Positions 1 through 64,000 of a stretch of 64,000 nt of DNA are shown here, one piece after another. Each line of letters opens with the position of its first letter. Position 1 is the first letter of the stretch. The notes below the pieces were generated by a model. It was not told the origin of the DNA, made no database searches, and saw only the letters and a list, made by a program, of their open reading frames with translations. Source of the stretch: Sthenelais limicola. Taxonomy: Eukaryota > Annelida > Polychaeta > Phyllodocida > Sigalionidae. The DNA is taken from contig OW804097.1 in NCBI GenBank assembly GCA_942159475.1, forward strand, positions 10,665,172 through 10,729,171, given 5' to 3'. The position numbers were made by a program, and so were the translations under genes.

Positions 1-63
1 TAAATTTGGGTTATTTGGGAGGATTGGTGAAGGCAAATTGTACATTTTCTGAAAACCTGACCC
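1..63 (+). mobile_element. MITE-A copy, right end only (window edge)
   Basis: The right-hand terminal inverted repeat ends in CTGACCC at position 63. The left part lies outside the window. MITE-A is the name used here for a family of about 235 bp that starts GGGTCAGATTTTCAG and ends CTGAAAATCTGACCC. Confidence 0.8.
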
Positions 64-1292
64 ATGTGTTGCGTCCCAAATTAGACATTATGTAGCAATG
101 ACGACATCCGCACAGACTTTTCCTTTGTGGTAAAGCTATTTCACATACTATAAATTCTTTTCAACTGCTAACTCCCTATTTTCAAAACAAAACGTTTCAT
201 TGCAGTGGCGATTTTTTCCGTGTCAGCCTCCTTCTCCACTATTTCCCTTAGATATCCACCACATAAAAGTATATCACTGCACCCTTTTCCAATTTCCCCT
301 ATATGAAAAGCCATGTCCGGCTGCTGTGACTCCTCTGTCTAGAGAGGATAGGGCACCAGTATAGCTATAGGCACATCTTGATGGGAATGAGTGGAAGTTA
401 TTTACCATAAATATGAATTGTTTTTGTAGGTCGACATTGCCCACCATCCCGCCCACCATTCTCCTTGCTGTCCCGCCCTCCTCCCGTGGCTAGTGACATT
501 AAAATCGTTTCGTTTTTGTGTAAAATTCATGCTGGAATTATCGCCGATGTAAGCGATGATTCCATGCATATATAAGCTTTGTTTATAGCCGTTTGGGTGG
601 CGCTGCTGGTGACGCTACCTGGTGGGAGGGTCAGAAACATTCTCCGACTTCTGACTTCTGGTTAGTTTACCACATTGCCACAAGGTGTAAGTGCGACCAC
701 CATAGAGACAGATCGAGCATGGTGCAATGGCAACACTGATCTATAGAGCCCTAGAGGCGTCAACGCGAGAGGTCTGTCACGCCGTAATTATACCAGTAAG
801 AGCTAAAAAATCTTGGTCCAATCTCTCCCTAAGGCTCTAACATAGGCACTCATGTAACTTTTGGGTGTTGGACAATGAGAAATAGAGGGGGTTTCCCGAT
901 CATGGAGGAAGCTGTATAGTGTATTTGGCATCTCCGAAGGAGTGATGGCGAATGTTCTTGCTTTGGGTATGTTTTACATAATTAAAATTATGCCATTGTT
1001 GCCAGCTAGTCAAGATTTGATCATCTTTTCCATCGATGTCATCCCTGGTACAGTTCTTTTCTACCCATACCAAAGGACACATTACTGGACTTGTACAGCA
1101 TGTTTATGTTTGTAATTAAAAAATATATATAAATTCATCTAATGAAATATAATTTATCTACACCCAGCTGCAAATCGGATAGCATTCATTTCATATCATT
1201 TATTGAAATAAATATTCCTTCAAAAGGAACGAAATTGGAAAAAACACTTGGCCTTGATGTTTACACCGGACAGAAGCTTACTCAGTAGCTTA
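64..1292. other. Stretch with no supported gene
   Basis: Only short reading frames without recognisable motifs occur here, on both strands. I see no repeat family that recurs elsewhere in the window and no splice-flanked exon that I can defend. Confidence 0.5.
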
Positions 1293-1812
1293 CCTATGTG
1301 GGTCAGATTTTCAGAAAATGTGCAATTGGCAGCTGTATACATTTAGTAAATTGTGTTAAACGCTCTGCACCTAAATCGACAACATTAACAACTAATAGCA
1401 AAGCAATGGATATAACATCAAATCCAGATAAACTGTGTTCGAATATAATGACTCTAATGGACACAGGGAGTACTTCTCCATACTTAACACGGACCTCTCT
1501 AAAAATGACAGTCAATTTAATTTAAATTAAAATACCAATCGTGGTGTTTAACTAGATATTAATGAGTATCTATGTTAGTTTTAAGTTCATTTCCCACTAT
1601 ATTAACCATTTGTTAAGGGCCACCAGGAAGAACACTGTTGTGAGGATTTCAGCGCCCTATTCCTGATTTATGTACTTGTATATGAAGTCGTGAATAAAAA
1701 TTCTATATATATATATAAATTTGGCTGAAAAATGATGAACATCGGCTATATCTGAGTATATTTGGCATCGTTATGTTAAACGGCATTTTAAATCTCATTT
1801 TTGTCTTAAATG
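1293..1812 (+). mobile_element. MITE-A copy split by a LINE 3' end
   Basis: The left terminal repeat begins at 1293 and the MITE body resumes at about 1717. The material between ends in TGAATAAAAATT followed by a (TA)n run, the same kind of tail seen on other LINE copies in the window. The MITE right end is lost in a G-run at about 1815. Confidence 0.7.
1358..1716 (+). mobile_element. LINE 3' UTR fragment with (TA)n tail
   Basis: The fragment lacks coding sequence. Near its 3' end it has GGAAGAAC, a potential hairpin region, GAATAAAAATT and a TA run, matching the layout of the tails at 10,156, 35,906, 49,908 and 56,480. It interrupts a MITE-A copy, so it is the younger insertion. Confidence 0.55.
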
Positions 1813-2575
1813 GGTGGGGAGGGGGGGGGGGGGGGCGGGGTCACCACAATACTGTTTAACGAGGCTGAAACCTTTGTCATGATGTGCATACAATCTTGTT
1901 AATTGTAAACTGCACATAACCTTTTTGAAATGTACGGTTTTTTTACCCTACCAATAATTCACAATGATAAAGATGATGAATTAAGGGGACACTATAGTCC
2001 ATACTGAAAACGCTTGCCTAACCAATTTTGAATTTGCATTTATTTGCATTACCAATAGTAGAAAGGAATCAAACCCATACCTTATCAGGAAACCAAGTAA
2101 GCTTATAATGCATCTAATGCCCCTGTTTAATACTCCTATACTTCTAAATAAATCTTTAACTCATAATGTTATTCTCTAAATTCCTCTGGATGTTTAGTTA
2201 TGCCTTGTAATTGCTATACCATTGCATTCTTCCTCATAACAAAATACTAAGGGGATCAAAAGCTTAACATGTTTTGAATACAAAATTCAATTGTTCTTTT
2301 GTTTTTTTTCTTACATATTTCACACCATTGTTAATCATAGGCACAACATTTTCATGGATTCTATCAATACTATCCAACAATGCATTCTTATGCCATACAC
2401 ACATTGTATGTAAAAAAATAATGTTAAAGTCAAACTACAATATAAGTTAAAATTTGGTTAAAACTAGCATGTATATATTTGCATTACCATTCCCCCCCAG
2501 TTCCGACGCCCCTGCTATGTAATGATAGTATCTGTGTAACAAACCTAAGATATAAAGCATATTGTCATAGGGGCT
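1813..2575. other. Stretch with no supported gene
   Basis: Apart from a G-homopolymer near 1820-1840 I see only AT-rich unique-looking sequence. Confidence 0.5.
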
Positions 2576-2755
2576 TCAATTAGGCTGCAATTTGGTCAAT
2601 GCTAGGTACATTTGAGTATATTCGGCATTGCATTTCTTTTAACAATCGGTTTAATTAGGGTAGACTGTATTTTGAACTTTATTTTCGTCTGTAATTTTGG
2701 GTTATTTGAGAGGATTGGTGAAAGTGAATTGTATATTTTCTGAAAATCTGACCCT
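2576..2755 (+). mobile_element. MITE-A copy, subfamily B, left-truncated
   Basis: It starts inside the family consensus at AATTAGGCTGCAATTTGG and runs to a CTGACCC end. Subfamily B is marked by the GGTTAGG-type centre and TTTCGTCTG. Confidence 0.75.
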
Positions 2756-3057
2756 TATTTGGTAGAAAGAATATTTGGTTTGAGGAAAAATTTAATTATT
2801 CAAAAATTTAACTAATCCATAGCATCGCTAATATTCATGGTAGACTCATGTAATATAGATTAAACAAAAACTAATAATCTTCTCTATTCATGGTTTAATC
2901 AAATCAAACGGCTGAGAATAATACTTTTGCTGTTATAAGAAACAATTTGTGGAATGTCAAATAGAAACGCCCCCTAGCGGCAGGAAAAAGCTCGATTGTC
3001 AGTGATCTATATCAGATTTTGATCATTAGGGGTTATGAAGTAGAAAAAATAAATAAG

Positions 3058-3289
3058 AGTCAGATTTTCAAAAAATGTACAATTGGCAGCTCTATACATT
3101 TAGGAAGTTCTGCTAAATCAGGGTGAAAAATGATGAATACAGGGTATATCTGAGTATATTTGGTATCAGATTGATTTAAAGTATCAGTTCTGTTATGTTA
3201 AACTGCATTTTGAAGCACATTTTTATCTTAAATGTGGGTTATTTGAGAGGATTGGTGAAGGCGAATTGTACATGTTGTGAAAATCTGAC
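3058..3289 (+). mobile_element. MITE-A copy, subfamily A
   Basis: Full-length member with both terminal repeats, the left one worn to AGTCAG. Subfamily A has GCTGAAAAATGATGAATAC on the left and ATGTTAAACTGCATTTTGAA in the middle. Confidence 0.85.
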
Positions 3290-3386
3290 CCATAAAGTAA
3301 AACACTTGGCAAAGGCACTGACAGCAGATGCTCCCGTTTCATACATGACTGCTTACTATATGAGCTGGAAAGGCGATAGAAGGGTG

Positions 3387-3613
3387 AGGTCTTAAGAAAA
3401 TATACAATTGACAGCTCAACACATGTATTTTATTCTGCTAAATTGAGCTGAAAAACCACAAATACTAGGTATATCTGGGTTTATTTTGTATAATGTTGAT
3501 TCAAAAAACGTTTTGGTTATGTTGAAGTGAATTTTAATCCTGTTTTTTCCCTCAAATTAGCGTTTTTACGGAGGAGTGGTGAAGGAGAATAGTACATTTT
3601 ATGATACCATGTC
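3387..3613 (+). mobile_element. MITE-A copy, strongly diverged
   Basis: Order and spacing of the blocks match MITE-A, but both terminal repeats are heavily substituted, so this looks like an old copy. Confidence 0.6.
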
Positions 3614-3834
3614 CCTGGGAATGACTAAATATCTAACTATTATTTTTATTTCGTTAACGCCAATATAATATTTAATAACTGCAGTACTATATTGTAGGTT
3701 TGTGTGGTATGTGAATAGTTTTGTGTACACTAACGGTGCATGGTTACTCACATACAAAACTAAGATACACTCAGTAGTGTATCTACCTCTTATATGTCAC
3801 CCTCAATCACTAATTGCTACTGGCGGAGTAAACG

Positions 3835-4540
3835 ATAAATAATATCTCTGCATTACCAGAACATAAATAGGAATTACACAAGGAAATATTTAAAGAGAAC
3901 TAATGGTGTTTACTATACCATACAGGAATGCATTAACATAGGATATTTAGTTTTGTGTTGTTGGAATAACCCGGTGTAAAGGATAAATAATATCTCACCA
4001 TATTCACCGGGATATTACCAGAACATAAATAGAAATGACACAAGGAAATATTTAAAGAGAACTAATGGTGTTTACTATACCACTACAGGAATGCATTAAC
4101 ACAGGATATTTAGTTTTTTGTTTGAGGAATAACCCTTGGAAAGGAGGCTTGATCATGACATTGCAATTCAATTCAATTCAAACATTCTTTATTGCTGGTT
4201 TGTTACAAAACAATTGGTTGTTCAATTCTGCCAGATCTTCCTATGATGCCACAACAACATTATTTTGTGTTAGAGACAATAATATGATAGAATTAACAGT
4301 ATGGTATGTTTAACAGGAATAGTAACAAAATAGGATTCATATCCTTAGATGGTGACTAGAGCAACAATCGCTCTCAGTTAAGATTTAAAGTAGAAAAGAA
4401 TATATCTCACCATATTCACCAGGATATTACCAGAACATAAATAGAAATGACACAAGGAAATATTTAAAGAAAACTAATGGTGTTTACTATACCACTACAG
4501 GAATGCATGAACACAGGATATTTAGTTTTTGAAGTAGAAA
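3835..4540. repeat. About 150-bp repeat, three copies upstream of the FAM20-like gene
   Basis: A block with CCAGAACATAAATAG, ACACAAGGAAATATTTAAAG and GGTGTTTACTATACCA recurs at about 3840, 3985 and 4395. Copies two and three are separated by a LINE tail-like insertion at about 4163-4300. The last copy ends only a few bases before the first ATG of the kinase frame, so the 5' end of that frame may be repeat-derived. Confidence 0.75.
4163..4300 (-). mobile_element. LINE 3' end fragment, minus strand
   Basis: On the minus strand this ends in AATAAAGAATG followed by (TTGAA)n, a microsatellite tail like that at 10,067. It sits between two copies of the 150-bp repeat. Confidence 0.5.
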
Positions 4541-4543
4541 AGA

Positions 4544-6373
4544 ATGATTTCTAGGATGTTTAAAAGAGGCTTCTCTGCATTTCGGGTGGGTGGGGGAATC
4601 CTAAGATGCCCACCACCTGCCTTCCTACAAAGATGGTTATGCAGTGACTCTCTCCTTTTTCAGATACAGAATTTGAGAAAAAGGAATATAGTAAATACTA
4701 GACGATTTGTATTAGTATTAGCTGGTATCCTACTATACCTGGCTTATAACCGGTACCCAGCAATGATGGCCTTCTCTCACAAGCCACACCCTGGATGTGA
4801 TGAATTTGTTGAATTAGTATTGCAATGCAGGTCAGATGCTTTTTTGGATAACACAAACTGCTCCTTCCTGAGGGAAAGAAATATAGAAATGTTTCATTCA
4901 AATGAGTGTAAAGATGAATATTTCAGAGTAACTGACATGATAGAAGCAATTCTCAGAGCAAACAATGAAGCGCATAAAAGGAAACTGGCTCATAGTTTAG
5001 CAAAGGAAATAACTACCACCACCAGATGGGAGCATGTTCTGTTTGTTTCAGGATTAATAGGTGCAGGGCCTAAAGAAGGATCCTTGAGCTTTGGAATGCT
5101 CCAAAACTATCTGAAAAAATCAAATTTTGATGGCAAAAGATTTATTTTCGAAAATGTGAAGCCAAAATTGATGAGAGAATCAGTTTCAAAGCATAATTGT
5201 ACCTCTCTGACTGCAGAGGAGAGTCAGATTCTTGATAATATAAAACCAAGATTTGTTAGACTTATTCGTTATATCAACAAAACATATCAAGAATCCTACA
5301 TAAAGAGGTTTGACAAATATGACCCTAACACCCCTTCATGGAAAACCTTCATGAAACGTATAAGCAACTTGAAAATTTACCAAGAAGATATAGTCTTACA
5401 CGGCTTAAAAGAAGAACTTAGTAATCAAAAAATCATGATAGTGGAACGCCTACGCGGAGGATCACAGATCAAGTTAATGCTGAAGTTTGCAAACGGAGCT
5501 AATGCAATTTTCAAACCATGTAGGTTTCCATGGACACAGCCAAGACTTCCCAATCTGTTTGTCGTTAATGACATTGAGAGACCCCGTGCTGAAATTGCAG
5601 CATTCCATCTGGACCAGGTATTGAAGTTATATCGCGTGCCCCCAGTGGTAGGTCGTGTTGTCGACATTCATGAAGACATTAAAACAAAAGTAGTTACCAG
5701 TAAACTAAAGCAATCATTTTTCACATCCCCTCGGGGACATTCCTGCTTCTTCAGCAAGTGTGCAGACTATTGTGACGCGGCACATGCTGTCTGTGGAAAA
5801 GGGAAGCGTTTAGAAGGATCTGTTCAGATCTACTTGACCAACTTCAGCATGGTGCATGTGTGGAACCATTGGCAGAACTCCTACCACATGTCTGATACAC
5901 ATGCACACTGGGAAAAGAAGGCTAATTATTGTGATACAGTCAGACACCAAGTAGAACCTGGCCGAATGATGCTGGACATCATAGACTTGTCTATTTATGA
6001 TTTCCTGACAGGGAACCTCGACCGCCACAACATATCCTGGCTGAAATTTGATAGACCTTCTGCCTTTCTTCACTTTGATAACGGGCGAGGGTTTAGCTAT
6101 ACCGACACAGATCTTCTCTCCATACTAGGCCCTCTGTATCAGTGCTGCCTTGTCAGATACTCACTCTTGAACACTTTGCTCAGGTTCCACCGCGGCCCAG
6201 TTACTTTAGGAGAGGCAGTAAAGCGGTTGGATGATGGTGATGTGCTGGCTCCCATACTTCTGCCAGGGCATTACCATGCACTGGATAGGAGACTGGTAAT
6301 CATCCTGAAAACTGTTGTCAAATGTATCAAACAAAATAAGGGAAAGCCTGTTGTCATTGATGATGGGTTTTAA
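4544..6373 (+). CDS. FAM20-family secretory-pathway kinase-like protein
   Basis: The 609-residue frame has one membrane segment at about residues 55-68, as in a type II Golgi protein, then a stem and a FAM20 kinase domain from about residue 305. Visible family features are the GGSQIK glycine loop (305-310), nucleotide-binding Lys324 in FKPC, Glu350 in RAEIAAFHLD, catalytic Asp493 in GNLDRHN, metal-binding Asp512 in HFDNGRG, and the Cys-rich stretch after SFFTSPRG ending in CGKGKRLEGS. FAM20C phosphorylates secreted proteins and FAM20B the xylose of glycosaminoglycan linkers; these features do not decide between them. The Glu that FAM20A lacks is kept, so activity is expected. A pyrimidine tract and CAG at 4651-4663 form a phase-0 splice acceptor before codon 41, so the first 40 residues may be intronic. 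No intron interrupts the rest, so a retrocopy is possible. Confidence 0.9.
   Translation: MISRMFKRGFSAFRVGGGILRCPPPAFLQRWLCSDSLLFQIQNLRKRNIVNTRRFVLVLAGILLYLAYNRYPAMMAFSHKPHPGCDEFVELVLQCRSDAFLDNTNCSFLRERNIEMFHSNECKDEYFRVTDMIEAILRANNEAHKRKLAHSLAKEITTTTRWEHVLFVSGLIGAGPKEGSLSFGMLQNYLKKSNFDGKRFIFENVKPKLMRESVSKHNCTSLTAEESQILDNIKPRFVRLIRYINKTYQESYIKRFDKYDPNTPSWKTFMKRISNLKIYQEDIVLHGLKEELSNQKIMIVERLRGGSQIKLMLKFANGANAIFKPCRFPWTQPRLPNLFVVNDIERPRAEIAAFHLDQVLKLYRVPPVVGRVVDIHEDIKTKVVTSKLKQSFFTSPRGHSCFFSKCADYCDAAHAVCGKGKRLEGSVQIYLTNFSMVHVWNHWQNSYHMSDTHAHWEKKANYCDTVRHQVEPGRMMLDIIDLSIYDFLTGNLDRHNISWLKFDRPSAFLHFDNGRGFSYTDTDLLSILGPLYQCCLVRYSLLNTLLRFHRGPVTLGEAVKRLDDGDVLAPILLPGHYHALDRRLVIILKTVVKCIKQNKGKPVVIDDGF
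4648..4663 (+). promoter_or_regulatory. Possible splice acceptor inside the FAM20-like frame
   Basis: A pyrimidine run followed by CAG lies exactly between codons 40 and 41. The 40 codons before it look repeat-adjacent and unlike the family, while the sequence after it leads straight into the membrane anchor. An upstream coding exon would then supply the real start. Confidence 0.45.
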
Positions 6374-6405
6374 ATTAAAAAAACATTTGTTTTTACTTTA
6401 AGGCA

Positions 6406-6411
6406 AATAAA
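6406..6411 (+). terminator. Polyadenylation signal of the FAM20-like gene
   Basis: AATAAA lies 33 bases after the stop codon, in a T-rich and A-rich 3' flank. It is the first such signal downstream of the frame. Confidence 0.7.
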
Positions 6412-6490
6412 ATAGCTAATGATCAATACAGGTACATACTCAGGTTTTTGGTCCTTGCCAGCAGTTACCCTTTATTACCATACACTGAGC

Positions 6491-7930
6491 CTAACCAACA
6501 CTAGCCACACAGGGACTAGTCCATACATTATACCTCAGCTAACCAACACTAGCCACACAGGGACTAGTCCATACATTATACCTCAGCTAACCAACACTAG
6601 CCACACAGGGACTAGTCCATACATTATACCTCAGCTAACCAACACTAGCCACACAGGGACTAGTCCATACATTATACCTCAGCTAACCAACACTAGCCAC
6701 ACAGGGACTAGTCCATACATTATACCTCAGCTAACCAACACTAGCCACACAGGGACTAGTCCATACATTATACCTCAGCTAACCAACACTAGCCCCACAG
6801 GGACTAGTCCATACATTATACCTCAGCTAACCAACACTAGCCACACAGGGACTAGTCCATACATTATACCTCAGCTAACCAACACTAGCCCCACAGGGAC
6901 TAGTCCATACATTATACCTCAGCTAACCAACACTAGCCACACAGGGACTAGTCCATACATTATACCTCAGCTAACCAACACTAGCCACACAGGGACTAGT
7001 CCATACATTATACCTCAGCTAACCAACACTAGCCACACAGGGACTAGTCCATACATTATACCTCAGCTAACCAACACTAGCCACACAGGGACTAGTCCAT
7101 ACATTATACCTCAGCTAACCAACACTAGCCCCACAGGGACTAGTCCATACATTATACCTCAGCTAACCAACACTAGCCACACAGGGACTAGTCCATACAT
7201 TATACCTCAGCTAACCAACACTAGCCACACAGGGACTAGTCCATACATTATACCTCAGCTAACCAACACTAGCCACACAGGGACTAGTCCATACATTATA
7301 CCTCAGCTAACCAACACTAGCCACACAGGGACTAGTCCATACATTATACCTCAGCTAACCAACACTAGCCACACAGGGACTAGTCCATACATTATACCTC
7401 AGCTAACCAACACTAGCCACACAGGGACTAGTCCATACATTATACCTCAGCTAACCAACACTAGCCACACAGGGACTAGTCCATACATTATACCTCAGCT
7501 AACCAACACTAGCCACACAGGGACTAGTCCATACATTATACCTCAGCTAACCAACACTAGCCACACAGGGACTAGTCCATACATTATACCTCAGCTAACC
7601 AACACTAGCCACACAGGGACTAGTCCATACATTATACCTCAGCTAACCAACACTAGCCACACAGGGACTAGTCCATACATTATACCTCAGCTAACCAACA
7701 CTAGCCACACAGGGACTAGTCCATACATTATACCTCAGCTAACCAACACTAGCCACACAGGGACTAGTCCATACATTATACCTCAGCTAACCAACACTAG
7801 CCACACAGGGACTAGTCCATACATTATACCTCAGCTAACCAACACTAGCCACACAGGGACTAGTCCATACATTATACCTCAGCTAACCAACACTAGCCAC
7901 ACAGGGACTAGTCCATACATTATACCTCAG
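6491..7930 (+). repeat. 48-bp minisatellite, 30 units
   Basis: Thirty head-to-tail 48-bp units begin at 6491. All are identical except for the same A-to-C change in units 7, 9 and 14. Because 48 is a multiple of three, one of the six frames stays open through the array and gives a 519-residue frame (6419-7978) with a 16-residue repeat, each holding an N-T-S glycosylation sequon. There is no signal peptide, and the ATG sits beside the poly(A) signal of the previous gene, so I read it as a satellite rather than a gene. Confidence 0.95.
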
Positions 7931-8277
7931 ACAAATAGGGTGTCACAACACCATATGGCATTTTTTTTTTTAATTTAGGATGTTTATACAGCAAGTCAAA
8001 CAATACAGTGAAACATAATTGTGACATAGGCTCACGGGTTTAATTCATATAAGAATTGCCATGGTTATTCTGCCCACTGCTGGTGGTTATTCTGCCCACG
8101 GCATACATACAAGTTACACAGTAAACATACATAACAGGGCAATACAGTAGTAATCAGCAATACAAGCAACAGTGCATAAGAGAGACATCTATGGGTCTAG
8201 AGAGAGTATATATACAGCACTGTCCTGCACCCCACCTGGTGGAAGGGGTTGTCACTACACCAGGTACAACTGTATAT
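7931..8277. other. Stretch with no supported gene
   Basis: Short duplicated phrases such as TGGTTATTCTGCCCAC occur at about 8060-8100. Nothing else is recognisable. Confidence 0.5.
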
Positions 8278-8457
8278 GGGTGAAGCCACCAAAAAATGTA
8301 CAATTCACTTTCACTAATCCTCTCAAAAAACCCAAATTTCAGACGAAAATAAAATTGGTTAGGTTGAACTGTATTTTGAACTTTTTTTTCGTCTGAAAGT
8401 TGGGTTATTTGAAAGGATTGGCGAAGGTGAATTGTACATTTTCTGGCGACTTCATCC
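8278..8457. mobile_element. MITE-A-derived hairpin with two copies of the same end
   Basis: Both flanks of this 180-bp element are the GGTGAAG-type end of MITE-A, facing each other. Arms of about 75 bp surround a short centre with GGTTAGGTTGAACTG. The opposite GGCAGCT end, present in ordinary copies, is missing. Confidence 0.75.
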
Positions 8458-9886
8458 ACATATATATTCACTGAAAAAATGTTTTTGAACCTCTATAAGG
8501 TAATGGTATTACCACATAATTATAGTGTGGGACGAGCAACACTGCTCTGCTAAATAAACTACAAGTCGTACAAAACCGCATAGTTAGGAGAATATCAAAG
8601 GTTAAAGGTTGTAAGGTTAAAGCAGTTAAAGAAATTTAAAAATTATAGGAGTAACTGTACTGAAGTGTAATTACTAAGCAAAAATCACCACCTATGTATC
8701 ATAACTTTTGATGACGAATGAGAACTATCACACTGTGAAATTTTTGTCAATACAATTTATTTAAAAAAAAAAGGAGGTCAATATGTTGATGACTTGTTAA
8801 ACTTCAGAATTTATCTGAAACATAATTTTATGTTACGAGAGTAAACGAGAAAATATCATGTCTCTGATGACACAAAGAGGTAGTTATCAGAGAACATGAA
8901 ATACTGTATAATGTATACCTCTATATCACACAGATAGCTGTTGCTAGAAATATTAAGACAAAAATGACCAAGGGACATAGCGGGAAGACGTATCGTAGGG
9001 ACGATACGGATTTCCCGCTATGTCCCGCGGATTTTTTTGTATTTATTTCGCCATTTCTGATTGAAATATACTCGAGCATGATATATATATTAATGTAATA
9101 TAATATTGGTAAAATTAAGTTATATTCGTCTTGGTTGAGATCGACGTCTTTGTTGACATCATGACGGCCATCATCATTGGGCGTCATGACGCATTTGTGT
9201 ATTTTTACTCACCGTTTTTTTTCCAACCCGCCAGGGTCAGGACTATATTTTAGAATGCAAAATTATCTAGTTCTGCATTGTTGTTTTACTTATTGTTTTG
9301 CAGTAAATTACTATAATAAACATATTCAATTATTTTTTTTTAATTTTGCAACTGATTTATATGCGCTGATAATATTATCGTTGGAGAACTATATTCATTC
9401 CATATCAGCCTGAGGCCTGATACAGCCGTCGTATCAGCCTCAGGACTGAGTCCCACTCTCAGGGCTAAGACAATGGGCCGTAGGTATTGACCACACTCAA
9501 AGGTGAAATAAAAAGTATATGTACATAAACATCTAACTCAGGTATGTAAGACTTGTAATAAACAGAGTTGAGGGGATTTGATATTTTGTATCTAAGCTAA
9601 ATAACAAAAGTGTAAATTAAGTAATGATTGTTGTTGAAAAATGTTAATTGAGATACGGGAATAGGTTAAAAGTGTCAAATGCCGAGAGAAATCAAGGCTT
9701 TTTTCCTACTCATTATTGTATTATGATGATAATTACTAAAGAAATTGTGTAAGACTTAGAGGTTATACTGTAACCAGTGCATAGATGGAGAAGTGTATTG
9801 AGCTATTATATTAATGTATTTAAGCCGAAATCGATGTACCGTTGTATTTTAGACAAAACTGTTAAGGGGATGTCATTGTTGTTTGA
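8458..9886. other. Stretch with no supported gene
   Basis: It contains the palindrome at 8972-9026 and a run of GCCTGAGG-type short palindromes at about 9405-9470. No coding frame shows a known motif. Confidence 0.5.
8972..9026. repeat. Near-perfect palindrome
   Basis: Outer arms GGGACATAGCGGGAA and TTCCCGCTATGTCCC match perfectly. Inside them CGTATCGT pairs with ACGATACG. The whole is about 55 bp. Confidence 0.85.
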
Positions 9887-10066
9887 TAATAAGTTTCACA
9901 AAATGTATCAGTATAAGTAAATATGGGTTTCTTCGAAGAATTGTGAGGGCACAGAAAGAATAATAACCTTTTCCCTATTTGATGTTATCTGTTATAAAGA
10001 AATAAAAACATTTATATATACCAATAAAATATAATTACAGAGCTAAATAACAATTGACGAAGTATT
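9887..10066 (+). repeat. Dispersed repeat, copy 1 of 2
   Basis: The block with AAGTTTCACAAAATGTATCA, GTGAGGGCACAGAAAGAATA and GAGCTAAATAACAATTGACG recurs at about 31,849-32,028. No terminal repeats were recognised. Confidence 0.7.
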
Positions 10067-10150
10067 CAATTCAATTCAATTCAAGAATTCTTTATTGCAG
10101 TAGATCGTTTTTACAATAAGGTGGTCCAACATTCTAAATAAACAGATGTT
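10067..10150 (-). mobile_element. LINE 3' tail fragment, minus strand
   Basis: Read on the minus strand it ends in CAATAAAGAATTC followed by a (TTGAA)n microsatellite, like the fragment at 4163-4300. Confidence 0.5.
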
Positions 10151-10238
10151 TATGGATCTCTCAGGAAGACCTGCTTAGGCAGAGAGTAGTATCCAATTTC
10201 GGAATGTTATTTGTCTATTCTGAATAAAAATGCAATAT
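10151..10238 (+). mobile_element. LINE 3' tail fragment, plus strand
   Basis: GGAAGACCTGC, a CTGCTTAGGCAG hairpin and CTGAATAAAAATGC then a short TA tail match the 3' ends of the larger LINE copies at 56,480 and 35,906. Confidence 0.55.
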
Positions 10239-10239
10239 A

Positions 10240-10467
10240 TGTGTCAGATTTTCAGAAAATGTACAATTCGCCTTCACTAATCCTCTCGAATAACCCATAT
10301 TTAAGACAGAAATCGGCTTTAAAATGCAGTTTAACATAACAGAACTTATACTATGAATTAATGCGATACCAAATATACTCACATATACCAGGTATTCTTC
10401 ATTTTTCAGCCTAATTCAGCAGAATTTACTAAATGTGTAGAGCTGACAATTGTACATTTTCTGAAAA
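10240..10467 (-). mobile_element. MITE-A copy, subfamily A
   Basis: Full length. It begins with the CAATTCGCCTTCAC side and ends with the GCAGCT-type side and CTGACCC, so it is inverted relative to the reference orientation used here. Confidence 0.85.
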
Positions 10468-11445
10468 TCTGACCCATATATATGTTTAGATAGGTCTTGT
10501 AATGGGTGCCTAATTCTTGTTTTGAACATTAATTACATTACATGGTTACTAAGGCTTTCTAAGACTAGTACATAATTAGCAACGTTTGTATGACAGTGAG
10601 AGTCCGTTCCGTTGTGTATAGATAGCATCTGCATGTCCCATGCCCAACTTGGTCGCGCTTGATCGCCGTGTATCTGTCAGCAACATCATAAAACATACCA
10701 CAAGAGGGTAGAGTAATAGTGACTGGGGCTACTGAAGTTTCACTATACATGCAGGTCCTTTGCAAGGATGCAGAATAACAGACACAAGTACATTTCAAGT
10801 ACTGTTTATAAATGTGTAAAATACAAAAGATAATTTCATCCTCTTAAGAAGTATTAAGCCAGTCCCAGAAGTTATATATCACACTCAGAATAATAGATCC
10901 CATCAGTTATTCAAATTAGGTATTTTGCCTGTCTAGTCCCTCATAGAGAGCCTCACGGAGCATGTGCATGTCTGTGGTTTAGGACCGTCGCCTGGAGTGA
11001 CTGGAGCAGCCGGCGCTCTGGTCATATATGGCACCAGTTTTAATTGCCCCCCAGTTTGGGGTGCCGAAAAACGGAACGGACTCATACTGATGACATGAGA
11101 TGGTAAAATGAGAGGTACTATAATTTATGGTGTATGAAACATTATGAAACATAATCCCATTTTCAATGACTGATAGGGTATTATCGTATAATGATTAAGG
11201 CAACGCATGAAATATAACAGGTCGGATTGTTATGCGTATTTTTTAAAGGAAGATGAAATAAAGATTCTGTAATGTAATGTGGCCAATAAAAATATTTAAA
11301 AAAAAAAGAAAAAAAAAAGTTGATGAGTACATAGGATTCACATAGAGCTAGGTTAAGTATGGCTTTGGGTTAAGGAACACGGAGATTCCCAGGGTTATAT
11401 TGTTCAAATTATCTATATTTCTTCCTGGGTTTGCAATAACAATAT
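10468..11445. other. Stretch with a poly(A)-ended retrocopy-like tail and no supported gene
   Basis: AATAAAAATATTT followed by A-runs at about 11,285-11,320 looks like the 3' tail of a retroposed sequence. No coding part was recognised upstream. Confidence 0.4.
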
Positions 11446-11680
11446 GGGTCAGATTTTCAGAAAATGTACAATTGGCAGTTGTACACATTTAGGAAATTCT
11501 GCTAAATTAGGCTGAAAAATGATGAATACTGGGTATATCTGAGTAAATTTGGTGTCGCATTGATTTTCAGTATCAGTTCTGTTATGTTAAATTGCATTTT
11601 GAGGCTCATTTTTATCTTAAATGTGGGCTATTTGAGAGGATTGATGAAGGGGAATTGTACATTTTCTGAAAATCTGACCC
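11446..11680 (+). mobile_element. MITE-A copy, subfamily A, intact
   Basis: A 235-bp copy with both terminal repeats, flanked by ATAT on each side. This is a good reference copy for the subfamily. Confidence 0.92.
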
Positions 11681-11813
11681 ATATACATATAAACTGGGAC
11701 TTGGGTAATCAATGTAATACATTAACGTCCCCTCTCATGTGTGGTTAATTTGATATGAAGTATGTGTGTGTACTGCCTACTGTACTGGCGCGGGAGTTTA
11801 AAGCTATCAACTT

Positions 11814-12067
11814 GGGTGAAGTCACCAGAAAATGTACAATTCACTTTCACCAATCCTCTCAAATAACCCAAATATTGGACGAAAATAAAGTTCAAAAGAC
11901 AGTTCAACCTAACCAAACAGATTGCTAGAATCAATGCAATGCCGAATATACTCGAATTTACCGAGTATTGACCCAATTGCAGCATAATTTAGAAACTTGT
12001 ACTAAATATATATAACAATATATTAATAAAACAGCTGCCAATTGTACATTTTCTGAAAATCTGACCC
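11814..12067 (-). mobile_element. MITE-A copy, subfamily B
   Basis: It starts with the variant end GGGTGAAGTCACCAGAAAAT and finishes with TTCTGAAAATCTGACCC. An AT-rich insertion of about 25 bp lies near 12,005-12,032. Confidence 0.88.
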
Positions 12068-12162
12068 ACTTTGTATTCTGTGCGGCCGCTCCTGAAGGTG
12101 TAACGTATGGAGCGTGCTAAATGTGGAGTGAATTGACACATGAAGAAACATGTCTATGTGTG

Positions 12163-14729
12163 AAGTGCAAGGGGGGCAACAAGGGTTAGAGGGAAAGGGG
12201 AGAATGGCGGAGTACAAGGGGGGCAACAAGGGTTAGAGGGAAAGGGGAGAATGGGGGAGTACAAGGGGGGCAACAAGGGTTAGAGGGAAAGGGGAGAATG
12301 GGGGAGTACAAGGGGGGCAACAAGGGTTGGAGGGAAAGGGGAGAATGGGGGAGTGCAAGGGGGCAACATGGGTTGGAAGGAAAGGGAGGAATGGGGGTGT
12401 GCAAGGGGGGCAACAAGGGTTAGAGGGAAAGGGGAGAATGGGGGAGTGCAAGGGGGGCAACAAGGGTAAGAGGGAAAGGGGAGAATGGGGGAGTGCAAGG
12501 GGGGCAACAAGGGTTAGAGGGAAAGGGGAGAATGGGGGAGTACAATGGGGGCAACAAGGGTTGGAGGGAAAGGGGAGAATGGGGAAGTACAAGGGGGGCA
12601 ACAAGGGTTGGAGGGAAAGGGGAGAATGGGGGAGTGCAAGGGGGGCAACAAGGGTTAGAGGGAAAGGGGAGAATGGGGGAGTGCAAGGGGGGCAACAAGG
12701 GTTAGAGGGAAAGGGGAGAATGGGGGAGTGCAACGGGGGCAACAAGGGTTAGAGGGAAAGGGGAGAATGGGGAAGTGCAAGGGGGGCAACAAGGGGGGCA
12801 ACAAGGGGGGCAACAAGGGGGGCAACAAGGGGGCAACAAGGGGGGCAACAAGGGGAGCAACAAGGGTTAGAGGGAAAGGGGAGAATGGGAAGTGCAACGG
12901 GGGCAACAAGGGTAGGAGGGAAAGGGGAGAATGGGGAAGTGCAAGGGGGGCAACAAGGGTTAGAGGGAAAGGGGAGAATGGGGGAGTGCAAGGGGAGCAA
13001 CAAGGGTTGGAGGGAAAGGGGAGAATGGGGAAGTGCAAGGGGGGCAACAAGGGTTAGAGGGAAAGGGGAGAATGGGGAAGTGCAAGGGGGGCAACAAGGG
13101 TTAGAGGGAAAGGGAAGAATGGGGAAGTACAAGGGGGGCAACAAGGGTTAGAGGGAAAGGGGAGAATGGGGAAGTACAAGGGGGGCAACAAGGGTTAGAG
13201 GGAAAGGGGAGAATGGGGGCTTGCAAGGGGGGCAACAAGGGTTAGAGGGAAAGGGGAGAATGGGGAAGTGCAAGGGGGGCAACAAGGGTTGGAGGGAAAC
13301 GGGAGAATGGGGAAGTACAAGGGGGGCAACAAGGGTTAGAGGGAAAGGGGAGAATGGGGGAGTGCAAGGGGGGCAACAAGGGTTAGAGGGAAAGGGGAGA
13401 ATGGGGGAGTGCAAGGGGAGCAACAAGGGTTGGAGGGAAAGGGGAGAATGGGGAAGTGCAAGGGGAGTAACAAGGGTTAGAGGGAAAGGGGAGAATGGGG
13501 GAGTGCAAGGGGGGCAACAAGGGTTAGAGGGAAAGGGGAGAATGGGGGAGTGCAAGGGGAGCAACAAGGGTTGGAGGGAAAGGGGAGAATGGGGGAGTAC
13601 AAGGGGGGCAACAAGGGTTAGAGGGAAAGGGGAGAATGGGGAAGTACAAGGGGGGCAACAAGGGTTAGAGGGAAAGGGGAGAATGGGGGAGTGCAAGGGG
13701 GGCAACAAGGGTTAGAGGGAAAGGGGAGAATGGGGGAGTGCAAGGGGAGCAACAAGGGTTAGAGGGAAAGGGGAGAATGGGGGAGTGCAAGGGGGGCAAC
13801 AAGGGTTAGAGGGAAAGGGGAGAATGGGGGAGTGCAAGGGGGGCAACAAGGGTTGGAGGGAAAGGGGAGAATGGGGGAGTGCAAGGGGGGCAACAAGGGT
13901 TAGAGGGAAAGGGGAGAATGGGGGAGTGCAAGGGGAGCAACAAGGGTTGGAGGGAAAGGGGAGAATGGGGAAGTGCAAGGGGAGTAACAAGGGTTAGAGG
14001 GAAAGGGGAGAATGGGGGAGTGCAAGGGGGGCAACAAGGGTTAGAGGGAAAGGGGAGAATGGGGGAGTGCAAGGGGAGCAACAAGGGTTGGAGGGAAAGG
14101 GGAGAATGGGGAAGTGCAAGGGGAGTAACAAGGGTTAGAGGGAAAGGGGAGAATGGGGGAGTGCAAGGGGAGCAACAAGGGTCGGAGGGAAAGGGGAGAA
14201 TGGGGGAGTGCAAGGGGGGCAACAAGGGTTAGAGGGAAAGGGGAGAATGGGGGAGTGCAAGGGGGGCAACAAGGGTTGGAGGGAAAGGGGAGAATGGGGG
14301 AGTGCAAGGCGGGCAACAAGGGTTGGAGGGAAAGGGGAGAATGGGGGAGTACAAGGGGGGCAACAGGGGTTCGAGGGAAAGGGGAGAATGGGGGAGTGCA
14401 AGGCGGGCAACAAGGGTTGGAGGGAAAGGGGAGAATGGGGAAGTACAAGGGGGGCAACAAGGGTTGGAGGGAAAGGGGAGAATGGGGGAGTGCAAGGGGG
14501 GCAACAAGGGTTGGAGGGAAAGGGAGGAATGGGGGAGTGCAAGGGGGGCAACAAGGGTTAGAGGGAAAGGGGAGAATGGGGGAGTGCAAGGGGGGCAACA
14601 AGGGTTGGAGGGAAAGGGGAGAATGAGGGAGTGCAAGGGGGGCAACAAGGGTTGGAGGGAAAGGGGAGAATGGTGGAGTGCAAGGGGGGCACAACAAGGG
14701 TTAGAGGGAAAGGGGAGAATGGGGGAGAA
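12163..14729 (+). repeat. 47-bp G-rich minisatellite, about 53 units
   Basis: The unit reads GGTTAGAGGGAAAGGGGAGA, then ATGGGGGAGTGCAAGGGG, then GGCAACAAG. Each unit holds at least four G-runs with loops of 3-5 bases, the layout of a G-quadruplex. Units differ at a few positions (GGTTGG for GGTTAG, GAAG for GGAG). At about 12,781-12,867 a 12-bp part, CAACAAGGGGGG, is itself repeated 6-7 times. Long reading frames on both strands are by-products. Confidence 0.95.
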
Positions 14730-14771
14730 GGTTCTGGAGGAAAAGTGTTTGTCACCGCGTTGTTAATAAAT

Positions 14772-14987
14772 GGGTCAGATCTTTAGATAATGTACAATCG
14801 GCAGATCTACTCATTTAGTAAATTCTGCTAAATTAGGCTGCAATTTGGTCAATACTAGATAAATTCGAGTATATTTATCATTGCATTGATTCTAGCAATG
14901 TGTTTGGTTAGGTTGAACTGTATTTTAAACTTTATTTTCGTCTGAATTGGTGAAGCTGAATTGTACATTTTCTGGCCAATTTATCCC
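14772..14987 (+). mobile_element. MITE-A copy, subfamily B
   Basis: The left end is GGGTCAGATCTTTAG. The right end is the variant TTTTCTGGCCAATTTATCCC. A small deletion removes the GGGTTATTTGAGAGG block. Confidence 0.85.
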
Positions 14988-15356
14988 AGACGTTCTGTAA
15001 TAAACCATTCGCCCTATGTACCTCTATGTACATATGACTCCGCTTGCTGACAAATTGCCTTTAATTTAGATTCTTTTATTTTGGCACAGTATATTGGGGT
15101 CAGTAATGGGTAACCAAGAGATGCAATAACCTATAACTGATGTTTAGTTTAAAGAGCTGCTTGGAAGGTCTCCAGTGGAGAGGGAGCTTGTCCTCTTCTT
15201 GATTTATATTAATGTATATGTTCTCTGGATAAAAGTTAAATATAATTAAGTAAATAATAATAAAGCTGCACTTTCATTTCTACTTTTTGTTCCATTTTTT
15301 TCCAATCCATCTAAAAGTCATTTGACCACAATTTTGGAGGATTTTGTCCAGTTGGT
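14988..15356. other. Stretch with no supported gene
   Basis: AT-rich sequence without a recognisable motif or repeat. Confidence 0.5.
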
Positions 15357-15753
15357 ATTTTTTTTTTTTTTTAAACAAACTTTATTCAGGTTGATAAATT
15401 TGGCATATGCCAACTCGTTAATGTGGCTCGGGATACTCCCGGTAATCCACCACACCCTGAAATCTGAAATGTCTTTATTACAATTAATAAATGTGTGTGT
15501 CAAAACATTATTAACATAATCTCATTGTACAATCGGTTGGATGATTGGAATGATGATGATGAGGTTGGGGGGGGGGGAAGGGGGGGTTAATAATTTTTCA
15601 TTAGAATATAGGTTGGGTACTTTCAATGGTCGTAGTTCCTATACATGGGGCAGAGTACAGTAGGTGAAGTTAGACTTAGGACTAGAAGTTGGGTATAACA
15701 ATCAATTTGTTCAGTATATCTCTTTTTAGAGCTGCTTTGAAGTTGTCGGTCGA

Positions 15754-15960
15754 CTAGATCGTTTTGTATTTCCTATGTAGGTTGTTCCACCAGAGGATAC
15801 CCGAATAGCTTAGTGATTTTTGGTAGGATGACATAATTGGCCTATTCACTTCAAAGTTTAACTCTCGATCTTCTCTGAAATGATATACGCCATCAACTTT
15901 TCTCTTTTCAATCCAGTTAACTCTCGGATAATGCAGTTGTTTGTGATAAAATTTCATCAA
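15754..15960 (-). pseudogene. LINE ORF2 fragment, C-terminal part 2
   Basis: It continues the previous fragment after a frameshift. The sequence SLSYSGILWWNNLHRKYKT matches the SxxYxGxxLWNxLP-like C-terminus common in LINE ORF2 proteins. Confidence 0.7.
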
Positions 15961-16286
15961 TTGAAAAAGATGCGTTCCTTAACTGTCATGGTTTTTGTTT
16001 GATAGTGCAAGTCTGTGGCACTGTGCCATCTGGGTTTCATTTTGGCAAATCGTAACGACTTATTTTGTAAGATTTGTAACTTATCCAGGGTAGCCTTGGA
16101 GCAATTTAGATAACATGTGTTCCCATAATCCAGATAGCTGAGTACCATCGACTTGACGAGGAGTAGCCTAGTGTGGCTATCCAGGGCAAATCTGTTGACA
16201 TATAAGTTATACAGGCGGGCATTTGCCCTTGATACAACTTGGTTTGCCATGTCATTGAAATTAAGTTTTTTTAAGTATTGCAACAT
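15957..16286 (-). pseudogene. LINE ORF2 fragment, post-RT region part 1
   Basis: The translation has the pattern seen after the reverse transcriptase fingers and palm: LYNLYVNRFALDSHTRLLLV, SYLDYGN, then KLQILQNKSLRFAK. No YADD motif is present because the copy is truncated. It stops at a TGATGA overlap with the next fragment, so a frameshift separates the two parts. Confidence 0.75.
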
Positions 16287-16290
16287 TGCA

Positions 16291-16954
16291 GCCTCTAAAA
16301 CACCACCATTTCAATTTGGAGGACCCGCCCAAATACTTTCCAGTGAGGACTTGACTTATTATCACTCACTGGCGGCTGATTTGGCTTGACTAATTTGCCT
16401 TTAAACTTGTATATATACATATATCGTACTTTTATTCAGACATCACCGTAAATACATCAGAAAGGAAAGTGTCCCTCAGAATTCTGTTCTTCCAGGCCTC
16501 CCCCAAGGTAAAATTTGTTTTGGTGTAATAACTGAGAATGCGGCTTTAAATGGGGGAACAATCTAGACCCTGAAACCAGAAACATTGAATCTTACGAACG
16601 TTTTAAGGCCCTAACCAAGGCTGAAAGCTTGTTACCCTTATATATTTAATTTTACTTAGTGTGCTCCTATTCCTCATCATCTCATCCATCACCTTAGCAT
16701 TCTCTAGTCCTTTAGATAGTCTCTCCTTTAGATAGTCTCTTTCCCTATACAGCTACATGAAGAAAGTCAAGGTCTATAAGGTAATGGCCAACTTACCAGA
16801 CTTAGCTAGACTAAGACTGAGGCTATTTCCTACTGATTCAATATACTATCGACTTTATCTATTTGATTGTCTGTATGTCTGTACTACATTGTTATTTATG
16901 TATATTGACTGATAAACACTCCTAATAAAAAAAAATACAGTCCGGATTGAATTT
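16291..16954. other. Stretch with a possible retroposon tail
   Basis: A CCTAATAAAAAAAAA end at about 16,920-16,935 suggests the 3' end of a plus-strand retroposed sequence. The body is not recognisable. Confidence 0.35.
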
Positions 16955-17777
16955 CCATGAGTGACTTTGAATCTTGATTTGCATGGAATTATGGGAGTTG
17001 TATGTCAGTGTAAAAAAGGTATGGAAAACATGTTATGTTCAGCATGAAATATTTAACAAGACGTTACAATACAAAGCATATCTACATTCAAACTTTATTT
17101 AAATTTAAATGTCTTGGCCGTAAAAGAATTTAAAAAAACAAAACAAAAAACCCAGTGATCTTACAGCAATAGGGAGCATAAGTTATCCACAACAGCGATT
17201 TTTTGAGTCGCGCTACTGGAGCAGTTTCATGACGTCATGTAGACATGCGCGCGAACCTCCCATAGCCCCACCATTGCGGAGATAAATAATTTCTGTTTGT
17301 TCATCAATCATATAGTTTTATGAGTTCTAACTTACATATATCCATCTTTATAGGCAAATGATTTCAACTATAGCCTTCATAATCGTCAAACCGTTACTGG
17401 GGTGATGTATAGAGTGAGTATTTATCGCCCCAATGATAACTCTATGGGGATTATTTACTTCCGGTCCACACATCGGTACAACTATGCAACTAATTTTTAT
17501 TACTTTGCGCCCTGCCGCCATGACACTTACGCGCCCTGCCGCCATTTGTTTTACATGGTGCCATAAAATAAAACTTGATCTTTCCCACCATGCATTTGGT
17601 TGTTATGAAAAAAAATGTATTAAAAAAAATAGACCATTTACAGAATCTATGATATAGGTGAAAACATTCTTGCCATTTTTGATGAAAATGTTGTTAAAAA
17701 CTTGTATGTCAGATTTGAACTTTATCCATCCCAGCATGCACTGTAATAGACATGCACAGTTAGAGATGCAAATCCCC
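16955..17777 (+). mobile_element. MITE-C copy, interrupted
   Basis: MITE-C is the name used here for a family of about 345 bp, flanked by TA, starting GGGGAGTTGCATAGCC and ending GGCACATGCAACTCCCC. Here the left body lies at about 16,960-17,060 and the right body resumes at about 17,570 and ends at 17,777. About 500 bp of unrelated sequence lies between, with a short direct repeat GCGCCCTGCCGCCAT. Confidence 0.6.
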
Positions 17778-18140
17778 TATTAGTTGTGACGTTGTAAGGC
17801 AATGCAATAGGAGAGCCCAGTTGTGTTGTATTCCAGGAAAATCGCAAGTCGCAAAATCTTTCAAAGTGATTTATTCACAGGTTCTCATTGTAGGAATGTA
17901 TTGATTTCCAGGGTATCTAATGCCCTTATTCGTATGAATAAATTTACTAAATTTTGAGACTGAGACTGAGATTTTGATATTAATGCATTTATTAGCTCAT
18001 CTTATAGAGTATATCTAACTAATTTACTAGTATATATGTCCACCCAGAAATATTGCAAACATTGTTTTCAAAAATAGAGATATCAAACTTAAAATATAGT
18101 TCTAAATACTTATCAGATATCCAAGTGTTTATTATCATTA

Positions 18141-18583
18141 AGGTGCAATTCCACTGACTCGCTCTTTTGGCCCGCTCATGGCCCGCTGTTTTAATTTCCA
18201 TAAGCGCCTAACAAGCACAGATTGAGCGCAGCCAGAGCAGTCCAATAGAATCAGTTAATACACTTTCTATATGCTCTTAAAAACTCCTTTTTGCACTTCT
18301 TTAGAAGAGCGCAGGACGTTGCGCTAATATCTGATGTGTTTGATATGAGCGCAACTACACAGCACTCTTTCCACGTCTTTTAGTAGCAATCCAAGAGCGC
18401 AATTAGAGTGGACCGAGTGATTTACCATTGATTTCATGAGGAAAGAAGCAAACCAGTAGAATCGCTTTGCGCTTGTATTGCACTAAAAATATAGTGGATG
18501 AAGAGTGAATGACAAGCGCAATATGAACAAGCGGAGCAAGAGCGAGCCATGAGCACAGATAAGCAAACCAGTGGAATCAGACC
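18141..18583. mobile_element. MITE-D copy 1
   Basis: MITE-D is a roughly 440-bp element with ends AGGTGCAATTCCACTG and CCAGTGGAATCAGACC. The interior is rich in GAGCGC and GCGCTC. TTA flanks it on both sides. It has no coding frame of note. Confidence 0.8.
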
Positions 18584-18586
18584 TTA

Positions 18587-19023
18587 AGGTGCAGTTTCAC
18601 TGAATCGCTCTTTTGGTCCGCTCTTGTTCTGCTCTTTTATTTCTCCAGAGTGCATAACAAGCAATGTTAGAGCAAAACCGGAGCGGACCAATGGGATCGC
18701 TTAATATACTTTCTATATGCACATAAAATATGATGTCTGCGCTTCTTTCTGATGTTGCGCTCATATCTGTTGTGTTTGATATGAGCGCAACTACATGACG
18801 CCTTTTATGCCTGTTTAAGTAGCGGTCCAAGAGCGCAATGGGAGCGGACCAAGAGATTTGCCATTGATTTCATAAGGAAAGAAGCAAACCAGTGGAATCG
18901 CTCTGCGCTTGTATTGCACTAAAAATAAAAGTGGATGAAGAGCAAATGAAAAGCATACTATGAAGAAGCAAAGCAAGAGCGAGCCATGAGCGCAGATACA
19001 AGCCATCCAGTGGACACGCACTC
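18587..19023. mobile_element. MITE-D copy 2, in tandem with copy 1
   Basis: It has the same ends and GC-containing interior as copy 1. The two copies share the TTA at 18,584-18,586 and a further TTA follows at 19,024-19,026, so the second insertion probably used the target duplication of the first. Confidence 0.8.
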
Positions 19024-19386
19024 TTAGAATCGGCTTGATCTAATCTTTTCAAATATGATGATATTTCAAAATCATTTTTTTGCGACTTGTGACTCATTTT
19101 CCTGTAACACATCACATATTTAATGTCAATGGGTCTCATATTGTTTAATATTAATTAATTGCAATTTCGATCTAAAAAGCATTTCACCTGTGATGGTAAC
19201 ATTTTTATCTGTGTTAAAGTTTGTCCATTAAAGAGAACATGAGCCTGTCCCCCCCGGGAGGCCTGCAGACTGACATGTGTATCAAGGCCCACCAGAAGAA
19301 GTTAATTAGGTTGTTGTTTCTGGGCAGGGTGGCTGCCCACAAAGTGTGCACTTAATCAAGCCTACAAGAGGATATTGAAGATTCAG

Positions 19387-19580
19387 GTCAGGTATATAAA
19401 ATAGACAATTGGCAGCTCTACACATTTAGTCAATTCTGCTAAATTAGGCTGGAAAATGATGAATACTGGGTATATCTGAGTATATTTGGTGTCGCGTTGT
19501 TTTATAGTATCTGTTCCGTTATGTTAAACTGCATTTTGAAGCTCATTTCTGTCTTAAATGAGGGTTATTTGAGGGAATTC
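19387..19580 (+). mobile_element. MITE-A copy, subfamily A, right-truncated
   Basis: The body matches subfamily A through GGGTTATTTGAG and stops there. The left terminal repeat is worn. Confidence 0.7.
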
Positions 19581-19708
19581 CCCAAAAAGAGGAGTCGGCA
19601 ACCCAAGACTAAATAAAACTTTTGAAAAAAATTGTTCTTGTATAATTATACTATACAAACTCATGGTCGTTCTGAAATAGCGTATCAGTGCCTCGTTTCA
19701 TAACTAAA

Positions 19709-19906
19709 ACCCTGCCCACACACAGCCGATTTTTAGCCCGATTGCCCCCCGATTTTGGTCTCCGATGAATCCTAGGATTTCATTTCCAATCCTGGTTTAT
19801 GTTATTTCAAGAACATAAACCAGGATTTGAAATGAAGTCATAGGATTCATTGGGAGACCAAAATCGGGTGGCAATGGGGGAAAAATCGGCTGTGTGTGGG
19901 CAGGGT
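19709..19906. mobile_element. Foldback element, copy 1
   Basis: Two 95-bp arms (19,709-19,803 and 19,812-19,906) are nearly perfect inverted repeats around an 8-bp loop. The outer ends are ACCCTGCCCACACACAGCCG and its complement. There is no room for a gene, so this is a pure hairpin element. Confidence 0.9.
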
Positions 19907-20015
19907 CTAACGCAGCCAGCGTTTCAGGACTCAAAGACAGTCGTTACCAAATAAAGATATATAAGACATATTTTAACACAGCCCATGCTAAGGGCAAAGA
20001 TCGACGTCTACGTAG

Positions 20016-20172
20016 ATTTGGCTCCCAATTGCCCCACGATTTGGGCCTCCTGATGAATCCTTAGATTTCATTTCAAACCATGGTTTATGTCATCTCAAAA
20101 ACATAAACCAGGATTTGAAATGAAATCCTAAGACTCATCAAGAGACCCAAATCGTTGGACAATCGGGGCCTA
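20016..20172. mobile_element. Foldback element, copy 2, degraded
   Basis: Arms of about 72 bp are related to copy 1 100 bp upstream: both contain GATTTGG- or GATTTTGG-type blocks, a GATGAATCC block, and CTGGTTTATGT or TGGTTTATGT at the loop side. The outer ends differ from copy 1. Confidence 0.8.
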
Positions 20173-20175
20173 ATA

Positions 20176-20521
20176 GGGGATTTGCATAGCCGCCATTTTG
20201 CATCTTATTCGCATGGAATTATGGGACTAATGGTACAGTCTAAAATCTATAGAAAACATGCCATGTTCAGCATGGAATATTTGTTAATGCTCTAATGTCA
20301 ATATATATATATATGTGTTATACATGTTTCTATGACACAAGTCCACATCTTTCCCATCATGCATTTGGTTTTCATAGATCATTTATACAAGCTCTGATTT
20401 TGGGGAAACATTCTTGCAATTTTTGATAAAAATGTTGCGAAATATTTATATGTCAGATTTCAACAGAATGCATCCCAGCATGCACTGCAGTGGACATGTG
20501 CAGTGGCACATGCAACTCCCC
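20176..20521 (+). mobile_element. MITE-C copy, full length
   Basis: TA dinucleotides flank GGGGATTTGCATAGCC on the left and GCACATGCAACTCCCC on the right. The interior has the CATGCCATGTTCAGCATGG palindromic block typical of the family. Confidence 0.88.
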
Positions 20522-20603
20522 TATTGCCCATGTGTGTGTCTGCCCTAACATTGCGTTATGATAATGAACGTGCGCTAAATTTATCACTACCTCACCCATA
20601 GTT

Positions 20604-20838
20604 GGGTCAGATTTTCAGAAAGTGTACAATTGGCAGCTGTACACTTTTAGTGAATTCTGCAAAATAAGCCTGCAATTTGGTCAATACTAGGTAAATTCGA
20701 GTATATATGGCATTGCATTGATTCTAGCAATCTGTTTGGTTAGGTTGAACTGTATTTTGAACTTTATTTTCGTCTGAAATTTGGGTTATTTGAGAGAATT
20801 GGTGAGAGTGAATTGTACATTTTCTGAAAATCTGACCC
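20604..20838 (+). mobile_element. MITE-A copy, subfamily B, with AGTT target duplication
   Basis: A 235-bp intact copy flanked by AGTT on both sides. The non-ATAT duplication helps to define the target-site length. Confidence 0.92.
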
Positions 20839-21061
20839 AGTTGTGCTACCATAATGGACACGTGCTGTGTTAGATATGAAACGCCCTACAGACTTTCCCG
20901 TTATTTCCTGGACATTCTTAAATAATAACTTTCCTGAACCCATCCTTGTTATTACAATAACATGCTGAACGTGTTTGGTTCTCTAGAATTAGCAGGATTA
21001 GCCACTCTCACCACGTCAACACATTCCTTCCTTGTCTCTGGTATAACATCAGCAGACTTTT
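20839..21061. other. Spacer with no supported gene
   Basis: No frame with a known motif and no repeat recurring in the window. Confidence 0.45.
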
Positions 21062-21340
21062 GTATATATATATATATAATAACTTTTATTCAGTATCAGC
21101 TTACATGTCATCACTATTACAATCATATACCAAATGGGAAATAAAACTCTGCGGAGCAGATCTTCCGTAGTGTCCGATAAATTATTTGTTATTTCAATTA
21201 GGTATTGTCCGATTGTTCTTTCCGAGCGATACTTGATTTCCAAGTACGAGTGTTCTCTTTTAAAGCCTGTAGATCAAGCCAAGTGTCATATTATTTTCCC
21301 AATAAGGACTTTGCTCGTGTAGAAACAGAGGCAAAGTATC
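21062..21340 (-). mobile_element. LINE 3' UTR fragment, minus strand
   Basis: Read on the minus strand it ends in CTGAATAAAAGTTATTATAT with a TA run, the same tail type as the LINE at 50,024. The upstream boundary is uncertain. Confidence 0.5.
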
Positions 21341-21550
21341 AGATCGAAGTAGGTTACTTATAGTGTTCGTCTGCTAGCTGATAGAATAATCAAATTCGAT
21401 AACAAATCATCATTTCATACAGTTTCAATTTCCCCTCCCCTGTCGATATAAGTCGACCATTAGTCTCACAGATCTTACATGTCTGTTTACTTCCCCCCCC
21501 TAAATCCCCACATGTACATGTCAAAGTATAACAGATGAGGTGGATTATAT

Positions 21551-21730
21551 GGGTGAAGCCACCAGAAAATGTACAATTCTGCTTCCCCAATCCCCTCAAA
21601 TAACACAAATTTCAGACGAAAATAATGTTCAAAACGGTCTGTACGCCCAGAGACGTCCCAAGGCCGCTAAAATCCTCGTTGTTTATTGCTATAACAGCTG
21701 CCAATTGTACATTTTCTGAAAATCTGACCC
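21551..21730 (-). mobile_element. MITE-A copy, subfamily B, with replaced centre
   Basis: The two ends are intact and flanked by ATAT, but the central third is replaced by unrelated sequence containing GTACGCCCAGAGACGTCCC. The copy is 180 bp long. Confidence 0.85.
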
Positions 21731-21861
21731 ATATAAGATATGACCGAAAGGATCAGGTTTAAGAATTAAACTTGGGGTATTAGTATCTGCAGATGTCAGA
21801 TGAGACGGTGATTTTGAGTCTTTTTAATTTTTTTAAAAAAAAATGTTTATTTAGTATAATA

Positions 21862-22207
21862 GGGGACTTGCATAGCCGCCATTTTGAATCTTGATTCGCA
21901 TGGAATTATGGGACTAATGATAGAGTCTAAAATCAATAGAAAACATGCCATGTTCAGCATGGGATATTTATCAATGCTCTAATGTTAATATCCATGTGTT
22001 ACACATGTTTCCATAACACACATCCCCATCTTTCCCATCATGCAGTTGGCTTTCATAGATTATTTATACAAGCTATGATATTGGTGAAAACATTCTTGCC
22101 ATCTTTGATAAAAGTGTTGCTAAATAGTTCTCAGTTTCTCAGATTTCAACCGAATCCACCCCATGATGCACTTCAACAGACATGCGCAGTGGCACACGCA
22201 ACTCCCC
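21862..22207 (+). mobile_element. MITE-C copy, full length
   Basis: TA-flanked GGGGACTTGCATAGCC and CACGCAACTCCCC ends, with the standard family interior. Confidence 0.88.
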
Positions 22208-22390
22208 TATTGGAATTAGAAGCCGGCGTGGGTGGAGGCAAGATATCTGTACATATATGATTTAATCCTGGGATACAGATACTCGTAGGAAAGTAATATG
22301 AACATTTTCAGTCGAGAAGCATGGAGAATATATGATAGTGATCTTACATAGAAGGCCATGCTATTAGACTAGTTCCTTTTTACAATATAT

Positions 22391-22500
22391 ATGTATATAC
22401 AGGTTAACTAACGAGTTGGTTGAAGGAGCGTGAATATTGCACAAGTTGCGTAGCATACATGATTTATTATACATGCTTTCAATCATCAAAATAGAAAAAA
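22391..22500 (+). repeat. Dispersed repeat, copy 1 of 2
   Basis: CAGGTTAACTAACGAGTTGG, GAAGGAGCGTGAATATTGCA and GCTTTCAATCAT recur at 41,683-41,745. Boundaries are uncertain. Confidence 0.65.
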
Positions 22501-22644
22501 AATCGAGTCATAAATTTAAATTTTACCAATAATCTTAGCAAAAAAACAGATTGGTTGCCATGACAACCTCACGTAAATCACTAGTGAAATACGCACTATG
22601 CGTAAATCACTCTAGATACGTTCTTTTCAGAGCAATGCGTGTAT

Positions 22645-22748
22645 AATAAAGAATAGAATAGAATAATCTTTTATTCATTAAGGGTTTACAGTTATTGTGA
22701 CGAACAGGTCGACCTAATCGTCACAATAACTGTAAACCCTTAATGAAT
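22645..22748 (-). mobile_element. Very short LINE 3' end with a perfect 31-bp inverted repeat
   Basis: On the minus strand the fragment ends in CCCTTAATGAATAAAAGATT and (ATTCT)n, a LINE-type tail. Its 5' side is a perfect inverted repeat, arms 22,673-22,703 and 22,718-22,748, with a 14-base loop containing AGGTCGACCT. It resembles the 5' foldback junctions of two larger LINE copies in the window. Confidence 0.6.
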
Positions 22749-23864
22749 TTGTCATTGTTTTGATGGAAAAAAAATAAAAAAAAAATTATAAAGATTTATG
22801 TATCATTTCCTCTGCTATCATAGTTTGCAGAGTTGTAGCGATTCCAATATGCTATATGAACATTTCCGTCTACCTCCGGGTAGTTCCTCCGGATTCCACC
22901 AGGATGTTCACTGCAACCCTTGACGATATTTGCAGTTTATATTATGCGATTTATTTATTATTAATTAATCATTCATATTATTTTATCCGGACTTTAACCA
23001 TGATGGTTATTACATATTTCTCTATTTATGCTTAAGTTTGTACTCATTTCATCATTATATTTATTTAGTTATTCCTGTTTGTATTGCAAACATAATGTTC
23101 TCTTGTGTTGAATATTGTTGATATATCTTATGTAACTGTTCATAAATCGGGTTGAGGAGCAAGGTCTTCAACCCATCACACAAGGAGGAATAAAGACAAT
23201 ATATGACAGAAGTATTTCACTCTTGATGTTTTCTCTCGGAGCTGCTTTTGAAACATAGAATATTTCAACCCTTGGTCCTTTGGAACTTTAATATAATCCG
23301 GCCACTATAGTTCATTTCCTCCCATCTCCTGCTATCGATATTCATAATATATTTATTCTCGCAGAAGTAAACCTATACCATCATGAAATATCATTATTCA
23401 ATATTGATTAATATTAAGCCGGAGCTGAAACACAGATGTGCAACGATGGCAACTCAGACATTGGAAAGAACATAGGCAAGAGTCACAACAGAGTATCTAA
23501 CTTTTCACAAGTTTTGATCGCGATGTGGCGACTGGTTCGGAATGATATGTATCATGTATGTTGACTTTATTGTGATCTAGAATATAATTTTCTCCTAAAT
23601 CTGTATACAAACATTAAAAATATACTTATACTTTATAATAGTATTATTTTCTTTACATGAAAGATATCACGTAAATTAGGAAATTGTAAGGAAATAAAAA
23701 TCTGTTTAGAAAAAAATATAATATTCTAGAGATGAAAATAAATATTCTAATGAGGCAATAATCTCAGACCACAAGTGAAAAAACATCCATTGGGACCACC
23801 ATATGTGATGTGTTGATATGTCTCTCGATCTCAAGGGGTAGAGCTAGGTTGAAGAGAGTGGTGT
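22749..23864. other. Stretch with no supported gene
   Basis: AT-rich sequence. A polyadenylation-like GGAATAAAGACAATAT lies near 23,190, but no coding frame precedes it. Confidence 0.45.
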
Positions 23865-24353
23865 TGAAGTATAACGTTGCTGGGTTATTAATAATAATAA
23901 CATGAAGTCAGTAGTCCTGTTTCTAGACTAGTAAGCAATCCTTTATTTCCATTATTTATACCACATATCATGTGACCTTAATGTCATTGCGCATGCGCGC
24001 TCATTATCCAATTAACATTCATATTCATTAATTGACCACAGGAGGTCACTGACCTTGGCCAATGGGAACCGTTGGCCAATGAGGATGAGGGTCCTGTGAT
24101 TGTTAGCCAATCACCTGTAATGACACCTGGGTTATACCATGTGTGATCTATGGGTGTGTCAGCATGTGATGTTCTACATGACTGGACACATGTGAGCATG
24201 GCTCCCCCCTGTGGCTAGGTTACATAACTACATACTTAATCATTCATCATATGATATTAATAATAAACAGATGTAATTATGAATTATGATATAATTATAC
24301 AGGATTACCTAATCTTACGTAATAACGAATATGAGCTATTTATAGTCGTGACA
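23865..24353 (-). mobile_element. Possible solo LTR, minus strand
   Basis: The 489-bp block starts TG and ends CA on either strand and is flanked by GTGT on both sides. On the minus strand it contains TATAAATAG near its start and AATAAAGG near its end. No internal retroviral-type genes are present. The short duplication and lack of a second copy keep confidence low. Confidence 0.35.
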
Positions 24354-24357
24354 GTGT

Positions 24358-25055
24358 TCTAGTAAAATTAGTAAAATATTTACATATGAATCCATGTAAC
24401 AAATTTTGGGAAAATGTATTAAATATATTCTTGCGTTTCGAAGGCCTTGGAGTATATTTAGTTACTTAACTAGTAATTACCCATTCAGAAACATTGCAAA
24501 CTTCTTTTTTTTCAAAATAAGAATATCAAACTTCAAATATAGAAAGACTTTTTAGGTGTCCTAGTGTTTACTATCATTGGAATCGGCTTGATCGCCCCTT
24601 TTCAAATATGTGATGTGTTTCAGGATAATGAGTCATAAGTCGCAAAATTGATATTTTTCAAAGTGATATATTTCCAAAATCTCTTTGTAGGAATGTTCTC
24701 ATTGTTGGTGTGACTAACGCTGGATGAAGTATGAATACATGTCACAAAATGCAAGACAGTGTATCAAATATTGTCATGCATTTATAGGGTCATCCCATAG
24801 AGTATATTTAACTACTTTAATTGTAATTGTTCACCCAAAAATATTGAAACTTTTTTTTCAGAAATAAAGATATCAAACTTAAAATATAGAAATACTAATT
24901 AGATGCCCTTAATGTTTATATTCATTGGAATCCCCTTGGTCTCATCTTTTCAAATATGATAATATCAAAAAATCCAATTTTTGCGACTTATGACTCATTT
25001 TCCTGAAACACATCACATATGATGATATCCCGGAATCCATTATGCACTCACTACT
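24358..25055 (+). mobile_element. Outer MITE-B copy, interrupted and truncated
   Basis: The body from about 24,358 to 24,609 breaks in TTTTCAAATAT and resumes at 25,017 with ATATGATGATAT, the expected continuation. Another MITE-B sits in the gap. Confidence 0.75.
24610..25016 (+). mobile_element. MITE-B copy nested in another MITE-B
   Basis: Full-length copy with GTGATGTGTTTCAGGATAAT and GAAACACATCAC ends. ATAT flanks it on both sides, and the empty site is known from uninterrupted MITE-B copies. Confidence 0.85.
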
Positions 25056-25132
25056 AAACAACTGGACGGCCAGCCCTGTGCTGCATCAATATACTAAACA
25101 ATGTGCTAAAGTTCTATAGACCTCTATAATAT

Positions 25133-25540
25133 GTGATATGTTCCAGGAAAATGAGTTACAAGTCGCAGAATTGATATTTTTCATTGTGTTTTTTCACAAG
25201 ACCTCTTTATTGGAATGTTTTGATTTTTCAGAGGTTTAGCACTTATGGTTGTATGAATTTATGTTCCAAATTTAAGGACATTGTATTAAATATATTCTTG
25301 AGTTTTGAAGGCCTTCCTATGGAGTATATTTACTTACTTTACTGGTTATTAGCCACCCAGAAATATTGCAAACCTTTTTTTTTCAAACATAATAATATCA
25401 AACTTAAAATATAGATATAGTTATTAGATATCCTGGTGTTTACCATCATTGGAATCGGCTTGATCTACTCTTTTCAAATAAGGTGATATGTCAAAATCCG
25501 TTTTTTGCGACTTATGACTCATTTTCCTAAAACACATCAC
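25133..25540 (+). mobile_element. MITE-B copy, full length
   Basis: Ends GTGATATGTTCCAGG and CCTAAAACACATCAC. The ATAT on its right is also the left flank of a MITE-A copy. Confidence 0.88.
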
Positions 25541-25544
25541 ATAT

Positions 25545-25778
25545 GGGTCAGATTTTCAGAAAATGTACAATTCGCAGCTGTACACATTCATGAAATTGTC
25601 CTAAATTAGGCTGAAAAAGAATAATTCCAAGTAAATCTGAGTATATTTTGTATCCCATCGATTTAAAGTATCAGTTCTGTTATGTTAAACTGTATTTTGA
25701 AGCTGATTTTTGTCTTAAATGTGGGTTATTTGTCAGAATTGGTGAAGGCTAATTGTACATTTTCTGAGAATCTGACCC
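25545..25778 (+). mobile_element. MITE-A copy, subfamily A, abutting MITE-B
   Basis: Flanked by ATAT on both sides. The sequence to its right is a further MITE-B right end. Confidence 0.9.
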
Positions 25779-25858
25779 ATATGATGATATCTCATAATCC
25801 ATTTTTTCGATTTTTTTTCTACTTGTGGCTCATTTTCCTGGAACACAATGTTACAAAT
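25779..25858 (+). mobile_element. MITE-B right-end fragment
   Basis: GATGATATCTCATAATCC through CTCATTTTCCTGGAACACAA is the last 70 bp or so of the MITE-B consensus. Its left part is missing. Confidence 0.65.
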
Positions 25859-26093
25859 GGGTCATATTTTCAGAAAATGTACAATTCAATTTCGCCAATC
25901 TTCTCAAATAGCCCAAATTTCAGATGAAAATAAAGTTCAAAATACAGTTTAACCTAACCAAACAGATTGCTAGAAACAATCCAATGCCGAATATACTCGA
26001 ATTTACCTAGTATTGACCAAATTGCAGCCTAATTTCGCCTAATTTACTAAATCTGTACAGCTGCCAATTGTACATTTTCTGAAAATCTGACCC
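25859..26093 (-). mobile_element. MITE-A copy, subfamily B, with AAAT target duplication
   Basis: Intact 235-bp copy flanked by AAAT on both sides. Confidence 0.9.
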
Positions 26094-26339
26094 AAATACT
26101 CCCACTCCATTTCAGCCAAACCCCAAAATGAAACAACAACACAATGAAACAGCACCAAATGCGTAGACAATCTTTATTCACATTTCCTCATCAAGAAGAG
26201 AAATACAAGCAAAATCTGATATCAATATTGATCACAAGTCCCCGAGACAAAAATACAATTGATACACTTCCCCACCCTCCCCAACTCCCCCCAACCCATA
26301 CGCACCCCAACCCTCACACAGCATTGGTGAGGGTTTATA

Positions 26340-26928
26340 GGGGAGTTGCATAGCCACTGTTTTGAATCTTGATTCGCATGGAATTATGGGACTAACGGTA
26401 CAGTCTAAAATCTAAAGAAAGCATAATGATCAGCACGGAGTATTTACCTATGCTCTAATGTCCAATGTATCCAATGTGTTATACATGTTTCCATAACACA
26501 TGTCCTCATCTTTCCCATGATGCATTTGGTTTTCATAGATCATATATATAGAAGCTCTGATATTCGTGAAAACATTCTTGCAACTTTTAATAAAAATGTT
26601 ACCAAATATGTGTATGGTAGAGTTTATCGGAATCCAACCTATGGATGCACTGTAATATAGACATGCTGGGTCAGATTTTCAGAAAATGTACAATTCGCCT
26701 TCACCAATCCGCTCAAATAGCCCACATTGAAGACAAAAATGAGCTTCAAAATGTAGTTTAACATAACAGAACTGATACTTTAAATCAATGCGATACCGAA
26801 TATACTCAGATATACCCGGTATTTTTCATTTCTCAGCCTAATTTAAGAGAGTTTTCTAAATGTGTAGAGCTGCCAATTGTACAATTTCTTAAAATCTGAC
26901 CCATGTGCAGTGGCACATGCAACTCCCC
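26340..26928 (+). mobile_element. MITE-C copy containing a nested MITE-A
   Basis: TA-flanked ends. The family sequence is broken after AGACATGC and resumes with TGTGCAGTGGCACATGCA after a complete MITE-A. Confidence 0.88.
26668..26902 (-). mobile_element. MITE-A copy, subfamily A, nested in MITE-C
   Basis: Full-length, inverted copy. The host MITE-C shows the pre-insertion sequence, so this event is younger than that MITE-C. Confidence 0.9.
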
Positions 26929-27117
26929 TATTCATACACTCCCCCCTCCCCCCAACACACCCCAACCCTCACACAACTTCACAAACACACACCGACTGGT
27001 ACTGTCCATGAAATCCTCACTATAAAAATTATGTATTCACAAATCCAGAGTAGTAGAAAGTTCTGCCACAACAGAGGCATACTCTTAAAAATATCAGCCA
27101 GCATTTCTTACATATAT

Positions 27118-27352
27118 GGGTCAGATTTTCAGAAAATGTACAATTGGCAGATCTATATATTTAGCCAATTCTGCTAAATTAAGACTGAAAAATTGTCAAA
27201 ACTAGGTATATCTGGTATATTTGGTATTGAGTTGATTTAAAGGATGGGTTTGGTTGTGTTAAACTGAATTTTAAACATCATTATTGTCTTAGATTTGTGT
27301 TATTTGAAAGGATTGCTGAAGACAAATTGTACATTTTCAAAAAATCTGACCC
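27118..27352 (+). mobile_element. MITE-A copy, diverged subfamily A
   Basis: Ends are intact and flanked by ATAT. The interior has GTTGTGTTAAACTGAATTTT in place of the usual subfamily A centre. Confidence 0.85.
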
Positions 27353-27388
27353 ATATGTACACCAATAGCTTGGCATTCGTCATAAAAT

Positions 27389-27730
27389 GTGATTTGTTAC
27401 AGAGAAATGAGTCATAATTCGCAAGATTTAGCGCCTTTAGTCATATAAATATACTTACTAAATTTCAGGACAATGTATTAAATATATCCATGCATTTCGA
27501 AGCCCTTCTATAGAGTTTATTTAGATACTTTACTAGTAAATGTCCACCACGAAATATTGCACATATTTTTGTCAAAGCTTAAAAAATCAAACTTGAATTA
27601 CTGAAATTCAATCTTATTAGATGTCCTAATGTTTACTATCATTGGAATCCACTTGATCTCATCTTTTCAGACCTATAATATCTCAAAAACGATTTTTGCG
27701 AATTGTGACTCATTTCCCAGGAACACATCA
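27389..27730 (+). mobile_element. MITE-B copy with internal loss
   Basis: It begins GTGATTTGTTACAG and ends CCAGGAACACATCATG. It lacks part of the left third. Confidence 0.75.
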
Positions 27731-27737
27731 TGAATGT

Positions 27738-27961
27738 GGATGAAGGTACCAGAAAATGTACAATTCACTTTGACCAAATAATCCAGATTTCAGACGAAAA
27801 AAAAGTTCAAAATACAGTTCAACCTAACGAAAGAGATCAAGAATCAATGCAATGCCAAATATATTCGAATTTACCTAGTATTGACCAAATTGCAGCCTAA
27901 TTTAGCAGAATTTACTAAATGTGTAGAGCTGCCAATTGTACATTTTCTGAAAATCTGACCC
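27738..27961 (-). mobile_element. MITE-A copy, subfamily B, beside the transporter stop codon
   Basis: It ends CTGACCC at 27,961, only 33 bp downstream of the transporter stop codon in the gene's direction. The 3' UTR probably runs into or ends within it. Confidence 0.85.
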
Positions 27962-27994
27962 ATGTACTGTATTATATGTAGACTAATCAACCAA

Positions 27995-28872
27995 TTAAAC
28001 TGGAGTGGTCCTTTGATTATTGGCCAGCCATAAATTGCCCTCTCCCTCCAGGGGGCGTGGCATGATCTCCACCTTCTCCACCACAGAGTCACCTGGTGGT
28101 AGTAGATCAACATCTCGCACCACATGACTCTTATTGTTATGATTATTTCTATCATGGTTATTACTTATGGAGGGATCCGAACGCGACCTGATAACATCAC
28201 ATCCGGTTTTGGGTAGACCGCCGAGTGCGCGTCTGTTTGGCCCGCGTGTGATAATGGCTTCCAGTTTAATGTCTGTAATGTCCGCCCGACCTGATATATT
28301 CCCAGCTTCCCGCGGGTTGATATACTCCTTCACAATCTGCAGGCGTATATCGGGCAGGTCTATGTTCCGCAGCTGACTATAACTCTTCAGCATAGTCTGG
28401 CTCTGTATTAAGAACTCAGCCACCTTGTCTGTTGGAGACATGGGACTCATGGCTTCTATGTCTGACCACCTTTCCTCCTCTGATATGTTACTTAAGTGCT
28501 TGATATTGGAATAAAGCTGGATCCTGCCGAGTCTGTCTCGGAACTGGCCCGAGTTCCTATGATGGGTTTTGTTCCTTCGCGGAGGGCAAGGCGGGGGGCG
28601 GATATAACCCCCGGATGTGTTTAAACACCCGAAGCCACCGCCACCATTGATTTCCTTGGTGGAGAGTCTCTCTGATATATCCATGCCATAGAACATCTTG
28701 TCTTCCTCAGACATCTTGGCGTTGAGGTGGGCGCCCTGGATGACGAGGTGGTTAGAGCTGTGGTTGGCGGCCCAGGGCATGAGAAGTAGGATCAGGCTGC
28801 CCAGCACCATGAAGGAACCAGCCAGCAGGAAGCCACTCTTGGCAGGCACAATCTGAGACGCCTCCAGGTAAA
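27995..28872 (-). CDS. Transporter terminal exon: helix 12 and cytoplasmic tail
   Basis: The acceptor TGTTTCAG precedes 28,872. The first two bases complete a Phe codon begun in the previous exon. The frame opens FYLEASQIVPAKSGFLLAG, forms helix 12 (GSFMVLGSLILLLMPW) and ends at TAA (27,995-27,997). The tail of about 250 residues is polar with many Ser, Asn, Arg and Pro and no membrane segment, and is long for this family. Confidence 0.85.
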
Positions 28873-31800
28873 CTGAAACAAAACACACAGCATTATTTAC
28901 ATCATTAAGTGTAAACAAAACACACAGCTTGCATTATTTACAGGGTCAAGTCGCCAGAAAATGTACAATTCATCTTCACCAATCCTCTCAAATAACCCAA
29001 ATTTCAGACGAAAATAAAGTTCATAATACAGTTCAACCTAACCACACAGATTGCTAGAATCAATGCAATGCCAAATATACTCGTATTTACCTAGTATTGG
29101 CCAAATTGCCGCCGAATTTAGCCGAATTTATTTACATCATTAAGTGTAAACACCTGATATCAGTCATACTACAGGACTAAAACCCATGATACATACCGTA
29201 TTTCCCCGTTCATTAACCGGACCCCGTTTATAAGCCTGTCCCGTTTATAAGCCGGGGGGTAACCACATTCTTATGGTAAGATACATACTATAATCCTTAC
29301 CCCGAATATAAGCCCGCCCTGAGTATAAGCCTCGTCTATCACCATTTGAAATTGATATGTGATCCGTTTCAGGGAAATGAGTCATAATTCGCAAAATATG
29401 GATTTTGCGATATCACCATATTTGAAAGGAGGAGATCAAGGTGATTCCAATGATAGTAAACACTAGGGTACCTAACATGTATTTCTATACTTTAAGTTTA
29501 ATATTTTTATTTTGAAAAAAAAGTTTGCAATGTTTCTGGATGGATAATTACCAGTAAAGTAACTAAATATACTCCATAAGAATGCCTTCAAAACCCAATG
29601 ATATATCTAATACAATGTCCCGAAATTTGGTACATGGATTCATATGACTATAACTGCTAAACTCCCTGAAAATCAGTACATTTCAATAAAGAAATCTTGT
29701 GGAAAAAACACTTTGAAAAATATCCATTTTGCGACTTATGACTCATTTTCCTGGAACACATCACATATAAGCCCGGGCTTATGAACGGGGAAATAGGGCA
29801 CACTGGTTTGTTGCAACAAATCCCCACACAAAAGCAAGATCTTTCATATTATCAACCTACTATCAAAATACAGTTTAATATCATCCAACAGAGGTTTTAA
29901 TAAAACAATATTCAGATATAGCAAGTATTTGTCTTTTTTTTTATTCTTAATAACTTATCTTATTAAAACATTATAGGCTATATATGAGATTTCTTGCCAT
30001 TGGTTATGAGTATTTTGTAGATACTGGTTATTTTATGATTTATTAAACCGTCATATGTGATGTGTTTCAGGAAAATGAGTCATAAGTCGCAAAATGGATA
30101 TTTTTCAATGTGATTTATTTATAAAATATCTTTGTTGGAATATTCTAATGTCTGGGGTGCTTAATGCCACTAGTAACATTAATACGTGTACAAAATTTCA
30201 AGGTCATGTGATAAATGTATCTATGCATTTCTAAGGTCACCTTAGTAGGTACTTTATTAGTAATTATCCACCCAAAAATCTGATTTTTTTTTTTCAAAAA
30301 TAAATTTAATCAAGATTAAATATAGAAACACTATTATGATGTCCTAGTGTTTACTACCATTAGAATCGGCTTGATCTCCTCTTTTTAAATAGGATGATAT
30401 CTCAAAATCCATATTTTGCGACTTATGACTCATTTTCCTGAAACACATCACATATTAGAACTATACTGTCTGTGGGTAATTTTCTATAATAAAGCTGTTG
30501 GTGTACTGCTGTACTGAGCCTCTACTGACAATAGGGCATTTGCATATGCCACTGCGCATGTCTGTTAAAGTGCATGCTGGGATGGGATTCTTTTGAAATC
30601 TGACATACAAATATTTGGCAACATTTCTGTCGAAAGATTGTTTTCACCAATATCATAGCTTGTATAAATGTGATGTGTTTCAGGAAAATGAGTCATAAGT
30701 CACACAAAACAGATTTTGAGATACCATTATATCTGAAAAGATGAGATCAAGTTGATTCCAATGGTAGTAAACAGTCTAATAATCTAATAAGTATTTCTAG
30801 ATTTTAAGTTTGATATTTTCGTTTTTGAAAAAAATAAATTCCAATATTTCTTGGGTCAATAAACAGTAAAGTAACTAAATGTAGTCCATGTGAGGACGTG
30901 TAAAACTAAAGGATATATTACATAGACTGTCCTGGAATTTGATACATTAACTGATATAGCTATACGTAATAGACTCCTAAAACATCAGAACATTCCAATA
31001 GTGTGATCTTGTGAAAAAAACACTTTGAAAAATATCAATTTTGCGACTTATGACTCATTTTCCTAAAACACATCACAAATGATCTATGAGAACTGAATGC
31101 ACAATAGGAATGGTGGGGCCTAGTGTTATGAAAACATGTATAACACATGGATATTGAGATTAGAACATTGATAAATATACCATACTGAACATGGCATGTT
31201 TACTATAGATTTTACACTGTACCATGAATCCATGAGTACCAATAATTCCAAGTGAATCAAGATTCAAAATGGCGGCTATGCAAATACCCTATTGAATTAA
31301 AAGCATACTTACAAGAGATAGGAGCACCGATGAGAGTAGGTATGGATTGAGCCAGGCTTATATAACCCCAGGAAGTGACCGACAGTTTCACCGTAGTTAG
31401 CTCGCATAAATACACCTTTAGACTATACATATAGCCCCCATAGAGCAGCCCATACGTCCACACATACAGTGCATACCCATGGAAGCCATGTACCAGAGGC
31501 AGTAGCAAGGTGGTGAAGCCACAACCGAAGCCAGTGAGTTGGCAGAGGTATTGCCTGGTTATCATACACCTCAGGCTGGAGCGGATCACAATGAGTCCTA
31601 TAAGTACTGTACCCAGGGCAAGGGCAAGGCCGAAGAATACCATTAGAAGGCTCACCTCACCCTGGGCTACTGCCACCCTCGCGTTCAGTCCCTGCAAGTA
31701 GAATAAATCATTAGCTTTAGGCATATGGGTCCGGTTTTCAGAAAATGTACGATTCCTCTTCACCAAGCCTCCCAAATAACCTAAATTTAAGACGGAAATG

Positions 31801-34800
31801 AGCTTCAACATATAATTCAACCTAAACAGAACTGATACTTTAAAACGACATAAGTTTCACAAAATGTATCAGTGAAAGTAAATGTATCAGTGAAAGAACT
31901 GTGAGGGCACAGAAAGAATAATATCCTTTTTCCTATTTGATTTAATCTGTTATAAAAGAAATAAAAACATTTATATATATATATACCAATACAATACAAT
32001 TACTGAGCTAAATAACAATGGACGGGGTACATGGGTCATATTTTCAGAAAATGTACAATTCGCCTTCACCAATCCTCTCAAATAAACCCACATTTAAGCC
32101 AAAAACAGCTTCAAAATGCAGTTTAACATAACAGAACTGATACTTTGAATCAATGCGATGTCGAATATACTCAAATATACCTGGTATTCATCATTTTTCA
32201 GCCTAATTTAGCAGAATTTACTAAATGTGTAGATCTGCCAATTGTACATTTTCTGAAAATCTGATCCATTAGCTTCAGGCATATGGGTCATATCGTCAGA
32301 AAATATACAATTCCTCTTCACCAAGCCTCTCAAATAACCCCCATCTAAGACGGAAATGAACTTAAAAATACAGTTTAACCTAACAGAACTGATTCTTTAA
32401 AACAACACTGTACCAAATATACTCAGATATTCAAGGCATTTAGCATTTCTCAGCCTAATCCAGCAAGAGTTACTTAATGTGGAAAGCTGCCAATTGTACA
32501 TTTTCTAACGATTTGACCCATATATGTGATGTGTTATATAGAGATGTTACAAAATTATATTTTCCAAAATGATTTATATTTAGGGGATGAAGTACTTTAA
32601 GCCATATAAATAGAGAAAATGGAATGAACTGCAAGTAATCGAAAAGTAATCATTGGATGAGATTCGTCCGTGTATGCACAATGCCGTAGGCAGAGTGCGA
32701 AAGCTGACAAATCAAGTCCAATACATTGTTGATAACTGGTGGCTCATTCCAATGTATATTTATTCTCATCGCTGGTCGTCGTTGGCTATTGCCGAAGCCA
32801 TAGCAATGGCAAGTCAATGCAAAGACGATGCAATAAATTTCACAAAAATCTTATCGACTACCTGATCACCAACGCATCGCCAACAAACTTGTCGACAGCA
32901 CGCCGGACCACTTTATTCAGAATTTGTATACAGTAAATTCATTCGTAGGGTGACAGGTGAATATATGGGTCAGACTTTCAGAAAATGTACAATTGGCAGC
33001 TGTATACATTTAGTAAATTCTGCTAAATTAGGCTGCAATTTGGTCAATACTAGGTAAATTCGAGTATATCCAGCATTGCATTGATTCTAGCAATCTGTTT
33101 GGTTAGGTTGAACTGTATTTTGAACTTTATTTTCGTCTGAAATTTGGGTTGTTCGAGAAGATTGGCGAAGTTGAATTGTACATTTTCTGAAAATCTGACC
33201 CACATAGCCAATGTCATCTACAACGTACAGTTAGCAAGTTATGAACAAAATTGTCATGTACAAATGAGGATTATGAGCTCACGGGTGATATTTCAATAGC
33301 GAAAAAGCCATGGTGTCCGCCCACTGCTGTGCTTTATCGGTAATAGGAATGCGTATATGGGCCAGATTTTCAGAAAATGTACAATTGGCAGCTCTACACA
33401 TTTAGGAAATTGTGCTAAATTAGGCTGAAAAATGAAGAATACCGGGTATATCTGAGTACATTTGGTAACGCATTGATTTAAAATATCAGTTTTGCTATGT
33501 TAAACTGTATTAAAAAAACTCACTTTTGTCTTAAATGTGGGTTATTTGAGAGGATCGGCGAAGGCAAATTGTACATTTTCTGAAGATCTGACCCATATGA
33601 GTCGTGGGTAATAGGGATCTATGTTTATTATCACAAGTCTGCAAGGCTGTTTTTAGGGAGAGATTCATGTTCTAATTGCACATTTAATAATAGAATGGCT
33701 GATGAAGAACCCCCCAGTCGCTGTTGGTCCCAAGTAACCAGCAGGGTCAGATTTACAGAAAATGTACAATTAGCAGTTGTATATATATTTGGTTAAATTC
33801 TGTTAAATTTGGCTCTGCAATTTGATCAGAACTAGGTAAATCCGAGTATATATTTGACATTGCATTGATTCTGTCATTCTGTTAAACTGTATTTTGAACA
33901 TTATTTTCGTCTGAAATTTGGGTTACTTAAGAGGATTGGTGAAAGTGAATTGTGCATTTTCTGTTGCCTGGTTACTTCACCAAGCAAGCAGAACACATTT
34001 AACCAATATCCACTCATATTACCGTGTCAGTTTGAGCGAAATATTAGCTTTCCATATAAATGACAATGAGTATATATGTGGTATCTATTTCAGCGAAGAA
34101 GACATATAATTAAGCACGTGTCTCATACTCTCCACAGACACACCCTGGCAATAGGGGAGTTTCGGGAATGCACTTCTAAAATATCCAGAATAGTAAACCG
34201 CGCAAGTGATTATTATTTTAGTAGTTTGGTTATATTTTGGTTATATTTTTCAAGATCTGTACGCCTATTATTGTTTTTATATTTTATATTTAGCTGAATA
34301 ATTAAAGAATCGTTGCAAAAACGGCCTTCACAGCCGGGAGTTTCCCGGCTACTAAACTAAACATTCAAAACCAGACCAAGAGTTGTCAGGCATTTTGCCT
34401 GGCTAGATCTGCTGTCGATCTTATGATTCCTCATAAGATGACAGCAGATATTTAGATTTTAGGATTCAATTCTGTATTTCGTTACCTTTTTAATGGAATA
34501 AATGATAATCCCGGATTTTCTACCTTTGTTTTTCTGATTGGAGGGCTTCCCCGACCTGCCGCTATATATGACGCCATTGTCCCCATAGTCACGTGACCGA
34601 TTCGCATGATCTGATTGGCTTAGAGTCGTAGTGGCTCTTTCTTCCATCTATTTTGTTATGGCGGCCATTGTTGACAGCCCTCGATTCGAATACGCGGTTA
34701 GCGATAACTTTTTAATCATTCAGTAAATGATACATGTTCCCATTTGAACTTGGCTCCCCTTGGCCCAGTCTAGCTTCTGGGGTCGGTTAGAAAGTTCCAG

Positions 34801-37800
34801 AAAAAAATAAAGTATGAAAACAGGTCGATCATAGGGAGGTTTGGTATATACATCGTTTCTCCCTTCGGTCAATGCCCCGGTCACGTGATTTGAGAAACAT
34901 AGCGGAATAGCGGTAAGGGGGCGGTTCGTCGAGGGAAGTTAGAGCAAACCTAAACAGATTTTAGCTCATTTGAAAATAGTGCAACCAACATCGAGGGTCA
35001 TGCTGTGACAAAAGTTCTGAAAAATTAAGTACAGCAAAAACTCTCTGTTTTAAGTCGCTCCCCCCTCTGTTGATAATTTTGATATTAAAACGGGAGCCGG
35101 TGAGCGATAATAAGTGAAACGACTGCAGGAAAAGTGTTGGACATCTGTTTCCAGGCCGACCACTTACAACAACAAAAACAAGAAATAGTTAACAGTGATC
35201 AGTTTACATTTATTTATTTATTTCCGGTTCATGTAGAAGATTGCGTTTCCAAGGGAAACGGAGATTGATGTCAGTTAAATGTAAAGTTCGAGAGGGAGGG
35301 ATAGTAGGAGGGAGAGGAAGTGGAGACAGAAAACATGAAATCCCTATCCCATATATGACTGGTCATTCCATGTGATTCTGTTGGTCCCTTTAACACCTTT
35401 GCATATTAGGCATCTTATTTCGCAACTTGCCACTTTAATTCAGACATGGTCTACCCTTTAATTCATACCTAAACGCCATCTCCTCCCCCTCCCAGCCATT
35501 ACCAGGATGATTCTGATCCCATCTGCTGATATCAGAATCAACAGATTCTTCACACTGATATCCAGGATGGGAGGAGCCAAGATGCTATCAATGATTGACA
35601 GATCTCACCCCAATCCATTTAGATTAATGATAACATCAATCTAATAAAAAACAGTATCTACTGCTTAAAACTGCAAGATCATGGCTTTCCACTGGTTCAT
35701 TTTGCCTCAAAATCATTAATAATGTGTTGTTAATGACAGTAACATCCCAACAAATAGGGACTAAAGGCATTAGATCATTCAGTTATATTAATTAATGAAA
35801 TTTTGACATGAGCCGGGATATCAATTCATGTATTAAGGTATTTCATCTGTAACTCATTTTGCATCACCATATCATGTTTAACAAATGGTAAATAAGCAAG
35901 GGATCCGCGTGGAAGACCTCATCTGAGAGGCAGGCATCCCATTCTGGAATGATGTAATTTTAATTCAGAATAAAAATACAATATATATATATATAGGGTG
36001 AGGATAGGGTGAGGAAACTACCATTTTGAAGAAGTTAATAGGGGAGTTGCATAGCCACCTTTTTTAATCTAGATTCGCATGGAATTATGGGACTTAAGGT
36101 ACAGTATAAAATGTATAGAAAACATGCCATGTTCAGCATGGAATATTTGCCGATGCTCTAATGTCAATATCCATGTGTTATTCATGTTTTCATAACACAA
36201 GTCTACATCTTTCCCATCATGCATTTGGTTAACGTAGGTCATTTACACAAGCTCTGATATTGGTGAAACCATTCTCGCAATTTTCGATACAAATGTTGCA
36301 CGCTATTTGGATGTCAGATTTCATAAGTATCCATCCCATGATGCATTGTAACAGGCATGCGCAGTGGCACATGCAACCCCCCTATTGAAATCTCAGCAAA
36401 TCTTTTTTTCTAAATTATTGATCATTTCCATGTACTACACTCACCAACAAGGCAAACGGTGTATAGCTTCCTAGAGCAGTGAACGCGCATGACGTCATCA
36501 AAATTTGAAGACTGCGCATGCGTAGAGGTGACCAATCAAAATAAGGAGGTTTGCCCTCAAACTCTCGCTGTTGTTTCTTGGTCTTCCTAAGGCTCTTGAT
36601 GTGAAGGATTACCCTGCGGCGCGGGTGGTAGATGGCGGGCGAGCGGTACAGGGTGGCCGCTATCACCAGCAGCATCAGCAGCCCTGTTAGTGCTTGAAAC
36701 CCTCGCATCCACTTCAACATGCTGCAAGAAATCAGAAAAATATAAATTTATATTTTGGAGTGAGTGAGATTGGTTGCTTTAGGCCCTTATCAACACTTTG
36801 AATAATGGTTATATCAAGGGCGGGAGAGCTGAGAGGGAGTGAGTGAGTGAGATTGGTTGCTTTATGCCCTTATCAACACATTGAAGGTTATATCAAGGGC
36901 GGGAGAGCTGAGAGAGAGGGAGTGAGTGAGATTGGTTGCTTTAGGCCCTTATCAACACATTGAAGGTTATATCAAGGGTGGGAGAGCTGAGAGAGAGTGA
37001 GTGAGATTGGTTGCTTTACGCCCTTATCAACACATTGAAAAATGGTTATATCAAGGGCGGGAGAGCTGAGAGGGAGTGAGTGAGTGAGATTGGTTGCTTT
37101 AGGCCCTTATCAACACATTTAATATGGTTATATCAAGGGCGGGAGAGCTGAGAGGGAGTGAGTGAGTGAGATTGGTTGCTTTACGCCCTTATCAACACAT
37201 TGAAAAATGGTTATATCAAGGGCGGGAGAGCTGAGAGGGAGTGAGTGAGTGAGATTGGTTGCTTTATGCCCTTATCAACACATTTAAGATGGTTATATCA
37301 AGGGCGGGAGAGCTGAGAGGGAGGCAGTTTATGGTCTTACCCAGGAAATAGAGACAGAGAAGAAGGGAGAGAGAGACTGAGAAAAAGAGACAGAAAGGCA
37401 CTTTATGGGCATACCCAGGAAATAGAGATAGAGAAGAAGGGAGAGAGAGAGACAGAGAAAAAGAGACAGAAAGGCACTTTATGGTCTTACCCAGGTCATG
37501 GATTATCCACACTAATTATTTGTTGTGTACAACATTGGATGCTGTATACAAACATATATTGACATGCCCCCCTCTATAATTATTGTGGTAAATTCAGGCT
37601 TAAATGTGATGTGTTTCAGGAAAATGAGTCACAAGTCGCAAAATTGGTGTTTTTAAAAGTCGTTTACTTACAAGATCTCTTTGTTGGAATATTTTCATTC
37701 TTGTAGTGTCTAGTCCTTGTGGTTGTATGAATACATCTACCAAATTTCAAGACTTTTTATTAATTATATCAGTGCGTTTTCTTAGATCAACCTATTGAGC

Positions 37801-40800
37801 TACTTTACTGGTAATTATCCACCCAGAAACATTGCAAACGTTTTTTTTTCAAAAATAAAAATATTTAACTAAAAAGATAAAAGTACTTATTAGATGTTCT
37901 TAATGTTTACATTCATTAGAATCGGGTTGGTCTCATCTTTTCAAATATGGTGATGTCTCAAAATCCATATTTTGTGACTTATGACTCATATTCCTAAAAC
38001 GGATCACAAATAATCATCAAGGGGATGGGTAGGGTGTTGAGGGGGGCAGAATACCTGTTTGTAGGGAGATCCACGGTGGCTGGGGGGGGGGGGGGAGTGA
38101 TCGTTTACACCGATAGGACGAAAGGAACACATTTTGACCAACATTCGTTTTTATTTGCTTTTTCTTGCACCACTCCTGGAAACTACATTTTATAATTCCT
38201 ACCCGTGATACGGGGGGGGGGGGGCTTCTAGCGTGTTTTATTTTGCTAAATGGGTCAGATTTTCAGAAAATGTACAATTGGCAGCTGTACACATTGAGTA
38301 AGTTCTGCTAAATTAGGCTGCAATTTGGTCAATTCTAGGTAAATTCGAGAATATTCAATATTGCATTTATTCTAGCAATCTGTTTGGTTAGGTTGAACTA
38401 TATTTTGAACTTTATTTTGGACTGAAATTTGGGTTATTTGAGAGGATTGGTGAAAGTGAATTGTACATTTTCTGAAACTCTCACCCATATATGCTTGGGT
38501 GTATAAAGGACCTTGTCCACTAAGCCGATTCTCATGTGATTCTTATGGCATTTAAAATGAGCCCACACATCCAAGAACTCAGAGTCGAATTGGTCCTTAA
38601 GACAATTTTTACAAATTAAAAGTCAGTTTTGCCAGGCACGGCAAAATTAAAGTCCCTACTAACTGCATATAATTGTATTGGCCTTAAAATAAAAAAAACC
38701 CCCATAAATATCCATATAAAAATTTACTCTAATTTACGTGGTCTAGTGAAACGACCCTGGATATTATGCTGATGGAGGTGAACTTTAATGTACTGACAAT
38801 GGCGTCCAAGTCTGTAGAGAAGGTAAGCTTGCGTGTCTGGGTGATGCATGTCTTAAATGTGTTTTTCAGGAAAATGAGTCATTAGTCGCAAAATTGATAT
38901 TTTTTAAAGTGTTTTCTTCACAAGACCACATTATTGGAATGTTCTAATTCTTTAAGGGTTGATAACTCATGGTCACATCAATCTATGTATCAAATTTCAG
39001 GACGATATATGTAATATATCCTTTAGTTTTAAAGGTTCTCATATGGACTACATTTAGTTACTTTACTGTTTATTGACCCCCAGAAATATTGGAAACTTTT
39101 TTTTTCAAAAACGAAAATGTCAAACTTAAAATCTAGAAATACTAAATATATTAGAATATTAGACTGTTTACTATCATTGGAATCGGCTTGATCTCATCTG
39201 TTCAAAAATAATGATATCTCAAAATCAATTTTTTGCGACTTATGACTCATTTTCCAAAAACACATCACATATAGTATCTCGTGGCTAGCATAACATAGAC
39301 ACTGAATGTCCAGGCAACAGGGGATTTGCATAGCCGCCATTTTGATTCTAGATTCACATGGAATTATGTGACTAATGGTACAACAGTATAAAATCTATAG
39401 AAAACTTGTTATGTTCAGCATGGCAGATTTATCAATGCTTTCGATAAAAACGTTGGCAAATATTTGTATGTCAGATTTTATCAGAAGTATGTCAGATTCC
39501 ATCCCAGCATGCACTGTAACAGACATGCGCAGGGGCACATACAAATCCATGAATGTCCAGTTTGGAGTGAGAGCCTTAGTTTAGAGGGACCCTCTCAATT
39601 TCAATTTCAATTTCTCTCATAAGCTTCACAACTTCCTGTTCATTTGATTTTGGGATAGACACCAGTGATTATGGTAGATCACTTTCATAAAATCTACATG
39701 ACATATTTTCTGCAATATGTATTGGCTAGTTCTATTTCAATAATTTTTCATTTCTGACAAAACTTTGAATTACAAAGCCATCGTATTAACTTCATGACTG
39801 CAAATAGTGTAAATTAATCTAACTCTTTTAGCTGCCATATCATGGTTTTATTCCATGTTGGCGAATGGATTGTTTCACCGAATCACACAAACAAAGAAGA
39901 AGGGACTGATTTTCAGAAAATGCACAATCTGTAGTTCTACACATCTATCAAATTCTGCTTAAAATCAGAGTGAAAAATGATAAATACTAGGTATATCTGA
40001 ATGTATTCTGTATTGTATTCATTGAATATATGGGTCAGATTTTTAGAAAAAGTACAATTCACATTGACCAATCCTCTCAAATAACCCACATTTCAGACAA
40101 AAATGAGCTTCAAAATGTAGTTTAACATAACAAAACTGATACTTTGAATCAATGCGATACCAAATGTACTCAGATATACCCGGTATTCATCATTTTTCAA
40201 TCTAATTTAGCAGAATTTCCTAAATGTGTAGAGCTGCCAATTGTACATTTTCTGAAAATCTGACCCATATCCGTCTGGTTATGTCGAACTGTATTTTGAA
40301 AGTAATTCTCTTCTTAATTAGGGTTTTCTGAGAGGATTGGTGAAGGCCAATAATTATTGTACATTTTCTGAAAGCTTGACCCAGAAGAAGAGCGATGGAG
40401 GCAACGTTCTGTTGAAATCTTTCAAATGCAGATAACGCGGCCTGAAATCTGACCTGAATGAAGATTTGCCTTAGAGTGGTTCTCAGTAGTTATAGGACTT
40501 CCAGTGTGTAGTAAACATTCTCTTAAAGGGAAAAGGATAAGATGCTACTATAGGGAATATTAAAAAAATCTGGGAACAAATTCCTTACCAAACAATTTTT
40601 TCACCAAAGTGTTGGTAAAGGTGTCTACTAATATGTATCAAAACATTTAAACTCAACTCCCGTAGGAGAACCTGTGACAGCTGAAACAAAAATGGCCGCC
40701 ACTAAATCTTTGAACCTCAATAACTTTGGATAGAATAAACATGTAATCAAGTGTGAATACTCTTTTTCCATGTTTTAAGGCATGGGGAATCCATTGAAAT

Positions 40801-43800
40801 ATGAGAGAAGTTGATACAGACAATATTTATAAGTTAATCTACTGATACTGAGAAAAAATGAACGAAAAACCCTAAAAAATCCTCCCAATAGTCAGGAAAT
40901 ATTACAAAAATCTGGGAACAAATTTTCTGAAAATGTTTTAATATATGTTAGTAGACACCTTTACCGACACATTGGTGAAGAAATTGTTTGGTAAGGAATT
41001 TGTTCCCAGATTAGCCATTTTTCACAAAAAGTTCCCTGACTATACCTCCAAAACAGCTGGAATGCCAATATTGATGGCTGGGTCACATACAAGTCACACG
41101 CAATCTAAAGGTGCGATTCCACTGGATCGCTCTTTTGGTCCACTCTTCATAGCTCTTTTGTTTTCCCAGAGCGCCTAACAAGCAAAGTTGAGCGAAACCA
41201 GAGCGGTCCAATAGAATAGGTTACTGTGCTTTCTTTTGTTTAACTTATGTTTGCTGAAAATTTGATGTTGGCACTTCTTTTTGATGTTCCGCTAATATCT
41301 GCAGTGTTTGATTTGAGCGCAATGATGGCCCGTACATTCCATGTCTTTTAGTAGCGCATCAATAGCACACTGAGAGCGGGCCAACACACTTGCCATTGAT
41401 TCCATATAGGAAATAAGCACACCAGTAGAACCACTCTGTGCCTGTATTGTGCTAAAAATAAAAGCTGACAAAGCTGAATAAAAAGCGCACTATGAATAAG
41501 CGAAGGAAGAGCGAGCCATGAGCACATATACAAGCCATCCAGTGGAATCACACCTCAACAAATCATTTGTTTCCTTTTTATTATTTATCAAAGAACACTA
41601 GGCTTTCTTCTTTTTGCTGGCTCATTGAATAATAAAACATACTATCTCTTAGGTTTTTAATAATAATTGCATAAAATATATACAGGTTAACTAACGAGTT
41701 GGTTGAAGGAACGTGAATATTGCACGAATTGTGCTTTCAATCATAAAAAAAACAAGAAATATGTCATGTTTCATAGAAAAATTAGTCATAAGTATTAGAA
41801 CTATATTTCATCTTTGATGACTATTATGTCTAAGCAAAGGGTTTGCAATAATTATGTCATAGGTAGACTTTCACTAGTAAAGTAGCTAAATATACTCCAT
41901 AGGGTGAGCTTAGAAATGCAAGGATAAATATTCAATACACTGTCTCGACATTTGTATTCCTTAACTTAAAGCGCTAGATACAACCATTGAGAGGAAACCA
42001 TTCCAACAAAGAGATCTGGTCAATAAATCATTATGAGTAATATCAATTTTGTGACTTTTGACTCATTTTACAATAACAGATCGCAATTTTTTTGCCAATA
42101 CTTTCTTTTTAAAAGAAATTTTATTTGGTCTAATTCATGTTATTCTTATAGAACCCATTTTGATTACTTACGCCACAGTTTCCTTGATGAAGGTGGTAAT
42201 GAGGGCCATGCCTACACCACTGCCTGAGAGTATGAGCATCTCTGAGCACTCGCGCCGCTTGTGGAAGTAAGCAGCCACTATAACACTGGCGGCCGACAGT
42301 GTGATCCCTGAGCCAAGGCCAACCACCAGCACGTACGATATCAGCATCTGCAAGCAATTATAATTTGTGTTTTAAATATTTGTATTCGCCGTTAATGGGT
42401 CATATTTTCAGAAAATATACAATTCACCTTCACCAATCCTCTCAAATAACCCACATTTAAGACAAAAATGAGTTACAAGATGCAGTTTAACATAACAGAA
42501 CTGATACTTTAAATCAATGTGATACCAAATATACTCAGATATACCCGGTATTCTTCATTTTTCAGCCAAATCTAACTGAATTTCCTAACTGTATAGAGCT
42601 GCCAATTGTACATTTTCTGAAAATCTGACACAAATGTGTAATTATCCTGTGAAGTATATGGGTCAGATTTTCAGAAAATGTACATTTGGCAGCTGTACAC
42701 ATTTAATAAAATCTGCTAAATTAGACTGCAATTCGGCCAATACTAGGTAAATTTGGGTATATTCGGCATTGCATTGATTCTAGCAATCTGTTTGGTTAGG
42801 TTGAACTGTATTTTGAAATTTATTTTCGTCTCAGTTATTTGAGGGGATTGGTGAAAGTGAATTGTACATTTGTTGGTGACTTCACCCAACTGGAATGATA
42901 TGTGTTTGTTTGACCTTAGATAGTTCAAAATAAAGCCTGCATAATCCCCAAACAGTTTTCTGTTTGTGACCGATAATAGGGGTCGACAAGAATCCTGTCA
43001 GTTCTGGTTTCAACGAGACATGTTTACCATTTACAAAAACACCTTCTCTTTCATTAAATTACACTTCAAAAAGTAAAATCTGGCCAGGAATAGCATGTAG
43101 AGATTCAGACTTAATGAGAAAATGCCTATTTCTGCTATAATTCATTGCGAAAATGCCATTAGGAGGAGGTGAATCAGGGAGGTATATACAGAGGGAGTGG
43201 AAGCCGCAGTCTGATCCTACAGGACCATGTGTTGTAGCTACTTAATACATGGTGGCACTGTAGTGCTGTTGTTGACACTAGTACCATTTAATCATAAATC
43301 AGTAAACAACAGCTAAGTTGTTCCATCAGCATACATAATCTTTGACACATTGGTAGCCCAGGTAAATTAGATTGCCTTTTCCCAGCAACACCATAACAGT
43401 CACATACTTAAAAATAGCTATACAATTGTTGGCTAATGGATCGGGGTGGGGGCGGGTGGACCTGATTCATTGTAGTTAGCGCCACAAGCTGTAGTGGCAT
43501 TACTCTTAATTATTGGGGTACCATGCATGGAACCTCGCTTCCACTCCCTCTGTAAATACCTCCCTGGGTGAATGACCACGGTGCTCCCGCCACGGCTGGT
43601 AGGGCCTCGGCTTCAGCAGACAGGATTCTATCATGAGTGACGTCATTACTGCTCCTAAGATGTCTGCCTACATCAAACATCATAATCCAAGATTGTAAGC
43701 CCTCCATGACTCTTATTAATCACCATATTTATGTTCAAACGGAGCTGACATTGATTTTTCTTCAAGAACTAGGAATAGGGCTATCATTGTTCTGAAGGCA

Positions 43801-46800
43801 GAATTTTATTTAGACTATTTAGAATTTTCCATAAATACACCTTTTTCATGAAGTGAATGTTTTTATGCATCATGTATAACCTGAATCTATTGATAATAAT
43901 TTTCAAAAATTCTCATGATGATAATTAGATAATTAATTAGGTGATTTATGTATAATTGATTTCAAGCACTTATATTATTTCTATACCAAATTGCAAGAAG
44001 AATGTATGTACTATTCGATCAAAATTGATTTTAATAACATAAAGTGAGAAAATAAACAGAATTATTTTTCTGCTAATTTCTGACAACTAGTCGGACCCCA
44101 CAACTGTTTAATAATGGTTACTGACTTATGTCTGGCCAGCAAGCTTGTAGGTAATCAAATGGGATGGGTTTCAGGTAAATGAGTCATAAGTCGCAAAATT
44201 GATATTTTTCAAAGTGTTTTTTTCACAAGATCGCTTCATTGAAATGTTCTTTAGAGGGTTGAGCACTTATAGTCATTTAAATCCAAGTATCAAATTTCGG
44301 GGCATTGTAATAAATATATCCTTGCGTTTTGAAGGCTTTTGTATTGAGTATATGTAGTTACTTTACTTTACCCATCCAGAAACATTGCAAACTTTTTTTT
44401 TCAAAAATAAAAATATCAAACTTAAAATACAGAAATACTTATTAGGTGTCCTAGTGTTTACTATCATTGAATCGGCTTAATCTCCTCTTTTCAAATATGG
44501 TGATATCTCAAAATCCATATCTTGCGACTCATGACTCTTTTCTTAAAACTGATCACAAATAGTTGAGATGTAATAAAACAAAGTTTGTTTACCGGAGAAA
44601 AATAATGATGTTTAAAATCATTAAAAATTACTTGAAGTTGGTATTTTATGCTTTATGCATATGTTGGAAAAACTCCCAGGATGGTACAAGCCTAACTGTA
44701 AGCGGCTTAGGAGTTTAGAGGCGTAGAAATCGAAGGAAGATCAGTACACTGGCGAAAACATCAAAATTTACTATTAAATGACCAGTGAACGTATAGGTCA
44801 ATTTTCAGCACGGTGCCTGCAATATTTGCATTGGATTCTCAATTTCGTAACGAACACTCTGTCCGTTGCCACTCCCGCTACAGAAAACATGGGCGACCAA
44901 CACGACGTCTTTAACGGCTCGATCATCTTCGACGACGAAGACTGTGAAGATTTGCCCACCGTCACTCAAAAGGTAGGAGCTGAGAAACTAAATAATGTAC
45001 AAAATGTGAATGGAAAACCTGCCGAGAATGATCTCCACATTAAGGCTAGTCCCCAGGATTGTTCAGGAATTAGTGAAAGTGGGATAGAAACTGTGGAAAA
45101 AACTCAGAGCTCGCTCGACGTACCCTATCTCTTATCTCCAGTTCACGCTAATTCAAATCCAGAGGCACCTAGTGATCAAATCGAACATGCTCAAAATAAT
45201 AATCAAGAAGCAGATATCTTAGAAACTACTCTAATTCAAGAGACACCAAACGAAGAGCTTATCAATGAAACTGTTTTTCGGGTACTAGGCATCTTAGTTG
45301 AGGAAGACCGTCCTAAAATTAAAAAGTTCAAAGCACTAGAAAGAAAAGTAGATAAACTCCAGATTACAACCGACGCCGTAGCCCGCAAAATTCAGACTAC
45401 GTTTGAATGGTTAAATCTATATCGGAAGAAAATTGACAATAGACTGAATACCCTGGAAAACTTTCTCTTTCGCCCTGACAATGGGGAGAAATTAGAGGAG
45501 GTGATAGATAGGGTGACAAAACATTCTGAAATGTCTCTCACGGAAAATCAACCAATTTCTGTACCCACTAACATTGAAAATGTGGATCCCCCACGAGCTA
45601 GTTATGACCCAGTCTAAGGCAGGAGTAAACCTTACCGAAAGAATAACAAAAGCAGAGAGGGAACTGGAGACATCAATTGATACCATCAGATCTAACTTAG
45701 ACACAAAACAGAATAAACTAGAAGAAATTGAACTAACTTTTTCTGATCTAGACCAGAGGATTAGTCAAATCACCGGTAAAATCGGCCTTAGGGAACAAGG
45801 TAAAAATGTAACGGTTGGTGCTCCCGAACCTGAGCCATCGGGCCAGGGGCAAGGGAAAGCAGATGGGTCGACTCATTTAATTATTGAAGGAGTTGCCGAA
45901 TCAAAATGAAAATCTGAAAACACTAAGAAAAAAATCCTTGATTTGCTAGGCCAAGTTGTCGCTATTTCTGAAGTCAACATTGTAACTGTTTATCGCGTTG
46001 GCCTTCCCAAGAACAACGTAACCAGGGCGATCTATGTCGACCTAGATGACCCGGAAAAAAAGAAAGCGATTCTAAATCAATCCAGGGAACTAAGGAGGAA
46101 AACTCAATGTAATGTCTGGTTCAATAAATATCTGCCTGACAAGAGTGATTATAACTATCAGATGATCAGAGACTGCCATCGATTACTTAAATTGCGCGGC
46201 ATTGAGGCGGAGGTGGTTCTAGGTCACATTATAAAGGGATCTAGGTCATACGCAGCAAGCGATCTCCACAACATGCCCGAGGGCTGCAGGCCACTTGACG
46301 TGTCACACATACCCGTGGATGATGGCGGCGTGGGCTTCCACGGAGCCCACAGCCACTTTTCCAACTTCTACGGCTCAAAAGTGAAATATAACCATGTGTC
46401 CTATGACTCTGCGGAACACGCATACCAACATTCTAAAGCTCTCCATCTGAAACAAACGAAAGTGGCCCTGGCGATCAGTAGCGTAGCGAGTCCTTTACAG
46501 GCCAAGAGACTAGGTAGCAAACTGGATCTCGCGCCGGAAGTCGACCCGCACCTACTAGCTGACTGGAAAGCTAACGAAGAAAAAACTCTAAAGAAAATCG
46601 CCAGAGAAAAATTCCTCCAGCATCCTCTACTCAAAAAAGAATTATTACGTGAGGATATAAAATGTTTCTACGAAGTTACTGCTTCAAAAAATGGGGGATC
46701 GGCCGCCGAGTGCGCGGAGTACTCATTGCAAATGGCGGTCGCGTCCCTCTAAAACGAGCAACGTTCGTCGGAGAAAATAAATTCGGAAACATACTTAACG

Positions 46801-49800
46801 AGCTAAAGAGAGAACTTTCAAGGGAGAATTAATCTGATTGAGACATCACAACGGTGCATCCCTCTAAGGTAGGGGTTTCTCTAGGATGGATAGACAAGGT
46901 ATCGACCTATTATTGCTATGTGACTCTCGAGGCGCTGGCCTCGACACACTACTAAGAAACATCGCTCCTCATATAAACAGTCAAGTATACGTTGCTAGGG
47001 GGGCAGATACTCTCGCTCTCGCTAAAAGGTCTAAGAAAATTGTCATGTTAACCCGGCCAAATGTTGTGATGATGCTGGCAGGTATCTGCAATATTACGTA
47101 CAAGGATGTTAGTACAAAGGAGGTTGGACTCAGGTACCTAGAGGATATAAAGTTGGAAGACAAGGTGAGAAGTGATATGGCTAGTGCTCGGGAACTCATT
47201 ACCCAATACTTCCCTCATCACCACCCTCCTCCAACCATAATCTTCGGCACCGCCATAGGGCTCGACCTTGTGGCCTACAACGACCGCCTAGCTCTAACTT
47301 CCCAGGCGCTACGAGATGTCCTTACAGCAAGCAAAACCGCAGCCATAGCCGAGGATCAACTGGTACTCGACAGACAGATGCAGGTATTCAACAACCTAAT
47401 CAAGAGCGAAAACGTAGAGAAGCAAGTCCCCACCCCATACATAAGCCAAATTGTCCACATGAACCGTTCTGGAAGACGTCATCGGACAACCAAACGGCCA
47501 ACTTATACAGCAGCATACAGTCTCCTCGACCAAGATGGTTGTCACTACTCACCCCTACTCAAGGAGAAAGTAGCCCACAAAATTATAGTAGCATACGGAA
47601 AAATTTGACTGACAATAAGTGATTTGAATTTGGAAATTAGATTTGGATATATATAATTATATGCGGATTTAAGATTTGAACTTGAATTATTAATCTTCTC
47701 GTTACCTTCTCACCATGGCTAGATCAAAGCCAGATTTACTGTTGTAGGGGTGTTAATTAGATATTCAACGAGTACTTGGTCTGATTTGGGAAAGCTACTA
47801 AGTAACCGGCGCTTTCATGAGCCCGACCTCTTCAGTGGTGGCCCCAATACAGGCCGGATACTCCCCCCATTTGTTCTCCTGACGATTGGACACTCTTTAT
47901 CAAATAGTTAAGTATGAAACCTTTACCTATTTGAACCAACTGAACACTGATCTCTTCTCATTGAAATGTATACATGTAATTTGTACCACACTGTCCTTGA
48001 AACAGGGTTTATGAAGAAGTGACTAGGTACCATGCTTACACTAAGTGATTTAATACTTCGTATCTCGCACTCACTCTTAACCAACCTTAAAAGAGTTCTA
48101 ATTATCTAAGCGAGAATGTTACCCCCATACCATACTGTCATGACCCTATCAAATCATCAAATTTATTTCTCTCACCATGTCCCACTAAGGGATCTACTTC
48201 CCCCACACCCCAATGGAAGAAAGTGTAGATACATTTAGAGCCCTAAAAGGATTAAAGGCAATATCATGGAATATCAGAAGCCTGAAACCCAAATTTGACC
48301 AAATAAACCAATTTATATACGACACTAAACCACAAATACTCTGCTTCCAAGAAACCTGGTTGAATAATAACTTTGACGATAGCTGCTTATCTATCCCCGA
48401 CTATAATATTATACGAAAAGACAGAGCTAGAAAGAGAAGAGGAGGTGGATTAATCTCTTACATCCATTCCTCCCTTAAAACGAATGACATAGATTACCTT
48501 AACCTTAACCGATCGACTAAGGATATAGAAATCCAAGTGTTTGAAATTACTAAACAATACATGAAGAAAAAGATTGTAATAAACCTTTATAGGCCTCCAC
48601 AAGGCAGTCTCCAAATTGCCCTTGATGAACTTGAGGAAACCCTCTACAACATCAACACGAAAAATGACATCCTTCTCATGGGTGACTTTAACTACGACTC
48701 CAATTATATTGAACAAAGTAATTCTGCGGGAGCGGAAAAATTTAAAAACATTATCTTGAAACATAATCTCCAGCAACAGGTCAAAGTCCAAACCAGAACA
48801 AGTAAAACATCATCATCCATTATCGACCACATATACACGAATAGTTACCGTTTACAAACACTCCAGAATTCCTCCCTAAAAATTGCCCTTGGGCTCCCAA
48901 AACTGACAAACACTAAACAAATTCATAAATCCCTTAATGTCCCATCTCTAAACTCCAGAAGAAATAGTCATCTGCTTGAAAGAGCCTACCTTTGTTCCCT
49001 TAAAACTGATAAAGTTGACACTCGTAACGTCAACCTAAGGACCCTTAGAAAGGGCAAAAAGCTCAAAGTACCTCACCCCAAAAATGAAATGTTCAAAAAA
49101 AGTTTTATGTACAATATACCTATATACTGGAACCAATTACCGGATGATGTTCAACTTATTAAAACCAGGGTCGCATTCAGATCCTACCTTAAGCATAGAT
49201 ATTTCACCGAAAACGACCCATATCTGGGAAGTAACGACACCGACTAATATGTAAATTCCTATATGTAATAGTGATGATGTAGATTGATAGGATGAAAACT
49301 AAGGCGTGTAATGCCTCATTAATAAGATCGATACAACGATAAATTTCATTTATTAAATGTTTGATTTGATGAGAATAAAGAAGGAAGAAAGTCCCCAAAA
49401 ATGGACTACTATACAAAGAAGTGTATAGACTGACACTATGTCAAAACGTAACAACTCGCGCCAAAACTGTTTAACATGTACTTATTCCTCTGTTAAGTTC
49501 TAATTCACCTAAACTGTTAATGTAATGATTGCCAGGTAAATCTGAAATGTAAACACGGCACTTAACTGACTATACCATTACTGTAGTTCTTGAGAAACTG
49601 TAACTTTATCACCTTGCACTTTACTGTAACCATATGTATTTTCTTATACTCATGTGATTAATAATCAGCGAGACGAGGTAACAATATGTATTCTCTTATA
49701 CTCTTAAAATTAATAGTCAGCGAGAAGAGATAAATCTAAATCTGCATACTATTGGCACATAACGCGGACTCAATGACACTCAAAGGACAATGCCACTTCT

Positions 49801-51636
49801 CTTTCTCAATTTGACAGCTAGCCGTAACCATATATTGTATATTTAACGATTGACGTGTAATCTCCATTATAATGTTATGTGATGTCCTTATACTTATTGT
49901 TTTCTGGTGGGATTCCGGGAAGAACTCAGGGTCCTGGACGCTGAGAGGGCCGATCCCATTTCAGTCGCCATTTACAATTTATTGTACATGTGAATTGAAT
50001 AAAAGTTTTTATATATATATATATGCTGTGCATAGATGGGGGTAAGCTGTATTTACTGAGCGAAAATAAGGAGATCGGAGATTGTCGCTTCCGGTAAGAT
50101 TGTTTAAACTGCGCATTCATACATTGTCTGGCATCACAAGTTCTTAGTGATTTCTGCTGATGTGTGCATAAAAATGGATTTGAACATAAACATTTGATGA
50201 CATGATGGAAGTAGTAAATTTGCCTAAAAGAAGCAAAGTCAGCAGATAAGATATGAAAACTGCAAAACACAAAGTTAGACAGGTTGCTGGTTGTGTCAGT
50301 TGCTTAAAACGTAGCATGGACTCTTGATCAATGCTCTAATGTCAATATCCATATGTTATAATGGTTTCAATAAGACAAGTTCCCACCTTTCCCACCATGC
50401 ATTTGGTTTTCATAGATCATTTACACAAGCTGTAATATTAGTGAAAACATTCTTGCAAGTTTCGATAAAGACATTGCAAATTATTTGTATGTCATATTTC
50501 ATCAGAATCCATCCCAGGATGCATTGTAACTGACACGCGTAGTGGCACATGCAACTCCTCTATGCACCGCCATGTTTTGGACAGCTTATGGTCGGTTCAC
50601 TGAGTGCTAAATGAATTCCATAAAAACTATGAATGATGAATGTTTTAGAAAAATGGTCATATGCGGCAAAATATGGATTTCGAGGTATCACCATATTTGA
50701 AAAGAGGAGATCAAGGTGATTTCAATGATAGTAAACACTGGGACACCTAATATGTATTTCTATATTTAAAGTTTGATATTTTTATTTTTGAAAAAAAAGA
50801 AGTTTGCAATGATTCTGGATGGGTAATTACGAGTAAAGTAACTAAATATACTCCATACAAAGGCCTTCAAAACGCAAAGATATATTCGATAGATAGAATG
50901 CCCTGGAATTTGTTGCATAGATTGATATGACTATTGGTCCTAAACCCTCTCAAAATCAAAATATTACAATAAAGATGTGTGACCCGCCGAGGGGAAAGGA
51001 GGCTCCGCACCGCAGTTATAGTTCCTGGTATTCCCGCTAGGAGTCACATCATGTTCATGACGTCACTGTCACAAATGTTTATATTAGTAATTCTGAGAGG
51101 CAGGTAACTTTGAAAGTCTGTAACTTCACTAATTTTTAGAGTATCAACAAAATTCTTTCACTTTTATAATGCTCATTTCCCCTTCTGTACATCCCGGTCA
51201 CTAAAAAAAAAATTTAATATTTATTTTTTGTACATGTGAAGTGTCACAGGATATGAGTCACTCCCCCAACCTATTTGAGATCATCTACTGAAAACTGACA
51301 TAACTTTACACAAAATTTTCAACTATTTTTTTCGGTTATTAACTCAGGAGGACATGCAGATTCAGAATCTATGATAAACCCAAATTCGAAAATTTGGCCC
51401 TGGAGTCCCCTTTCTGCTTGGCTGGTCACACGTCTTGTAAAAAAAACCCTATGAATACGTGACAATAATATAACTCACCTGATGTAGTTGATTAGAAAAT
51501 GAGAGGAAGAGGCAGCCTAGTGAGGTAATGAGGCCACCAACTGTGGCAATGAGACGCGGCGACCGCCGGCGACACAAGGCGATGATGAGCGGCGAGGTGA
51601 GGGAAGAGGCAGCCATACTAGCACAGCCCAGCCACA
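27995..51636 (-). CDS. SLC16/monocarboxylate-transporter-like MFS protein, 5'-partial gene
   Basis: Five coding exons on the minus strand (51,636-51,479; 42,347-42,172; 36,721-36,445; 31,691-31,313; 28,872-27,995) join with GT/AG boundaries and matching phases (0, 2, 0, 1). They give at least 621 residues covering helices 2-12 of a 12-helix major facilitator. The family signs are a first cytoplasmic loop CRRRSPRLIATVGG after helix 2, AAYFHKRRECSEMLILSGSG, the long basic loop after helix 6 with RRRVILHIKSLRKTKK, and a hydrophilic C-terminal tail. SLC16 proteins move monocarboxylates or related small acids, amines or thyroid hormones across the plasma membrane; the substrate cannot be read here. 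The exon with helix 1 and its DGGWGW-type motif was not found. The introns are filled with MITEs, an 82-bp array twice, and a LINE. Confidence 0.85.
28943..29128 (-). mobile_element. MITE-A copy, subfamily B, truncated, near an acceptor
   Basis: It lies about 70 bp on the intron side of the terminal exon's acceptor. The GCAGCT-type end is missing. TTTACATCATTAAGTGTAAA occurs on both sides (28,897 and 29,128), a longer duplication than MITE-A normally makes. Confidence 0.75.
29195..29799. mobile_element. Short TIR element with CCGTTTATAAGCC motifs, split by MITE-B
   Basis: Ends TATTTCCCCGTTCAT and ATGAACGGGGAAATA are inverted repeats. The interior repeats TATAAGCC/TATAAGCCCG. Without the nested MITE-B it is about 200 bp. 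Confidence 0.7.
29359..29764 (-). mobile_element. MITE-B copy nested in the TATAAGCC element
   Basis: Full-length inverted copy flanked by ATAT on both sides. Confidence 0.85.
30057..30451 (+). mobile_element. MITE-B copy, full length
   Basis: Ends GTGATGTGTTTCAGGAAAAT and TTTTCCTGAAACACATCAC match each other without a mismatch over at least 19 bp. ATAT flanks it. Confidence 0.9.
30533..31290 (-). mobile_element. MITE-C copy split by a MITE-B, next to a splice donor
   Basis: The inverted MITE-C starts AGGGCATTTGCATATGCC and ends GGCGGCTATGCAAATACCCT. Its end is about 23 bp into the intron from the donor of the 31,691-31,313 exon. Confidence 0.85.
30670..31076 (-). mobile_element. MITE-B copy nested in MITE-C
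   Basis: Flanked by AAAT on both sides. Uninterrupted MITE-C copies read TATAAATGATCTATGA across the site, so the duplication can be seen directly. Confidence 0.9.
31313..31691 (-). CDS. Transporter exon: helices 8-11
   Basis: The acceptor TACTTGCAG precedes 31,691 and the donor GTAAGTATG follows 31,313. The 379-bp exon starts in phase 0 with GLNARVAVAQGE and ends one base into a codon. It encodes at least three hydrophobic helices, including LLMVFFGLALALGTVLIGLI and ALYVWTYGLLYGGYMYSLKV, then LAQSIPTLIGAPIS, a typical SLC16 helix 11 start. Confidence 0.88.
31727..31840 (-). mobile_element. MITE-A left-half fragment near an acceptor
   Basis: It begins 36 bp on the intron side of the 31,691 acceptor. 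It stops in GATACTTTAAA. Its flank TTAGCTTTAGGCATAT is repeated beside the copy at 32,285. Confidence 0.75.
31849..32028 (+). repeat. Dispersed repeat, copy 2 of 2
   Basis: It matches 9,887-10,066 through AAGTTTCACAAAATGTATCA, GTGAGGGCACAGAAAGAATA and GAGCTAAATAACAATGGACG, with a small internal duplication of GTATCAGTGAAAG. Confidence 0.7.
32033..32267 (-). mobile_element. MITE-A copy, subfamily A
   Basis: Full length with GGGTCATATTTTCAG and TCTGATCC ends, one substitution in each terminal repeat. Confidence 0.88.
32285..32519 (-). mobile_element. MITE-A copy, diverged subfamily A
   Basis: Flanked by ATAT. Its ends GGGTCATATCGTCAG and TTCTAACGATTTGACCC are complementary to each other but differ from the consensus in the same place. 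Confidence 0.85.
32520..32966. other. Intronic stretch with no supported exon
   Basis: Frames of 65-70 codons occur, but none has a hydrophobic or family pattern that would fit the transporter, and they lack matching splice sites. Confidence 0.5.
32967..33201 (+). mobile_element. MITE-A copy, subfamily B
   Basis: Full length, with both terminal repeats and the GGTTAGGTTGAACTGTATTT centre. Confidence 0.9.
33359..33594 (+). mobile_element. MITE-A copy, subfamily A
   Basis: Full length, ATAT on both sides. Confidence 0.9.
33744..33963 (+). mobile_element. MITE-A copy, subfamily B, right end lost
   Basis: It begins GGGTCAGATTTACAG and breaks off after TGTGCATTTTCTG, where unrelated sequence follows. 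Confidence 0.8.
34335..34450. repeat. Three adjacent stem-loops
   Basis: In order: AGCCGGGA/TCCCGGCT, CAGGCA/TGCCTG, and a 19-bp stem with one bulge, ATCTGCTGTC-ATCTTATGA pairing with TCATAAGATGACAGCAGAT. They may be the 3' end of a retroelement, since a similar CGGGA hairpin lies near the LINE tail at 15,430. Confidence 0.7.
35906..35998 (+). mobile_element. LINE 3' tail fragment
   Basis: GGAAGACCTC, a hairpin region and CAGAATAAAAATACAA with a TA run match the tails at 10,156 and 56,480. Confidence 0.55.
36041..36382 (+). mobile_element. MITE-C copy, full length, near a donor
   Basis: TA-flanked ends GGGGAGTTGCATAGCC and ATGCAACCCCCC. It ends about 60 bp from the donor of the 36,721-36,445 exon, inside the intron. 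Confidence 0.88.
36445..36721 (-). CDS. Transporter exon: helix 6, central loop, helix 7
   Basis: The acceptor TTTCTTGCAG precedes 36,721 and the donor GTGAGTGTAG follows 36,445. One base completes the Ala codon split from the previous exon. The 277-bp exon encodes helix 6 (FQALTGLLMLLVIAATLY), a basic cytoplasmic loop with RRRVILHIKSLRKTKKQQRE, then FDWSPLRMRSLQILMTSCAF and helix 7. A central loop at this place is standard for MFS transporters; here it is short. Confidence 0.88.
36755..37322 (+). repeat. 82-bp tandem array, about 7 units, next to a splice acceptor
   Basis: Units contain GATTGGTTGCTTTACGCCC, TTATCAACACATT, TATATCAAGGGCGGGAGAGC and TGAGAGGGAGTGAGTGAG. Each unit has an internal inverted pair, CGCCCTTAT..ATATCAAGGGCG. 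The array begins about 34 bp from the exon at 36,721, on its intron side. Confidence 0.92.
37323..37495 (+). repeat. GA-rich tail repeat after the 82-bp array
   Basis: Two copies of a block with GGCAGTTTATGGTCTTACCC or its variant, AGGAAATAGAGA and GAGAAAAAGAGACAGAAAGG. The same block follows the second 82-bp array at 52,815. Confidence 0.85.
37606..38007 (+). mobile_element. MITE-B copy, full length
   Basis: AAAT flanks it on both sides. The right end is worn to CCTAAAACGGATCAC. Confidence 0.88.
38252..38486 (+). mobile_element. MITE-A copy, subfamily B
   Basis: Full length, worn at the right end (CTCTCACCC). Confidence 0.88.
38487..38858. other. Intronic spacer with no supported exon
   Basis: No motif or recurring repeat seen. 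Confidence 0.45.
38859..39268 (+). mobile_element. MITE-B copy, full length
   Basis: Body follows the consensus; the left end is shortened to GTGTTTTTCAGG and the right end reads CCAAAAACACATCAC. Confidence 0.85.
39320..39550 (+). mobile_element. MITE-C copy with internal deletion
   Basis: Left end GGGGATTTGCATAGCCGC is clear. The central 120 bp or so are missing and the right end is worn to CACATACAAATCC. Confidence 0.75.
39902..40382 (+). mobile_element. MITE-A copy containing a nested MITE-A
   Basis: The outer, diverged copy runs 39,902-40,027 and resumes at about 40,271. Its sequence is continuous if the inner copy and one ATAT are removed. Confidence 0.85.
40032..40266 (-). mobile_element. 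MITE-A copy, subfamily A, nested in MITE-A
   Basis: Intact and flanked by ATAT. Its terminal repeats are closer to consensus than those of its host copy, as expected for a younger insertion. Confidence 0.9.
40568..41012. mobile_element. TIR element with arms of about 80 bp
   Basis: The arm at 40,568-40,648 (AATCTGGGAACAAATTCCTT, CCAAAGTGTTGGTAAAGGTG) is inverted at 40,931-41,012. About 280 bp lie between, including a second partial AAATCTGGGAACAAATTT. No coding frame is present. Confidence 0.8.
41109..41556. mobile_element. MITE-D copy 3
   Basis: Ends AGGTGCGATTCCACTGGA and TCCAGTGGAATCACACCT are inverted repeats of 18 bp with one mismatch. Flanks are TAA and CAA. Confidence 0.85.
41683..41745 (+). 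repeat. Dispersed repeat, copy 2 of 2
   Basis: It matches 22,391-22,500 over CAGGTTAACTAACGAGTTGG and GTGAATATTGCAC, with a gap in the right half. Confidence 0.65.
41759..42086 (-). mobile_element. MITE-B copy, degraded
   Basis: Inverted body with TAAAGTAGCTAAATATACTCC and GTGACTTTTGACTCATTTT. It lies about 85 bp from the donor of the 42,347-42,172 exon. Confidence 0.7.
42172..42347 (-). CDS. Transporter exon: helices 4-5
   Basis: The acceptor GCTTGCAG precedes 42,347 and the donor GTAAGTAAT follows 42,172. The 176-bp exon starts in phase 0 with MLISYVLVVGLGSGITLSAA and has AAYFHKRRECSEMLILSGSG, which matches the SLC16 pattern YFxKRRxxAxGxxxxGSxxG. It ends two bases into an Ala codon. Confidence 0.9.
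42397..42631 (-). mobile_element. MITE-A copy, subfamily A, near an acceptor
   Basis: It starts 50 bp on the intron side of the 42,347 acceptor. The right end reads CTGACA instead of CTGACC. Confidence 0.88.
42660..42887 (+). mobile_element. MITE-A copy, subfamily B
   Basis: It starts GGGTCAGATTTTCAG and ends with the variant GGTGACTTCACCC, so the two terminal repeats differ in their outer bases. Confidence 0.88.
43175..43566. mobile_element. 392-bp TIR element with 7-bp target duplication
   Basis: Ends CAGGGAGGTATATACAGAGG and CCTCTGTAAATACCTCCCTG start 30-bp inverted repeats. GGTGAAT lies directly outside both ends (43,168-43,174 and 43,567-43,573). The family does not recur in the window. 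Confidence 0.85.
43574..44160. other. Intronic stretch with no supported exon
   Basis: AT-rich, no recurring repeat recognised. Confidence 0.5.
44161..44556 (+). mobile_element. MITE-B copy, full length
   Basis: Flanked by AAAT. Ends are worn to GGGATGGGTTTCAGG and CTTAAAACTGATCAC. Confidence 0.85.
44778..45617 (+). CDS. LINE ORF1, N-terminal part with coiled coil
   Basis: The 279-residue frame is acidic and polar at first (IFDDEDCEDLPT), then has heptad-like LERKVDKLQITTDAVARKI and RLNTLENFL from about residue 185, fitting the coiled coil that trimerises ORF1 proteins. It ends at a TAA at 45,615-45,617, while the natural continuation lies in another frame, so a frameshift occurred between about 45,574 and 45,615, perhaps at the C-run near 45,588. 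A second ATG (MGDQHDVF) at 44,889 could be the true start. Confidence 0.65.
   Translation: MTSERIGQFSARCLQYLHWILNFVTNTLSVATPATENMGDQHDVFNGSIIFDDEDCEDLPTVTQKVGAEKLNNVQNVNGKPAENDLHIKASPQDCSGISESGIETVEKTQSSLDVPYLLSPVHANSNPEAPSDQIEHAQNNNQEADILETTLIQETPNEELINETVFRVLGILVEEDRPKIKKFKALERKVDKLQITTDAVARKIQTTFEWLNLYRKKIDNRLNTLENFLFRPDNGEKLEEVIDRVTKHSEMSLTENQPISVPTNIENVDPPRASYDPV
45574..45909 (+). CDS. LINE ORF1, middle part
   Basis: After the shift the coiled coil goes on (ITKAERELETSIDTIRSNLD, KLEEIELTFSDLDQRISQI), then a Pro-, Gly- and Glu-rich linker and HLIIEGVAESK. That last phrase looks like the first strand of the RRM-like fold of ORF1 proteins. It is cut by TGA at 45,907-45,909, and the same frame goes straight on behind it (KSENTKKKILDLLGQVV). 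Confidence 0.65.
   Translation: MKMWIPHELVMTQSKAGVNLTERITKAERELETSIDTIRSNLDTKQNKLEEIELTFSDLDQRISQITGKIGLREQGKNVTVGAPEPEPSGQGQGKADGSTHLIIEGVAESK
45943..46752 (+). CDS. LINE ORF1, RRM-like plus NADAR domain
   Basis: Residues 1-95 complete an RRM-like nucleic-acid-binding fold. From about residue 131 to the end is a NADAR domain: HFSNFYG (138-144), Glu158 in SAEHAYQ, VASPLQAKRLGSK, then IAREKFLQHPLLKKELL and FYEVTASK. The C-terminal WGIG and GENKFGNILNELKREL blocks of the family lie one frame over, so the true end is at 46,832; a shift occurred in the A- and G-runs at 46,686-46,697. NADAR proteins (E. coli YbiA is one) hydrolyse N-glycosidic bonds, including ADP-ribose on guanine and early riboflavin intermediates. 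The fusion to an RNA/DNA-binding retrotransposon protein is what is odd here. The activity of this copy is doubtful because the ORF is broken. Confidence 0.8.
   Translation: MLGQVVAISEVNIVTVYRVGLPKNNVTRAIYVDLDDPEKKKAILNQSRELRRKTQCNVWFNKYLPDKSDYNYQMIRDCHRLLKLRGIEAEVVLGHIIKGSRSYAASDLHNMPEGCRPLDVSHIPVDDGGVGFHGAHSHFSNFYGSKVKYNHVSYDSAEHAYQHSKALHLKQTKVALAISSVASPLQAKRLGSKLDLAPEVDPHLLADWKANEEKTLKKIAREKFLQHPLLKKELLREDIKCFYEVTASKNGGSAAECAEYSLQMAVASL
46886..47608 (+). CDS. LINE SGNH-hydrolase (esterase) ORF
   Basis: The 240-residue frame shows the four SGNH blocks: LLLLCDSRG with Ser14, Gly39 in VARGAD, Asn69 in LAGICN, and DGCH with Asp217 and His220 in DQDGCHYSPLLKEKVAHKI. Such domains cleave esters and are known in ORF1 of CR1-like LINEs, where a role in membrane passage or lipid binding has been suggested. 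Here it forms a separate ORF 53 bp after the NADAR end. It has no break, so it could still be translated. Confidence 0.8.
   Translation: MDRQGIDLLLLCDSRGAGLDTLLRNIAPHINSQVYVARGADTLALAKRSKKIVMLTRPNVVMMLAGICNITYKDVSTKEVGLRYLEDIKLEDKVRSDMASARELITQYFPHHHPPPTIIFGTAIGLDLVAYNDRLALTSQALRDVLTASKTAAIAEDQLVLDRQMQVFNNLIKSENVEKQVPTPYISQIVHMNRSGRRHRTTKRPTYTAAYSLLDQDGCHYSPLLKEKVAHKIIVAYGKI
47609..48212 (+). other. Spacer between SGNH ORF and ORF2
   Basis: About 600 bp with no long frame. A spacer this long between LINE ORFs is unusual; the next ORF would need its own initiation or re-initiation. Confidence 0.5.
48213..49247 (+). CDS. LINE ORF2 derivative: endonuclease joined to C-terminal tail, no RT
   Basis: Residues 1-210 are an AP-type endonuclease: ISWNIRSL, CFQETWL with the catalytic Glu, NLYRPPQ, LMGDFNYD and SSSIIDHIYTNS. 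The sequence then jumps to the region after the reverse transcriptase: LQTLQNSSLKIALGLPKL and, near the end, YNIPIYWNQLPDDVQ. Several hundred residues, including the final SDH motif of the endonuclease and all RT motifs, are gone, yet the joint at about 48,845 keeps the frame. Loss of SDH makes even the endonuclease likely inactive. Confidence 0.8.
   Translation: MEESVDTFRALKGLKAISWNIRSLKPKFDQINQFIYDTKPQILCFQETWLNNNFDDSCLSIPDYNIIRKDRARKRRGGGLISYIHSSLKTNDIDYLNLNRSTKDIEIQVFEITKQYMKKKIVINLYRPPQGSLQIALDELEETLYNINTKNDILLMGDFNYDSNYIEQSNSAGAEKFKNIILKHNLQQQVKVQTRTSKTSSSIIDHIYTNSYRLQTLQNSSLKIALGLPKLTNTKQIHKSLNVPSLNSRRNSHLLERAYLCSLKTDKVDTRNVNLRTLRKGKKLKVPHPKNEMFKKSFMYNIPIYWNQLPDDVQLIKTRVAFRSYLKHRYFTENDPYLGSNDTD
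49248..50024 (+). other. LINE 3' UTR
   Basis: It contains a partial duplication (CATATGTATTTTCTTATACT and ATATGTATTCTCTTATACTC), GGAAGAACTC before a hairpin region, and the tail TTGAATAAAAG then (TA)n. Confidence 0.65.
50326..50560 (+). mobile_element. MITE-C copy, left-truncated
   Basis: It begins inside the family at ATCAATGCTCTAATGTCAAT and ends GGCACATGCAACTCCTC. Confidence 0.75.
50638..50980 (-). mobile_element. MITE-B copy, degraded
   Basis: Inverted body with ATCACCATATTTGAAAAGAGG and TAAAGTAACTAAATATACTCC. The end near 50,978 is worn. Confidence 0.75.
50981..51478. other. Intronic stretch with no supported exon
   Basis: GTGTGACCCGCCGAGGGGAA starts a block ending near CTGGTCACACG at 51,430, so a further TIR element is possible, but the ends match only over a few bases. 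Confidence 0.35.
51479..51636 (-). CDS. Transporter exon: helices 2-3
   Basis: The acceptor TGTATTGCAG precedes 51,636 and the donor GTGAGTTATA follows 51,479. Two bases complete a codon from a missing upstream exon. The 158-bp exon encodes WLGCASMAASSLTSPLIIAL (helix 2), CRRRSPRLIATVGG (the basic MFS loop 2-3) and LITSLGCLFLSFSNQLHQ (helix 3). Intron position after helix 3 agrees with known SLC16 genes. Confidence 0.88.
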
Positions 51637-51679
51637 CTGCAATACAGGAAATATAGCATTTTCAGATCATTATATTTTG

Positions 51680-52826
51680 AGTGAGTGAGTGAGTGGGATT
51701 GGTTGCTTTACGCCCTTATCAACACATTTAATATGGTTATATCAAGGGCAGGAGAGCTGAGAGGGAGTGAGTGAGTGAGATTGGTTGCTTTACGCCCTTA
51801 TCAACACATTTAATATGGTTATATCAAGGGCGGGAGAGCTGAGAGGGAGTGAGTGAGTGAGTTTGGTTGCTTTACGCCCTTATCAACACATTTAATATGG
51901 TTATATCAAGGGCGGGAGAGCTGAGAGGGAGTGAGTGAGTGAGTTTGGTTGCTTTACGCCCTTATCAACACATTTAATATGGTTATATCAAGGGCGGGAG
52001 AGCTGAGAGGGAGTGAGTGAGTGAGTTTGGTTGCTTTACGCCCTTATCAACACATTTAATATGGTTATATCAAGGGCGGGAGAGCTGAGAGGGAGTGAGT
52101 GAGTGAGTTTGGTTGCTTTACGCCCTTATCAACACATTTAATATGGTTATATCAAGGGCGGGAGAGCTGAGAGGGAGTGAGTGAGTGAGTTTGGTTGCTT
52201 TACGCCCTTATCAACACTTTTAATATGGTTATATCAAGGGCGGGAGAGCTGAGAGGGAGTGAGTGAGTGAGATTGGTTGCTTTATGCCCTTATCAACACA
52301 TTTAAGTGTTATATCAAGGGCGGGAGAACTGAGAGGGAGTGAGTGAGTGAGATTGGTTGCTTTATGCCCTTATCAACACTTTTAAGTGTTATATCAAGGG
52401 CGGGAGAGCTGAGAGGGAGTGAGTGAGTGAGATTGGTTGCTTTATGCCCTTATCAACACTTTTAAGTGTTATATCAAGGGCGGGAGAGCTGAGAGGGAGT
52501 GAGTGAGTGAGATTGGTTGCTTTATGCCCTTATCAACACATTGAAGTGTTATATCAAGGGCGGGAGAGCTGAGAGTGAGTGAGTGAGTGAGATTGGTTGC
52601 TTTATGCCCTTATCAACACATTCAATATGGTTATATCAAGGGCGGGAGAGCTGAGAGGGAGTGAGTGAGATTGGTTGCTTTACGCCCTTATCAACACATT
52701 GAAGGTTATATCAAGGGTGGGAGAGCTGAGAGGGAGGCAGTGAGTGAGATTGGTTGCTTTATGCCCTTATCAACACTTTTAAGTGTTATATCAAGGGCGG
52801 GAGAGCTGAGAGGGAGGCAGTTTATG
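51680..52826 (+). repeat. 82-bp tandem array, about 14 units, next to a splice acceptor
   Basis: Same unit as at 36,755, with subtypes carrying TAATATGGTT or TAAGTGTT in the centre. It starts about 44 bp on the intron side of the 51,636 acceptor, after the same TATATTTTG lead-in as the first array. Confidence 0.92.
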
Positions 52827-52920
52827 ATCATACCCAGGAAATAGAGATAGAGAAGAAGGGAGAGAGAGACAGAGAAAAGAGACAGAAAGGCATTTTAAGG
52901 TCTTACCCAGGACCACAGAT
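52815..52920 (+). repeat. GA-rich tail repeat after the 82-bp array
   Basis: One copy of the GGCAGTTTATGATCATACCC, AGGAAATAGAGA, GACAGAAAGGC block, the same order as at 37,323. Confidence 0.8.
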
Positions 52921-53590
52921 TATTCTATTAATATTATTTTATTCATCGAGAAAAGGGAATGTTTTATCATTCATTCTTGCTTACCTGTATTACCTGAACA
53001 ACATTTGTATCTACACACTACTTTATATGTCTCTGTAAAACTGCTTACTCTAATCGCATAGTCATCTTTAAAACAGAGTAACAATAAGAATGTTAATGTT
53101 CTGTTGTTATTTATTACACCCCTGTGCTGTAGTTGCCTATACCTTTAGCATTGTATGCCACACTTGGTCAAGGTGGTGCAAAACATGTAAATTATGCCAC
53201 CTTGGCACATACAACAAGTAGGTCCGGCAATCAAGCCTGATTGCCAATTAATGCGCCCTAATTTCTCTTGAAATAATAAATATAAAGCTTCAAAATAAAA
53301 ACTTTATTATTTCAGTTCATTTATTCATTTTATTTATTTTTGGGGTGTAATAAATATAGAATCTCGGTTGCATCTCGGTTGCGGAGGGAGACCTTGGGGC
53401 TACGCTGCACTCCGCCCCTCAGTCTCCCGCCGCAACCTTGATGCATAACCCTTTGACAGACTGAACCCTAGGTACATTCCATGTATTTCTCCACCTCAAA
53501 GAACCATGGGTCATTACACATGGATGGGTGCAGGAACTGTGGATGAATTAAAAGATTTTCTAGCTTTTTTAAGCAAAAAACAAATTGATA
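52921..53590. other. Stretch with an imperfect GC-rich palindrome and no supported exon
   Basis: Arms 53,378-53,400 and 53,414-53,437 (GGTTGCGG.. and ..CCGCAACC) form a hairpin of about 23 bp. I could not find the missing first exon of the transporter here. Confidence 0.5.
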
Positions 53591-53957
53591 GGAGTGTTGC
53601 ATGGCCGCCATTTTGAATCCTGATTTGCATGGAAGTATGGGTACAATAATACTAATGGTACAGTGTTAAATCTATAGAAAACATGCCATGTTCAGCCTGG
53701 GATATTTAAGCCCAGTTTAACGCAGTTTTACTCTAATATCAATATCCATGCGTTATACATGTTTCCATAACACAAGTCATCATCTTTCCCATCATGCATT
53801 TTATTTTCAAAAATAATATATAAAACCTGTACTATTGGTAGAAATATTCTTGCAATTTTAGATAAAAATGTTGCCTAATATTTGTAAGTCACAGTTCAAC
53901 AGGATCCTTCCCAGCATGCACTGCTGTAGACATGCGCAGTGAGACATGCAAATCCCC
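53591..53957 (+). mobile_element. MITE-C copy, full length
   Basis: TA-flanked. Left end worn to GGAGTGTTGCATGGCC, right end GACATGCAAATCCCC. Confidence 0.85.
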
Positions 53958-53987
53958 TATACAACGTGTTAAAGTATTAGCACATAT

Positions 53988-54222
53988 GGGTCAGATTTTC
54001 AGAAAATGTACAATTGGCAGATCTACACATTCAGTAAATTGTGCTAAATTTGACTGAAAAATGATGAATACTGGGTATATCTGAGTATATTTGGTATCAC
54101 ATTGATTAAAAGTTTCTGCTTTGTTATGTTCAACTGCATTTTGATCCTTATTTCTGTCTTAAATGGGGGTTATTAGAGAGGATTGGTGAAGTTAATTTGT
54201 AAATTTTCTGAAAATCTGATCC
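53988..54222 (+). mobile_element. MITE-A copy, subfamily A
   Basis: Full length; right end reads CTGATCC. Confidence 0.88.
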
Positions 54223-54352
54223 ATAGGCGTGTTTCCTGGAACGGCAGAGTGGTGGTCGCCAAACAATCAATAATGAACAGCTTCCAATAGATGTCACCAT
54301 GTCTGGCAGTAGACTAATAGACCTGTTTTTCTCCAGACAGTGGGGCTCTTTA

Positions 54353-54586
54353 GGGTGAAATCGCCAGAAAATGTACAATTCACCTTCACCAATCCTCTCT
54401 AAAAACCCAAATTTCAGAGGAAAATAATGTTGAAAGTACAGATCAACCTAACAAAACCAATTGCTAGAATCAGTGCTATGCCGAATATACTTGAATTTAA
54501 CTAGTATTGGCAATTTTGAGCCTAATTTAGCAGAAATTACTAAATATGTGCAGCTGCCAATTGTACATTTTCTGAAAATCTGACCC
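54353..54586 (-). mobile_element. MITE-A copy, subfamily B, with TTTA target duplication
   Basis: TTTA lies directly outside GGGTGAAATCGCC on the left and CTGACCC on the right. This flank fixes the element ends as GGGT and ACCC and the duplication as four bases. Confidence 0.9.
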
Positions 54587-54710
54587 TTTAGCGCAGGCGC
54601 ACTTATGGAACACTGTTAGCTTAATAGCGACTATACCAGAAGTAATAAATGTGATATCTGCCAGGGAAATATGATGGTAAACATTAGGGCATTAATAAGA
54701 ACTTCTATAA

Positions 54711-54967
54711 GGGTCAGATTTTCAGAAAATGTACAATTGGCAGCTGTATATATATTTAGTAAATTCAGCTAAATTAGGCTGCACTTTGGTCAATACTAGG
54801 TCAATTCGAGTATATATTCAGCATTGCAGTGATTCTAGCAATCTGTTGGGTTAGTTTGAACTGTATTTTGAATTTTCTTTCGTCTGGACTTTGGTTTACT
54901 TGACAGAATTGGTGAAGTTGAATTGTACATGAAACAGTTACAGTTAATTGTTCTGAAAATCTGACCC
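54711..54967 (+). mobile_element. MITE-A copy, subfamily B
   Basis: Full length with an insertion near the right end (ACATGAAACAGTTACAGTTA) that splits the terminal repeat. Confidence 0.85.
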
Positions 54968-54970
54968 ATA

Positions 54971-55035
54971 TGGGTTATTTGAGTGAACCTACCAGAAACT
55001 GTACAATTCACCTTCACCAATCTTATCTTAATCGC
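54971..55035 (-). mobile_element. MITE-A end fragment
   Basis: GTGAACCTACCAGAAACTGT and CAATTCACCTTCACCAATC match the GGTGAAG-type end only. Confidence 0.6.
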
Positions 55036-55506
55036 CTGAATTATGTTTATGTGAAGGTAAATGAAACGATGTCACAAAAACAAAAAGAAACAAGTGAAGC
55101 TTTGCAAACTACATTGATAAAAGATTACTTTAAAATCAAGGACCATAGCATAGCATTTTCGTAATGCGGGCAAAATGGTTGCCAATGACGCATGAATGCC
55201 ACAACTATAGCTAAACTATAGGAAGTAATACGAGTAGCTATTGTAAGTTAATCTGGCAATGTGGTGGTACAAAACATCAACAGGATAAAGCCTCAGGGCT
55301 TTTATGAAATCCGTACTGCAGTCTGGCAGTCATAAAGCCTCTTTAATGGCGACTTTTACATCCTACACTAGAAATCCCCTCAAAGCTCTACTTTACAGCG
55401 GAACTCCACTAGAGAAAAAACAGTGGCGACAATTCTTTTGTTGCCCTTACATCAGTTCATTTTATGTTTGCAATGAAAACGCAAATGGAGGAGTGTCAGA
55501 TACTTG
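55036..55506. other. Stretch with no supported gene
   Basis: Frames of 60-90 codons without known motif. Confidence 0.5.
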
Positions 55507-55635
55507 TGGGTCAGATTATCAGAAAATGGACAATTGGCAGCTCTACACATTTAGGAAATTCTCCTAAATTAGTTTGAAAAATGAAGAATACCGGATATAT
55601 CTGAGTATATTTGGTATCGCATTGATTTGAAGAAA
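55507..55635 (+). mobile_element. MITE-A left part, cut by a LINE
   Basis: It begins GGGTCAGATTATCAG and follows subfamily A to GGTATCGCATTGATTTGA, where the LINE 5' foldback starts. The right part was not found after the LINE tail. Confidence 0.8.
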
Positions 55636-55638
55636 ACC

Positions 55639-56604
55639 TAAATCGAGGAAACACTACATCAGTAGTGTTCCTCGATTTTAAAAAAGCGTTTGACACTGTA
55701 CATCACAAAAAATTGCTTGAAAAACTAAATGAAATAGGAATAACTGGAAGAGAGAGAGAATGGTTGAAACACTACCTCAGTGATAGGTCACAAAGTGTAA
55801 AGGTAAATGGTTCTCTCTCTGCCCGGGCTAAGATCACCTTTGGGGTACCCCAAGGGACAATCCTCGGGCCCATCCTCTTCACAATATACATCAACGACAT
55901 GCACCAGGTCGTCCAAAATTCTAATATCCAACATTACGCAGACGATACTGTCCTTTTTTATAGTAACAAAAATGAAGAAAAAATCAATGATTACCTACAA
56001 CAAGACTTAAACACCCTTGACACCTGGTGCAAGTCCAACAAAATTTCAATAAATGTCTCCAAGACAAAATATATGTCCTTCAAACCAACTAGAATAAACA
56101 AAAATACCCCACCCAGGGGTAGTTGTGATCTTGCCTTGGGCAGAGAATCTATCCTTCAGGCAGAAGAGTACTGTTATCTAGGCCTAACACTTGACCATAA
56201 GCTCAGGCCAGAACTGGTCACATGTGTAAATACCAATTAGTATTCAATCCACTCGAGTAGAAGCTGTTCGACTGGACAAGCTTTAAGGACAGACGTTCTG
56301 AATTATATGAAGTACATCATATAATTTCTGTAACATTAATTAGCTAACTTTATTAAGATTGATAAATACTCCAACCGCAAGAGGGATTATGAAGCAAACT
56401 TAAAACAGCTTGTTAGTACTTAAGAAATAAGAAATGAGAACTGGAATTATTTTATTACTATATGGTTTTCGGGAGGTCGTTGGAAGACCTGCATGAACTC
56501 ATGCAGATGTCCTAACCCACTTCCTGATTTTGAATACTATTGAATATGAATCATACTGTAAATGTATTGGAATCTTGAATAAAAATATTATATATATATA
56601 TATG
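55639..56604 (+). mobile_element. 5'-truncated LINE with 5' foldback and (TA)n tail
   Basis: The insertion opens with an inverted repeat (55,639-55,657 and 55,662-55,680) whose right arm is native LINE coding sequence. It holds RT motifs A to D, loses the rest of ORF2, and ends GAATAAAAATAT with a TA run at 56,604. Confidence 0.8.
55665..56240 (+). pseudogene. LINE reverse transcriptase fragment
   Basis: Residues 1-191 show FLDFKKAFDTVHH (motif A), FGVPQGTILGPILFTIYIND (motif B), HYADDTVLFY (motif C with both Asp) and ISINVSKTKYMSF (motif D), then YLGLTLDHKLRPE. The frame stops soon after, where normal copies go on for about 200 residues, so an internal deletion joins it to the 3' UTR. The fingers and endonuclease are missing at the 5' end. 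Confidence 0.85.
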
Positions 56605-56738
56605 TGCAGTTTGGATCAACTGAACTGCACCCCGAACTGCACCTTTTAAGCGAATCACATGTGTAATAATGTATAACATGACAGATATCCCAAGTTAGGA
56701 AAATAATGTATGAACGTAGGCACCCTCATCACCCATAT

Positions 56739-57148
56739 GTGTTGTGTTTTAGGAAAATGAGTCACAAGTCGCAAAATTGATATTTTTCAAAGTGTCTTTT
56801 TCACAAGATTTCTTTATGGGAATGTTCTGATTTTTACAGGGTTCAATAATTTTAGTCATATGAATCCATGCAACAAATTTCGGGACATTGTATTAAATTA
56901 TATCCTTGCGTTTTGAAGGCCTTCGTATGGAGTATATTTAGTTACTTTACTGGTAATTACCCGCCCAGAAACATTGCAAATTGTTTTTTTCAAAAATAAA
57001 AATATGAAACTTAAAATAGAGAAATAGTTATTAGGTGTCCTAGTGTTTACTATCATTGGAATCGGCTTGATCTCCTCTTTTCAAATATGGTGATATCTCA
57101 AAATCCATATTTTGCGACTTATGACTCATTTTCCTAAAAACGGGTCAC
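56739..57148 (+). mobile_element. MITE-B copy, full length
   Basis: Flanked by ATAT; ends GTTGTGTTTTAGGAAAATGA and TCATTTTCCTAAAAACGGGTCAC. Confidence 0.88.
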
Positions 57149-57183
57149 ATATGTGGAAGAGATAACTTGAGCTTATTTCAATA

Positions 57184-57568
57184 GGGGATTTGTATGTAGC
57201 AATACGCATTTCTGTTACAGGCCATGCTGGGATAGATTCCAACCATGTTTGACAGAGAACTAAATGTTTTTATTGGCCACATGCACTTTTTACAGAACTA
57301 ATTTAGCAATATTTGTATAGAAAATAGCAAGAATGGTTTCTCCAATATCATAGCTTGTATAAATTACCAATGAAAACCAAATGCACGATGGGAAAGATGG
57401 AGGCTTGTGTCATGAAACCATACAGGCCTATAACACATGGACATGTACATGGGAACACCGATAAATATCCCTTGCTGAGCATGACTTGTTTGCTAAATAG
57501 TTTACACCATACCACAAGTCCCATGATTCAATGCGGTCAAGATCCAAGATGGCGGACATGCAAGTAGT
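57184..57568 (-). mobile_element. MITE-C copy, inverted
   Basis: Starts TA-GGGGATTTGTATGTAGC and ends AAGATGGCGGACATGCAAG. A short extra stretch near 57,245-57,300 interrupts the body. Confidence 0.8.
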
Positions 57569-57625
57569 CTATTGGTCAGATTCTCAGAAAATGTACAATT
57601 CACCTTCACCAATTCTCTCAAATAA

Positions 57626-58875
57626 CGGAATAATGGAATTCAATGGTATAAAAGGAGATTTATTAAGGTGGATCAAGTCATATGTAATAGGTAGGAGCCA
57701 GAGAGTCAGGATCGGAACCGATGAGTCATCCAGCCGTGGTTTGAACTGCGGGGTACCGCAGGGCTCGGTACTAGGGCCGATACTATTTTTGATATATACG
57801 AATGACCTGAAATCTCTGAATCTAAATTGTAATTATATACTATATGCGGACGATACCGTGCTATATAGTTCTGGTAAAGACTTAGTAGATATCTGTAGGA
57901 AAATGGAAGCTGACATTGGCATATTCCATGAATGGGCGGTAAGAAATAGAATATTAATGAATATGAAGAAAACAAAACATATGGTTATCAGTAGAAAGAA
58001 GAAAATAAACTCACCAGCAATGACAATTAACAACCAAATAATAGAGAGAGCGACCAACTATGAATACTTAGGAGTAAAGATTGATGAACGTATGACACTA
58101 TTACCACAGTTGGACACCGTAATCAGGAATCTAAATTTCAGAATATACCAGCTAGGATGTATGAGAAAATTCCTCACTGCACATGCCGCTATGACACTTG
58201 TAAAGACTTTTATTCTACCGATCATAGATTACTCCCTACCGTTCCTAACTTATGTAGGACAGAATAAATTAAACAAACTACAACGAATGCAGAATAAAGC
58301 TATACGAATTGCAACGAGGAGTGGATTCCTAATAGGAAGATTAGAGTTACATAAAAATTATAAGATTATGACAATAAAGAACCGGCAAAAGTACTTACTT
58401 ACAATATTAGGAAAAAAAAGTACAAAGGATAACAATAACTCCGTTGTAAACAGATACCCGACGCGAAGACAGGACGCAGACACTATACAAATGCGAAGAC
58501 CAATGGCTGAATGTGACCGTAAAACCTTTTCATACCAAATGGCCATAGGATGGAATGAGCTGACTCCAGAGATTAGGAACCTTGGCATGGACGACCTAAA
58601 GAAAAGAATGAAATTCTTAATTTTAACGAATCAAAATGACAACGACCTATGAAAGGGAAATGTAACACTTAACTAGTAGCCCTCCTGGTAGCGTCGCGCC
58701 TCCTGCGAGCCCACAACCCCTCTAAATGCCACTAACCCATAAGAGATTTTACTAATATTTGCATGGCTACCCACTAAGTAAGAACTTTAAGGCAGCATGG
58801 GTGGAACATCGCCCCCGGTGAGCCTGTGGATGTATTTGTACTGCCAATAAAAATTATAAAAAAAAAAAAAAAAAA
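57626..58875 (+). mobile_element. 5'-truncated LINE with poly(A) and target duplication
   Basis: It starts in the middle of RT coding sequence and ends in AATAAAAATTAT and an A-run at 58,859-58,875. The MITE target AAATAAC is present on both sides, the expected mark of target-primed reverse transcription. The tail type (A-run, not TA-run) sets it apart from the other LINEs here. Confidence 0.9.
57628..58652 (+). pseudogene. LINE reverse transcriptase C-terminal part
   Basis: From MEFNGIKGDLLRWIKSY the frame gives GVPQGSVLGPILFLIYTNDL (motif B), LYADDTVLYSS (motif C), ILMNMKKTKHMV (motif D), YEYLGVKIDERM, KLNKLQRMQNKAIR and MAIGWNELTPEIRNLGMDDL, ending naturally. The part from motif B to the stop is unbroken. 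Motif A and everything before it are missing by 5' truncation. An upstream extension of the frame to 57,531 is only MITE sequence. Confidence 0.9.
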
Positions 58876-59060
58876 TAACCCACATTTAAGAGAAAAATGA
58901 GCTTAAAAATGCAGTTTAACATAACAGAACTGATAATTTAAATCAAGGAGACACCTAATATACTCAGATATATCTAGTATTCTTCATTTTTCAGCCTAAT
59001 TTAGGAGAGTTTCCCAAATGTGTAGAGCTGCCAATTGTACATTTTCTGAGAATCTGACCC

Positions 59061-59373
59061 ATATTCCCTTCATCTGAGATCAGAAAAGACCCTCCTGCAC
59101 TCTAGGTCCAAACCCTCCGATCAGATAACAATTGTAGTCAGTGAGTGGATGCCTACTTCGCTAATCAGTTTCCTGGCCTAGGACTCGGCGTTTTAATGTG
59201 CATATAATACCATTTTGCAGTCTTAATGCTATCATGATGGCACTTTGCGGTTTGACGCGAGAGGCTTTCCCTCAGTTTGAAGGGACTCTCTCAACTTTGG
59301 ACCTAGACTGTCTGCACGGAGAGTGGCCGCTGCATGAGGAAAATTGGTTGGTTTACTTCTGTACAATGTATAT
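59061..59373. other. Stretch with no supported gene
   Basis: A frame with FEGTLSTLDLDC lies near 59,270, but nothing marks it as a gene. Confidence 0.45.
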
Positions 59374-59607
59374 GGGTGAAGTCACCAGAAAATGTACAAT
59401 TCACTTCACCAATCGTCTCAAATAACCCAAATTCAAGCCAAAAATGAGGTTAGAAATACAGTTCAACATAACCAAACAGATTCCTTGAATCAACCCAATA
59501 CCAGATATATTCAGATATATCTAGTAATGACCATTTTTCGGCTTAATTTAGCAGAATTTACTAAATGTGCAGTGCTGCCGATTGTACATTTTCTGGCGAT
59601 CTGACCC
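59374..59607 (-). mobile_element. MITE-A copy, mixed subfamily
   Basis: ATAT on both sides. The ends are GGGTGAAGTCACC and CTGGCGATCTGACCC and the interior combines blocks of subfamilies A and B, perhaps an intermediate or recombinant. Confidence 0.85.
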
Positions 59608-59753
59608 ATATATAATATAGTTAATCATTCAAACTATCACACCTTCTTGTGACGGTATAATTGACTCAATGATGGAGTAGAGAACCAATTGGGGAGGATA
59701 TCCTAACGTCTTCAAGGATGACTCAGCAGAAATCCTTGCTTAAATTACTTTTT

Positions 59754-62600
59754 ACCTTTGCTCTCTATTATGGAGAGCAAAGGTATGTTCCAACTCATAA
59801 CAAACCCCACCAGAGTCACAATGAACAGTTCATCTTTAATCGACTTCATAGCTAGCGACTGTAAAAACATAATGCAAAAGGGGACAATAAGTGAAAATAT
59901 CAGCGATCACTACCCTGTGTATATGATTATAAAGAAGTGTAAATCTTCAGTCAAAGGTATACGCACTGTATATAAAGCTCGCCCCATTAGAAATATGTCA
60001 TTAAATGTAATAAGACAGAGCATATATGACAATGATGTACATATTTTACCACGTGACGATACTCTTGACATTGATCTAGCAAGTAGCGACATGATGAATC
60101 AGTTCCATAAGTTGCAGGATAGTCTATATCCTTACAGAAATTATACTATTAAGAACGGTAAGATCGTCAGAGATATTGATCTAACACGGTTAATAAGGAG
60201 GAAAAATAAAGCCTATCGAAAAGCTATAAAGAGTAAAGTTGCAAACGATTGGGCTCGGGCCAAAGAATTAAGATCTCTTGTGCAGAGGAAAATATACCGT
60301 TTAAAGAATGAGGCCATGGTCGACATATGTAACAGATACTCCAGGAATGAAAAGAAATTCTGGGAACATTTAGCAAATGTGTATGGTACTTCAAAATCAA
60401 AAGATAGCCGTATAGAACATATTACCAGCTCAGATGGTGTCACTTTGCATGGTAAAGATGCAGCAAATTACGCCAATAATTATTTCTGCAATATTCTGCC
60501 AAAATCATCTCCGGATAATCTGGATTTCGATTATAATAGAGGTAGGGACTTGCCCAATTTCGAATGGATTGATGAAATCACTACAGAGAGAGTTGTCAAG
60601 GTAATAAGTAATATTGATGTGAAAAAATCGTGTGGTATTCTAGATATGAATTCGACTTTCCTCAAGTTTGCCCTTCTGTCGATTATCGATAATTTTGTTT
60701 GGTTATTAAACAGGATAAGAGTTGAAAATTATTTTCCTAAGTCATGGAAAAAATCTCTATGTGTACTGATACCGAAGAAAGTAAATTCAAGAAAGATAGA
60801 TGACATAAGATCAATCTCAATTTCACCTATGATGGGTAAAATTTTTGAAGAACTTATGAGAGAGAGAATCGAACAACACCTCCTGGAAATTGACTATCTG
60901 ATACCACAGCAACACGGTTTTAGACCAGGTTTTAGCACCGACAGTGCGATTTACTCCTTCTTGAGGAATGTATTAAAGAACAAAGATAAAGGACACGATA
61001 CTATTGCAGTTTATTTTGATCTATCAAAGGCGTTTAACTCTATTAATATTGACATCTTATTGTATAAATTGCGCAAGGTTGGCCTTGGTGAAAATTTTGT
61101 AAATTTAATCAAAAGTTATTCGACAAACAGAAGTCAAATGACTCAGTTGGGTGAGGTATGTTCCGATCCCGAACTGCTGCATGCTGGGGTAGCCCAGGGA
61201 AGTATTGTAGGGCCTCTACTCTTTATTTTTTATATTAATGATGTTATAAATGTTGGTTTTGAAGGGGACATAGTTATGTATGCTGATGACTGTGTGATAT
61301 TAAATAAGATTACTGAAGATCATGATCTAGAGAAGGTCCAAAGAGATGTACTTAAATTCCAACATTGGACAGATAGGAATGGATTAACTTTGAACACCAA
61401 AAAGACCAAATTACAGATTTTTTATGGGAAAAGGGTGTTGAATGCCAACGATTATTTGGTGTATTGCAATGGTCAAGCTATTGATAGAGTGAATAACTTT
61501 AAATATTTAGGTTTCCTCTTGGACGACAGACTAAACATGATTCCATATATAAACACTGTCTGTTCAACAGCCACCATTTTGTACCGACGATTAGCAAGAG
61601 TAAGATTCTTTATCTCAAAGAATATAGCGATATTAATATATAAAACTTATATCTTGCCTATATTAGAGTACGGAGGGTTGTTATTCGAATTAGCACCAAG
61701 AAACGTAACAAGGAGGCTGCAGCTGATTCAAAATAACTGTTTAAGACTATGTCAGGGACTTAGACAGCGGAGAGCTGAAATGAGGATTACTAACATAGCC
61801 ATTCACAATAATTGTAATTTGTTGCCACTCTGTTATAGACGCCTACAACGCTTCTTCAGTGTGTTTTGGACTTATACTGTAGCAAATCGCCCTTTATACA
61901 ATTACAATCTAAGAGATCCTTATCGGGTGCAGATAGAGGATTGGCAAAAGGAATCGATCAGGAGAAGCCTTTTTGTCAGGATCCATAATTTTTGGAATGA
62001 TCTTCCATACGGTTTAAAATTAATAGAAGACAAAAAAATATTCAAAAAAGAAATTAGAAGGGTCCTGGCAGGAAGTTTCATGCTGAGAAATGAATGCTGG
62101 TACCTGGTCACGCTTGTGTATCGAGCGTAGCTATCTTAATACCGCAGTTCGTTAACCTATAAACATGTACTTGGTGTTACTAACAGATATCTGCCCTTCT
62201 ACATAGTATTGTGCTGGGCGTTACTGTCGGTAAGCGGTCCTTTCGCTCAAAACATGTACTGGGTGCTACTATTTTGTAGCTGTCATTTTCTTGCTCATTT
62301 TGAGGTTGTATTTTGTATCGCTCGCAGGGACACAGGCCTCTGTTGCCTGTAGTATCGATTTTGTTTATACATGTTATATGCCTCACTACGATTATTCCAA
62401 TGAATGTCATGATAAATGGACACTGCCCAAGGTGTGAGTTTTTATTATCGTATTATTATTATCTATACTGTCTACTTACTGTAATAATAACTATTGTCAT
62501 ATTCTTCTTTCTTTTTTCTTAACATTTTCATAAACTCAGCACGCACTGAGAATGATTGTAGATACTATTTACAAAATGTCGTAGCTGAATAAAAATCTTA
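59754..62600 (+). mobile_element. LINE with near-complete reverse transcriptase and 5' foldback
   Basis: The left edge is an inverted repeat, 59,754-59,765 against 59,773-59,784, whose right arm is native coding sequence. A 790-codon frame follows. The 3' UTR has CTCAG/CTGAG arms at about 62,537 and ends near GCTGAATAAAAATC at 62,598. No target duplication could be fixed. Confidence 0.8.
59758..62130 (+). CDS. LINE ORF2, RT complete, endonuclease truncated
   Basis: The 790-residue frame keeps only the end of the AP endonuclease (SSSLIDFIASD and ENISDHYPVY with the catalytic His), then the full reverse transcriptase: SWKKSLCVLIPKK, QHGFRPGFSTDSAIYSF, motif A VYFDLSKAFNSIN with Asp421, motif B as AGVAQGSIVGPLLFIFYIND, motif C MYADD with Asp510 and Asp511, motif D LNTKKTKLQIF, motif E YLGFLLDDRLN, and the FWNDLP C-terminus. 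Pro is replaced by Ala in the usual PQG of motif B. No stop or frameshift interrupts it, so the copy is young; the first ATG lies within the foldback and is not the native start. Confidence 0.92.
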   Translation: MLSIMESKGMFQLITNPTRVTMNSSSLIDFIASDCKNIMQKGTISENISDHYPVYMIIKKCKSSVKGIRTVYKARPIRNMSLNVIRQSIYDNDVHILPRDDTLDIDLASSDMMNQFHKLQDSLYPYRNYTIKNGKIVRDIDLTRLIRRKNKAYRKAIKSKVANDWARAKELRSLVQRKIYRLKNEAMVDICNRYSRNEKKFWEHLANVYGTSKSKDSRIEHITSSDGVTLHGKDAANYANNYFCNILPKSSPDNLDFDYNRGRDLPNFEWIDEITTERVVKVISNIDVKKSCGILDMNSTFLKFALLSIIDNFVWLLNRIRVENYFPKSWKKSLCVLIPKKVNSRKIDDIRSISISPMMGKIFEELMRERIEQHLLEIDYLIPQQHGFRPGFSTDSAIYSFLRNVLKNKDKGHDTIAVYFDLSKAFNSINIDILLYKLRKVGLGENFVNLIKSYSTNRSQMTQLGEVCSDPELLHAGVAQGSIVGPLLFIFYINDVINVGFEGDIVMYADDCVILNKITEDHDLEKVQRDVLKFQHWTDRNGLTLNTKKTKLQIFYGKRVLNANDYLVYCNGQAIDRVNNFKYLGFLLDDRLNMIPYINTVCSTATILYRRLARVRFFISKNIAILIYKTYILPILEYGGLLFELAPRNVTRRLQLIQNNCLRLCQGLRQRRAEMRITNIAIHNNCNLLPLCYRRLQRFFSVFWTYTVANRPLYNYNLRDPYRVQIEDWQKESIRRSLFVRIHNFWNDLPYGLKLIEDKKIFKKEIRRVLAGSFMLRNECWYLVTLVYRA

Positions 62601-62693
62601 AAACAAACAAAGGGACAGCGTAGTTCTAGGTAGATCTCAGAATAGCAGTAATTAGAGTAGACATGCAGCTTGTCAGCGTTGTCCTGAATATAT
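62601..62693. other. Short spacer
   Basis: Nothing recognised. Confidence 0.4.
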
Positions 62694-62800
62694 GTGATGT
62701 GTTCCAGGAAAATGATTCTCAAAAATCATATTTTTCAAATTGATTTGTAAAATTGACAGCATAAATTGTCTAATTTTTTAGTTAAAGTAGTCTCATTCAG
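62694..62800 (+). mobile_element. MITE-B left-end fragment
   Basis: GTGATGTGTTCCAGGAAAAT starts it; family similarity fades near 62,795. Confidence 0.7.
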
Positions 62801-62809
62801 CCACACATT

Positions 62810-63338
62810 TGTCACACCCCTACCGGCCAGAAGACTCCATACACTTTCTTACAGCCACAACACTCACGGATTTCTTATCATTCCAAAGTCCAAAGGTACA
62901 GGTGAGGTCCAGGTCTGACCGTTATCTCAAAAGTCAATCACATGGGAAAGGAGGGGAGGGACTGACTGCCAGGTCAGGGGAGGGGTATTGATTAAGAGCG
63001 GGAGGGAGAGGGGAGGGGAGATAACCCCGTGACCTGGTCACCATCCAAAGTAATTGGTCAGAGCGGCAGTGGTCACTCTGAACCTAGCTTTGATATTTTC
63101 CTGTCATTGTTATCCTGTGGCTGATTGGATCTCTAATCTAACCTGTTAATTAATTGGTCCAGAGAGACCTAAGCCAATCAGCGCAGGACCAGGGGTTTCG
63201 TTCTAATCTGTCTAGTATAAGAATCAAGACCAGCGATTAGTTCGATCTCTTTTAAGCGATCCTACTGACTTGAAGCATACATCTCTGTGTGTTGCGTTAA
63301 TTAATTTCTCACTCAACAACCAACCCTGAAATATTACA
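62810..63338 (+). mobile_element. Possible solo LTR
   Basis: The block starts TGTCACACCCC and ends ATATTACA (TGT..ACA). It has a TATA-like AGTATAAG near 63,214. No target duplication could be read, so this remains tentative. Confidence 0.4.
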
Positions 63339-63344
63339 AAGAAT

Positions 63345-64000
63345 GTCTCACACTTCTTCAGATTTATTCAAAAGATCTCTTTTTTGGAATGGTCCGATTT
63401 TGGATTGGATTTCGCCATATGAATCTGTAGTGGATGGGAGGTTATAAATAGCCCTCCGCGTCGAGAGTGTATTGATCATATGTCCTTGACATTCCCCGTG
63501 TCTCCGTAACGCTCTACTGAGCACGGAATGAGCTTTCAGATTTGTACTAACTACAAGGCAGATATGTTTTACCATTATCACCCATTTGCAGGATTCTTAT
63601 ATTGTATTCAACTACAGCAGAATGTGTATTGTGTAGAACCATTTACTGTATTCCTGTACCACCTGTTCTTATGTACTGTGTTGACTGATAATGTTTGCCT
63701 GGTGCGACACCTCTTTTACTATGTGAGGACAAATATGACTTGCTCCTGTCTGTAAGGTATAGTTGTTCAGTCCTATGCTGGGATTGGACCTGGTTAAACT
63801 TGCAGTCTGGTCGTGGGTGGCAATAAACCTTACGAAAGAGACATTCCGTGTTGGTGTTATTCCTTGCCTTTTTCGAGATCCGGATCTGTCGTTGTTGAAG
63901 TTGGGTGAACTTCTAGTAATAAAGCCATTTACTATAGAGATGATTCACTACAAATCTATGTACCACAATTACGGACATTGCATTAAATATATTCTTGCGG
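63345..64000 (+). mobile_element. MITE-B copy split by a solo LTR, runs off the window
   Basis: The body GATTTATTCAAAAGATCTC to CATATGAATC continues after the LTR at 63,953 with AATCTATGTACCACAATTAC, as in other MITE-B copies. Confidence 0.8.
63426..63952 (+). mobile_element. Solo LTR, 527 bp
   Basis: Ends TGTAGTG and CACTACA are perfect inverted repeats. AATC is duplicated outside both ends and a MITE-B copy gives the empty site. Inside are TATAAATAG (about 63,443) and CAATAAACC (about 63,821), fitting a promoter and a poly(A) signal. No internal region remains, so recombination between two LTRs is likely. Confidence 0.8.

Follow-up and report, generated by a model that had tools for sequence, protein, structure and literature searches.

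A NADAR domain in the ORF1-like region of a decayed LINE from the annelid Sthenelais limicola

A decayed LINE-like block and its surroundings

The window, by which we mean the whole 64,000-nucleotide stretch of Sthenelais limicola contig OW804097.1 that was analysed, contains a LINE-like block on the forward strand (Table 1). Its left limit was placed where a dispersed repeat unit ends (position 44560), and its right limit was set by eye on the basis of a signal resembling AATAAA and a run of TA. The block encodes an ORF1-like region, a separate ORF of 240 codons and a LINE endonuclease of the apurinic type, the latter two being separated by 580 bases without a long ORF. No Pfam family matched the N-terminal ORF1-like part above its cut-off, and the following part yielded weak matches to coiled-coil families, all of them below the Pfam cut-offs. 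The frame of this coiled-coil-like part is shared by a 280-codon stretch (45910-46752), which holds first the region called RRM-like in the original prediction and then the NADAR domain. If the first four coding stretches were once a single one, ORF1 has acquired two frame changes and one stop codon. A search of the endonuclease ORF and its tail with Pfam gave no match to a reverse transcriptase (RVT) model, and the endonuclease ORF retrieved no PDB sequence at E≤0.01. The tail weakly resembles those of two reverse-transcriptase-bearing LINE ORFs in the window (61714-62058, 27% identity, E=1e-5; 58275-58577, 24% identity, E=8e-4). The LINE copy is decayed, internally deleted and dead.

Table 1. 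Features of the LINE-like block, in window positions.
Feature	Position	Strand	Basis or remark
LINE-like block, whole	44561..50026	+	both limits inferred
N-terminal 279 aa of the ORF1-like region, acidic and further on helical	44778..45617	+	open frame
ORF1-like region, coiled-coil-like part (different frame, in-frame TGA at 45907-45909)	45517..45909	+	
ORF1-like region upstream of NADAR ("RRM-like" according to the original prediction)	45910..46317	+	open frame
NADAR domain, main part, with E43, K50, W89 and E125 equivalents	46318..46689	+	profiles, alignments, model
NADAR domain, end (WGIG...GENKFGNILNELKREL...stop), another frame	46692..46834	+	weak match to the profile end
240-aa ORF, counted from the first ATG	46886..47608	+	SGNH-hydrolase-like motifs, by eye only
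ORF2, LINE-type endonuclease domain	48189..48839	+	PF14529 E=1.2e-11; PF03372 E=6.5e-11
ORF2, C-terminal tail, in frame with the endonuclease	48840..49247	+	reverse-transcriptase core absent

Near the supposed ends of the block no target-site duplication of at least nine bases was found; a wider search returned two 10-base matches (44382/50471 and 44674/50512), both away from these ends. On either side of the block stands a copy of a repeat unit about 360 bases long, the two in inverted orientation (44200-44560 and 50625-50975), and a second repeat (50313-50563) lies inside its right flank. Further copies of the 360-base unit occur, for example, at 25172-25553, 29355-29724, 30669-31037, 38895-39275 and 56778-57152. 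Since the flanking arms copy a repeat that is common in the window, we set aside the reading of the block as a DNA transposon bounded by inverted arms.

The 240-codon ORF that separates the NADAR part from the endonuclease contains the motifs CDSRG, GICN and DGCHYSP, which on inspection by eye resemble those of an SGNH hydrolase. Neither Pfam nor NCBIfam returned a family match for this ORF, and its single-sequence structure model (mean pLDDT 36.7) was unusable for recognizing a fold. CR1 and L2 LINEs have ORF1 proteins with an esterase (PMC4120745).

Elsewhere in the window, three further forward-strand LINE ORFs encode a reverse transcriptase of family PF00078 (55626-56240, E=2e-32; 57501-58652, E=5.2e-17; 59722-62130, E=3.7e-28), and a forward-strand ORF of 611 codons (4538-6373) matches the Fam20C family of Golgi kinases (PF06702, E=1.3e-63), as would suit a eukaryotic and probably animal host. 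Four minus-strand ORFs (27995-28933, 31257-31856, 36415-36747 and 51449-51661) resemble, on inspection by eye, exons of a monocarboxylate-transporter-like gene, and the LINE may therefore lie within an intron in antisense orientation; Pfam gave no match at E≤0.01 for the first three. Tandem repeats occupy 6416-7978 (a 16-codon unit in open frame, LTNTSHTGTSPYIIPQ), 12233-14766 (a purine-skewed minisatellite with several frames open) and 51597-52821 (an array of units of 80-82 bases).

The NADAR domain and its attachment to ORF1

According to the original prediction, a NADAR domain of the YbiA family lies directly behind an RRM-like part of an ORF1 protein. All of the peptides on which this was based are present in the claimed order, distributed over two frames: HFSNFYG, SAEHAYQ, SPLQAKRLGSK, REKFLQHPLLKKELL and FYEVTASK share the frame of 45910-46752, and WGIG and GENKFGNILNELKREL follow in the frame of 46692, which ends with a stop codon at 46832-46834. 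Profile searches bear out the assignment. The Pfam model NADAR (PF08719) matched residues 146-247 of the ORF with positions 9-113 of its 163 (E=1.8e-14; 54.7 bits, above the cut-off of 35.1), and the NCBIfam model for a riboflavin-intermediate N-glycosidase (TIGR02464) matched with E=1.3e-14, although its 54.7 bits stayed under the cut-off of 73.7. Using a joint alignment of the domain with YbiA as query, 5756 proteins were retrieved at E≤0.001, the best 120 of which were dominated by the YbiA half of the query. A home-built profile of 26 NADAR proteins from this joint search, with the row of the window left out, was run on 1146 stretches of at least 30 aa from all six frames of the window. 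The NADAR ORF ranked first among the 1146 (36.7 bits, E=1.9e-10) and the next stretch scored 7.2 bits; no second NADAR-like stretch exceeded this value in the six frames, nor does the window hold a second copy of the NADAR-bearing ORF. Ranked third was the stretch with the C-terminus (46653-46829; 5.1 bits), whose E-value of 1.1 is therefore not significant alone, and which matched profile positions 130-148, where the C-terminus of the domain belongs. A chance match was rejected on the basis of 2000 shuffled versions of the ORF; a score was reported for 1384 of them, 6.8 bits at best. The YbiA-like fold that characterizes the NADAR superfamily was also found in the domain, and its membership in this superfamily (PF08719) is confirmed.

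The RRM label fared differently. No RRM or ORF1 model of Pfam matched the region ahead of the NADAR domain at E-values up to 10, and the structure model of this region is of low confidence (low pLDDT), so that neither profile nor model backs the label, which is based on resemblance. Like the type II ORF1 of LINEs, the block encodes a coiled-coil-like part and then a charged region ahead of the endonuclease (PMC4120745); the type II protein, however, consists of a coiled coil, an RRM and a CTD (Transposase_22), whereas the ORF1 of the window lacks a profile match to RRM or CTD. The text of the paper describing type II ORF1 proteins does not name NADAR (PMC4120745).

That the domain closes an ORF1-like coding region of a LINE is supported by the profile match together with an unbroken frame, which continues from the preceding region through the junction with the domain, and the end of the domain coincides with the end of its reading frame. 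The GC content at third codon positions is similar in the upstream region (0.50), the domain (0.47) and the following ORF (0.48). Insertion of a separate gene copy was rejected as well, as repeats of at least 7 bases bracketing the domain were absent (46200-46360 compared with 46760-46900). The GC content is 0.37 in the endonuclease part, compared with 0.46-0.47 in the NADAR part and in the ORF that follows it; because of this difference and the 580 intervening bases, it is not certain that the NADAR domain and the endonuclease lie in one element, but they likely do. Taken as a whole, the original prediction thus stands in the identity of the domain and in its position at the end of ORF1, and is not confirmed in its RRM label.

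Active-site residues and relatives

For the NADAR protein of Phytophthora, the residues E43, K50, R79, D86, W89, R93, E125, D130 and W133 have been named (PMC11543638). They were mapped onto the window by hand through alignments, among them a comparison of 13 NADARs, including four from the best 120 of the 5756 proteins, and an alignment of 26 NADAR proteins from the same best 120 (A2); 30 of these 120 were used in a further alignment (A3). Equivalents of E43, K50, W89 and E125 are kept in the window according to the 13 compared NADARs and A2. The glutamate of FYEVTASK occupies the E125 site in the last strand, where all 13 compared sequences and all 26 of A2 also have E; a last-strand glutamate serves as definition of the YbiA family (PMC11125620; PMC11543638). 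At the K75 site the window has K, as do eight of the 13 NADARs and none of the 26 in A2. The D86 site is occupied by L. The D130 site, which is D in 13 of 13 compared NADARs, reads K in the first frame, but it lies at the frame break, and for the W133 site the tryptophan of WGIG stands in the other frame. Two contacts to the phosphates of ADP-ribose, R79 and R93, are replaced in this copy: the former by S (R in 10 of the 13, with Q, K and S once each in the others, and R in 26 of 26 in A2), the latter by E at a site with K or R in all 13 and in all 26 of A2. With E43, K50 and E125 kept and R79 and R93 replaced, the catalytic core is therefore right and the phosphate grip altered, and the two changes may reflect either decay of this single copy or a trait common to its family.

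The NADARs of DarT1 systems, phages and Phytophthora (PMC11543638; PDB 8bau) are free-standing or TA-linked, whereas that of the window is fused to a LINE and differs in the R79 and R93 equivalents. E. coli YbiA (PDB 2b3w), likewise free-standing, lacks K at the K75 site and has R at the R79 site, in contrast to the K and S of the window.

Searches of a protein database with the 280-aa ORF (1042 candidates) and with the domain alone (26 candidates) returned none at E≤0.001 and E≤0.01, respectively. Among viral contigs, searched with the NADAR ORF and the endonuclease ORF, and prokaryote contigs, searched with the NADAR ORF, no relative with a fusion of NADAR and LINE was confirmed. A similar fusion is in print, nevertheless, which settles a point on which the original prediction had been unsure: a study published in Genome Biology in 2025 describes a conserved YbiA-family NADAR in the Pol of one Ectocarpus Gypsy lineage and briefly mentions that a Repbase query gave divergent matches, apparently to NADAR, in the ORF1 proteins of several Crassostrea gigas LINE families of the Tx1 kind (PMC12477816). 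The fusion of NADAR with ORF1 is therefore not new, and the window adds to it one dead copy, the reading of its active site and its ORF arrangement. The likeness to the oyster elements, compared by description only, consists in a YbiA-family NADAR in a LINE ORF1; they belong to the Tx1 clade (PMC12477816), to which the element of the window cannot be assigned because its reverse-transcriptase core is missing. The Ectocarpus element shares the retroelement-borne NADAR and differs in being an LTR element of an alga with the domain in Pol (PMC12477816).

Possible functions of the domain

NADAR/YbiA proteins assayed in PMC11125620 removed ADP-ribose from guanine, and YbiA also cleaves riboflavin intermediates (PMC11543638). 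ADP-ribosylation of guanine in DNA, which the original prediction had invoked for shellfish, is indeed documented there and in butterflies, where a part in immunity has been proposed for it (PMC8053099). Animal RNA viruses carry NADAR and Macro domains that have been read as counter-defence (PMC9503650). Being dead, the copy in the window allows no statement on its own activity, and our favoured interpretation, which we draw by analogy and hold tentatively and with somewhat less than even confidence, concerns its living relatives. In these, the ORF1-like protein would end in a YbiA-type NADAR domain, a type of fusion reported for oyster Tx1 LINEs, and this domain would be an N-glycosidase for ADP-ribose tethered to the RNA-protein particle of the element. 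The upstream part of ORF1 would hold the RNA. Host enzymes would attach ADP-ribose to the RNA or cDNA of the element or to proteins bound there, and the NADAR pocket would strip this group, probably from guanine, and so would protect the element by erasing the marks of the host. Such an eraser role is possible, with the equivalents of E43, K50 and E125 kept. Against this interpretation as a whole stand the S and E at the R79 and R93 equivalents, the K read at the D130 site by the frame break, the lack of a fusion relative among the searches run, and the differing GC content and 580 bases that make a single element uncertain.

If retroelements carry erasers of ADP-ribose, hosts may fight them by ADP-ribosylating nucleic acids, a form of defence for which, to our knowledge, little direct evidence exists in animals. 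NADAR-bearing LINEs and Gypsy elements would in this case be natural probes, with the transposon revealing the mark used by its host.

The main rival to the eraser is a role in binding or scaffolding, in which ORF1 would retain the NADAR fold without catalysis, as a module that binds RNA or protein and aids particle assembly, comparable to the supposed role of RRM, CTD and zinc knuckles in other ORF1 proteins. The loss of two phosphate contacts is consistent with it, binding and chaperoning of the transcript have been ascribed to ORF1 domains (PMC4120745), and in nematode trans-splicing SNA-3 requires NADAR domains, one of three of which lacks key residues (PMC9303266). We nevertheless regard this role as rather unlikely, as the equivalents of E43, K50 and E125, the residues most tied to catalysis, are kept even in a decayed copy. 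Catalysis could also be directed at another substrate than guanine-linked ADP-ribose, for instance free ADP-ribose derivatives, riboflavin-type intermediates or an ADP-ribose- or NAD-like group on RNA. Action on soluble ADP-ribose derivatives has been proposed for many phage NADARs (PMC9503650), a role in processing RNA intermediates has been suggested for the retroelement-borne domain (PMC12477816), and the match to TIGR02464 points in the same direction, though it remained under the cut-off. The window contains no pointer to a small molecule, however, and the position in ORF1 suggests nucleic acid or the particle as target, which makes such a substrate unlikely.

That a host or bacterial NADAR gene landed by chance in one LINE copy we consider highly improbable. 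A single copy was examined, and the protein, viral-contig and prokaryote-contig searches yielded no relative, as would be expected of such an accident; yet the continuity of the frame across the junction, the shared end of domain and ORF, the similar composition and the lack of bracketing repeats all argue against it, as does the reported presence of NADAR in ORF1 of several oyster LINE families (PMC12477816).

Descent of the domain from a phage-type NADAR is possible, judged from sequence similarity under uneven sampling in which 8bau was the sole eukaryotic NADAR compared. The domain alone matched 87 phage and 22 plasmid records at E-values up to 0.01, the best E-value among the phage matches listed being that of Ruegeria phage Tedan (5e-10, 35.6% identity), and in a local BLAST it scored 62 bits with the protein of this phage versus 45 bits with YbiA.
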